DNA from: a virus
Strand: one strand, 5' to 3'
Virus record (IMG/VR): IMGVR_UViG_3300034375_003784
Location: 1 to 34,893 of that record
Length of the DNA: 34,893 nt
Below are positions 1 to 34,893 of this stretch, one piece after another; position 1 is the stretch's first letter, and each line of letters starts with the position of its first letter. The notes under the pieces are model-generated. The model did no database searches and had not been told where the DNA came from. It worked only from the letters and a program-made list of their open reading frames with translations. The position numbers and the translations under genes are program-made.

Positions 1-1
1 T

Positions 2-355
2 ATTTTAACTATAAGTGAGAACTATTTAGATTCAGGGTTCTGTATAGGAGTAGCAAGAAAAGACCAAACAATAGAGAGTTTACAGATTCATTTGCAATAT
101 GATGGAGGTTCTGCTACTGATTTTAAAAAAATAGCAATAGTAAAAGCAACTTTTAATACAGAACATACAGAAGTTACAGCAAAAGCAGTTTTATATGAGG
201 GACTTCCTACTAAAGTAAATGGTATTATGGAAGTACCAACAGGGGATTTTGCAAGCCTTTCATTATCTAAAAATGATGAAATATATGTTTTTATAGCAAA
301 CAGTAGTTTTGGAGATAGATATTTAAACTTTCAAATGGTTTCTACAATAGATTAA
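2..355 (+). CDS. C-terminal part of a virion/tail-fibre-region protein (5' truncated)
   Basis: The reading frame is open from the second base of the window to the stop at 353-355, so the real start lies outside; the first in-frame start-like codon inside (TTG at 92) falls in mid-domain. About 117 residues are visible, rich in beta-prone sequence and Ser/Thr/Gly with no cysteine cluster or membrane segment. It is followed one base later by another small gene and then by fibre-like genes, so a tail-fibre or receptor-binding role is inferred from position only. No specific family is recognised. Confidence 0.6.
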   Translation: MLTISENYLDSGFCIGVARKDQTIESLQIHLQYDGGSATDFKKIAIVKATFNTEHTEVTAKAVLYEGLPTKVNGIMEVPTGDFASLSLSKNDEIYVFIANSSFGDRYLNFQMVSTID

Positions 356-356
356 T

Positions 357-824
357 ATGGTAGTATATACAATTTTAAACAACGGAATAATAGGAATACG
401 GAACGAGGATATAAACTACGTTTTACAACCTAACGAAAGAAGTTCTACTATATGGTATCAAATACCGTTCTATAATATAGCAACCGATGAAGTTGAGGAA
501 AGCATTACACAAGCACAAATAGACGAAAGACTAGAGCTAGAAGAAAAACAAACAGTAGCACAACTATTAGCACAGTTTGAAAATGACGGTAAAGCGTTCT
601 TTCACGAAATTAGAGTATTAGTAATGTACCACTATAATAAAGGTACTATAAACCAAACACAATTTAACGCTATAAAAGACATTCTACGACCCGCTATTGC
701 ACCGTTATTAATTGGTGAGTGGGATCAGGCTAAAATAAATGTCGATGCTTTAAATCGACCTAGTGGAGTGCTAGGTAACTTATATGACTTTGTAAAGGGT
801 GGAATAGACGATTATTTATTATGA
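357..824 (+). CDS. Uncharacterised protein of the tail-fibre region
   Basis: A 155-residue protein starting at an ATG one base after the preceding stop. Residues about 45-75 are Glu/Gln-rich and look helical (ITQAQIDERLELEEKQ), and could form a short coiled coil. The C-terminal half looks globular (ILRPAIAPLLIGEWDQ). There is no signal peptide or membrane helix. Its stop overlaps the next ATG in an ATGA, so it is translationally coupled to the 34-residue gene downstream. I do not recognise a family. Its place among fibre genes suggests a small virion or fibre-assembly protein; this is inference only. Confidence 0.7.
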   Translation: MVVYTILNNGIIGIRNEDINYVLQPNERSSTIWYQIPFYNIATDEVEESITQAQIDERLELEEKQTVAQLLAQFENDGKAFFHEIRVLVMYHYNKGTINQTQFNAIKDILRPAIAPLLIGEWDQAKINVDALNRPSGVLGNLYDFVKGGIDDYLL

Positions 825-925
825 GTGTAAAACTACATACAACAGATATTAACGCTACCAACTTATCGACGGTAACTATAAATAAAATATACTTAGGCGG
901 TGTATTAGTTTACGGTAGTGAGTAA
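821..925 (+). CDS. 34-residue microprotein with a KIYLGG-type motif
   Basis: ATG at 821 overlaps the previous TGA (ATGA), and the frame runs 34 codons to TAA at 923-925. The C-terminal half reads TINKIYLGGVLVYGSE. From memory, a short K-x-Y-L-G-x-x-x-V-Y pattern recurs at the ends of virion proteins of Bacteroidetes phages. The ATGA coupling and the fact that it fills the gap exactly argue for a real gene. It may be a free-standing version of a small structural domain. Function unknown. Confidence 0.55.
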   Translation: MSVKLHTTDINATNLSTVTINKIYLGGVLVYGSE

Positions 926-951
926 TAAAATAAATATTAAAATAAATAAAA

Positions 952-1203
952 ATGAAATTATACATAGACACAACAGGAGAATTAGTATTAGATAATGGAT
1001 GGGAGTATAGATATCCCGCATTTTCTGAAATACAAAGAATTAAAATAGATAGCGATTATCTAAGACTAGAAAGTATTGCTACTAATAGAATATTATTAGA
1101 CACTACGATTTACAGCGATTTAGAAAATAGTGGCGGTACACCTTACGCAAGTTTTGCAGCATTAAAAACGGCTTTGGATTCTTATTTTGATGACGTAGCA
1201 TAA
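952..1203 (+). CDS. Small uncharacterised tail-region protein
   Basis: 83 residues, ATG after a purely A-rich leader (about 25 bp of A and T) typical of Bacteroidetes translation starts. The N-terminus alternates polar and hydrophobic residues as in beta strands (MKLYIDTTGELVLDNG). The C-terminus is a short helix (SFAALKTALDSYFDD). No cysteine, no membrane segment. It sits directly before the large LamG-type fibre protein and probably belongs to the same virion module (inference). No family recognised. Confidence 0.65.
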   Translation: MKLYIDTTGELVLDNGWEYRYPAFSEIQRIKIDSDYLRLESIATNRILLDTTIYSDLENSGGTPYASFAALKTALDSYFDDVA

Positions 1204-1212
1204 AACTAAAAT

Positions 1213-2556
1213 ATGTCAAGACGAAGGAAAATATTACTAGGAAGTTTATTCGGTGCTTTAGCTGACTATCGAACGAGGGTAAAAGCAGACGGGGGTGTAG
1301 TAGAAGCCTTGACGTGTGCTAATTCGTTAGATGCAGACGTTGTTATGATACCTAGCGGGTATAAAGCTACTACGTTGTATAGTCAGATAGGAACGGACGG
1401 TGTGGATGACTTCGACGTAGCACGTAACAGTATTGCAACGAGGGTTAATAAATCGGGATTGATTGAAGAAGTTGCTATTGATGTACCAAGATTAGATTAT
1501 AGCGATGGTGCTTGTCCTGTTTTACTTACAGAACCACAGAGTACTAATTTGGCTACTTATAGTGAGGATTTTAGTGATGCGACTTGGGGAACACCAAGAC
1601 AATCAACGATTGAAATTAATTCAATTATTTCACCGAGTGGAGTTTTGAATGGAACTAAATTAGTAGAAGATAGCAGTATTAATGTACATTATATTAGACT
1701 TGGGACAACTCCTACTATAACTATTGGTATTCAATATACTGCATCTTTCTTTGCAAAGAAAGGGGAGAGAAATTTTTGTGTAATAGATAATTACAATCAA
1801 GCTAATTCACAAACAATATTTAATTTAGAGAATGGTACGATAGGAGCTGATACATCCGATTCTTCAAGTATTACACATATAGGCAATGGGTGGTATAAAT
1901 GCTCAAATACATATACAGCTACTCAAACGGGTGCATTCACAGGTATTGGAGTAGCTTTAAATTCAACAACGCAAAACTATCAAGGCGATGGCACAAGTGG
2001 TATCTACATTTGGGGCGCACAACTAGAAGCCTTATCCTACCCAACTTCATACATCAAAACAGAGGGTGCTACGGTAACTAGGTTAGCTGATGTTGTTAAT
2101 AATGCAGGGGACGCTACTTCGTTTGCAGATGCAGAGGGTGTTTTATATATCAATTCAAGTGCGTTATTTGATTCGCTTTCAGATAGGGTTATTTCTATAA
2201 ATGACGCTTCTTTAAATAATAGAATTTATATATCTTATTCATCTACTACAAATCAAATAGCAGTAGATGTTATTGATGGTGGCGTAAGTCAAGCGTCAAT
2301 GACGCATACATTAACAGATGAAACAGATTATTCGAAAATAGCTGTGAAATGGAAAGTAAACGATTGTGCTTTATGGGTAGATGGTGTTGAAGTAGCAACG
2401 GATGCTACTTGTACGATGCCTAGCGGTTTAGCCGATTTATCTTTTAACGATGGGAATAGTGCAAATAATTTCTACGGAAAAACAAAAGCATTAAAAGTAT
2501 ATCCATTTTTAAACGACACGCAACTATTAGCACTAACAACAACAGGAGAGATATGA
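1213..2556 (+). CDS. Tail fibre/adhesin-like protein with C-terminal LamG (concanavalin-like) domain
   Basis: 447 residues. The N-terminal segment is basic (MSRRRKILLGSLFGALADY), followed around residues 72-100 by a TRVNKSGLIEEV...VPRLDY stretch and then LLTEPQSTNLATYSEDFS, an arrangement I know from phage tail proteins with carbohydrate-binding beta-sandwiches. Residues about 280-440 look like a LamG/concanavalin fold (FADAEGVLYINSS, IAVKWKVNDCALWVDGVEV). The likely role is host-surface glycan binding at the tail tip or fibre. Its stop overlaps the next start (ATGA). Because such domains change quickly, this is a likely host-range determinant, but the exact position in the virion cannot be read from sequence. 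Confidence 0.75.
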   Translation: MSRRRKILLGSLFGALADYRTRVKADGGVVEALTCANSLDADVVMIPSGYKATTLYSQIGTDGVDDFDVARNSIATRVNKSGLIEEVAIDVPRLDYSDGACPVLLTEPQSTNLATYSEDFSDATWGTPRQSTIEINSIISPSGVLNGTKLVEDSSINVHYIRLGTTPTITIGIQYTASFFAKKGERNFCVIDNYNQANSQTIFNLENGTIGADTSDSSSITHIGNGWYKCSNTYTATQTGAFTGIGVALNSTTQNYQGDGTSGIYIWGAQLEALSYPTSYIKTEGATVTRLADVVNNAGDATSFADAEGVLYINSSALFDSLSDRVISINDASLNNRIYISYSSTTNQIAVDVIDGGVSQASMTHTLTDETDYSKIAVKWKVNDCALWVDGVEVATDATCTMPSGLADLSFNDGNSANNFYGKTKALKVYPFLNDTQLLALTTTGEI

Positions 2557-2945
2557 TACAGTTATTATTAAGTACGGTTGTAGATGTTTACGCAATTAGA
2601 GATGCAGAAAACGGATTAACTTTTCAAGCAATTACAGTTTCAGAACTAGAAAATGGTTGGTTAGTGTTAGTAAACGAACCTGATGATTTTGATGATATAG
2701 AATTAGCTATTGAATCTATTGACGATGTTCAGGTAATAGGTTCTTATAACGAGGACGGAACGCAATACATATACGGAAACCCGAACAGAAACCATACGAT
2801 TGAAAAGTATCACGGTAAGCTAAAGCCTAAAAAGGTATTTAACGAGCAAACGCAACAATTTGATGATGTGCCTTATACTCTTGGAGAAGCACTAAATACG
2901 CAAGTTAATAAAGTGTACGGTTGGAATAATAGAACTTTAGAATGA
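2553..2945 (+). CDS. Uncharacterised tail-region protein
   Basis: 130 residues, with the start coupled by ATGA to the LamG-type protein and the stop overlapping the next ATG. The sequence is acidic in the middle (VNEPDDFDDIELAIESIDD) and polar with a basic patch (YHGKLKPKKVFNEQ), without a signal peptide or membrane helix. Similar small acidic proteins often follow fibre genes as assembly factors, but I recognise no specific family here, so the role is left open. Confidence 0.65.
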   Translation: MIQLLLSTVVDVYAIRDAENGLTFQAITVSELENGWLVLVNEPDDFDDIELAIESIDDVQVIGSYNEDGTQYIYGNPNRNHTIEKYHGKLKPKKVFNEQTQQFDDVPYTLGEALNTQVNKVYGWNNRTLE

Positions 2946-3529
2946 GAAATATTTGGGCGGTTTTAAGATGGTTACTACTAGGCGTTATGTTTGGCTTAAT
3001 GGCTTTGCTTGGAATATTATCATTCCCTATAGTATATCCGCTTCAAGCATTTTGGCGTAGAAATAAATATAGCTTCGGATGGTTCTTTTTAGATGATTCT
3101 GAAAAAGATTTAATTTCTAATCTATACGGTGATGAAGGTTGGAGAAGATCAAACGGAATAAATATAGAAAATTGTAATTGGTTACAACGTTCTTACGTAG
3201 CTTTTAGATGGATGGCACTAAGAAATCCGTCTTGGAACTTTAAGTTATGGGTAGCACCTAAAAAAGGTATTCCGTATGATATAAAAGTAATAACAGATAA
3301 AGGTGATGGAGGTGCATTAACTTTTAGAAATCATACTAAATTTGGGAAACAATATGCTTTTTTTACAGTAGATGGCAGAAGATATTTTAGATACTCAATT
3401 TCTAAACACGTTAAATTACTTTGGATTTTCAAACGTCATTGGATTGTACAGCTAGGAAGTTCAAATGTGAGATACATTTATAAATGCAAATGGAGTAGTA
3501 ACAAAAAAACAAGATTAATACTTACGTAG
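2942..3529 (+). CDS. Membrane-anchored protein of unknown function
   Basis: 195 residues. Residues about 4-33 form one long or two short hydrophobic helices (WLLLGVMFGLMALLGILSFP), followed by a basic, aromatic soluble part with many Trp residues (GWFFLDDSEKDLISN, WRRSNGINIENCNWLQ). Charge distribution suggests the large C-terminal part stays in the cytoplasm. It is the last gene of the fibre operon (ATGA overlap with the gene before) and lies just upstream of the lysis cassette promoter. Candidates are a membrane-acting superinfection or lysis accessory protein; neither is proven. Confidence 0.65.
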   Translation: MRNIWAVLRWLLLGVMFGLMALLGILSFPIVYPLQAFWRRNKYSFGWFFLDDSEKDLISNLYGDEGWRRSNGINIENCNWLQRSYVAFRWMALRNPSWNFKLWVAPKKGIPYDIKVITDKGDGGALTFRNHTKFGKQYAFFTVDGRRYFRYSISKHVKLLWIFKRHWIVQLGSSNVRYIYKCKWSSNKKTRLILT

Positions 3530-3563
3530 CTAATAATTATTAATTTTATATGAAATTTTTTAG

Positions 3564-3571
3564 TATCTTTA
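3564..3571 (+). promoter_or_regulatory. Putative Bacteroidetes-type promoter (-7 box TATCTTTA)
   Basis: TATCTTTA matches TAnnTTTG except at the last base and lies in the only gap between the fibre operon and the lysis cassette, 22 bp before the ATG at 3594. No clear -33 TTTG is present, so strength is uncertain. Confidence 0.45.
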
Positions 3572-3593
3572 CGGGAAACTAAAAACAAATAAA

Positions 3594-4100
3594 ATGAAAA
3601 CTTTACTAGTATTATTATTATTAAGCATTACATTATCAGCACAAAACGCAGTAGGAATTGCGGTGTATCAAGACGCAAAGTTAGCGTTCTTTGAAGACGA
3701 TTACGGTAACAAACCATTTACAACGGACGTTACTATTAAATTAAAACTACAAGCGGAGAACTTTGTAGTTAGTGGTAAGTTTGAATACGCAGACTTGTCG
3801 CAGGATTTATATAGATACGGTGCTGAGGTAGGGTACTGCTTCAGATTTGATAGAATAGGAGTTATGCCTTTCGTTGGGTACGGTAGATTATGGAGGGCTA
3901 ACGACTATGTAAGAACAAGTTGGGAGTTTGGAAACGAAATAACGTTTAAAATATTACCAAATGTAAAACTAGCATATCAAACAGTATGGACGCAACGTCC
4001 AGAATTAGGAAAAATTAGATTTAATCATAACGCAGGCTTACAATTCGATATCGACACGGATTGGCAAAAGAAGCAAGCAAGAAAAGGAACAAGATTTTGA
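3594..4100 (+). CDS. Exported outer-membrane beta-barrel-like protein
   Basis: 168 residues starting with a textbook signal peptide, MKTLLVLLLLSITLSAQ, with cleavage expected after SAQ as in many Bacteroidetes secreted proteins. The mature part alternates hydrophobic and polar residues in strand-length blocks (VTIKLKLQAENFVVSGKFEY, GAEVGYCFRFDRIGVMPFVG, GNEITFKILPNVKLAYQTV) with aromatic belts, as in small 8-stranded outer membrane barrels. It opens the lysis cassette and overlaps the frame of the following membrane gene. Possible roles: receptor masking/superinfection exclusion, or an outer-membrane disruption factor that completes lysis. The sequence does not separate these. Confidence 0.65.
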   Translation: MKTLLVLLLLSITLSAQNAVGIAVYQDAKLAFFEDDYGNKPFTTDVTIKLKLQAENFVVSGKFEYADLSQDLYRYGAEVGYCFRFDRIGVMPFVGYGRLWRANDYVRTSWEFGNEITFKILPNVKLAYQTVWTQRPELGKIRFNHNAGLQFDIDTDWQKKQARKGTRF

Positions 4101-4123
4101 AAGTAAAAGTACAAGACGACAGA

Positions 4124-4372
4124 ATGACACTACCACCTTTAGCTAGGTATTTTATTATAATGGCTTTTGGAGTGGTAGGGTTCACATTCTTTATCAACGA
4201 TGGAGCAGAAGTAGGAGTATCAGATTCAATGCTGATGCTACGAAGTATAATAGTAGGAGCTTTGACATCGTATGGATTTGTTAATTTGATTATCAATATC
4301 AAAAATGGCAGGACGCTAAAGGGAACTTTTAAAGAAATTGTTAAAACCCTTAGACAACTGCTTTATGATTAG
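4124..4372 (+). CDS. Small two-helix membrane protein of the lysis cassette (holin-like candidate)
   Basis: 82 residues from the ATG at 4124; a TTG at 4097 that overlaps the upstream TGA, or one at 4061, would add 9 or 21 basic residues. Two hydrophobic helices are visible (YFIIMAFGVVGFTFFI and MLMLRSIIVGALTSYGFVNL), separated by a short acidic loop, with a basic C-terminus. This size and topology fit a small holin or antiholin. It sits between the barrel protein and the coiled-coil membrane protein, two genes upstream of the endolysin. Assignment rests on topology and context. Confidence 0.55.
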   Translation: MTLPPLARYFIIMAFGVVGFTFFINDGAEVGVSDSMLMLRSIIVGALTSYGFVNLIINIKNGRTLKGTFKEIVKTLRQLLYD

Positions 4373-4631
4373 ACTAGCAACGGAATTAGCTCACAATATT
4401 TATACCTTTGCTGGGTTAGCTCTAGGTTCGATAGGTGGTATCGTAGTAGCACTTATAAACGCTAAATCTAAAGAGAATAAGCAAATAAACACTCTTAAAA
4501 AAGAGTTGGAAGAAGCACATAGTCACGCAGAGGGTTTGCGGAAAGCCCTTAGTATAGCTTACGATCAGCTCGAAAGAGAGGGACTAGATATATCTATTTT
4601 AAAGGATGTTAAAAAAGAATATGACTTATGA
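4365..4631 (+). CDS. Membrane-anchored coiled-coil protein (spanin- or holin-like candidate)
   Basis: 88 residues from the ATG at 4365, which overlaps the end of the previous gene. One N-terminal transmembrane helix (FAGLALGSIGGIVVALI) is followed by a long charged heptad-like helix (KENKQINTLKKELEEAHSHA). An inner-membrane anchor plus periplasmic coiled coil is the layout of an inner-membrane spanin subunit, although a holin accessory role is possible. The stop overlaps the endolysin start (ATGA), so the two are coupled. Confidence 0.5.
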   Translation: MIRLATELAHNIYTFAGLALGSIGGIVVALINAKSKENKQINTLKKELEEAHSHAEGLRKALSIAYDQLEREGLDISILKDVKKEYDL

Positions 4632-4999
4632 CACTAAACTTTAAAAAATCAGAATTTGAATGTAATTGTGGATGTGAAATGCCTAACGATGTTTTTATAA
4701 ACATTCAGAAGTTAGCTAATCAGTTACAGTATCTTAGAGAGTTCCTGGACGTACCAATAAAGCTAACGAATGGTTACAGATGCCCTGCACATAATCGAGC
4801 AGTAGGAGGCGTTAAAAACAGCCAGCACGTACTAGGTAAAGCTGCGGATATTAAAATAGAGGGATTAACACCACAGGAAGTAGCTGTTATATTAGATAGG
4901 CTAACAACTGACGGTGAAATATTACAAGGTGGTATAGGCATTTACTCAACTTTCACGCATTACGATATACGTGGTAAAAACGCTAGATGGAACGGATGA
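4628..4999 (+). CDS. Endolysin, peptidase M15 family (zinc D-Ala-D-Ala carboxypeptidase-like)
   Basis: 123 residues, the normal length for a single-domain M15 phage or prophage endopeptidase. Zinc ligands are visible: SQHVLGKAAD at 65-74 gives His67 and Asp74 of the SxHxxGxAxD motif, and His111 of THYDIRG is the third ligand. The N-terminus begins with the typical FKKSEFECNCGC. The enzyme should cut peptidoglycan stem peptides during lysis. No signal peptide is present, so export depends on a holin. It is embedded in a tight cassette with ATGA overlaps on both sides. Confidence 0.88.
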   Translation: MTLNFKKSEFECNCGCEMPNDVFINIQKLANQLQYLREFLDVPIKLTNGYRCPAHNRAVGGVKNSQHVLGKAADIKIEGLTPQEVAVILDRLTTDGEILQGGIGIYSTFTHYDIRGKNARWNG

Positions 5000-5265
5000 G
5001 CGAACAAACAACAGACGAAGGTATTTTAAAACTCAAATGGAAAGTAGCATTTCCTATTGTTGGGTTTTTGCTTATAGTATCAAATATGTTTACACGTTAT
5101 ATCTCGGTTTTAAGTACTCATACAGACCAGATTGAATATAACGAAGAAGCCACGAAGCGTAGAATTAAAAACGCTGTTAAAGAGCTGAACTACGAAATTG
5201 ATATTAAAGACTTAAAAGAACAGTTAGAACTCTGTAAGGATGGACAAGAAAAAAAACAACGGTAA
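4996..5265 (+). CDS. Single-pass membrane protein with coiled coil (spanin/Rz-like candidate)
   Basis: 89 residues from the ATG at 4996, which overlaps the endolysin stop as ATGA; the ATG at 4987 would add three residues. One transmembrane helix (WKVAFPIVGFLLIVSNMF) is followed by a charged helical region (EEATKRRIKNAVKELNYEID, DLKEQLELCKDGQEKKQ). This is the Rz type of architecture, and the position right after the endolysin is where inner-membrane spanins usually lie. No lipoprotein partner (Rz1) was found embedded, so the spanin call is tentative. Confidence 0.5.
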   Translation: MSEQTTDEGILKLKWKVAFPIVGFLLIVSNMFTRYISVLSTHTDQIEYNEEATKRRIKNAVKELNYEIDIKDLKEQLELCKDGQEKKQR

Positions 5266-5701
5266 AGGAACTTTTGTAGGTAACTTTCTACGAGGTATTA
5301 AAGGAGTTGCTCCAGAGATATTAGAGATAGCTGGTACAGTCACGGGAATAGACGCATTAAAGGCGTTAGGCGAACGAATAGAAAAAAGTGATAGTATCAC
5401 ACCAGAAGATAAAAGTATTGCGTTAGAGATGCTTAAAATGGATATGGTGGAGGCTAGAGAGGTATCTAGTAGGTGGTCTAGTGATATGAAGTCAGATAGT
5501 TGGCTTTCTAAAAATGTTAGACCGTTGGTATTAATGTTTCTTACTATTTCAATGGCAGCTTTTATTATTGTAGACAGCTCTACGGACGGATTCGATGTAA
5601 AAGAAGATTGGATTTCGTTACTTTCCTCACTACTATTACTAGTTTACGGTGCTTACTTTGGTGGGCGTTCACTAGAAAAAATACAAAAGATGCGTAAATA
5701 G
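5240..5701 (+). CDS. Holin-like protein (3TM/GTA-holin type)
   Basis: 153 residues. After an amphipathic N-terminal half comes SDSWLSKNVRPLVLMFLTI (residues 85-103), the W-L-x-x-N-x-R-P signature I associate with the 3TM holin family of phages and gene transfer agents, then a second strong membrane helix near residues 124-145 (LLSSLLLLVYGAYFGGRSL). It likely forms the membrane lesion that releases the M15 peptidase. It overlaps the preceding gene by 26 bp and is the last gene of the lysis cassette. Confidence 0.7.
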   Translation: MDKKKNNGKGTFVGNFLRGIKGVAPEILEIAGTVTGIDALKALGERIEKSDSITPEDKSIALEMLKMDMVEAREVSSRWSSDMKSDSWLSKNVRPLVLMFLTISMAAFIIVDSSTDGFDVKEDWISLLSSLLLLVYGAYFGGRSLEKIQKMRK

Positions 5702-5714
5702 TGTTATTTTTTTG

Positions 5715-5722
5715 TACATTCG
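5715..5722 (+). promoter_or_regulatory. Putative promoter (-7 box TACATTCG)
   Basis: TACATTCG differs from TAnnTTTG at one fixed position and lies in the 40-bp gap between the holin-like gene and the phosphoesterase. An A-rich leader follows up to the ATG at 5742. Confidence 0.4.
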
Positions 5723-5741
5723 CAAAAACTAAAACAAAAAT

Positions 5742-6455
5742 ATGTCAGACTTTAGACCACGTTTACACGGGAATAAGAAAAAAGCGTATGAAAATTTAAC
5801 CAAAAAAGAAAGACGAATATTAGTAGTAGGTGATTTACACGAGCCTTTCTGCTTAGATGATTACCTACGATTCTGCAAAGACATTTACGCTAAGTACAAC
5901 TGCAACCAAGTTATTTTTATCGGTGATTTAATAGATAGCCACTTTTCAAGCTATCACGAAACAGACCCAGACGGTATGGCTGCAGGTCAGGAACTAGATT
6001 TAGCTATCTCACGTTTAAAGCGATGGCACAAAGCATTTCCAAAAGCTGATGTAACACTTGGAAACCACGATCGTATTGCTTACCGTAAAGCGTTTACGGG
6101 TGGTATTCCTAAACGATGGTTAAAACCTTTTGCTGAAGTATTAGAAACTCCAGGATGGAACTATGTAGAGAGTATCGAATATGATAATGTGCTATATGAA
6201 CACGGTGAGGGAGGGCAAGCGTACACGAAAGCAAAAAACAATATGATGAGTTCAGTTTGTGGCCATACGCACACAGAGGCTTACGTAAGATGGTTAGTAG
6301 GCAAACGGTTTCGTATATTCGCTATGCAAGTTGGATGCGGTGTGGATTGGGAAAGCTACGCAACTGCATACGCTAAGAATTTCAAAAAGCAAGCTATCGG
6401 ATGTGGTGTAGTTATCAACGGTGAAGTAGCTATAAACGAGCTAATGCGATTGTAA
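5742..6455 (+). CDS. Calcineurin-like metallophosphoesterase
   Basis: 237 residues with all core metal-binding motifs of the family: GDLH (30-33), GDLID (61-65), GNHD (107-110) and GHTH (174-177). It is therefore very likely an active two-metal phosphoesterase. The substrate cannot be read from the sequence; phage relatives include protein phosphatases and nucleic-acid or nucleotide phosphoesterases. It has its own putative promoter and is closed by a clear terminator, so it may be expressed independently of the lysis genes before it and the early genes after it. Confidence 0.88.
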   Translation: MSDFRPRLHGNKKKAYENLTKKERRILVVGDLHEPFCLDDYLRFCKDIYAKYNCNQVIFIGDLIDSHFSSYHETDPDGMAAGQELDLAISRLKRWHKAFPKADVTLGNHDRIAYRKAFTGGIPKRWLKPFAEVLETPGWNYVESIEYDNVLYEHGEGGQAYTKAKNNMMSSVCGHTHTEAYVRWLVGKRFRIFAMQVGCGVDWESYATAYAKNFKKQAIGCGVVINGEVAINELMRL

Positions 6456-6474
6456 TACTACACACATACTTTTA

Positions 6475-6503
6475 AAAGCCCTACGATCTTCGTGGGGTTT
6501 CTT
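6475..6503 (+). terminator. Rho-independent terminator after the phosphoesterase
   Basis: Stem GCCCTACGA (6478-6486) pairs with TCGTGGGGT (6490-6498) around a TCT loop, allowing two G-T pairs, flanked by AAAA on the left and a short T-rich tail (TTTCTT) on the right. It separates the phosphoesterase from the early gene block. Confidence 0.75.
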
Positions 6504-6556
6504 ATCTATAATCATTATAAATTACGAAGCGATGTATTTTGCATTGATTTAATCGT

Positions 6557-6564
6557 TATATTTG
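6557..6564 (+). promoter_or_regulatory. Putative early promoter (TATATTTG)
   Basis: Exact match to the Bacteroidetes -7 consensus TAnnTTTG, with a TTTG at 6538-6541 about 15 bp upstream as a possible -33 element. It follows the terminator and precedes the run of small genes starting at 6587. Confidence 0.65.
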
Positions 6565-6586
6565 AATATAATTTAAAACTTTAATT

Positions 6587-6745
6587 ATGAAAATCACAAA
6601 AGAATTTTTAGCAGACAAAATTAACGAGCTTGACGATAACTATCAAGTACTAACCGAAACAGTTGGTTATTTAGACCCTGATGCGATGTATCTAAAAGGA
6701 CGACGTGACGCTTTAATAGATTTGTATAACAATTATTTAGACTAA
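6587..6745 (+). CDS. 52-residue early protein of unknown function
   Basis: ATG at 6587, stop at 6743-6745. The protein is acidic and mostly helical (MKITKEFLADKINELDDNYQ) with no cysteine and no membrane segment. It is the first gene behind the TATATTTG promoter, the position where small early host-takeover or anti-defence proteins are often found. No family recognised. Confidence 0.6.
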   Translation: MKITKEFLADKINELDDNYQVLTETVGYLDPDAMYLKGRRDALIDLYNNYLD

Positions 6746-6746
6746 T

Positions 6747-6959
6747 ATGATGACACACTGGGAAATAGACTACTATACAGTAAAACTCACAGTAGATGGA
6801 GAGATTTTAAAAGGCTCTAAAGAAACAAGAGATCACGAGGGTAGACCAAGAACTGTTAATATATTTAAAATTTATGCAGGTGACGTTAATATACAACCTA
6901 TATTAATGGCAAGTCAAGAGAACGAAATCGAATCACTAATTTTAGAAGATTATGACTAA
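6747..6959 (+). CDS. 70-residue early protein of unknown function
   Basis: ATG at 6747, one base after the previous stop. The sequence is acidic, beta-rich at first (YYTVKLTVDGEILKG) and ends in acidic helix (ENEIESLILEDYD). It overlaps the start of the next small gene by 8 bp. No recognisable motif. Confidence 0.6.
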   Translation: MMTHWEIDYYTVKLTVDGEILKGSKETRDHEGRPRTVNIFKIYAGDVNIQPILMASQENEIESLILEDYD

Positions 6960-7089
6960 ACTAAATGTAATATCAATTAAAGCAATCCAGAAGCTACGAC
7001 GATCTAAAACTAAAAGTTTCGTAACTAAAACAGGATTGCATATCGAACAAATTTTTAATAACGGAGTAATAACAATAAATGTACAATAA
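6952..7089 (+). CDS. 45-residue basic early protein
   Basis: ATG at 6952 overlaps the previous gene; TAA at 7087-7089 overlaps the next ATG at 7089. The peptide is strongly basic (KAIQKLRRSKTKSFVTKTG) and could bind nucleic acid. Support comes from the overlapping start/stop pattern shared with neighbouring genes. Function unknown. Confidence 0.5.
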   Translation: MTKLNVISIKAIQKLRRSKTKSFVTKTGLHIEQIFNNGVITINVQ

Positions 7090-7226
7090 TGAAAACTAAA
7101 AGCCCGCTAGACAACGAAAACTTATTTAATGCAGGACGGCAAATGGATGACTTATTTGAATACTTTAACGAAGTATTTTCACCATTACATACTTTACTAA
7201 ACGAAGATAAAAAAAAACTAAAATGA
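7089..7226 (+). CDS. 45-residue early protein of unknown function
   Basis: ATG at 7089 shares its first base with the previous TAA, and TGA at 7224-7226 overlaps the next ATG (ATGA). The core looks helical and amphipathic (MDDLFEYFNEVFSPLHTLL) with a lysine-rich tail. No family recognised. Confidence 0.5.
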   Translation: MKTKSPLDNENLFNAGRQMDDLFEYFNEVFSPLHTLLNEDKKKLK

Positions 7227-7390
7227 TACAAGAATCAAAAAACGTGAAATCTGCTTTAGATAAAATACGAGAGCTAGATATTGATAATAAAATAAAATCG
7301 AAACTATATGACATAGTTGTACAAGCTACAAATAACAGTTACCAGAATGGAGCTGAAATGTCAAGAGAAATATGGAAACCTAAAAAATAA
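7223..7390 (+). CDS. 55-residue early protein of unknown function
   Basis: ATG at 7223 coupled by ATGA to the previous gene; TAA at 7388-7390, three bases before the next ATG. Helical, mixed charge (SALDKIRELDIDNKIKSKL). It directly precedes the recombination/replication genes. No family recognised. Confidence 0.5.
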   Translation: MIQESKNVKSALDKIRELDIDNKIKSKLYDIVVQATNNSYQNGAEMSREIWKPKK

Positions 7391-7393
7391 ATT

Positions 7394-7777
7394 ATGAAAA
7401 CAGACAAGCTAAAAGAAATGTACGTAAAGTACGAGCTAACAAAAGACGATGTATTTAAACATCAGCACTACATAATTATCACTAGAAGTGGTATCGACAA
7501 AATCCAAGCGACTTCTAAAATAGAAATACATTTTGAAGTAATCAAATGTGAAAAGGATTTCTGCGTAGTGAAAGCAAACGGATCAGCAAACGGTAAAACA
7601 ATACAGACGTTTGGAAGTGCTTTAAAAGGTGATTACAAGAACGGTAACACTAATACTTGGTACGTTATGGAAATGGCAGAGAAGCGAGCTATGAGTAGAG
7701 CAGTACTAAAACTAACGGGATTTTATGAGTTAGGTGTATTTGGCGAAGACGAAAGCGAAGATTTTAAACGTAAATAA
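7394..7777 (+). CDS. Putative recombination/replication protein (ERF- or annealing-like)
   Basis: 127 residues. The C-terminal part, WYVMEMAEKRAMSRAVLKL followed by TGFYELGVFGEDES, resembles the A-x-x-R-A-x-x-R-A segment and acidic tail of ERF/Rad52-type single-strand annealing proteins, and the preceding strands (IEIHFEVIKCEKDFCVVKA) fit the beta sheet of that fold. It is shorter than typical ERF proteins (about 200 residues). The neighbourhood, with SSB and an HNH nuclease downstream, supports a DNA metabolism role. The call is tentative. Confidence 0.45.
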   Translation: MKTDKLKEMYVKYELTKDDVFKHQHYIIITRSGIDKIQATSKIEIHFEVIKCEKDFCVVKANGSANGKTIQTFGSALKGDYKNGNTNTWYVMEMAEKRAMSRAVLKLTGFYELGVFGEDESEDFKRK

Positions 7778-7778
7778 T

Positions 7779-7994
7779 ATGATAAAAGTATCAGTAATAC
7801 TAGAGCTAAACGACCAGGAGGGTGTGTATTTCTTAGAGAAGCACCTGGAAGCTAACTACGACGTAAAAGATTTTAGAATACTACCAAACACAGATGACTT
7901 ATGGGAGAAAGACGATGTATTTAAAAGGCTTTGTAAAGGCGTAAAAGACGCACAACGGATAAGAGATAGTTATATTAATCAAAATAATTTCTAA
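7779..7994 (+). CDS. 71-residue protein of unknown function
   Basis: The ATG at 7779 follows the previous stop by one base; an upstream GTG at 7734 would lie inside the previous gene and is not preferred. The N-terminus looks beta-rich (MIKVSVILELNDQEGVYFLE) and the C-terminus helical and charged. The stop TAA shares its last base with the ATG of the next gene. No recognised family. Confidence 0.6.
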   Translation: MIKVSVILELNDQEGVYFLEKHLEANYDVKDFRILPNTDDLWEKDDVFKRLCKGVKDAQRIRDSYINQNNF

Positions 7995-8290
7995 TGGATA
8001 AAATCCTATCTAAAATAACCGAGATTATCCACACATACGAAAGCGGTCAGTACAAAGACTTATTTAAAATGCACCGAGAGCTGGTATGTAATATGTACTT
8101 CTTATCGCAAAAGCAGGTAGAGTATCACGTAGAATGGAATCAGGAGTACTACCTACATAAATCGACTGTAAACGCTGTTAAAGAACGTTATGCTAATCGA
8201 GTAGTGCCAGAGCTTTATATGTGCAGAAAGATAATGGAAACAGCACGAGGCGTATCAATCGCTATGGGTTACGAACTAAAACTAAACTAA
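7994..8290 (+). CDS. 98-residue helical protein of unknown function
   Basis: ATG at 7994 overlaps the previous TAA. The sequence is all-alpha, rich in Tyr, Glu and Lys (YFLSQKQVEYHVEWNQEYYL). It is part of the replication gene string upstream of SSB; in similar phage operons such proteins are uncharacterised. Its coding DNA contains a perfect DnaA-box sequence TTATCCACA at 8025-8033, which may be chance. Confidence 0.6.
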   Translation: MDKILSKITEIIHTYESGQYKDLFKMHRELVCNMYFLSQKQVEYHVEWNQEYYLHKSTVNAVKERYANRVVPELYMCRKIMETARGVSIAMGYELKLN

Positions 8291-8291
8291 A

Positions 8292-8429
8292 ATGGTAAGA
8301 CAAAACGATAAATTTTATTTCTATTGGGAAACAAAACTAAACCCGATAACAGGGTGGCGATACGAAACAATAGAACAAGTAACAGGAAGAATTAATTTTT
8401 TAGAAAAAAACAAAAAGAAAACAAGATGA
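8292..8429 (+). CDS. 45-residue basic protein of unknown function
   Basis: ATG at 8292 one base after the previous stop; TGA at 8427-8429 overlaps the SSB ATG (ATGA). Aromatic N-terminal half (NDKFYFYWETKLNP) and a lysine-rich tail (FLEKNKKKTR). The tight coupling to SSB supports expression. No family recognised. Confidence 0.5.
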   Translation: MVRQNDKFYFYWETKLNPITGWRYETIEQVTGRINFLEKNKKKTR

Positions 8430-8794
8430 AAGTAACAGGACAAATTACAAAAGTATTACCAACGCAAAGTGGAACTAGCAAAGCTGGTAAAGAATGGAAG
8501 AAACTATCTTTTCTATTAGAAACCGATGAGAAGTACAACAACTTATACTGCTTCGATGTATTCGGTGAAGATAAGGTAAGCAATTTCGAGAAGTACAACA
8601 AGGTAGGAGATATGGTAGATGTAGATTTCAATGTAAAGACTAACGAGTGGAACGATAAATACTTTGTAGGTTTAGACGCCTGGAAGATATTTAAAGCAGA
8701 CGCTAACGCTTTAACTGATGCTGCGAAGAAAATAGACGTAGCTTTCGAGCCTGCCGATGATTTAACCGAAGCTGATGACGATCTACCTTTCTGA
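8426..8794 (+). CDS. Single-stranded DNA-binding protein, DUF3127 type
   Basis: 122 residues. The N-terminal pattern MKVTGQITKVLPTQSGTSKA followed by GKEWKKLSFLLETDEKY and CFDVFGEDK is that of the DUF3127 OB-fold proteins of Bacteroidetes. The C-terminus is acidic and ends in DDDLPF, the SSB-type tail that recruits partner proteins. It should coat single-stranded DNA during replication and recombination. Start ATG at 8426 is coupled by ATGA; the stop overlaps the ATG of the HNH gene. Confidence 0.85.
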   Translation: MKVTGQITKVLPTQSGTSKAGKEWKKLSFLLETDEKYNNLYCFDVFGEDKVSNFEKYNKVGDMVDVDFNVKTNEWNDKYFVGLDAWKIFKADANALTDAAKKIDVAFEPADDLTEADDDLPF

Positions 8795-9078
8795 TGAGTA
8801 AACCAACTTACAGCGATTCCAATGGTAAGCGGTGGACTACCGAACAGATAGACAGAAAAAGCAAGAAGTCTGCTTTGTTGCTATTGGAATTGCAGTACTT
8901 GGATAACGGGTATAACTTCTGCGAAATATGTAATAGAAGCACAGGTACTTACTTTGATGTATCGCATACAGAATCACGTAAGGTATCTAAAGAAAACGGA
9001 CGCTGTGAGAAGTGCTGGGATTTAGATAATATGCGTATATTATGTAGAGCGTGCCACCGTAAATTTGACAACAATTAA
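8794..9078 (+). CDS. Small HNH-type zinc endonuclease
   Basis: 94 residues. Zinc-binding pairs CEIC (43-46), CEKC (71-74) and CRAC (84-87) are present, with DVSH at 55-58 providing the first histidine, LDN at 77-79 the central Asn and His88 following the last cysteine pair. This layout fits a beta-beta-alpha metal HNH nuclease of phage recombination type (NinG- or endonuclease VII-like idea; inference). It directly follows SSB and ends the operon before the promoter at 9111. Confidence 0.7.
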   Translation: MSKPTYSDSNGKRWTTEQIDRKSKKSALLLLELQYLDNGYNFCEICNRSTGTYFDVSHTESRKVSKENGRCEKCWDLDNMRILCRACHRKFDNN

Positions 9079-9110
9079 TTTTTTTAAAAATAAAAGTGTA
9101 CAAAAAATGA

Positions 9111-9118
9111 TAACTTTA
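9111..9118 (+). promoter_or_regulatory. Putative promoter (TAACTTTA) giving a near-leaderless mRNA
   Basis: TAACTTTA matches TAnnTTTG except the last base and lies only two bases before the methyltransferase ATG at 9121, so transcription would start at or close to the ATG. An A-rich stretch (ACAAAAAATG) precedes it. Confidence 0.45.
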
Positions 9119-9120
9119 TT

Positions 9121-9783
9121 ATGAAAATACTAAATTTATATGCCTGTTTAGGAGGCAACAGATACAAGTGGGATGAGGTTACTGACGTAGAAGTTACCGC
9201 TGTTGAATGGGATGATGAACTTGCTAGATTATACCAAGAGCGATTTCCTAACGATACAGTTATAGTTGCTGATGCACATCAATATCTATTAGACCATTAC
9301 AAAGAATTTGATTTTATTTGGAGTTCTCCACCTTGCCCAACACATAGCAAAGTAAGAGTAACGCAGAAAAATCAAGAATTTTACATACCGAAGTTTCCAG
9401 ATATGAAATTATATGAAGAAATAATTTTTTTAAAAGAACATTTTAAGGGGAGATATGTTGTTGAAAATGTGATACCATACTATCCGCCACTAATAAACCC
9501 AATTAAAAGAGGGAGGCATTTATACTGGACTAACTTTAATTTACCAAATAATATAGATAGAAAAGAAAGTAAGGGAATTATGTGCGGTCAAACTGATGAT
9601 GAATTAGATAAACTTTGTGAATTACACCAAATAACAAAGGATTTTTTAAACACCTATAAAGGCAAGCAATCAAAAACCAAAATAGTTAGAAACCTTGTTG
9701 ATTTTGAAGTAGGTAAAACAATCCTAGAAACAGCTTTAGGTATAATAAGAAAAGAAAACGTAAACCAAACCGAATTATTTTGA
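9121..9783 (+). CDS. Divergent cytosine-C5 DNA methyltransferase-like protein
   Basis: 220 residues. Motif I is altered to LNLYACLGGNRYKW near the N-terminus. Motif IV is SSPPCPTHS (68-76), with the catalytic cysteine at 72, and motif VI is VVENV (113-117). A canonical C5 methyltransferase is usually above 300 residues with a target-recognition domain between motifs VIII and IX; here that part is reduced or replaced. The likely role is methylation of phage DNA against host restriction, but another pyrimidine C5 modification is possible. It has its own putative promoter and is coupled to the nuclease gene behind it. Confidence 0.72.
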   Translation: MKILNLYACLGGNRYKWDEVTDVEVTAVEWDDELARLYQERFPNDTVIVADAHQYLLDHYKEFDFIWSSPPCPTHSKVRVTQKNQEFYIPKFPDMKLYEEIIFLKEHFKGRYVVENVIPYYPPLINPIKRGRHLYWTNFNLPNNIDRKESKGIMCGQTDDELDKLCELHQITKDFLNTYKGKQSKTKIVRNLVDFEVGKTILETALGIIRKENVNQTELF

Positions 9784-10055
9784 AGTACCACGTAAAAGTA
9801 GACAGTAGTCAAAAACAAATTGTTTTAGAACTACGTAAGGCAGGAGCTATTGTAAAGCACGTACACAGCGTTAAAAAATTATTTGATATACTTGTGTATT
9901 ATAACAGCAAAACGTACAGCGTAGAGATTAAAACAGACGCTAAAAAGAAATTAACACCAGGCGAGCAAGAGTGTAAAGAAGATATTGAAAGTGCTGGCGT
10001 TAAGTATTGGGTAATTACTTCAGTAAAAGAAGCATTAAAAATGATAGAATTATGA
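9780..10055 (+). CDS. VRR-NUC-like (PD-(D/E)xK) nuclease
   Basis: 91 residues read from a TTG at 9780 that overlaps the methyltransferase stop (TTGA); no in-frame ATG exists before the last few codons, so a TTG start is needed. The core FDILVYYNSKTYSVEIKTDA followed by KKKLTPGEQ matches the D...E-x-K active site of VRR-NUC/Holliday-junction-resolvase-type nucleases, with Asp near residue 37, and the size is normal for phage stand-alone versions. It likely acts in processing of branched replication intermediates. Confidence 0.68.
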   Translation: MKYHVKVDSSQKQIVLELRKAGAIVKHVHSVKKLFDILVYYNSKTYSVEIKTDAKKKLTPGEQECKEDIESAGVKYWVITSVKEALKMIEL

Positions 10056-10066
10056 TAAAAATTTAT

Positions 10067-10074
10067 TACATTTG
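10067..10074 (+). promoter_or_regulatory. Promoter TACATTTG producing a probably leaderless initiator mRNA
   Basis: Exact TAnnTTTG match. An A-rich ATGATAAAAA lies at 10052-10061, with the same nine-base spacing to TTTG as in the four late elements. The ATG at 10080 is six bases after the box, where the transcript should begin. Confidence 0.65.
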
Positions 10075-10079
10075 CAATT

Positions 10080-10778
10080 ATGGCAAAAGATAGTTACTGG
10101 TTTAAACACGACAGCACAGCAGGTAGAGGCTTAAAGATGCGTAAGATGGCTCACATCTACGGACATTGGGGAAAGGGTATTTACTGGGACGTTATCGAAA
10201 TCTTACGAGATCAAAACGATTATAAATTTGAAAGCGATGATAGTAGTCTGCAATTACTAGCTGATTTAATAGGATGCAAAGACGATAAAAAGTTTCTATC
10301 TTGGTTTATAGATTGCGAACGCTTAGGATTATTTAAAATCGTAGAAAATAACTTTTATTGCGAGCCACTTTCTAAAAATATGCAAGTTTGGGAAACTAAG
10401 AAAGCTAATGGTAGCAAGGGTGGACGAGGTAACAAAAGCGAAAGTGAAAGCGAATCGAAAGCTAATGTACAAGCGAATCAAAAGCATAAGATAAGAGAAG
10501 ATAAGATAAGAGAAGATAATATAATAGAACTTTATGATTTTTTTGTTGATGAAGTTAAACAAGGATTACACAGACAAGCAACAGAATCTATTTATATGCG
10601 CCTAAAAATAAAGCCTGGTAGTTTAACACAGCTTTTAAAAGACTTTAAAGGACAGCTAATTATTGACCAAACACTTCACCCTAACACGCTAGAGTTAAGA
10701 AAGCATTTTAATAACTGGCTAAATAAGTTAGACCAGAATGGAAAGCTAGCACAATACAAGAAAATAAAAACGCTATGA
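10080..10778 (+). CDS. Replication initiator-like protein with Lin1244/Lin1753-type N-terminal domain
   Basis: 232 residues. The start MAKDSYWFKHDSTAGRG and the following YGHWGKGIYWDVIEILRD (residues 27-44) match the N-terminal winged-helix domain (Lin1244/Lin1753, DUF4373) found in DnaD-like phage replication proteins. A low-complexity hinge follows around residues 115-145 (SESESESKANVQ, KIREDKIRED), then a C-terminal helical domain. It lies directly before the helicase gene, coupled by ATGA, which is the usual initiator-helicase loader context. The hinge is encoded by direct DNA repeats that could be the origin. Confidence 0.75.
   Translation: MAKDSYWFKHDSTAGRGLKMRKMAHIYGHWGKGIYWDVIEILRDQNDYKFESDDSSLQLLADLIGCKDDKKFLSWFIDCERLGLFKIVENNFYCEPLSKNMQVWETKKANGSKGGRGNKSESESESKANVQANQKHKIREDKIREDNIIELYDFFVDEVKQGLHRQATESIYMRLKIKPGSLTQLLKDFKGQLIIDQTLHPNTLELRKHFNNWLNKLDQNGKLAQYKKIKTL
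10486..10515 (+). repeat. Two perfect 15-bp tandem repeats inside the initiator gene
   Basis: ATAAGATAAGAGAAG occurs at 10486-10500 and again at 10501-10515, followed by an AT-only stretch (ATAATATAATA). It encodes the KIRED repeats of the hinge. Upstream GAAAG/GAAAGC repeats (10436-10460) add further periodicity. Initiator genes of several phages, such as lambda O, carry their origin in this position. Confidence 0.6.
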
Positions 10779-11605
10779 TAGAAAAGCTAACACTAAACAA
10801 CCAAGAAGATAGTATAGATTTCAAAGCGATGCAGCGAAGTTGCTTTGTAGACGTAACAGAAGAACTACCACCGCCACCGATAGCATTAAGTTTAGGTACG
10901 TACACCTACGGACAACAGATATATCCTATTCCTTTCGGAACTTACGGAAATTTCTCGGCTTTGGTCGGAGCGTCAAAATCGATGAAGACCTTTTTAAAGT
11001 CTGCATTGATAGCTGGATATATCGGAGGGCAGGCACAGAACTACTTTCCTAACTTAAAAGGCCACGACGTAGAAGATAAGCTAATAATAGACGTAGACAC
11101 CGAGCAGAGTTTATGGCATACGCAACGAGTAGCTAAGAGAGTTTGTGAGATGGTAGGAACTAATCCAAATAACTTTATACCGTTTACCACTAGAGAGTAC
11201 GATGCTCGTATTAGATTTCAGTTTATAGAATGGATAATGATGGAAAGCGAGTATCGAAACAATATCGGACTAATAACAATTGACGGTGCTGCTGACATCT
11301 TAGAAAACGTAAACGATCTTGATATGGCTAATCTAATCACGCAAGGAATGATGAAATGGACTACTAAGAGCAACGCACATCTTTGTACTATACTACATAG
11401 AAACCACAATACCGATAAACCGACAGGACATTTAGGAAGTTCTATTATGAAGAAAAGCGAAACGGTTGCTTTTGTAACTAGAGATGATAAGCTAACAAAG
11501 GTAACTCCAGACTATTGCAGAAACTATCCTTTTGATGAGTTCTATTTTGAGTTGGACGAAAATCATTTACCAAAAGAAAGTGAAGATAGTAAGCCTTTTA
11601 TTTAA
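10775..11605 (+). CDS. RepA/RecA-fold replicative helicase-like ATPase
   Basis: 276 residues. Walker A is GASKSMKT (65-72), in the relaxed GxxKSxKT form typical of RepA-like hexameric helicases. LIIDVDTEQS (103-112) and Walker B GLITIDG (165-171) follow, and HRNHN near 208-212 with a GHLGSSIMKKSE segment corresponds to the conserved His/sensor region of the family. The N-terminus lacks a primase domain. It is coupled by ATGA to the initiator gene and probably unwinds phage DNA at replication forks. Confidence 0.8.
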   Translation: MIEKLTLNNQEDSIDFKAMQRSCFVDVTEELPPPPIALSLGTYTYGQQIYPIPFGTYGNFSALVGASKSMKTFLKSALIAGYIGGQAQNYFPNLKGHDVEDKLIIDVDTEQSLWHTQRVAKRVCEMVGTNPNNFIPFTTREYDARIRFQFIEWIMMESEYRNNIGLITIDGAADILENVNDLDMANLITQGMMKWTTKSNAHLCTILHRNHNTDKPTGHLGSSIMKKSETVAFVTRDDKLTKVTPDYCRNYPFDEFYFELDENHLPKESEDSKPFI

Positions 11606-11615
11606 TAAAATTTAT

Positions 11616-11623
11616 TATATTTG
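11616..11623 (+). promoter_or_regulatory. Promoter TATATTTG for the downstream middle operon
   Basis: Exact TAnnTTTG match just after the helicase stop. A leader of about 130 bases with two inverted repeats separates it from the next ATG at 11762, unlike the short leaders elsewhere. Confidence 0.6.
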
Positions 11624-11651
11624 ATAAAAGTTTGTGTATAAAGCGTGGAAT

Positions 11652-11675
11652 TTTTATACGTTTTTAAGTATAAAA
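11652..11675 (+). repeat. Inverted repeat TTTTATAC-N8-GTATAAAA
   Basis: Perfect 8-bp arms with an 8-base spacer in the leader downstream of the 11616 promoter. Its AAGTATAAAA right end recurs at 29191-29200 in the large intergenic region. Operator or RNA hairpin. Confidence 0.5.
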
Positions 11676-11696
11676 TATCATTTATTAACTAAATTA

Positions 11697-11717
11697 TACG
11701 TTATAAGATATAACGTA
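11697..11717 (+). repeat. Perfect 21-bp dyad TACGTTATA-AGA-TATAACGTA
   Basis: Nine-bp perfect arms around a three-base centre, typical of a dimeric repressor/activator operator. Together with its left flank (AAATTATACG, 11691-11700) it resembles the element at 29177-29192. Confidence 0.6.
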
Positions 11718-11761
11718 CTTGTATATGATTTGTTGCGTATAATAAACTAAAAATTAATAAA

Positions 11762-11899
11762 ATGGAAATAACTAAAGAACTAATTGAGCAAGCAAAAAAA
11801 GACATTATAACAAGTGTTGAAGATGGTAGAATGAGAATTAACAGTCAACGACTTTTATTTAAATTACTGACTGAATCAATGACTTATAGCTGTTGTTAG
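11762..11899 (+). CDS. 45-residue protein of unknown function
   Basis: ATG at 11762 after an A-rich leader, TAG at 11897-11899. Helical and amphipathic (ITKELIEQAKKDIITSVEDG) and ending in a Cys pair (TYSCC). It is the first gene behind the structured leader. No family recognised. Confidence 0.5.
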   Translation: MEITKELIEQAKKDIITSVEDGRMRINSQRLLFKLLTESMTYSCC

Positions 11900-11936
11900 A
11901 AATATTTTAAAATTAACGATTATTAAATTTAAAGTA

Positions 11937-12599
11937 ATGAATATACTAGAACTTTTTGCAGGATCAAGATCAATAGGTAAGGTTGGAGATGTGCGAGGTC
12001 ATAATGTTTGTTCAGTAGATATCAAACCTTTCGATGGCATTACAATAGTTGCGGATTGTGAGTTTATAACTATGGAGGATTTATATGTTATACCAGATTT
12101 TATACACGCCTCACCACCTTGTACTACATATTCATTAGCAGCTATAAGCCACCACCGAAACTTAGACTACTCACCTAAAACAGATTTTGCAGCGAAGTCA
12201 GATAGAATGATTAAAAACATCTTAAAACTAATAAGCGACTGCCAAAAAGAAAACCTAGATTTAATTTATACTATCGAGAATCCAAGAGGAGTACTTAGAA
12301 AAATGGATTTTATGAAAGGACTACCAAGAACAACAGTAACATATTGTAGTTATGGAGATACTAGAATGAAACCTACAGATATTTGGAGCAATAATATCTA
12401 TGATATGTTTAATCTTGACGGATGGAAACCAAGACCGATGTGCTACAATGGTAATACAAAATGCCAACACGAACCAGCACCGAGGGGATCTAAAACAGGA
12501 ACGCAAGGACTGAAAGGAAACTATGAAAGAAGTATAATACCTAAAGTACTTTGTGAAGAAATAATAATAGCAACGGAAATAAAACTAGGAATAGAATGA
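11937..12599 (+). CDS. Second cytosine-C5 DNA methyltransferase-like protein
   Basis: 220 residues. Motif I ELFAGSRSIGKV (5-16), motif IV ASPPCTTYS (58-66, catalytic Cys62) and ENPRG (114-118, motif VI) are clear. A conserved-looking YCSYGDTRMKPTDIW follows. It lacks the long target-recognition domain of typical C5 methyltransferases. It belongs to the short phage type and is only distantly related to the one at 9121. It probably modifies phage cytosines to evade restriction. It is coupled to the next gene (ATGA). Confidence 0.75.
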   Translation: MNILELFAGSRSIGKVGDVRGHNVCSVDIKPFDGITIVADCEFITMEDLYVIPDFIHASPPCTTYSLAAISHHRNLDYSPKTDFAAKSDRMIKNILKLISDCQKENLDLIYTIENPRGVLRKMDFMKGLPRTTVTYCSYGDTRMKPTDIWSNNIYDMFNLDGWKPRPMCYNGNTKCQHEPAPRGSKTGTQGLKGNYERSIIPKVLCEEIIIATEIKLGIE

Positions 12600-13120
12600 A
12601 TATTATAAAAGCACTTGACAGAATAGGCTGGAGGTTCGGACTAAATAATAAGAAACCGTTTCCTGTAAACCAAAACGACATAGACGCTTTCAATGCGATA
12701 GCGGAGTATGTAGATCGCACACACAAACAGCAGTTCACGGATAACGAACTATTTGCAAAACTGTATATTATGGCTTATGCTAAGATGGTAGAGCATTTTA
12801 AAACTGATATACTAAACCACGAGCCACGCAAGCAAATGATGAAGCTACTCGATAGACCTATGGAAATGATTATCCAAGACTTTACAGACAGATTAAACGA
12901 TAGCGAGATGTACTTTATGGTCGAGGAAGTCATAGGAGGCGTTTTAAAGCACCCTATCACACTTTCAGAGGAGCAGATAGGTACTAACATAGAAAAAATA
13001 AAAGAAGCCTTTAGAAACGACGAAAACGTGAAAGTAATAGTAGATGATGTATGGAAGTATGAGGATGTAAAAGAATGTTTAGTTGCTGAAGTAAACCACG
13101 TTTTAAATAACAAGAGATGA
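12596..13120 (+). CDS. Uncharacterised helical protein
   Basis: 174 residues, all-alpha in appearance and acidic (MVEEVIGGVLKHPITLSEEQ). The ATG is coupled to the methyltransferase stop and the stop to the ATG of the DnaA-like gene. No motif that I recognise. The operon suggests a role in replication or regulation. Confidence 0.65.
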   Translation: MNIIKALDRIGWRFGLNNKKPFPVNQNDIDAFNAIAEYVDRTHKQQFTDNELFAKLYIMAYAKMVEHFKTDILNHEPRKQMMKLLDRPMEMIIQDFTDRLNDSEMYFMVEEVIGGVLKHPITLSEEQIGTNIEKIKEAFRNDENVKVIVDDVWKYEDVKECLVAEVNHVLNNKR

Positions 13121-13641
13121 AAGACGAAAACAAACTAGCACAAATACTAAAATGCTGTGAGAGAATTTATGGTTATGATTCAGACACAACTATAAGACTT
13201 AGGTCGCAAGTCCTGTTACGTGCATCTTATTCTTATGCGGCTAGAAAGTACACTAAAATATCTTACAAAAAAATAGGAAATTTAATAAAGAAAGACCACG
13301 CAACGGTTATGAATTATTTTAAAAACACCATTCAATATCACCAAGAAGACGGGTTTACTAATAAATTAAAGCAGATATTTATAGAATGTGAATTTATTTT
13401 AAATACTAATACAGATGAAGTTTTAGACCATAAGTTAATTTCATATCTTAGTAGTAGGGTTTCGCTACTTGAATATAAAAACAATAAGTTAAAAGAAATG
13501 ATTTTTGTTGATAAAATACCTAAAAAAAGTGATGATTTTATAGAAGAAATACGTAACTTAGAACCCGAAGTAAAACGTGAGTTTAAAGAATATAGATGGA
13601 AGCCTTTTAAACGACTATTAGAAACGAGAGTTAAACATTAG
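13117..13641 (+). CDS. Protein with a DnaA domain IV-like helix-turn-helix
   Basis: 174 residues. Residues 38-70 (SYSYAARKYTKISYKKIGNL, then DHATVMNYFKN) match the C-terminal DNA-binding domain of DnaA, where the G-R-D-H-(T/S)-T-V signature contacts the DnaA box; here it is K-K-D-H-A-T-V. There is no AAA+ ATPase domain. The C-terminal 100 residues are helical and unrecognised. It may bind DnaA-box-like sites to redirect or block host replication or to regulate transcription (inference). It sits directly before the sigma-like gene. Confidence 0.65.
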   Translation: MKDENKLAQILKCCERIYGYDSDTTIRLRSQVLLRASYSYAARKYTKISYKKIGNLIKKDHATVMNYFKNTIQYHQEDGFTNKLKQIFIECEFILNTNTDEVLDHKLISYLSSRVSLLEYKNNKLKEMIFVDKIPKKSDDFIEEIRNLEPEVKREFKEYRWKPFKRLLETRVKH

Positions 13642-13643
13642 CT

Positions 13644-14138
13644 ATGGACAAACCAACCGAAGCGATACTAAAAAAATTAAGTAAAGAAGATGCGAGGTGG
13701 CGAAATGTAGCTTTTAATATCTGTAAAGACGAAAGCCTGTGCGACGATCTTGTCCAGGAGATGTACCTCACTATCGCATCCAAGAAGCCTAAACGAGTTA
13801 ATTCAGCGTATGTATATCGTATACTACTAAATAAATTCCTTAACCACATTAAAGAGCAGAAGAACATAAGCATAGAACAGTTCCATTACATCGAATGTAG
13901 AAATAGAATATTTGAGCCTGACGATGGCGAGCAAGCACTTCTCGATAAGTTCGGTTCATTATCCTGGAGGCAGCAGGAACTAATTTTAGAAAGCTACGAT
14001 AAAAGTCTTAGACAAATACAAGATGACTTCCCGATGATAAATTACGGATATGCATACCGACAAATACGTGACGGTATTCAAGAAGTATTAGGAGATAAAA
14101 TTCACAAATACAAAAACACTAGAAACAAAAGAAAATGA
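13644..14138 (+). CDS. RNA polymerase sigma-factor-like protein (ECF type)
   Basis: 164 residues, the size of a small ECF sigma factor. Residues 18-72 resemble region 2: RWRNVAFNICKDESLCDDLV, QEMYLTI, then NSAYVYRILLNKFLNHIK. Residues 105-150 resemble region 4: SLSWRQQELILESYDKSLRQ, then IQDDF and YRQIRDGIQEVLG. It lies just before the packaging and structural genes, so it is a good candidate for the factor that reads the four repeated late promoter elements. A host-derived or degenerate sigma with a non-promoter role cannot be excluded. Coupled by ATGA to the next gene. Confidence 0.68.
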   Translation: MDKPTEAILKKLSKEDARWRNVAFNICKDESLCDDLVQEMYLTIASKKPKRVNSAYVYRILLNKFLNHIKEQKNISIEQFHYIECRNRIFEPDDGEQALLDKFGSLSWRQQELILESYDKSLRQIQDDFPMINYGYAYRQIRDGIQEVLGDKIHKYKNTRNKRK

Positions 14139-14578
14139 GTAAAAAGAAAATAGACAAACGTACAAAGGCTTACAAGGACAGCATTAAAAACAAACCAGCT
14201 AAAGGGCTTGGAGATATCGTAGAGGATATCACTAAAGCCACTGGAATAAAGAAAGCAGTTAAAGCTATCTTCGGTGACGGATGCGGTTGTGAGGAACGTA
14301 AGAAAAAGTTAAATAGAATAGACCTACCTAGACGATTCAATGCAGTACGCTGTTTAGACGAAGAACAGTACAACGAGTATAAGGAATACATACAACGTAG
14401 GACATTAGCATACAGTGCAGAAGATGCAAGACTATTAGTTAGACTATTTGCTCACGTGTTCGCTGTACAGTACAACTCTAGCGACTTGTGTATGAATTGC
14501 ACAGGTAGCTTTAAGATACTTAAAAAATTATCAGATAACCTAGATATAGTATTTAACTCCTACAAAGATGACATATAA
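14135..14578 (+). CDS. Conserved phage-type protein with Cys motifs, unknown function
   Basis: 147 residues. It is lysine-rich at the N-terminus, then VEDITKATGIKKAVKAIFGD, GCGCEERKKKLN (about residues 49-60) and a C-terminal LCMNCTGSFKILKKLSDNL. The GCGC and CMNC pairs could bind zinc. I recall similar proteins near the terminase genes of Bacteroidetes phages, without known function. A packaging-associated role is possible from position only. Confidence 0.65.
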   Translation: MSKKKIDKRTKAYKDSIKNKPAKGLGDIVEDITKATGIKKAVKAIFGDGCGCEERKKKLNRIDLPRRFNAVRCLDEEQYNEYKEYIQRRTLAYSAEDARLLVRLFAHVFAVQYNSSDLCMNCTGSFKILKKLSDNLDIVFNSYKDDI

Positions 14579-14798
14579 ACTAGAACTACTAATGGAACTA
14601 AACGAAGATGACTGGGTATACAGAACAGCCTACATTGACGTTTCAAAGATATACGGATTTACAGAAGCTCCGTATGTACAAGACACACCCGATGCCGTTA
14701 ATATATTTATTTACGGTGGTATGATGACTATCTTACAGCAAGACCACATACTTAAATACTTAAACAACAGATTTCAAAAACCCGTAAAGAATGAGTAA
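14568..14798 (+). CDS. 76-residue protein of unknown function
   Basis: ATG at 14568 overlaps the previous gene by 11 bp, and its stop overlaps the next ATG. Acidic and beta-rich (KLELLMELNEDDWVYRTAYI), ending in a basic tail. No recognised family. Confidence 0.6.
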   Translation: MTYKLELLMELNEDDWVYRTAYIDVSKIYGFTEAPYVQDTPDAVNIFIYGGMMTILQQDHILKYLNNRFQKPVKNE

Positions 14799-14964
14799 TA
14801 AAAGACAGACACAAGGACAACGAATAGCTGTACTTGAAAAGGTAGTGAGTATTATGTATGAAACGCTAAAGATACACGACAAGGAACTAGGTAAACTAAT
14901 AACAGACGATAAAGAAATAACGAAAGACTTAGAAGATGCAGCTACTAACAGACCGACACCGTGA
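14791..14964 (+). CDS. 57-residue coiled-coil-like small protein
   Basis: ATG at 14791 overlaps the previous stop; TGA at 14962-14964. Long charged helix (RIAVLEKVVSIMYETLKIHD, KELGKLITDDKEITKDLED). It may be a small oligomeric protein. It overlaps the next gene by 29 bp. Confidence 0.5.
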   Translation: MSNKRQTQGQRIAVLEKVVSIMYETLKIHDKELGKLITDDKEITKDLEDAATNRPTP

Positions 14965-15094
14965 CGAAGTACACATACTACCATCAATAGTATTCGAGAA
15001 GTTCCACCGTACAAACGTAATAACATTCAGCTTCTTAATCTGGAGCATAGAAATAGAATGGAATAGAAAAAACACTAGATACTTTAGATCATAA
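14936..15094 (+). CDS. 52-residue protein of unknown function
   Basis: ATG at 14936 within the end of the previous gene; TAA at 15092-15094 shares its last base with the next ATG. Contains a hydrophobic aromatic stretch (NVITFSFLIWSIEIEW), too polar for a confident membrane helix, and a basic tail. Confidence 0.45.
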   Translation: MQLLTDRHRDEVHILPSIVFEKFHRTNVITFSFLIWSIEIEWNRKNTRYFRS

Positions 15095-15231
15095 TGGATA
15101 AACTAAACGAAACAGTAAAAGCAATTCTAATGGACTACCACGATATGTGCAGTCAAAACCATTGGAACGATAAAGAAAAGGAAACGAGAGCGACCTACGA
15201 CACTATACGAATACAAAACCTATTGAAATGA
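15094..15231 (+). CDS. 45-residue protein of unknown function
   Basis: ATG at 15094 overlaps the previous TAA and TGA at 15229-15231 overlaps the next ATG. Sequence begins MDKLNETVKAILMDYHDMCS and is helical and charged. Overlap pattern is the main support. Confidence 0.45.
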   Translation: MDKLNETVKAILMDYHDMCSQNHWNDKEKETRATYDTIRIQNLLK

Positions 15232-15386
15232 CAACAGTATTAATAAAATATAAAGTTTCATTCGATGCAACACATCCTTTATTAAATAATTATTGGGATG
15301 AAAAAAGTCAGGTCGTAGAAGTAGATAGTCTTTTAGAATTAAATAATATGTTTGAAAGAATAATAAGTATAAAAATATTGAAATGA
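15228..15386 (+). CDS. 52-residue protein of unknown function
   Basis: Coupled by ATGA on both sides (15228 and 15383). Beta-like N-terminus (TTVLIKYKVSFDATHP), acidic middle, helical end. No family recognised. Confidence 0.45.
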   Translation: MTTVLIKYKVSFDATHPLLNNYWDEKSQVVEVDSLLELNNMFERIISIKILK

Positions 15387-15526
15387 CACGTAAACAAATA
15401 AAGCAGAAAGCTAAAAGAATACTAAGCAAAGATAGACCTACATTCGAGGAATGGAAATGGTTTAAAGAACAATGCCAAGCACACGAAATATCTAACGTAT
15501 CAGATGAAGTATGGATAGCTTTATAA
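15383..15526 (+). CDS. 47-residue basic protein of unknown function
   Basis: ATG at 15383 overlaps the previous TGA; TAA at 15524-15526. Strongly basic N-terminus (MTRKQIKQKAKRILSKDRP) then aromatic acidic helix (FEEWKWFKEQCQ). Last gene before the late promoter element at 15580. Confidence 0.5.
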   Translation: MTRKQIKQKAKRILSKDRPTFEEWKWFKEQCQAHEISNVSDEVWIAL

Positions 15527-15579
15527 TAGCATACTCGATATTTATTTTATATTTAAGTTTGGCACTAGAACTAGAGTAA

Positions 15580-15604
15580 ATAACAAAAACAAGTTTATTT
15601 TGTT
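15580..15604 (+). promoter_or_regulatory. Late promoter/operator element, copy A (terminase)
   Basis: ATAACAAAAA-N9-TTTGTT, one of four copies with identical spacing. The -7-like box is TTATTTTG (15595-15602), one base off TAnnTTTG. The flanks ATAACAAAA and TTTTGTTA form an imperfect dyad. It lies in the 117-bp gap before the terminase small subunit gene. Confidence 0.7.
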
Positions 15605-15643
15605 AATATATTAGAATTAATTAATTAATACAAAATTAATCCT

Positions 15644-15934
15644 TTGGATAAGCGTAAGAATAACGGAGGGCATTCTACAAAAGGCAAAGCTGGGCGTAAA
15701 CCTAAAGACGAAGAAAGACGTATCAGGGATATAACAAGCCCGTACACAAGCGATGCGATAAAAACAGTCGTTTCAATACTAACAGACATAGAAGCGAAGT
15801 CAAGCGATAGACTAGCAGCAGCTAAACTATTACTATCATACGCATACGGAAACCCTACACAAACAGTAGACCAAAATACAAACCTAAATATAAATGACTT
15901 CGACATTTCCAAAATCTACGATCCCGAAGCATAA
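15644..15934 (+). CDS. Terminase small subunit-like protein
   Basis: 96 residues from a TTG at 15644; no in-frame ATG is available upstream. The start (MDKRKNNGGHSTKGKAGRKP) is the basic, Gly/Lys-rich N-terminus seen before the helix-turn-helix of many small terminases, and DRLAAAKLLLSYAYGNPTQT (around residues 55-74) resembles the conserved A-x-x-L-L-x-Y-x-x-G-x-P region. It should recognise phage DNA for packaging. The gene overlaps the large subunit by 41 bp. Confidence 0.7.
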   Translation: MDKRKNNGGHSTKGKAGRKPKDEERRIRDITSPYTSDAIKTVVSILTDIEAKSSDRLAAAKLLLSYAYGNPTQTVDQNTNLNINDFDISKIYDPEA

Positions 15935-17123
15935 AAAGGTTTGGCATAGATTAAACAAACCAACAAGATACTTCATAGTAACAGGAGGGCGTGGTTCTGG
16001 TAAGTCATTCGAGGTAGGACGCTTCGCATCTATCTTATCATTCAAAGCAAACCAAAAAATACTATTCACACGTCAGACAATGACCTCTGCACACTTGTCT
16101 ATCATACCAGAGTTCCAAGAGAAAATAGAACTGCTAGGAATAGAGGATGCGTTCGATGTAAACAGAAACGAAATAATAAATAAAGTATCTAAGTCACAGA
16201 TAATATTCAAAGGGCTTAAAACCTCATCAGGTGACCAGACAGCAAACTTAAAATCGTTGCAAGGTATCAACACCTGGATACTAGACGAAGCAGAGGAGCT
16301 ACTAGACGAATCAGTATTTGATAAGATAAACCTATCTATCAGACAAAAAGGCGTACCTAATCGAATCATATTAATACTAAACCCTGCGACAAAAGAACAT
16401 TGGATTTACAAACGATTCTTTGAGCGTAAAGGTGTAGAGGCAGGCTTTAATGGTGTGAAAGGCGATACGACATACATACACACAACGTACCTAGATAACA
16501 TCGAGAACCTAGACGAAACGTTCTTAAACGAAGTATCACGAATTAAAGCAGACAACCCTGTTAAGTACAAACATATTATCGAGGGTTCGTGGATAGACAA
16601 GGCAGAGGGTGTGGTGTTTAGTAACTGGAAGTTTGGTAAGTTTAACCCTGACGGTTTACAAGTTTCCTACGGGCAAGATTTCGGGTTCTCGATAGATCCT
16701 ACCACTTTGATAAGTGTAGCGATAGATAAGAAGAAAAAGAAAATCTATGTTAAAGAACATTTGTATAAGCCAAAACTATCAACAGCACAGATAGGGTATA
16801 TTAATCTCGATGTATGCGGTAAGAGTTTAATCGTTGCTGATAGCGCAGAGCCACGCCTAATAGATGAACTCTATCGAATGGGCTGTAACATTGTAGGAGC
16901 GGAGAAAGGACAAGGTAGTATATCGCTAGGTATATCGTTGTTGTTAGACTACGAAATAATAGTAGACGAGGGTAGCACGAACATAGCTAAAGAATTAAAC
17001 AATTATATCTACGCAGACAAAGGTAGTAAGCTATTTGTCGATGCGTATAACCATACGATTGACCCTTTACGATACGTGGTTATGTATCACTTAGGCAAAT
17101 CGACAGGAATAGAGATACGCTAA
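15894..17123 (+). CDS. Terminase large subunit (PBSX/Terminase_3 type)
   Basis: 409 residues, full length. Walker A GGRGSGKS (31-38), Walker B with catalytic glutamate WILDEAEE (128-135) and the coupling motif near LNPAT (162-166) form the packaging ATPase. The C-terminal RNase H-like nuclease has its acidic residues at Asp262 (GQDFGF), Asp316 (IVADSAEP) and Asp390 (NHTIDPLRY). It packages and cuts phage DNA at the portal. The type resembles PBSX-family enzymes; whether packaging is cos or headful is not decided here. Confidence 0.93.
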   Translation: MTSTFPKSTIPKHKKVWHRLNKPTRYFIVTGGRGSGKSFEVGRFASILSFKANQKILFTRQTMTSAHLSIIPEFQEKIELLGIEDAFDVNRNEIINKVSKSQIIFKGLKTSSGDQTANLKSLQGINTWILDEAEELLDESVFDKINLSIRQKGVPNRIILILNPATKEHWIYKRFFERKGVEAGFNGVKGDTTYIHTTYLDNIENLDETFLNEVSRIKADNPVKYKHIIEGSWIDKAEGVVFSNWKFGKFNPDGLQVSYGQDFGFSIDPTTLISVAIDKKKKKIYVKEHLYKPKLSTAQIGYINLDVCGKSLIVADSAEPRLIDELYRMGCNIVGAEKGQGSISLGISLLLDYEIIVDEGSTNIAKELNNYIYADKGSKLFVDAYNHTIDPLRYVVMYHLGKSTGIEIR

Positions 17124-17148
17124 ATAACAAAAATCAAATAAATTTGTT
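17124..17148 (+). promoter_or_regulatory. Late promoter/operator element, copy B (tail module)
   Basis: ATAACAAAAA-N9-TTTGTT starting right behind the terminase stop. Its -7 box TAAATTTG (17139-17146) is an exact TAnnTTTG match, and the ATG at 17157 is eleven bases downstream of its G, leaving almost no leader. Confidence 0.75.
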
Positions 17149-17156
17149 TATATTAT

Positions 17157-17786
17157 ATGAAGATAGTACTTCCAGAAAACGTAAGTGAAATCACTTTAGG
17201 AATGTTCCAACGGTTTATGAAGCTGATTGAACGAACCGACGAACTAAGTGTAGATGCTTTTAATAAAAGAAAGGTAGAGATATTCACAGGGCTTCCTAGA
17301 CGGGATATAAAGAATGTATCTCGTAAGGACTTCGATGCGATTGTAGAACAGATAGACACAGCTATGGAAACAGACGTACAGTTTGTACCACGCTTTGATC
17401 TAAACGGTGTAGAGTATGGCTTCTGTCCTAACCTCGATGATATGACAACAGGCGAGTGGGCAGACCTTTCAAAGTTTGGTGAAGATGTAGAGAACTTACA
17501 CCAAGTAATGGCAGTACTATTTAGACCCGTTATAAAGAGTGATGGTTTTAAGAATTACAAGATAGCGAGTTACACAGGAGATGAAGATGCGGAGCTTATG
17601 AAGCAAACGCCACTTAATATCGTAAACGGTGCGTTGTTTTTTTTTGGGAATTTAGCAAAGGAATTACGGCTCAATATCCAGAAATCTACGATGGAGGTAC
17701 TTCTGAAGGCAGACAAGCAAGCGACTTCTTCGATAAGTGGGGATGGTACGCCAGCATTTACAGCCTCGCAGACGGAAACATATTAA
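17157..17786 (+). CDS. Tail assembly chaperone-like protein, unshifted product
   Basis: 209 residues in the zero frame. The first 163 residues look like an ordered domain (VSEITLGMFQRFMKLIERTD, PLNIVNGALFFF). The last 46 residues after a run of nine T look like out-of-frame sequence (low-complexity KADKQATSSISGDGTPAFTA) and leave a 115-bp gap to the next gene. By analogy with lambda gpG, this would be the short product and the frameshifted one the gpGT equivalent. Chaperone identity is inferred from the frameshift and gene context. Confidence 0.65.
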   Translation: MKIVLPENVSEITLGMFQRFMKLIERTDELSVDAFNKRKVEIFTGLPRRDIKNVSRKDFDAIVEQIDTAMETDVQFVPRFDLNGVEYGFCPNLDDMTTGEWADLSKFGEDVENLHQVMAVLFRPVIKSDGFKNYKIASYTGDEDAELMKQTPLNIVNGALFFFGNLAKELRLNIQKSTMEVLLKADKQATSSISGDGTPAFTASQTETY

Positions 17787-17905
17787 AGATAAAAGAAGTG
17801 ACCGAACAGAACATACATTTTACGCACGTATTTTTAGCACACCAATTAGACAAGCAGCGATTGGAAGCAGATTTACGGTCGAATAAAAACGTTACAAGAT
17901 TATGA
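17157..17905 (+). CDS. Tail assembly chaperone-like protein, -1 frameshift product
   Basis: If ribosomes slip back one base on the T run (17637-17645), translation continues 86 codons in the -1 frame to TGA at 17903-17905, giving about 249 residues. The added part looks like real protein (SDFFDKWGWYASIYSLADGN, EVTEQNIHFTHVFLAHQLDK), and its TGA overlaps the next ATG at 17902 as ATGA, the coupling used throughout this genome. The -1 frame has a stop at 17615-17617 and no start of its own there, so it can only be reached by a shift. Bacteroidetes phages, from memory, carry a K-W-G-W-Y...LA domain at this point. Confidence 0.75.
17637..17645 (+). other. Slippery T9 run for a -1 ribosomal frameshift
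   Basis: Zero-frame codons TTT TTT TTT GGG allow both tRNAs to re-pair perfectly after a -1 slip (T TTT TTT). It lies inside the window 17618-17786 where both frames are open. A sequencing error (ten T instead of nine) would give the same fused product constitutively. Confidence 0.7.
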
Positions 17906-18360
17906 ACATATACGCTAAACTACTAGACCAAATTAAAACGATAGCAGAGCAGGACGATTTTATTAGTACTGTTACAAATAGAGGGAGTATAGATTTAGAT
18001 TTAAACAAAGGGAATCTATTTCCTATTGTAGACGTGTTTGTAAGTGGCGGTAGCTTTCCTAGTGGCGGTGTTATTCGTTTGTCTATAGAGCTAGTATGTG
18101 TAGATTTACGAGATCACAACAACGAGGTAGTAACGGATAAGTTTCGTGACCAGGATAACGAGATAGACAACCTCAACGAAACGCTAATGGTTTTAAATCG
18201 TATTTGGAAAAAGCTATACAAAGACTTAGAGGGTAACAATATCACAGCGAGTATCGACCCTACACTTGAGCCGATAATCGGTGAGGGTAAAAATATTTAT
18301 GATGGTTGGTTGCTTTCATTCGATGTTGATATTCCTAATGTAAATCTATCACTATGTTAG
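17902..18360 (+). CDS. Tail module protein, possible tail terminator/completion protein
   Basis: 152 residues. The conserved-looking core DFISTVTNRGSIDLDLNKGN is followed by LFPIVDVFVSGGSF and a helical RDQDNEIDNLNETLMVLNRI. Length and position beside a gp10-like gene suit a tail terminator or head-tail completion protein, but the family match is not certain. The start is coupled by ATGA to the frameshifted reading frame, which itself supports that frame. Confidence 0.55.
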   Translation: MNIYAKLLDQIKTIAEQDDFISTVTNRGSIDLDLNKGNLFPIVDVFVSGGSFPSGGVIRLSIELVCVDLRDHNNEVVTDKFRDQDNEIDNLNETLMVLNRIWKKLYKDLEGNNITASIDPTLEPIIGEGKNIYDGWLLSFDVDIPNVNLSLC

Positions 18361-18884
18361 AAGTAGAGAAAACACTTAACAAGTTTGGAACTAACGTAAA
18401 AAAGGATGCTAAGAAAAATCTAAAATCTAAGGGTGCGTTATACAAGTCAATAGATTATAATGTAAAAGTTAATAGAGCAAAGCCTAATGTACCACCTAGC
18501 TTTGAGTTTGATTTCGTGTGGGAAGATTACGGTGATTACATCGACAAAGGTGTAGCTGGTGTAGGAGGTACTAAAGCAGACGGTAGTAGATGGAAGAAAA
18601 AGAAAGTAGTAGGTAGCAAATATAAATACAAAGATAAGCAACCACCTAGAATAGCTTTTAACGGTTGGACGATTCGTAGAGGTATAGCACCGAGAAGTAG
18701 CGGAGGGCAGTTTCAAAAGAGAACAGGACTATTACACGCAATAGCGAAGTCTGTATATCACACAGGGTTAGAAACTACTCACTTCTTTACAAAGCCTTTT
18801 AACAAGTATTTTAAAACGCTACCCGATGAAGTGCTGAAAGCTTATGGAGATGACTTAGATATATTTTTAAAGAAAGCATTATGA
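18354..18884 (+). CDS. HK97-gp10-like tail/head-tail joining protein (candidate)
   Basis: 176 residues, basic N-terminal helix (NKFGTNVKKDAKKNLKSKGA) followed by LYKSIDYNVKV and a polar, glycine-rich body ending in a helix. The pattern of an N-terminal helix leading to a K-S-I-x-Y strand resembles HK97 gp10-type tail components. Overlaps the genes on both sides (7 and 4 bp). Confidence limited. Confidence 0.5.
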   Translation: MLEVEKTLNKFGTNVKKDAKKNLKSKGALYKSIDYNVKVNRAKPNVPPSFEFDFVWEDYGDYIDKGVAGVGGTKADGSRWKKKKVVGSKYKYKDKQPPRIAFNGWTIRRGIAPRSSGGQFQKRTGLLHAIAKSVYHTGLETTHFFTKPFNKYFKTLPDEVLKAYGDDLDIFLKKAL

Positions 18885-19948
18885 TTAAAACACTATCGCC
18901 ATATTACTACGAAACGCCTTTTGTATCGGTAGGTTCTACACTTACCTGTACGAGTTACACGCTTAACCTTTATATCTGGACAGGTGATGAAGCGAGTATA
19001 CCAGGCACACCACAGTACACTATCACAAAAACAAATCCAACGGGTGCGACGGGAAGCGATTACGTAAATATTTCAAGAATACTAGCAGATTACATCGACT
19101 TCACACCACAAGACACAACGACTTCAGCCTCTATAAATGCTGTCAATCAATATTGGGTACGTACAGAAGTAGTCTATACAGGTAGCGGAGGTGTAGAAGC
19201 TGCACAATATGGAGCTAATCAGCTATTTAATAGGGCGTATACGTATGGCGATAAAGGAGGCTCTGTAACGACCTTTGTTAATAACACATTATTACAAGGT
19301 AGTGAGTTCAAAGCAGATCGTACAAGCGTTTTTTGTGTGCCTATTTTGATAGTAAAAGATACAGGTTCACAATTAGCTACTATAAAATCATATCCAAATA
19401 ACGAAATAAACCAAACGATAGGGCTACCAACAACAAACAATAGCGCAGCTTTAGTCCAGGTTCTATGGGTTAAAGTAAGTGAAGCGACAACAGACACTTA
19501 TATAGAGGTTGTATTCGATGGTGTTACTACTACTTTGTTAATCGAGGACGAACTAAAATACACGCCTTTAGATATTTGCTTCCAAAATAAAGACGGTTGC
19601 CAGCAGTTTCTTACATTCAGAAAAGAACGTACTGATGATATAAATATAACATCGAGTGAGTTTGAAAGCGATAGAGCGCAACCAAGCGACGGTAATCACC
19701 AATTCGTAACGTATAACGTTCAAGGGCGTGAGGGCTTTAGGGTTAATAGCGGATGGCAGGACGAAGCGTTAAACGAAACATTCAAGCAGTTACTATTGAG
19801 CGAACGAGTATGGACGTATGACGGTACGGACTTTATACCAGTTACAATAGATACTAAACAGCTAACGTATAAAACGCAGAAGAAAGAGCGTTTAATTAAT
19901 TACGAAATAGGATTTAAGTACGCATATAACGCTATCAATAATATATGA
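18881..19948 (+). CDS. Virion protein of the tail module, unknown detail
   Basis: 355 residues, beta-rich with many Thr and Ser (YTITKTNPTGATGSDYVNIS). The C-terminal part, QLTYKTQKKERLINYEIGFK, is typical of proteins that pair with the large tail protein encoded next. No signal peptide or membrane segment. Coupled by ATGA on both sides. Probably part of the distal tail or tail tip; the exact role is not determined. Confidence 0.6.
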   Translation: MIKTLSPYYYETPFVSVGSTLTCTSYTLNLYIWTGDEASIPGTPQYTITKTNPTGATGSDYVNISRILADYIDFTPQDTTTSASINAVNQYWVRTEVVYTGSGGVEAAQYGANQLFNRAYTYGDKGGSVTTFVNNTLLQGSEFKADRTSVFCVPILIVKDTGSQLATIKSYPNNEINQTIGLPTTNNSAALVQVLWVKVSEATTDTYIEVVFDGVTTTLLIEDELKYTPLDICFQNKDGCQQFLTFRKERTDDINITSSEFESDRAQPSDGNHQFVTYNVQGREGFRVNSGWQDEALNETFKQLLLSERVWTYDGTDFIPVTIDTKQLTYKTQKKERLINYEIGFKYAYNAINNI

Positions 19949-22341
19949 TAAGCACACTATACATCGACGGAGTAAAGCTAGACCAATTCAAGGACGAGAA
20001 TATTTCAGTAATTAGCTCGGTGCTAGACATTAAAGATATCACTAAGAACACTACCGATTACACACGTTCTTTTACCGTTCCTGCTTCTAGGTTAAACAAC
20101 CAAACGTTTAGCCACTACTACGATTTTAATATAGATGACGGCTTCGATGCACGTAAGAAGATAGACGGTGAGATACATTTAGACGGCATCGTTTTTAAGA
20201 CGGGCAAATGGAGGTTGCAAAAAGTAAACCTAAAAAAAGGAAAGCCCGAAAGCTATACTATTAATTTCTTCGGGTTGTTAGTAGGATTAAAAGATAAGGC
20301 ACGAGATTTAGAACTTAGCGATTTAAACCTAGCTGCATACGATCACGACTTTAGTAGTACATTTGTTTATAATGGACTAACTACTGGTTTGTTTTCTGAA
20401 AACATTATATATCCTTGTTTACCAAAAAAAAGATGGATATTAGATACAGGCGTAAATACACAAACAGAAACTACCTCAAATATTGCTTTAGACGGTGGTG
20501 ATGCTACGGGTATTGTATGGAACGATCTTAGACCATCATTAAAACTTATACGTATATTAGAAGCGATTGAAGCTAAACTAGGTGTAACATTCTCACGGCA
20601 CTTTTTTGATACTTCAGAGTTTGCTAATCTTTATATGTGGCTCAACCCTGATAAAGAAAACACAATAAAAGGAAACTCACAGCAAGTTGATTGGGATGGC
20701 GGACAACTACCTACCTATCCTGGTGATACTTGGATGAACTGGACTACCAATGTAGGTACTTACGAACGTGATGGAGATTACTTTTATCTTCAATGTGTTA
20801 TAACACCAGAGGCAGGATTTGAAACGGTAGACTACACGATAAGATGTATAAGCAACGGAGAAACTTTTTCAGAATTAAATATGCCGAGCGGGAGTGCGGG
20901 TACGCTTGTAGCTGATTTTCAGAGTTCAGCACAAGGTACTTACTTAGTTAGCTTTGAGGTTTCTTCACAAGTAGACTTTCAATACACATCACTACTAGCA
21001 CAGACAAGATTTACAAACCCAACAACAGCAACAGCAGTAGATGTAAGTACGGGAACAGCGCAGACATTAGATGGTGATTTTGTTATAAGTAAAAACATTC
21101 CCAAGCTAAAGATAATCGACTTTTTAAAAGGTATCTTCCAGATGTTTAAGCTAGTGATTATACCGACAGCGGAAGATACGTATTACGTTAATACATTAGA
21201 TGGTTATTATAGTGAGGGTTCTACAATAGATATAACGAAGTACATTAACTGGGAAACTTTCGACGTAGAGCGAGGCGATATACTAAATGAGATTAGTTTT
21301 AAATTCCAAGAACCAACAACTATTGCTAACCTACAATATGAGGAACTAAATAAAAGAGGGTACGGAGATTTAATACAACAACTATACACCGATTCAACAG
21401 AAACAGAACTACTAGATGGTGATAGCTTTACGGTAGAATTACCTTTTGAGCAGATACAATACGAAAGACTTATAGATGTACAAGACGGTGTAGTATCAGA
21501 AATGCAATACGGAGCTGTAATAGATGAAGATGAAGCACCAGCAAACCCTAAAGCACACATACACTACGCAAAACGAATAGGGCAGGGTATAAAAGCAATA
21601 GGGTTTATAAATGATTTAGGAGCGCAAATTCAAATACCAGGATCGACAGGTGTATGGATTCCTTTACACGGTAACGATTTTACTTATCCAATATACAGCA
21701 CGACATTTAACACAAACCCTAATGAGTGGGACGGTGTTTTTATGGAGAAGAACCTATACTCTAATCATTACGCTAGTTATATTTCAGATATCTTTAACAT
21801 TAAAAAAAGGACGTTTAAGTATAAGGCAGTATTACCACTTAGAATAGCTACTAAATTAGAATTAAACGACGTTCTATTTATAAAGAACAACTACTACCGT
21901 ATAGATAAATGGAGCTATAATTTACTAAATGGCGAAACAGATTTTGAGCTTATTAATTCTTTTGAAACTACTATAAATCCTTTCACTACTTCAGCGACAA
22001 ATATAACAACAAATTACGAAGCGAAAGACGAACTAATTTACATAACTAATTTAAACGGTTCTTCATCAACGATTGTAGTTAATGATTTAGGATTTGGTAC
22101 AGCGTGGGTAGTTCCTGTAACTTACGAAACGTCAGCGACAGACCCTAACGTACTTACTTTTGAGATAGCAGCTAATACACTAGAAACAGATAGAACAGCA
22201 AGCGTTACGGTTACACAAGCGGTTACGGGTGCGACTATTACAATATTTATATACCAAACATTACAAACGTATTATCCATCGTTTGACTTTACAGACAGCA
22301 GAAACAGTATGAACATAGCTACAATAGCATTAAGAAATTAA
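19945..22341 (+). CDS. Large distal tail/tail-tip protein with C-terminal BACON/Ig-like domain
   Basis: 798 residues. The N-terminal 120 residues (DITKNTTDYTRSFTVPASRL, KGKPESYTINFFGL) resemble distal tail and tail-hub proteins of Bacteroidetes phages. The middle (DFVISKNIPKLKIIDFLKGI) contains a hub-like helical element. The last 110 residues form an Ig/BACON-like beta-sandwich with the typical ending R-x-A-S-V-T-V-T-Q ... I-F-I-Y-Q-T. Such domains are thought to bind glycans or mucin-like surfaces. It should form the tail tip that contacts the host. Largest gene of the window. Confidence 0.65.
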   Translation: MISTLYIDGVKLDQFKDENISVISSVLDIKDITKNTTDYTRSFTVPASRLNNQTFSHYYDFNIDDGFDARKKIDGEIHLDGIVFKTGKWRLQKVNLKKGKPESYTINFFGLLVGLKDKARDLELSDLNLAAYDHDFSSTFVYNGLTTGLFSENIIYPCLPKKRWILDTGVNTQTETTSNIALDGGDATGIVWNDLRPSLKLIRILEAIEAKLGVTFSRHFFDTSEFANLYMWLNPDKENTIKGNSQQVDWDGGQLPTYPGDTWMNWTTNVGTYERDGDYFYLQCVITPEAGFETVDYTIRCISNGETFSELNMPSGSAGTLVADFQSSAQGTYLVSFEVSSQVDFQYTSLLAQTRFTNPTTATAVDVSTGTAQTLDGDFVISKNIPKLKIIDFLKGIFQMFKLVIIPTAEDTYYVNTLDGYYSEGSTIDITKYINWETFDVERGDILNEISFKFQEPTTIANLQYEELNKRGYGDLIQQLYTDSTETELLDGDSFTVELPFEQIQYERLIDVQDGVVSEMQYGAVIDEDEAPANPKAHIHYAKRIGQGIKAIGFINDLGAQIQIPGSTGVWIPLHGNDFTYPIYSTTFNTNPNEWDGVFMEKNLYSNHYASYISDIFNIKKRTFKYKAVLPLRIATKLELNDVLFIKNNYYRIDKWSYNLLNGETDFELINSFETTINPFTTSATNITTNYEAKDELIYITNLNGSSSTIVVNDLGFGTAWVVPVTYETSATDPNVLTFEIAANTLETDRTASVTVTQAVTGATITIFIYQTLQTYYPSFDFTDSRNSMNIATIALRN

Positions 22342-22344
22342 ATT

Positions 22345-23202
22345 ATGAGTGAATTAACAATAAAAGACGGAGCAGCAGCCACGAAGTATCTAGGAACTAT
22401 GGGAGTAGGAACGACTGGAGATCCATACTTTAGCATACCAGCGGACTTCTATACAGAAGTAGCGAAAGGAAACGTACCTGGGCATACTTTGGTACATAAA
22501 TTCGGACACAATTCAGCAACACCAACAACACTAACTCCTATTTGCTCAATAGGGGATTACATTACCTTACAGCCTGCAAGTGCTACTACACTTAGAATAA
22601 AAGCAGGAGGTGACGCTAACGATACAGCGGCAGGTAGTGGTGCAAGAGAAGTAACGTTACAAGGGTTAGATGAAACAGGCACTTTAGTATCAGAATCCAT
22701 CGCAACAGCAGGAGCTTCAGCGAGTGCGGTAACTACCACGACTTTTATTAGATTGTTTAGAATTAAGGTTACTGCATCTGGGACTTATGCGACTTCAACA
22801 ACAGCTTCACATACAGCAGCTATAACCATAGAAAACGGAGCAGGAGGTACTGATTGGGGAACTATTGATTTAAACGGCTTTGCATTATCGCAATCGACAA
22901 TAGGGGCTTATAGTGTACCGCTTGGAAAAACTGCGTACTTAATTTCTTATGATATTAACGCAGAAACCACTAAGATAGTAGATGCTGTATTTTTTCAAAG
23001 ACAAAGTATTTTAGATGCCGCAGCACCTTACGAGGCTATGCGAATTGTATTTGAAATCGTAGGGCTTACAGATACCCGAAGTAAAGTATTAAATGCACCG
23101 ATAGCTTTTCCAGCATTAACAGATATAGGATTTATGGCAAAGGTATCAACGGGTACAGCAAACGTTTCAGTTAATTTTGATATACTTTTAGTCGATGATT
23201 AG
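22345..23202 (+). CDS. Virion structural protein (tail or baseplate component)
   Basis: 285 residues, Ala/Thr/Ser-rich and beta-rich, low in Lys. Segments GAREVTLQGLDETGTLVSES and TTTTFIRLFRIKVTASGTY match a type of structural protein I know from marine phages, usually annotated only as virion protein. It lies between the large tail-tip gene and the tape measure. Whether it is a receptor-binding or internal tail protein is unclear. Confidence 0.6.
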   Translation: MSELTIKDGAAATKYLGTMGVGTTGDPYFSIPADFYTEVAKGNVPGHTLVHKFGHNSATPTTLTPICSIGDYITLQPASATTLRIKAGGDANDTAAGSGAREVTLQGLDETGTLVSESIATAGASASAVTTTTFIRLFRIKVTASGTYATSTTASHTAAITIENGAGGTDWGTIDLNGFALSQSTIGAYSVPLGKTAYLISYDINAETTKIVDAVFFQRQSILDAAAPYEAMRIVFEIVGLTDTRSKVLNAPIAFPALTDIGFMAKVSTGTANVSVNFDILLVDD

Positions 23203-23347
23203 CGAGATTATAAAAACATTACAGAGCGATGATTTCTACGGTGCTGGTGAGTATGTAGAAATAGCAAAGGGTAAGAACGAACTCGTTACCGATTGGCGTG
23301 GGTTCAAACGTAAAACAAAGCGAGTATGGCTATCCAGAAAAACATAA
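23195..23347 (+). CDS. 50-residue basic protein overlapping the tape measure start
   Basis: ATG at 23195 overlaps the end of the previous gene, and the frame runs past the tape measure ATG (23326) to TAA at 23345-23347. Sequence contains DFYGAGEYVEIAKGKNELV and a basic end (FKRKTKRVWLSRKT). It fills an otherwise empty 120-bp gap, which supports translation. It might be a small tail assembly factor. Confidence 0.5.
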   Translation: MISEIIKTLQSDDFYGAGEYVEIAKGKNELVTDWRGFKRKTKRVWLSRKT

Positions 23348-24783
23348 AGATAAATGTAGATACTGACGAAGCGGTTAGGGATTTAAACAAATTAGAGGGT
23401 AGTTTAAAAGAAGTAAACCAGGAGGCAGGAAACACCAAGACAGGCATTAAAGATGTCGGTGAGAACGGTGGGGCTATTGCTGTGCTAGATAGTTTAACAG
23501 GTGGGCTTGCCACTAGGTTTAGAGATGCATACGAGGCTTCTAAGCTGTTCAACTTCTCACTAAAGGGAACGAGAGCAGCTTTGATAGCCACTGGTATTGG
23601 TTTATTTGTCGTAGCTTTAGGTACAATCGTAGCTTACTGGAGTGAGATTGACGACTATATGCGTGGAACGCAAAAAAGACTAAACGAACGGTTAAATAGT
23701 TTAGATAGAGTTCAAACAGCTTTAGACGGTCAGCTTAAAATAAATTCACAGCTATTAGAGTTAGCAAGATTAAGAGGTGAAAGTACAGATGATTTAGTAG
23801 CTAAAGAAAAAGAGTTATTAACAGAAAAGAAAAGAATAGCTGTACTAGCACTTCAAACACTAAACTCACAACTAGAAATAGAAAAAAGTAAAATAAGAGA
23901 AGTTACTTTACTTGAAAAAGGTGTAATAGGATTAAGAGCTGCTATTTTAGGACAGCAAACAGTAGGAGATAGTTTTGTAAAAGAACTTGGATTAGATAAA
24001 ATTTCAGAATTACAAGCTAAGATTATTGAAGCGACTGGAATTATAAACGACATAGATATAAAATTTGAGAAAGATAAAAAAGCAAGAGAAGATGAATCTA
24101 AAGGCGGTGGAGGAGAAACTAGAACAAAAGAATTTCAAACAGGTGTAGGTAACGGTCTAACATCAGAGGATAATATAATACTAGGCTCTAAAGAATTACT
24201 AAACGAAAAAGTTTCAGAACTTAATCAAGAGGGTGTAGATGATTTCTTAATTAAAGAAATACAGAAACAAGAAGCGGCAAGAAAAACAGCAGAAGAAGAA
24301 AAGTTATTAAGAGAACAAGTAAAAGACTTCTCAATAGGCTTAGCTTCTCAAACGATAGGTATAATAGGTTCACTAGCAAAAGAGGGAAGCGATTTAGCGA
24401 AAGGTGTAGCAATAGCACAGGCGATAATAGATACTTATAAAGGAGCAGTAGCAGCATACGCAGCAGGTTCTAGTGTAGGTGGCCCAGCAGGTTTAGTATT
24501 AGGGCCAGTCGCAGCAGGTTTAGCAGTAGCAGCAGGTTTGGCAAACATAGCGAAGATAGCAGCTACTAAGCCAATAGAAACAGCAGGAGGCGCACGAGGA
24601 GCTAGTGGAGGAGGCGCACCGCCAAGTCCGTCTTTTAATCTTGTGCAAGGAACGGGAACTAATCAGATTAGCCAGTCTATTAATAATCAAAATCAAAATC
24701 CTCCGAAAGCATACATTGTAAGCAAGGACGTATCGTCAGGGTTAGAACTTGAAAGAAATATTGAGCAGAATAGTGCTTTATAA
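23326..24783 (+). CDS. Tape measure protein
   Basis: 485 residues. The N-terminal part is helical and coiled (EAVRDLNKLEGSLKEVNQEA). A hydrophobic segment around residues 82-104 (ALIATGIGLFVVALGTIVAY), long heptad-like helices in the middle and a small-residue hydrophobic segment (AGLVLGPVAAGLAVAAGLAN) near residue 395 follow; all are hallmarks of tape measure proteins. At about 0.15 nm per residue (known for lambda-like phages) the length would predict a short siphovirus tail of roughly 70 nm. It ends the tail module. Confidence 0.82.
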   Translation: MAIQKNIKINVDTDEAVRDLNKLEGSLKEVNQEAGNTKTGIKDVGENGGAIAVLDSLTGGLATRFRDAYEASKLFNFSLKGTRAALIATGIGLFVVALGTIVAYWSEIDDYMRGTQKRLNERLNSLDRVQTALDGQLKINSQLLELARLRGESTDDLVAKEKELLTEKKRIAVLALQTLNSQLEIEKSKIREVTLLEKGVIGLRAAILGQQTVGDSFVKELGLDKISELQAKIIEATGIINDIDIKFEKDKKAREDESKGGGGETRTKEFQTGVGNGLTSEDNIILGSKELLNEKVSELNQEGVDDFLIKEIQKQEAARKTAEEEKLLREQVKDFSIGLASQTIGIIGSLAKEGSDLAKGVAIAQAIIDTYKGAVAAYAAGSSVGGPAGLVLGPVAAGLAVAAGLANIAKIAATKPIETAGGARGASGGGAPPSPSFNLVQGTGTNQISQSINNQNQNPPKAYIVSKDVSSGLELERNIEQNSAL

Positions 24784-24827
24784 AAAAACCCTTGTATCTT
24801 TACGGACTTAATCCTGATGCAAGGGTT
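24781..24827 (-). terminator. Hairpin terminator for the antisense HNH gene
   Basis: Arms AACCCTTGTATC (24787-24798) and GATGCAAGGGTT (24816-24827) pair over 12 bp with one G-T pair around a 17-base loop. On the minus strand the stem is followed by seven T (24788-24782), so it terminates transcription coming from the HNH gene; on the plus strand there is no T-tract. Confidence 0.72.
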
Positions 24828-24907
24828 CTACTAACTAATCAATCTAACTATGAAAAAACACAATTCAATTTCCTTTTCAAATATACAAATAAATATCAAT
24901 TAAACAA

Positions 24908-25855
24908 CTATATTCTTAATCTTATTTGTACCTCTGGTATTGTAGCGGCCTTAGATAAATTATCAGAAGCCCACAACGGTTGTAAGTTTGTATAGTGGCA
25001 TAACTTACGCATTTCTATTTCATTGGTTGCAGACGCTAGTGGTATTATGTGGTCGATGTGCCATTCACCATAGTTATCCCAACTCATACCCTTTGTGAAT
25101 TGTCGCTCTAAATATAGCTTGCACCGTCCGTAATCTATTCCTAGTAGTTTTTCCGAAGTTGAATCTTTTTTATATCCACCTCTTTTAAAAACCTCCCAAT
25201 TTCTATGACTAATGTTACTCCTCATTTTATATAATGGGTCTGTTTTAAGCCTATTCCTTTGCCTTGCATTTATTTTTTCTCTGTTTTTTTTAGCATATTC
25301 TTTTGCGTATTCACTCTTTTTTTCTTTGTTTTTTTTATGGTATTCTGCGTGGTATTTCTTTTGATATTCTTTATGTTTTTTATTATACTCAATTTGATAT
25401 TTTTTTATAGCATCCTTATTTTTATGATAGTAAATTTTATCTTTTTCTCTAATTTTTTCTTTGTTTTTTTGATAGTATTCTTGTACTTTATGTTTATTAT
25501 TTTTATAATAATTTTTAAAGTATTCATATCTTCTTTCTTTGTTTTTTTCTTTATTCTTATGATAGTATTCCTTTAGTTGTTTTAGAATTTTATCCCTATT
25601 AGCAGCTCTATATTCTTTTGCATATTTATTCTTTTTATCTCTATTTTTTTTACGGTATTCTTTACCTTTACATCTAATCGTCTGTATGTTTTTTTGATAG
25701 TATTCTTTTCTTTTATTAGGGTATTTTTCTTTGTATATTTTATATGCTATACTAGCACACTTTTTACAATATGGCTTTAATCCATCATTAGATTTTTTGT
25801 CTTTACTAAAACCCTCCACGCTTTTAACATCTCCACACTTAGTACATTTTTTCAT
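24908..25855 (-). CDS. Free-standing HNH endonuclease with zinc motif and KNKE-type repeats
   Basis: 315 residues from the start MKKCTKCGDV at 25855; a start at 25900 would add 15 residues and is not preferred. An N-terminal zinc finger (C4, C7, C30, C33) is followed by about 170 residues of Tyr/Lys/Glu/Asn-rich repeats of 11-14 residues (EYYHKNKEKNKERRYEYFKN, YYQKNKEKIREKDKIYYHKN). The C-terminal HNH core has WHIDHIIPLAS near 265-275, a Cys and TNLQPLWASDN. Proteins of this type are often homing endonucleases. It is the only clear minus-strand gene and sits between two structural modules. Confidence 0.82.
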   Translation of the reverse strand: MKKCTKCGDVKSVEGFSKDKKSNDGLKPYCKKCASIAYKIYKEKYPNKRKEYYQKNIQTIRCKGKEYRKKNRDKKNKYAKEYRAANRDKILKQLKEYYHKNKEKNKERRYEYFKNYYKNNKHKVQEYYQKNKEKIREKDKIYYHKNKDAIKKYQIEYNKKHKEYQKKYHAEYHKKNKEKKSEYAKEYAKKNREKINARQRNRLKTDPLYKMRSNISHRNWEVFKRGGYKKDSTSEKLLGIDYGRCKLYLERQFTKGMSWDNYGEWHIDHIIPLASATNEIEMRKLCHYTNLQPLWASDNLSKAATIPEVQIRLRI

Positions 25856-25929
25856 AGTTGCAATATACAAAAATTTATAAAAAAAATAACATCTACTCAC
25901 TATTTATAATAAATATAAATTACAAAAGT

Positions 25930-25954
25930 ATAACAAAAATCAATTTTATTTGTT
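25930..25954 (+). promoter_or_regulatory. Late promoter/operator element, copy C (head module)
   Basis: ATAACAAAAA-N9-TTTGTT with the same spacing as the other copies; the -7-like box is TTTATTTG (25945-25952). The arms ATAACAAAAA and TATTTGTTAT form a dyad with 9 of 10 pairs. The ATG at 25976 is 24 bases after the G. Confidence 0.72.
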
Positions 25955-25975
25955 ATTATAATAAGAATTATTTAT

Positions 25976-27058
25976 ATGATAACATACGAAGCCGTATTTA
26001 ATGGTGCTAAAAACGATGGAGTTTTTGGTATCTCGTTAGTGGCTGACCCAGCGATGGAGGGTTTATTTGTTGCACTTAAAAAGCAAGAGCCTATTCAGCT
26101 AAAAGAAATTGACAAAGAACAGCGTATTTTAATGGGTCTAATTTTAGAACCTAAAAAGCCTGTATACCGTAATCAAAACGGGGAAGAATTTAACATAGTT
26201 TTCAGCGAAGATGTTATAAAAGAATTATCACATAATTTCTTTAAAGCTGGATTTCAAAAGAACAGTACAATAGAACACGACACACCTATAGATGGTGTTA
26301 CGTTTGTAGAATCTTGGATCGTAGAAGATACGAAAATAGATAAGTCTGCGAACTTCGGTTTTAGTTATCCTAAAGGCTCGTGGATAGCTTCTATGAAAGT
26401 AGACAGCGACGAGGTATGGAATGACTATGTAAAGACTGGCAAGGTTCAAGGGTTCTCGGTAGATGCTATGATAGACCTAAAAGAAGTAAATTTAAAAACA
26501 GAAATAAAAATGGAAAGTAACTTAGTGAAAGACTTTATTACGGACGTAAAAACCGCATTAGGTTTAGAGAAGCCCGAAGTAGAGGTTAAATTAGGAAGCG
26601 TTTTGTCAGGAGAAAATACATTGTATTTTGATGGTGAGATGTTACAAATCGATTCTGCTGTTTGGCTACTCGGTGAAGATGAAACAAAAGTACCTTTACC
26701 TGTTGGTGAATATCCGCTTGACGAAAAAGAGCAGATACTTGTCGTATCAGAAGAGGGTGTAGTAGGTGAAATTAAGGAAGCGGTTGTGGAAGAAGCACCA
26801 GCAGAATTAGCAGAGCCAGAAGCACCTAGCGAGGGCGTGTTAAATCAAATTAAATCACTTCTGATAAAATATTCAGAAGAACAATCAAAGAAGATTGAAG
26901 ATTTAAGAGCAGAGTTTTCAGAAGTTAAAAAAGAAAACGAAACTTTAAAAGTAGAATTAGCAGAGGTATCGAAAGAGCCAGCAGCAAAAAAGATTGTAGC
27001 TACACCAGTGCAGCTTACAGCAAAAGGAAGAATATTAGATAAACTTAGAAACAACTAA
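25976..27058 (+). CDS. Prohead serine protease (XkdF-like) fused to a scaffold-like C-terminus
   Basis: 360 residues. The N-terminal half matches XkdF-type phage proteases: GISLVADPAMEGLFVAL (18-34), then EHD with His101 and QGFSVDA with Ser161 as the likely catalytic pair. From about residue 260 the sequence becomes acidic, Glu/Lys-rich and coiled (SEEQSKKIEDLRAEFSEVKK), as in scaffolding proteins. The gene is therefore a protease-scaffold fusion that would direct capsid assembly and then cleave itself. It is the first gene of the head module. Confidence 0.75.
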   Translation: MITYEAVFNGAKNDGVFGISLVADPAMEGLFVALKKQEPIQLKEIDKEQRILMGLILEPKKPVYRNQNGEEFNIVFSEDVIKELSHNFFKAGFQKNSTIEHDTPIDGVTFVESWIVEDTKIDKSANFGFSYPKGSWIASMKVDSDEVWNDYVKTGKVQGFSVDAMIDLKEVNLKTEIKMESNLVKDFITDVKTALGLEKPEVEVKLGSVLSGENTLYFDGEMLQIDSAVWLLGEDETKVPLPVGEYPLDEKEQILVVSEEGVVGEIKEAVVEEAPAELAEPEAPSEGVLNQIKSLLIKYSEEQSKKIEDLRAEFSEVKKENETLKVELAEVSKEPAAKKIVATPVQLTAKGRILDKLRNN

Positions 27059-27062
27059 AAAA

Positions 27063-27467
27063 ATGAGTACAAACATTCAATACAGAGATTTAGACGCTGC
27101 GGTAGACTATAAAGCCCTATCAGCAGACACAACCCTAACAGCGAGCGAAAGTGGAAAGGTTCTTCTTTTAGATGCAATAGGTGAAGCGATTACTTTACCA
27201 AGTCCAACAGCAGGACTTAACTACAAGTTTTTATGTACGGTTACAACAGTGACAACAGACTGGACTATCGTATCAGCAACAGACGTTATTTACGGAAGCG
27301 CACAAGTAGCAGGTGCAGTAGTAGCAGCGAGCGCAGAGAATACTATCACGTTAGTAGTAGCGAAGTTCTTACCTGGCGACTGGGTAACGTTAGAAAGTGA
27401 CGGAAGTTCGTGGTTTGTAGAGGGTTCAGTAGTAACAACAGCAGGTTGCACATTCACAGCACCTTAA
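27063..27467 (+). CDS. Putative capsid decoration/head protein
   Basis: 134 residues, Ala/Thr/Val-rich and beta-rich (GKVLLLDAIGEAITLPSPTA). Small proteins of this type between protease and capsid genes are usually decoration or head-stabilising proteins; I recall similar sequences in marine phages. No enzyme motif. The identification is from composition and position. Confidence 0.55.
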   Translation: MSTNIQYRDLDAAVDYKALSADTTLTASESGKVLLLDAIGEAITLPSPTAGLNYKFLCTVTTVTTDWTIVSATDVIYGSAQVAGAVVAASAENTITLVVAKFLPGDWVTLESDGSSWFVEGSVVTTAGCTFTAP

Positions 27468-27494
27468 TAATAATATAAAAAAAACAATAAAAAA

Positions 27495-28421
27495 ATGGCA
27501 ACAACAAACACAGTATCTAGTAATTATGCAGGTAAGGTCGCTGGTGGTATTATAGGAGCAGCTTTTAAAGAAGCCGATACTTTACGATTAGGACTTTTAA
27601 CGGTAGCAGAAAATGTAAACTATAAATATAATCTACGTAAAATCGCTTATGCTGATGGTACTACGGATTACGCTTGTGGATTTACTCCAGGTGGAACTTT
27701 CACAGGAAGTGAAAAAGTTATTACTCCTTCAAAAGTAATGAACTCTTTTCAAATCTGTAAAGAAGATTTCAGACAAACTTGGTCAGAAGATGGTATGGGA
27801 GCAAGTGCTTCAAATCCTAATATGGCTAGTGATATTCTAGAAGCAATCACAACAGAGGTATTAGCTTCACAGGCTGCAAAACTCGATTCTGATATATGGG
27901 CTGGTCTCGCAGCCACCGATGGATCTTTTTCGGGGCTAATTGAGCAATTCGGAAACGACTCATCAATTATAAAAGATGGTAACGGTGTAACTGGGCCTGG
28001 ACATAGTGTAACAGAATCAACAGTAGAGGCAGATTTAAAACTCGCACTAGCTGCCGTTCCGATTGCACTTAGAAGAAAAGATTTAGTGGTAGCTGTTTCA
28101 AGTGATGTATTCCAAGCGTATAACTTCTATTTAATTTCCAAAGGGATTGCGTGGAATGGTACGACAGATGACAAACGGTCGAAATTTGGACGTTACACTT
28201 TAACAGAAGTAAACTCGCTGCCAGATGATACGATTGTAATTTATGAGAAATCAAATATTGTATTTGCGACAGGACTTCAAGGAGATCACAATGAGTTGAA
28301 AGTAGTTGATGAAGATGAAATTTCTTTATTGACTGGACTCGTGAGAGGAAAAATTGTTTACAACGCAGGTGTTGGGTACTATAACAGCGCAGAGATTGTA
28401 TGGTTATTGCTAACCACGTAG
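27495..28421 (+). CDS. Major capsid protein
   Basis: 308 residues, acceptable for an HK97-fold capsid protein without a long delta domain. It directly follows the protease-scaffold and decoration genes and precedes the tail tube gene. Segments ICKEDFRQTWSEDGMGAS, LEAITTEVLASQAAKLDSDI and ALAAVPIALRRKDLVVAVSS fit the E-loop/spine helix/P-domain order of the fold. Strong A-rich leader (AAAACAATAAAAAAATGG) suggests high expression. A hairpin follows the gene. Confidence 0.8.
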   Translation: MATTNTVSSNYAGKVAGGIIGAAFKEADTLRLGLLTVAENVNYKYNLRKIAYADGTTDYACGFTPGGTFTGSEKVITPSKVMNSFQICKEDFRQTWSEDGMGASASNPNMASDILEAITTEVLASQAAKLDSDIWAGLAATDGSFSGLIEQFGNDSSIIKDGNGVTGPGHSVTESTVEADLKLALAAVPIALRRKDLVVAVSSDVFQAYNFYLISKGIAWNGTTDDKRSKFGRYTLTEVNSLPDDTIVIYEKSNIVFATGLQGDHNELKVVDEDEISLLTGLVRGKIVYNAGVGYYNSAEIVWLLLTT

Positions 28422-28422
28422 A

Positions 28423-28465
28423 TAGTTTTAGGAAAGGGAGGTTTAACCGCCTCCCACTTAAACTA
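28423..28465 (+). terminator. Stem-loop between capsid and tail tube genes
   Basis: Inner stem GGGAGG (28436-28441) / CCTCCC (28450-28455) and outer stem TAGTTT (28423-28428) / AAACTA (28460-28465). There is no T-tract, so it is more likely a partial terminator or a 3' mRNA stabiliser behind the highly expressed capsid gene than a full stop. Confidence 0.55.
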
Positions 28466-28489
28466 TTATTAACATTTAAAACATAAAAA

Positions 28490-29011
28490 ATGGCGTGTGC
28501 ATTAACAACAGGACGAGCAAAAACAACGTGTAAAGATATACTTGGTGGTAATTCTACCATATATCTTTTCAACGAGCAAGCAGACCCATTTACGGTATCT
28601 GCAACAACGAACGAGGCGACAGCTATAAACGCCTCTATAACGGCTGTGTGGGAATACCCTTTAATGGGTGACACCAACACTTTAGAGCAAAGTATGGTAG
28701 GTGAGAGTGCGAACTATACTAGAGTGAATACTCAAACGCTTTCAGTACAATTACCAAAAATGAGTGTAGCGGATAGTGCGGAGTTTAATATTCTAGCAGC
28801 TAGTTTCGCTATGTGTGTGGTAAAGGACAGAGTAGGAAACTACCACGCTTTAGGAATTACAGACGGTATGGATTGGACGGTAGTAGGAGCGACAGGCGGA
28901 GCGAAAACGGACGCTAATGGTTGGACTATAACAGCAACAGCACAAGAGGCTAAATTAGCACCTATGTTAGATTCTGCGACTGTAACAGCTTTACTAGCTT
29001 TATTACCTTAA
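28490..29011 (+). CDS. Major tail tube protein-like
   Basis: 173 residues, beta-rich with a short helix, typical size for a siphovirus tail tube protein. Segments FNEQADPFTVSATTNEATAI and YTRVNTQTLSVQLPKMSVAD show alternating strands; GNYHALGITDGMDWTVVGAT and GWTITATAQEAKLAPML resemble the C-terminal half of tube proteins of Bacteroidetes phages. It is the last gene before a strong terminator, so it is probably transcribed with the capsid gene. Location among head genes, away from the other tail genes, is unusual. Confidence 0.65.
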   Translation: MACALTTGRAKTTCKDILGGNSTIYLFNEQADPFTVSATTNEATAINASITAVWEYPLMGDTNTLEQSMVGESANYTRVNTQTLSVQLPKMSVADSAEFNILAASFAMCVVKDRVGNYHALGITDGMDWTVVGATGGAKTDANGWTITATAQEAKLAPMLDSATVTALLALLP

Positions 29012-29041
29012 ATATTTGGTTTAGTTTTCATAATTGGGAAG

Positions 29042-29069
29042 AGCCTTTCAGAAATGGAGGGCTTTTTTT
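29042..29069 (+). terminator. Rho-independent terminator after the tail tube gene
   Basis: AGCCTTTC (29042-29049) pairs with GGAGGGCT (29056-29063), including two G-T pairs, around an AGAAAT loop, followed by seven T. It closes the head module transcript. Confidence 0.78.
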
Positions 29070-29176
29070 ATACTCAATAACAACGATATAAAAAGTAGAA
29101 TACTTATCAGTAGAATGATATAGATAGCACCTATTAAGTATTTAATCGTTTTCATACGTGTATACTTTTTACTTTT

Positions 29177-29192
29177 AAATTATACGTATAAG
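29177..29192 (+). repeat. Palindrome TTATACGTATAA in a shared AAATTATACG element
   Basis: TTATACGTATAA (29180-29191) is a perfect palindrome. With its flanks, AAATTATACGTATAAG matches AAATTATACGTTATAAG at 11691-11707 with a single missing T, and AAGTATAAAA follows here and occurs at 11666-11675 there. Confidence 0.55.
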
Positions 29193-29230
29193 TATAAAAG
29201 GTGATGATATACGGAAGTTATGTGTAGTTT

Positions 29231-29300
29231 GTGAATGATATATCATACCTTATCGGGTATAGTTTTAGTGAATGAATGACTTATCATACCCCTTCGGGTA
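29231..29300 (+). repeat. Two copies of a hairpin-forming unit, about 41 bp apart
   Basis: GTGAATGA...TATCATACC...TCGGGTATA occurs twice; TATCATACC starts at 29241 and 29282. Each copy folds: ATACC-N6-GGTAT in the first, and ATACCC-CTTC-GGGTAT in the second. Neither is followed by a T-tract. Confidence 0.6.
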
Positions 29301-29346
29301 TAAACTACTCATAACAACGTATATAAAAAATGCAATATACTGCACT

Positions 29347-29383
29347 AAATACCTGTTTTTCCACGCAAATACCTGTTTTTCCA
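29347..29383 (+). repeat. Tandem 17-bp direct repeat with 20-bp period (iteron-like)
   Basis: AAATACCTGTTTTTCCA is present at 29347-29363 and 29367-29383, exactly 20 bp (two helical turns) apart. The TTTTCCAC end is close to a DnaA box (TTATCCACA). Iteron-like for a replication or regulatory protein. Confidence 0.6.
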
Positions 29384-29490
29384 TAAGTGAGTGTATTTCA
29401 ATGCACTTTTCATATACAAACCGTTAGCAAACATTAAAACGTTCACTAACCACAAATTTAAACTAAATTTCCTTATAAAACAAATAAAAA

Positions 29491-29515
29491 ATAACAAAAA
29501 CACGATATTTTTGTT
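29491..29515 (+). promoter_or_regulatory. Late promoter/operator element, copy D (portal module)
   Basis: ATAACAAAAA-N9-TTTGTT. Here the arms ATAACAAAAA (29491-29500) and TTTTTGTTAT (29508-29517) are a perfect 10-bp inverted repeat with a 7-base centre. The -7 box TATTTTTG (29506-29513) matches TAnnTTTG exactly; ATG follows at 29524. Confidence 0.78.
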
Positions 29516-29523
29516 ATTATAGT

Positions 29524-29835
29524 ATGAAAGTAGTAGCACCAGGAACAGCAACATCTTATTCTTTAGAGCTTATACCTAGATTCTATCCTTGTACTACGGT
29601 GGTAGTATCTTTATACAACGAAGCGGATAGAGAAGTAACGACACCAACGAGTACTTATTCTATCGTTGACGGTATTATGAAAGTAAACTTTACTTATACT
29701 TTTGTAAATAAAGATAGGTATCAGATAAAGATAACAGATACAGCTTCAGACGTTGTGTACCGTGGGATAGTACGTTGCACAGACCAAGAAAGTCAAGATT
29801 ATAAAATAACAAACGGCATATACGTTTATGAATGA
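29524..29835 (+). CDS. Small beta-rich protein preceding the portal
   Basis: 103 residues, apparently one beta-sandwich (TSYSLELIPRFYPCTTVVVS, KVNFTYTFVNKDRYQIKITD, DVVYRGIVRCTDQE). No signal peptide. It is the first gene behind late element D and overlaps the portal gene by 8 bp. Conserved small proteins at this position are known from Bacteroidetes prophages as hypothetical virion proteins; the role is not known. Confidence 0.6.
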   Translation: MKVVAPGTATSYSLELIPRFYPCTTVVVSLYNEADREVTTPTSTYSIVDGIMKVNFTYTFVNKDRYQIKITDTASDVVYRGIVRCTDQESQDYKITNGIYVYE

Positions 29836-31501
29836 TATAAGATTATTTCAGTTTAGTAATTACGTTAGACCAGCTTTACAAGTAAATAAGCAGAAAGACT
29901 GGGTACTTAACGGTAAAAAAAACGAGTTCTATCAGTACATTATAGATCGCAACAACGGAAGCCCGACAAACGCAAGTATAAACAAGAGCTACGCAGATTT
30001 GATTTACGGGCGTGGCTTAAACGCAAAAAACGCTAGGACTAATCTACAAGATTGGGCTAAATTAAAAACTATTTTAAAGCCTAAAGATTTACGTAAAATT
30101 ATATCCGACTTTCAAGTATTTGGTGGTGCTTCGTTTCAGGTTATAAAAACGAAAGGAAACGAGCTATCTAGTATAACTCACATTCCAAAGCATTTAGTAG
30201 TGCCAGCGATTGAAAACGAGGACGGTGAGATAGAGAACTATTGGTTTTGTAGAGATTGGAGTAATACTTTTAAAAACATACCTGAAGCGTTCGATGCTTA
30301 CGGTAACGGTACGAAAGATGAAATATACGTTATCAAACCCTATACGGTAGGAGGTGAATACTTCGAGCAACCAGATTACATTAGTGGACTGATGTATGCG
30401 GAGATGGAGGAGGAGATTGCGAACTTAAATATTTCTTCGATACGTAACGGACTTAGCGCAGGGTATATTATAAACATTCCCGATGGCAAGAGCTTAACAG
30501 ATGAAGAAAAAGACGACTTCGAGCGTAAGATAAAGCAGAAACTAACAGGTAGTAGCAACGCTTCTAATTTTGTGCTTTCATTTAACGGTAGAGATGTAGA
30601 GGTAACTATTATTCCTTTCCCTACTAACGAGAATATCCACAAGCAGTGGGAAACGTTAAACGAAACGGTAAGCCAAAAACTACTAACAGCACATAGAGCG
30701 ACTTCACCTAGTTTAGTAGGTATTATTTCAAGTTCAGGGTTTAGCAATACAGCCGATGAGATGGACACAGCAGAGGGGCAGTTAATGAAGCGTGTAATAC
30801 AACCTAAACAACAAGAGATTTTAGACGCTTTAGAGGAGGTTTTAGTAGATAACGGTATAAACCTAGATCTTTACTTTGCACCGCTTACAGAGGTCGTGGA
30901 AACGCCCGTAGCGATGTCTGAACATAAACACGAAGTGCCAAACGTGGATTCATTGATACAATTAGGTGAAGATTTTAACGAAGATGATTATGATATAGTA
31001 GAAGATGAGCGATGCGATGTTATAACATTAAAAGAAAGTGATTTAAACACTACTTTTAAATTTGCAAGCGTTCCTGTTACACCTCGTAAAAATTCAGACC
31101 AAGATACAAGCCTTTTTAAAATACGTTATAAGTATGCAGGTAGTGATTCAGGACAAAGAGATTTTTGTAAGAAAATTATAAACGCTAATAAATTATATAG
31201 AGAAGAAGATTTAAACTTTAAGTCTGTTTATAATGAGGACTTCGCACCAAGCGGTTCGAGTTCTTATAATGTATTTTTATATAAAGGAGGCGTGAATTGT
31301 AAACATTGGTGGCAACGAGTTGTGCTACTTAAAAAAGATAACGGGCAAATAAGCGTAAACCAAGCTAGAAAAATGATTTTAGAGTTAGACCCTAAAGATA
31401 GAAAAGATGCTATGTGGGAAGCTAACGATAAAAAGGTAGCACAAGCGGCAAGTCCTTTTAATAATTGGTGGAGCTTACAACCAGGATATAGAACTATTTA
31501 A
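29828..31501 (+). CDS. Portal protein with a C-terminal Cys/His domain
   Basis: 557 residues. The first 355 or so behave like a phage portal: RKIISDFQVFGGASFQVI (89-106), EEEIANLNISSIRNGLSAGY (194-213) and NETVSQKLLTAHRATSPSLV (278-297), followed by the typical TAEGQLMKRVIQPKQQEIL before the clip/crown. Residues 420-557 are an extra domain with FCKKIINANKLYREEDL (446-462) and YNVFLYKGGVNCKHWW (480-495), where Cys447, Cys491 and His493 could bind a metal. That domain is known to me from Bacteroidetes phages as a part of virion proteins of unknown role. Confidence 0.75.
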   Translation: MNDIRLFQFSNYVRPALQVNKQKDWVLNGKKNEFYQYIIDRNNGSPTNASINKSYADLIYGRGLNAKNARTNLQDWAKLKTILKPKDLRKIISDFQVFGGASFQVIKTKGNELSSITHIPKHLVVPAIENEDGEIENYWFCRDWSNTFKNIPEAFDAYGNGTKDEIYVIKPYTVGGEYFEQPDYISGLMYAEMEEEIANLNISSIRNGLSAGYIINIPDGKSLTDEEKDDFERKIKQKLTGSSNASNFVLSFNGRDVEVTIIPFPTNENIHKQWETLNETVSQKLLTAHRATSPSLVGIISSSGFSNTADEMDTAEGQLMKRVIQPKQQEILDALEEVLVDNGINLDLYFAPLTEVVETPVAMSEHKHEVPNVDSLIQLGEDFNEDDYDIVEDERCDVITLKESDLNTTFKFASVPVTPRKNSDQDTSLFKIRYKYAGSDSGQRDFCKKIINANKLYREEDLNFKSVYNEDFAPSGSSSYNVFLYKGGVNCKHWWQRVVLLKKDNGQISVNQARKMILELDPKDRKDAMWEANDKKVAQAASPFNNWWSLQPGYRTI

Positions 31502-31502
31502 A

Positions 31503-32039
31503 ATGGCAGAAACATTATTTATAACACCAGCAACTTTAACCGAAACCACTATACTGGGCGGAAATATAGATACGGACAAATATACGTTCTGCGTAGCTGA
31601 CGCACAGATAAGCGTGATAGAGCCACTTTTAGGAACGGAGCTATACGATAAGATGGTAACAGACTTTCCGACGTTTGCAGGGCTTTACAGTACGCTTTAC
31701 ACAGACTACATACAACCGATAACGAAACACGCTGCGATTGCTAGTTATATTTCTATCGCTAGTTATACATTAGCTAATGGAGGTTTATTTAAACATAGCC
31801 CAGAAAATGCAGAGGTAGTCGATAAAGAGGAGGCACAATTTTTAAGCGATAAATATAGTGCGTTAGCACAAATGTACATTAAACGTTTTGAAAAATGGAT
31901 ATGCGAAAACAAAGCTTCTATTTCAGAGTATAAACGATCGCAAACCGACGGAGTAAACGCACAAGATATTAAACTCACCGCAGGCTGGTATTTTAGTGGC
32001 AGAGGTGATGCTAAAACAGAAGATGAATTATGGGGCTAA
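31503..32039 (+). CDS. Head-tail connector/adaptor-like protein
   Basis: 178 residues, mostly helical. DAQISVIEPLLGTELYDKMV and YTDYIQPITKHAAIASYISI match the multi-helix adaptor (gp6/DUF6712-like) encoded after portals in Bacteroidetes phages. It would attach below the portal and link to the tail. ATG follows the portal stop by one base; the end overlaps the next gene. Confidence 0.65.
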   Translation: MAETLFITPATLTETTILGGNIDTDKYTFCVADAQISVIEPLLGTELYDKMVTDFPTFAGLYSTLYTDYIQPITKHAAIASYISIASYTLANGGLFKHSPENAEVVDKEEAQFLSDKYSALAQMYIKRFEKWICENKASISEYKRSQTDGVNAQDIKLTAGWYFSGRGDAKTEDELWG

Positions 32040-32587
32040 CGAAAGGACTAGAAAAGCGAGGAAAGGACTTGATTGCTTCCGTTAATAAGGTGTATTTATT
32101 CCCTTATACGAAGTATTCGAGGTCGCAGATAACGATATCAGGGCAGTATGTAACGGTATTTCCCGCTACTACGGTTTTTGATATGCATTCTACTACGACA
32201 AATTACAGCGAAAGTACCGAAGTAGAGGGTGGAGATATTGCTTTTAATCAGAATTTTACGCTTGAATTTCCTAAAACGGAGGCGGTAAGCGAGATTTATA
32301 AGCTAGTTAAACAAAATTATCGTGCTATTTACATAGATTATCTAGGAAATATCAGGATTTTAGGGCTTTGGAACGGACTAGAAGCGCAATTAACCAACGA
32401 AACAGGAAGCGATAAAGCAGGATTTAACGGCTATAAAGTGAATTTCACAGGAAAGGAAGATAATCAGGCTTATTTTATTAACAATTTAAGCGACACAGGT
32501 ATAACAATTTACAATATTAACAACTATGTTTTCCAGTCAGGGTGCAATTATGTGTTCCAAGACGGTAACAATTACATTTATAACTAA
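32030..32587 (+). CDS. Virion connector/tail-joining candidate
   Basis: 185 residues. Beta-rich sequence (TISGQYVTVFPATTVFDMHS, VEGGDIAFNQNFTLEFPKTE, FNGYKVNFTGKEDNQAYFIN) that resembles phage tail or head-tail joining proteins, ending in a short Asn/Tyr repeat (NNYVFQSGCNYVFQDGNNYI). Overlaps the connector gene by 10 bp. Exact role unknown. Confidence 0.55.
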   Translation: MGLTKGLEKRGKDLIASVNKVYLFPYTKYSRSQITISGQYVTVFPATTVFDMHSTTTNYSESTEVEGGDIAFNQNFTLEFPKTEAVSEIYKLVKQNYRAIYIDYLGNIRILGLWNGLEAQLTNETGSDKAGFNGYKVNFTGKEDNQAYFINNLSDTGITIYNINNYVFQSGCNYVFQDGNNYIYN

Positions 32588-34005
32588 TGGCAGATATCAA
32601 ATTAACATCAATAACAGAAGATACCGCACCGTCACAACAAGATTGGATTCATACCGTCGATGTAAGTGCTAGTGCTTTAGGTACTTCTAAGAAGTCAAAG
32701 ATACAATCTATACTAGCACAAGTACCATCGACTAACGATATGGTAGTTCCTAATGGAATTATTAGAGGCGGTATTGTTCACCAGTCAGGAATGATTTTTA
32801 ATTGCTGGGCCACAAAGTATATTATAAACAATCAGGTTTATACTACTAACGTAAATGAGCAGATAACGCTATCAGCAGCCGATGTTTCTAACCCTAGATG
32901 GGATGTTATTTCTGTGAGGGTAACACAATCAGAGCCTCCAGTAGTTTCTATTGAAGTAACAGAGGGAACGCCAGCAGCTTCACCCGTAAAGCCTACGTTA
33001 GACCTAACAACCGATGTAGAGCTTTCTAGTAGAATAGTGCTAACAGGTGAAACAACACCTGCTGAAGTAACAACAGAGGTAGTTTACAACGAGGACGCAC
33101 AAGAGCCGACAGAATGGGACAATACAAGCATACCAACTGGAAGCATAATGGGTGACGAAACCGACCCAAAGGTAGGAACTAAGTCTGCGACGCTAATTGC
33201 AACAGCAGCAGATACGATGGAGTTTACAAAAGCGACTGACTACACATACGATCCTACGGAAACACTTGCTTTTTATTATAGAATTACGGACGGTGGAACG
33301 ACATTTAAAGCAAATGAAAGTAAAATAAATATAAAACTACGAAAAGGAAGTGATTATTATCTGTATGGAATTAACGTAGACGCTTTACCAAATATCGGTT
33401 TAAAGTTTTCAGCGACAGGATGGCAATTACTTTCAATACCACTTTCAGAGTTTCAAGGTACTAGCGAGTTTAGTGCTTTTGACGAATTAGTTTTTGAGTT
33501 TATAAACACGCCAGCGATGGAGTTTGATTGGATTGTATTCCAGTCAGGATTAGGTACACCGACAAACCCACTACCATCTAAAGAATCGACACCTAACACT
33601 ACAACTTCAAATCTTTTAACTAAAAAAATAACACTAACAGCAGCACAAATTAAAGCGATAGGAAGTACACCGATAACAGCAATACTAGCGCCAGGAGTAG
33701 GTAAATATATTAAAGTACTAAATGCTGATGCTTGGTTGACTTGGAATAGTGTAGCTTTTGATAATAATTTTTTATATATACGAACAGATGGTGCTACTAA
33801 TTATCAAATAAAAATAGGAGATGGTTTTACTTCATTCCTTAGCCAAACAACAGATACTAATACTTGTGGGAGTTTGGTAGATACATCTAATTCCAATAAT
33901 AGATTTATAGCAAATACTAAAGTAGTTATAGATGGTGTAGATTCAGTTGCGACTGGTGACAGCACTATTGATATTTACATAACTTACGAAATAATCACTT
34001 TATAA
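32587..34005 (+). CDS. Tail fibre or adhesin-like virion protein
   Basis: 472 residues. The N-terminus (MADIKLTSITEDTAPSQQDW) resembles virion-attachment domains of tail fibres. Residues about 185-320 look like a carbohydrate-binding jelly roll (TLAFYYRITDGGTTFKANES, GWQLLSIPLSEFQGTSEF), followed by a Thr/Ser-rich C-terminal domain. It shares the first base of its ATG with the previous stop. It probably contributes to host recognition. Confidence 0.6.
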   Translation: MADIKLTSITEDTAPSQQDWIHTVDVSASALGTSKKSKIQSILAQVPSTNDMVVPNGIIRGGIVHQSGMIFNCWATKYIINNQVYTTNVNEQITLSAADVSNPRWDVISVRVTQSEPPVVSIEVTEGTPAASPVKPTLDLTTDVELSSRIVLTGETTPAEVTTEVVYNEDAQEPTEWDNTSIPTGSIMGDETDPKVGTKSATLIATAADTMEFTKATDYTYDPTETLAFYYRITDGGTTFKANESKINIKLRKGSDYYLYGINVDALPNIGLKFSATGWQLLSIPLSEFQGTSEFSAFDELVFEFINTPAMEFDWIVFQSGLGTPTNPLPSKESTPNTTTSNLLTKKITLTAAQIKAIGSTPITAILAPGVGKYIKVLNADAWLTWNSVAFDNNFLYIRTDGATNYQIKIGDGFTSFLSQTTDTNTCGSLVDTSNSNNRFIANTKVVIDGVDSVATGDSTIDIYITYEIITL

Positions 34006-34358
34006 TGGCAAGTATAATACAAAGAGATTTAAAAGATAGAGTAAAGAACGATACGTTTAGAAGTGTGGTATTTACAATAGACGACGCAGGAACTCCTATC
34101 GACTTGACAGGCGTTACGATACAGATTCAGTTTCGTTATCGCTGTAAGACAGGAACGATAGTAAAGGACGTTAGTACTGCTGCTGGAATTACGTTAAGCG
34201 ATCCTACGGCTGGAGAGTTTACACTAGACGCTTTTACTCCTGTGGATTGGGAAGTAGGTACGTATTATTACGATGCACAGATAACGTTTACAGATTCAAC
34301 AATACGAACTTATTTTTGGGGTAACGTAAAAGTACTCCAAGATGTAACAGATAGTTAG
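34005..34358 (+). CDS. BppU N-terminal-like baseplate/fibre adaptor protein
   Basis: 117 residues. DTFRSVVFTIDDAGTPIDLT, then GVTIQIQFRYR and AGEFTLDAFTPVDWEVGTYY follow the Ig-like pattern of the N-terminal domain of baseplate upper proteins (BppU type), which connect receptor-binding proteins to the baseplate. It shares a base with the stop of the fibre gene and precedes the next fibre gene directly. Confidence 0.65.
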   Translation: MASIIQRDLKDRVKNDTFRSVVFTIDDAGTPIDLTGVTIQIQFRYRCKTGTIVKDVSTAAGITLSDPTAGEFTLDAFTPVDWEVGTYYYDAQITFTDSTIRTYFWGNVKVLQDVTDS

Positions 34359-34893
34359 ATGGCAGAAGCAATAAATATAACGTTAGACGATAGTCAGGAA
34401 ACGGTAACAGCGGTTCTTGGTACGGGTATAACAGCAGCAGAACGAGCAGCGATAACAGCGAACACAGCAAAGGTAACGAACGCCACGCATACAGGCGAGG
34501 TAACGGGTGATGGTGCTTTAACGATTGCTTCTAATATCGTAGACGAAGATAATCTAAAGTTAGACGAAGCACCTACAAACGACTACGTACTAACAGCGGA
34601 TAGTGCTAAAACGGGTGGTATGAAATGGGCAGCAGCAGCAGGTGCAGAAACTATTTCTTCAATCGTAGCAGGCGAACCCACAGGAAGCGATGTAGTGCCA
34701 AACGTGGTTAGTTTAACCCAAGCCGAATATGACGCAGGAACGCCAGTAGCAGGAACTTTTTACATCATTACAGATGCAGCAGCTAGTGGTGGTGGTACGG
34801 AGTATCAGGTTTATAGGTTTTTTGGTAATTCAGATGCGAGTAATGCAGATAATTGGATGGCAAGACAAAACAATGTTAATGAATGGGCAACAA
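34359..34893 (+). CDS. Tail fibre-like protein, N-terminal part (3' truncated by window end)
   Basis: 178 residues are visible from ATG at 34359 before the window ends. Low-complexity Ala/Thr N-terminus (GITAAERAAITANTAKVTNA), then GDGALTIASNIVDEDNLKLD and YVLTADSAKTGGMKWAAAAG, the pattern common in trimeric tail fibres and phage appendages, then QAEYDAGTPVAGTFYIITDA, a segment frequent in tail fibre proteins. It probably belongs to the fibre group that continues in 1-3529 if the genome is circularly permuted. Confidence 0.65.
   Translation, partial: MAEAINITLDDSQETVTAVLGTGITAAERAAITANTAKVTNATHTGEVTGDGALTIASNIVDEDNLKLDEAPTNDYVLTADSAKTGGMKWAAAAGAETISSIVAGEPTGSDVVPNVVSLTQAEYDAGTPVAGTFYIITDAAASGGGTEYQVYRFFGNSDASNADNWMARQNNVNEWAT

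Follow-up and report, generated by a model that had tools for sequence, protein, structure and literature searches.

Related Sigma Factor Systems

Promoters read by ECF sigma factors carry AAC in the −35 and CGT in the −10 region, separated by 16–17 bp, and the consensus of B. subtilis SigW is TGAAAC-N16-CGTA. The late sigma factor gp55 of phage T4 recognizes only a −10 motif, TATAAATA, and depends on both gp33 and the sliding clamp. Phage late sigma factors such as T4 gp55 and SPO1 gp28 and gp34 have long been known (PMC9429907, PMC2988020). In F. psychrophilum, motif SM6 contains a conserved CGT −10 box that has been assigned to an ECF sigma factor (PMC9723704).

The window, by which we mean the whole stretch of DNA analyzed here, is a 34.9-kb tailed-phage record from IMG/VR. 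It contains four copies of a short element that are quite probably ECF-type late promoters, read by an ECF-like sigma factor that the phage itself encodes. The proposed system shares with bacterial ECF systems a two-domain sigma2–sigma4 protein, an AAC −35 motif, a CGT-like −10 motif, and a spacer of 16–17 bp, and the element in some relatives of the window reads TGAAAC-N16-TGTTA or CGTTT. It differs from bacterial ECF systems in that the sigma factor is phage-encoded, the predicted targets are virion genes, and the start codon is fused to the promoter; in addition, the phage −10 motif is often TGTT or ATT, and the window copies have TGTT rather than CGTT. Like T4 gp55 and SPO1 gp28 and gp34, the candidate is a small phage sigma factor that would redirect host RNA polymerase to middle or late genes; unlike that of gp55, the window system has a −35 motif, a sigma4 domain, and an ECF-like −10 motif. 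The housekeeping TTTG/TAnnTTTG motif of Bacteroidetes (PMC6847099) resembles boxes in the phage early region, whereas the late element keeps a GTT core instead.

The nearest cultured relatives of the window phage are Nonlabens phages P12024S and P12024L (genus Inhavirus), whose terminase is 64% identical and whose gene order is shared with the window. Both encode sigma-like proteins (gp33/gp35), with gp33 annotated as containing Sigma-70 region 2, and they carry seven promoter copies of the form AAAAC-N16/17-CGTT-7/8-ATG. They differ from the window in having a 17-bp spacer in most copies, a C at the −10 motif, and a first tail gene after terL that lacks the element.

Four Elements in the Window

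The preliminary description reported a 25-bp element in four copies with identical spacing, and ATAACAAAAA-N9-TTTGTT 25-mers indeed match exactly at 15580, 17124, 25930, and 29491, all on the + strand and with equal spacing; a search across the window identified no fifth exact copy. As was also reported, each copy lies directly before one virion module, namely terS/terL, the first tail gene, the protease–capsid genes, and a small gene followed by the portal gene. The putative promoters and the genes that follow them are listed below.

15580..15604, + strand: putative late promoter A (terminase); −35 AAC at 15582–15584, −10 TGTT at 15601–15604
15644..15934, + strand: terminase small subunit, first gene of unit A (phrog_2538, E 2.5e-4)
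15894..17123, + strand: terminase large subunit (phrog_2, E 2e-49)
17124..17148, + strand: putative late promoter B (tail module); −35 AAC at 17126–17128, −10 TGTT at 17145–17148
17157..17786, + strand: first gene of unit B (first tail gene; phrog_32199), with the N-terminus MKI-LPENISEITL starting at ATG 17157
25930..25954, + strand: putative late promoter C (head protease–capsid); −35 AAC at 25932–25934, −10 TGTT at 25951–25954
25976..27058, + strand: head maturation protease, first gene of unit C (phrog_3017, E 2e-13; phrog_24921, E 5e-66)
29491..29515, + strand: putative late promoter D (portal module); −35 AAC at 29493–29495, −10 TGTT at 29512–29515
29524..29835, + strand: small pre-portal gene, first of unit D, with homologues in relatives that have the same element
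29828..31501, + strand: portal protein (phrog_33693, E 3e-146)

The finer sequence features had likewise been read correctly: TAnnTTTG is present in copies B and D, TTnnTTTG is present in copies A and C, and copy D contains a perfect 10-bp inverted repeat. Copies C and A are nearly perfect inverted repeats. Because of this partial dyad symmetry, antisense matches appear at the same four places. Among the window copies, the left arm is invariant, and the right arm varies.

Conservation of the Element Among Related Phages

We gathered >100 uncultivated related loci through terminase and portal searches, which were used in place of a viral-contig scan with the single window sigma protein that yielded one locus only. 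A search of all relatives for open reading frames headed by AAC-N15..18-(C/T)GTT-N5..11-ATG identified 120 starts, compared with 59 for the reversed motif. A position weight matrix was built from 37 distinct sites with a spacer of 16 and a leader of 8; the window and P12024 were left out, as was contig L089, which is identical to the window. When this relatives-only matrix was applied to the window, the four copies were the top four sites, at 30.2, 29.7, 26.0, and 25.1 bits, although the training sites were picked with AAC and (C/T)GTT fixed, such that matrix scores alone overstate those columns. Antisense images of the copies aside, the next independent site in the window scored 10.8 bits, and the best score in 20 Markov simulations was 13.6 bits. 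The four copies thus stand far above chance. A gapped version of the matrix identified four sense matches in the window, whereas reversed-sequence controls gave 0 and 0.

An unselected set of 72 homologues of gene 17157, taken without regard to the motif, is free of this training bias. In 54 of the 72, the element lies a constant number of bases ahead of the start codon, whereas shuffling of the upstream bases gave a mean of 0.9 and a maximum of 4; among non-redundant homologues, it occurs in 30 of 42. Most of the remaining homologues carry recognizable variants (e.g., AACAAAA...CATTATATAAATATG). Information in the unselected upstream regions peaks at −31..−26 (AACAAA), −12..−9 (CGTT), and −1 (T), and the core conserved among relatives is AAC-N16/17-(C/T)GTT.

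The gapped matrix identified three to eight sense sites in each of ten large contigs and in each of P12024S and P12024L. In 13 genomes or large contigs, matches recur before terS, the first tail gene, the protease gene, and the pre-portal gene, with the ATG mostly 8 nt past GTT. This placement before virion genes across relatives supports the suggestion that the elements act as late promoters, one per virion module. A loose pattern (AACAAA-N13-YGTTW with one mismatch allowed) was too permissive, as its matches in 19 records were not clearly above the reversed control. No site exceeded 16 bits in RAP44, 11b, or BS-TP2, three Bacteroidota phages without the sigma factor, although this is a small sample.

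A Phage-Encoded ECF-Like Sigma Factor

The window encodes a candidate reader of the element, and a box that may drive its operon lies upstream.

13644..14138, + strand: ECF-type sigma factor, 164 aa, sigma2 and sigma4 (phrog_31712, unknown function); proposed reader of the four promoters
11616..11623, + strand: host-type TATATTTG box from which sigma-A could plausibly transcribe the operon containing the sigma gene

The window protein matches PF04542 (Pfam Sigma70_r2) at 25.9 bits (cut-off 24). All 31 aligned family members match TIGR02937 (the sigma70-ECF model) at E ≤ 0.01, with a best value of 6e-11; however, the window protein itself scores 16.8 bits against a curated cut-off of 42.9, and its assignment to the ECF family therefore rests on the 31-member set and on the fold. 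An ECF family of Bacteroidota is matched by 26 of the 31 proteins, and the best full-length solved relative by PDB profile is B. subtilis SigW, which aligns over both domains (E 6e-6). The C-terminal helices of the window protein align with region 4 of SigL and SigR with Z-scores of 7.2 and 6.5, although at the sequence level just two of the 31 members match the Pfam model for this region.

The structure predicted for the protein (pLDDT 84, pTM 0.43) shows two helical domains, a sigma2 and a sigma4 joined by a short linker, with neither sigma1.1 nor sigma3. In a fold search, ECF sigma factors in initiation complexes ranked on top with whole-length alignments at Z 9–11, led by SigH, SigL, and SigE; the whole-length rmsd is large because the two domains differ in angle. 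Sigma2 alone aligns with that of SigR at Z 9.7 and an rmsd of 2.1 Å over 70 residues.

Based on iterative profile searches, an ECF-like sigma orthologue lies upstream of terL in 39 of the 41 records with at least 3 kb of upstream sequence. The two exceptions are the temperate phage RAP44 and L032, a truncated record with a sibling in which the gene lies 4.3 kb upstream. A further 23 shorter records also carry the sigma gene upstream of terL. No anti-sigma gene was recognized beside the phage sigma gene. The sigma-like protein at 13644 is the best candidate for the phage-specific reader that the preliminary description had proposed. The DnaA-like protein at 13117, suggested there as another possible reader, is not supported, as its homologues occur in only seven loci.

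Copies of the element resemble each other within a genome, as expected if each genome has one shared trans-acting reader. Core identity among copies is 0.89 within genomes, compared with 0.74 between orthologous copies (permutation p 2e-4), whereas spacer identity is 0.40 within genomes and 0.38 between orthologous copies (permutation p 0.09). Core variants are genome-wide: TGTT occurs in the window, G001, and G011; CGTT in G002, G003, and G005; TGAAAC-TGTT in G008; and mostly a spacer of 17 in P12024. In G007, ATT replaces GTT in all three copies. When promoter and sigma distances were compared in a partial Mantel test that controlled for terL distance, the result was uninformative (r 0.28, with 0.34 for a flanking-DNA control), and co-evolution of sigma factor and promoter is therefore seen in the within-genome similarity only.

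Start Sites and Leaders

An ATG begins at the ninth nucleotide past GTT, with 8 nt between, in 54 of 91 distinct sites. The base before this ATG is T in 50 of the 54, compared with 42% at other ORF starts. Of the 37 sites without that ATG, 28 have A and 4 have G at +9, albeit in neighborhoods that are also A-rich. Copies A and C have a T|A step at 15612/15613 and 25962/25963. Taken together, these patterns provide moderate evidence that a T|A step at a fixed place marks the start of transcription, and in about half of the copies the transcription start appears to coincide with the start codon. The start codon at 17157 is real, since the N-termini of homologues are conserved from that ATG. Because the ATG lies 8 nt past GTT in copies B and D, the mRNAs of these two modules are predicted to be leaderless. 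We infer the following transcription start sites (TSSs), two of which would be the A of ATG.

Unit A: predicted TSS, + strand, at the A at 15613; leader of ~31 nt to a likely TTG start at 15644
Unit B: predicted TSS, + strand, at the A of ATG 17157; leaderless
Unit C: predicted TSS, + strand, at the A at 25963; leader of 13 nt to ATG 25976
Unit D: predicted TSS, + strand, at the A of ATG 29524; leaderless

The rarity of leaderless mRNAs in hosts of this group counts against the leaderless prediction: they make up 5.5% of mRNAs in F. psychrophilum (PMC9723704), and 87% of leaders in F. johnsoniae are >10 nt (PMC6847099).

Proposed Mechanism and Alternative Readings

We infer from these features that the sigma factor (13644–14138) would bind the four elements and that the virion modules would be expressed late. 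The protein would be made early from host-type promoters and would join the host core RNA polymerase; its sigma4 domain would read the −35 AAC(AAA), and its sigma2 domain would read the −10 (C/T)GTT(A/T) 16 bp away. Transcription would begin ~9 nt past GTT, at the A of ATG in copies B and D, where leaderless translation would follow, and at the T|A step in copies A and C, where it would be followed by the leaders of ~31 and ~13 nt. The packaging, tail, head, and portal units would in this way be switched on together by one factor.

The preliminary description had instead placed the element over a Bacteroidetes −7 box, with an A-box in place of the usual −33 motif and recognition by a phage-specific factor; of this proposal, the phage-specific reader is supported and the host −7 box is not. 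Promoters of host sigma-A in which a phage activator bound to the A-box replaces the missing −33 element would account for TAnnTTTG in copies B and D, and host sigma-A uses TAHHTTTG with a TSS 4–5 nt past the G (PMC6847099). Among the 42 non-redundant orthologous sites, however, TTTG at the place of the −7 box is kept in two and TAnnTTTG in one, whereas 25 retain GTT. At position −12, 20 of the orthologous sites have C and 7 have T, and the T that gives the window copies their TTTG appearance, and their palindrome, is therefore a minority variant. TAnnTTTG also occurs frequently by chance in the window (28 plus-strand and 36 minus-strand occurrences), which makes its presence in copies B and D weak evidence, and we consider the sigma-A reading highly improbable. 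The dyad had been taken as the mark of an operator, and a palindromic operator for a phage dimer (a repressor, an activator, or the DnaA-like protein) near ordinary promoters would explain the inverted repeats of copies D, C, and A. The window copies are in fact more symmetric than the ECF model needs. Nevertheless, the consensus AACAAA...TCGTT is no palindrome, and at A(−28)/C(−12), the pair that breaks the dyad, just 5 of 42 sites are complementary, compared with 7.5 by permutation. Complementarity over all pairs is 257 compared with 235, an excess that comes mainly from the AAC/GTT columns and in which sites without the element are counted on both sides. The impression of a dyad arises because AAC and GTT are complementary and the flanks are A-rich and T-rich. 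The invariant left and variable right arms, and the few loci with DnaA-like homologues, also argue against an operator; the fixed distance to an ATG or a T|A step suits a start site, and an operator seems quite unlikely.

The same architecture could be read by a host ECF sigma factor, with the phage protein having another role, given that flavobacterial hosts have several ECF sigma factors, at least one of them with a CGT-type −10 motif (PMC9723704). This reading is unlikely, as the phage sigma gene is kept near the terminase gene throughout the group and promoter variants such as the ATT of G007 follow the phage genome. The inverted repeat directly before the ATG in two copies might also suggest a hairpin that acts at the RNA level in translation or termination. 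Its arms vary without compensation, the ATG is absent from the fixed place in two window copies and 37 sites overall, and the constant 16-bp spacing fits recognition of DNA; we assign this explanation a next to negligible probability.

Lineage and Implications

Extended to the group, ECF-type promoters read by the phage sigma factor would describe a marine flavobacterial phage lineage in which promoters are fused to start codons, the first genes of most late operons are leaderless, and promoter copies drift with their sigma factor; we lean toward this wider picture, with reservations. In the open-access literature searched, we found no description of ECF-type late promoters in flavobacterial phages, nor of an ECF-type phage late sigma factor, kept through a lineage, whose bipartite promoter is fused to the start codon, although the P12024 genome description may contain one.

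If this reading is correct, phrog_31712, a family without a function, gains a likely one, and the promoter code could be used to predict late operons in uncultivated flavobacterial phages. The many diverged sigma–promoter pairs, one genome each, could help in learning how sigma2 and sigma4 choose DNA. The first genes of late operons would be translated from leaderless mRNAs in hosts where such mRNAs are rare, which raises the question of how Bacteroidota ribosomes, without a Shine–Dalgarno signal, would handle them during infection.

Host-type housekeeping boxes occur in the phage early region at 6557, 10067, and 11616. The early promoter at 10067 had been described as a weaker copy of the late element; the best late-matrix score nearby is −2.9 bits, and the site has a host-type TACATTTG box instead.

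Antisense gene and DnaA-like protein

24908-25900 (-): antisense gene, 330 aa, placed between the tape measure and protease genes
13117-13641: DnaA-like protein, matching the model for the C-terminal DNA-binding domain of DnaA (PF08299, E 1e-7)

The antisense gene has a GC content of 25% and contains a repeated 45-nt coding unit that encodes KEYxxKNKEK. The sole Pfam match of its product was Stc1, at a sub-threshold score; our own reading of the sequence suggests an HNH-like C-terminus. This gene is likely an inserted mobile gene of the homing type.

Because homologues of the DnaA-like protein were identified in only 7 of the fetched related loci, we place this protein outside the late switch, the proposed late transcription by a phage ECF-type sigma factor.

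Promoter-associated elements

6557, 10067, 11616: TAnnTTTG boxes of the host type, each at the start of a block of early genes
15605-15643: terS leader, between the late promoter and terS, with palindromes
29225-29302: two direct repeats of 37 nt each, 5' of promoter D (the late promoter of the portal module), within a long intergenic region

From the early box at 10067, sigma-A would be expected to start transcription no more than 1-2 nt away from the ATG at 10080. Short palindromes, e.g., AATCAATTAATTGATT or ATTAATTAATTAAT, occur immediately 5' of the terS start codon in many relatives (terS leaders of L011, L019, L021, L025, L051, and others); possibly, they constitute a terminase-binding (pac/cos) site or an autoregulatory site. 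In one clade, an additional late-type promoter (L035 9231, L039 782, L041 6295, L044 1558, L046 363) precedes a small MKKE-starting gene upstream of terS, with a leader of ~10-20 nt between them. The direct repeats upstream of promoter D include TATCATACC..TCGGGTATA.
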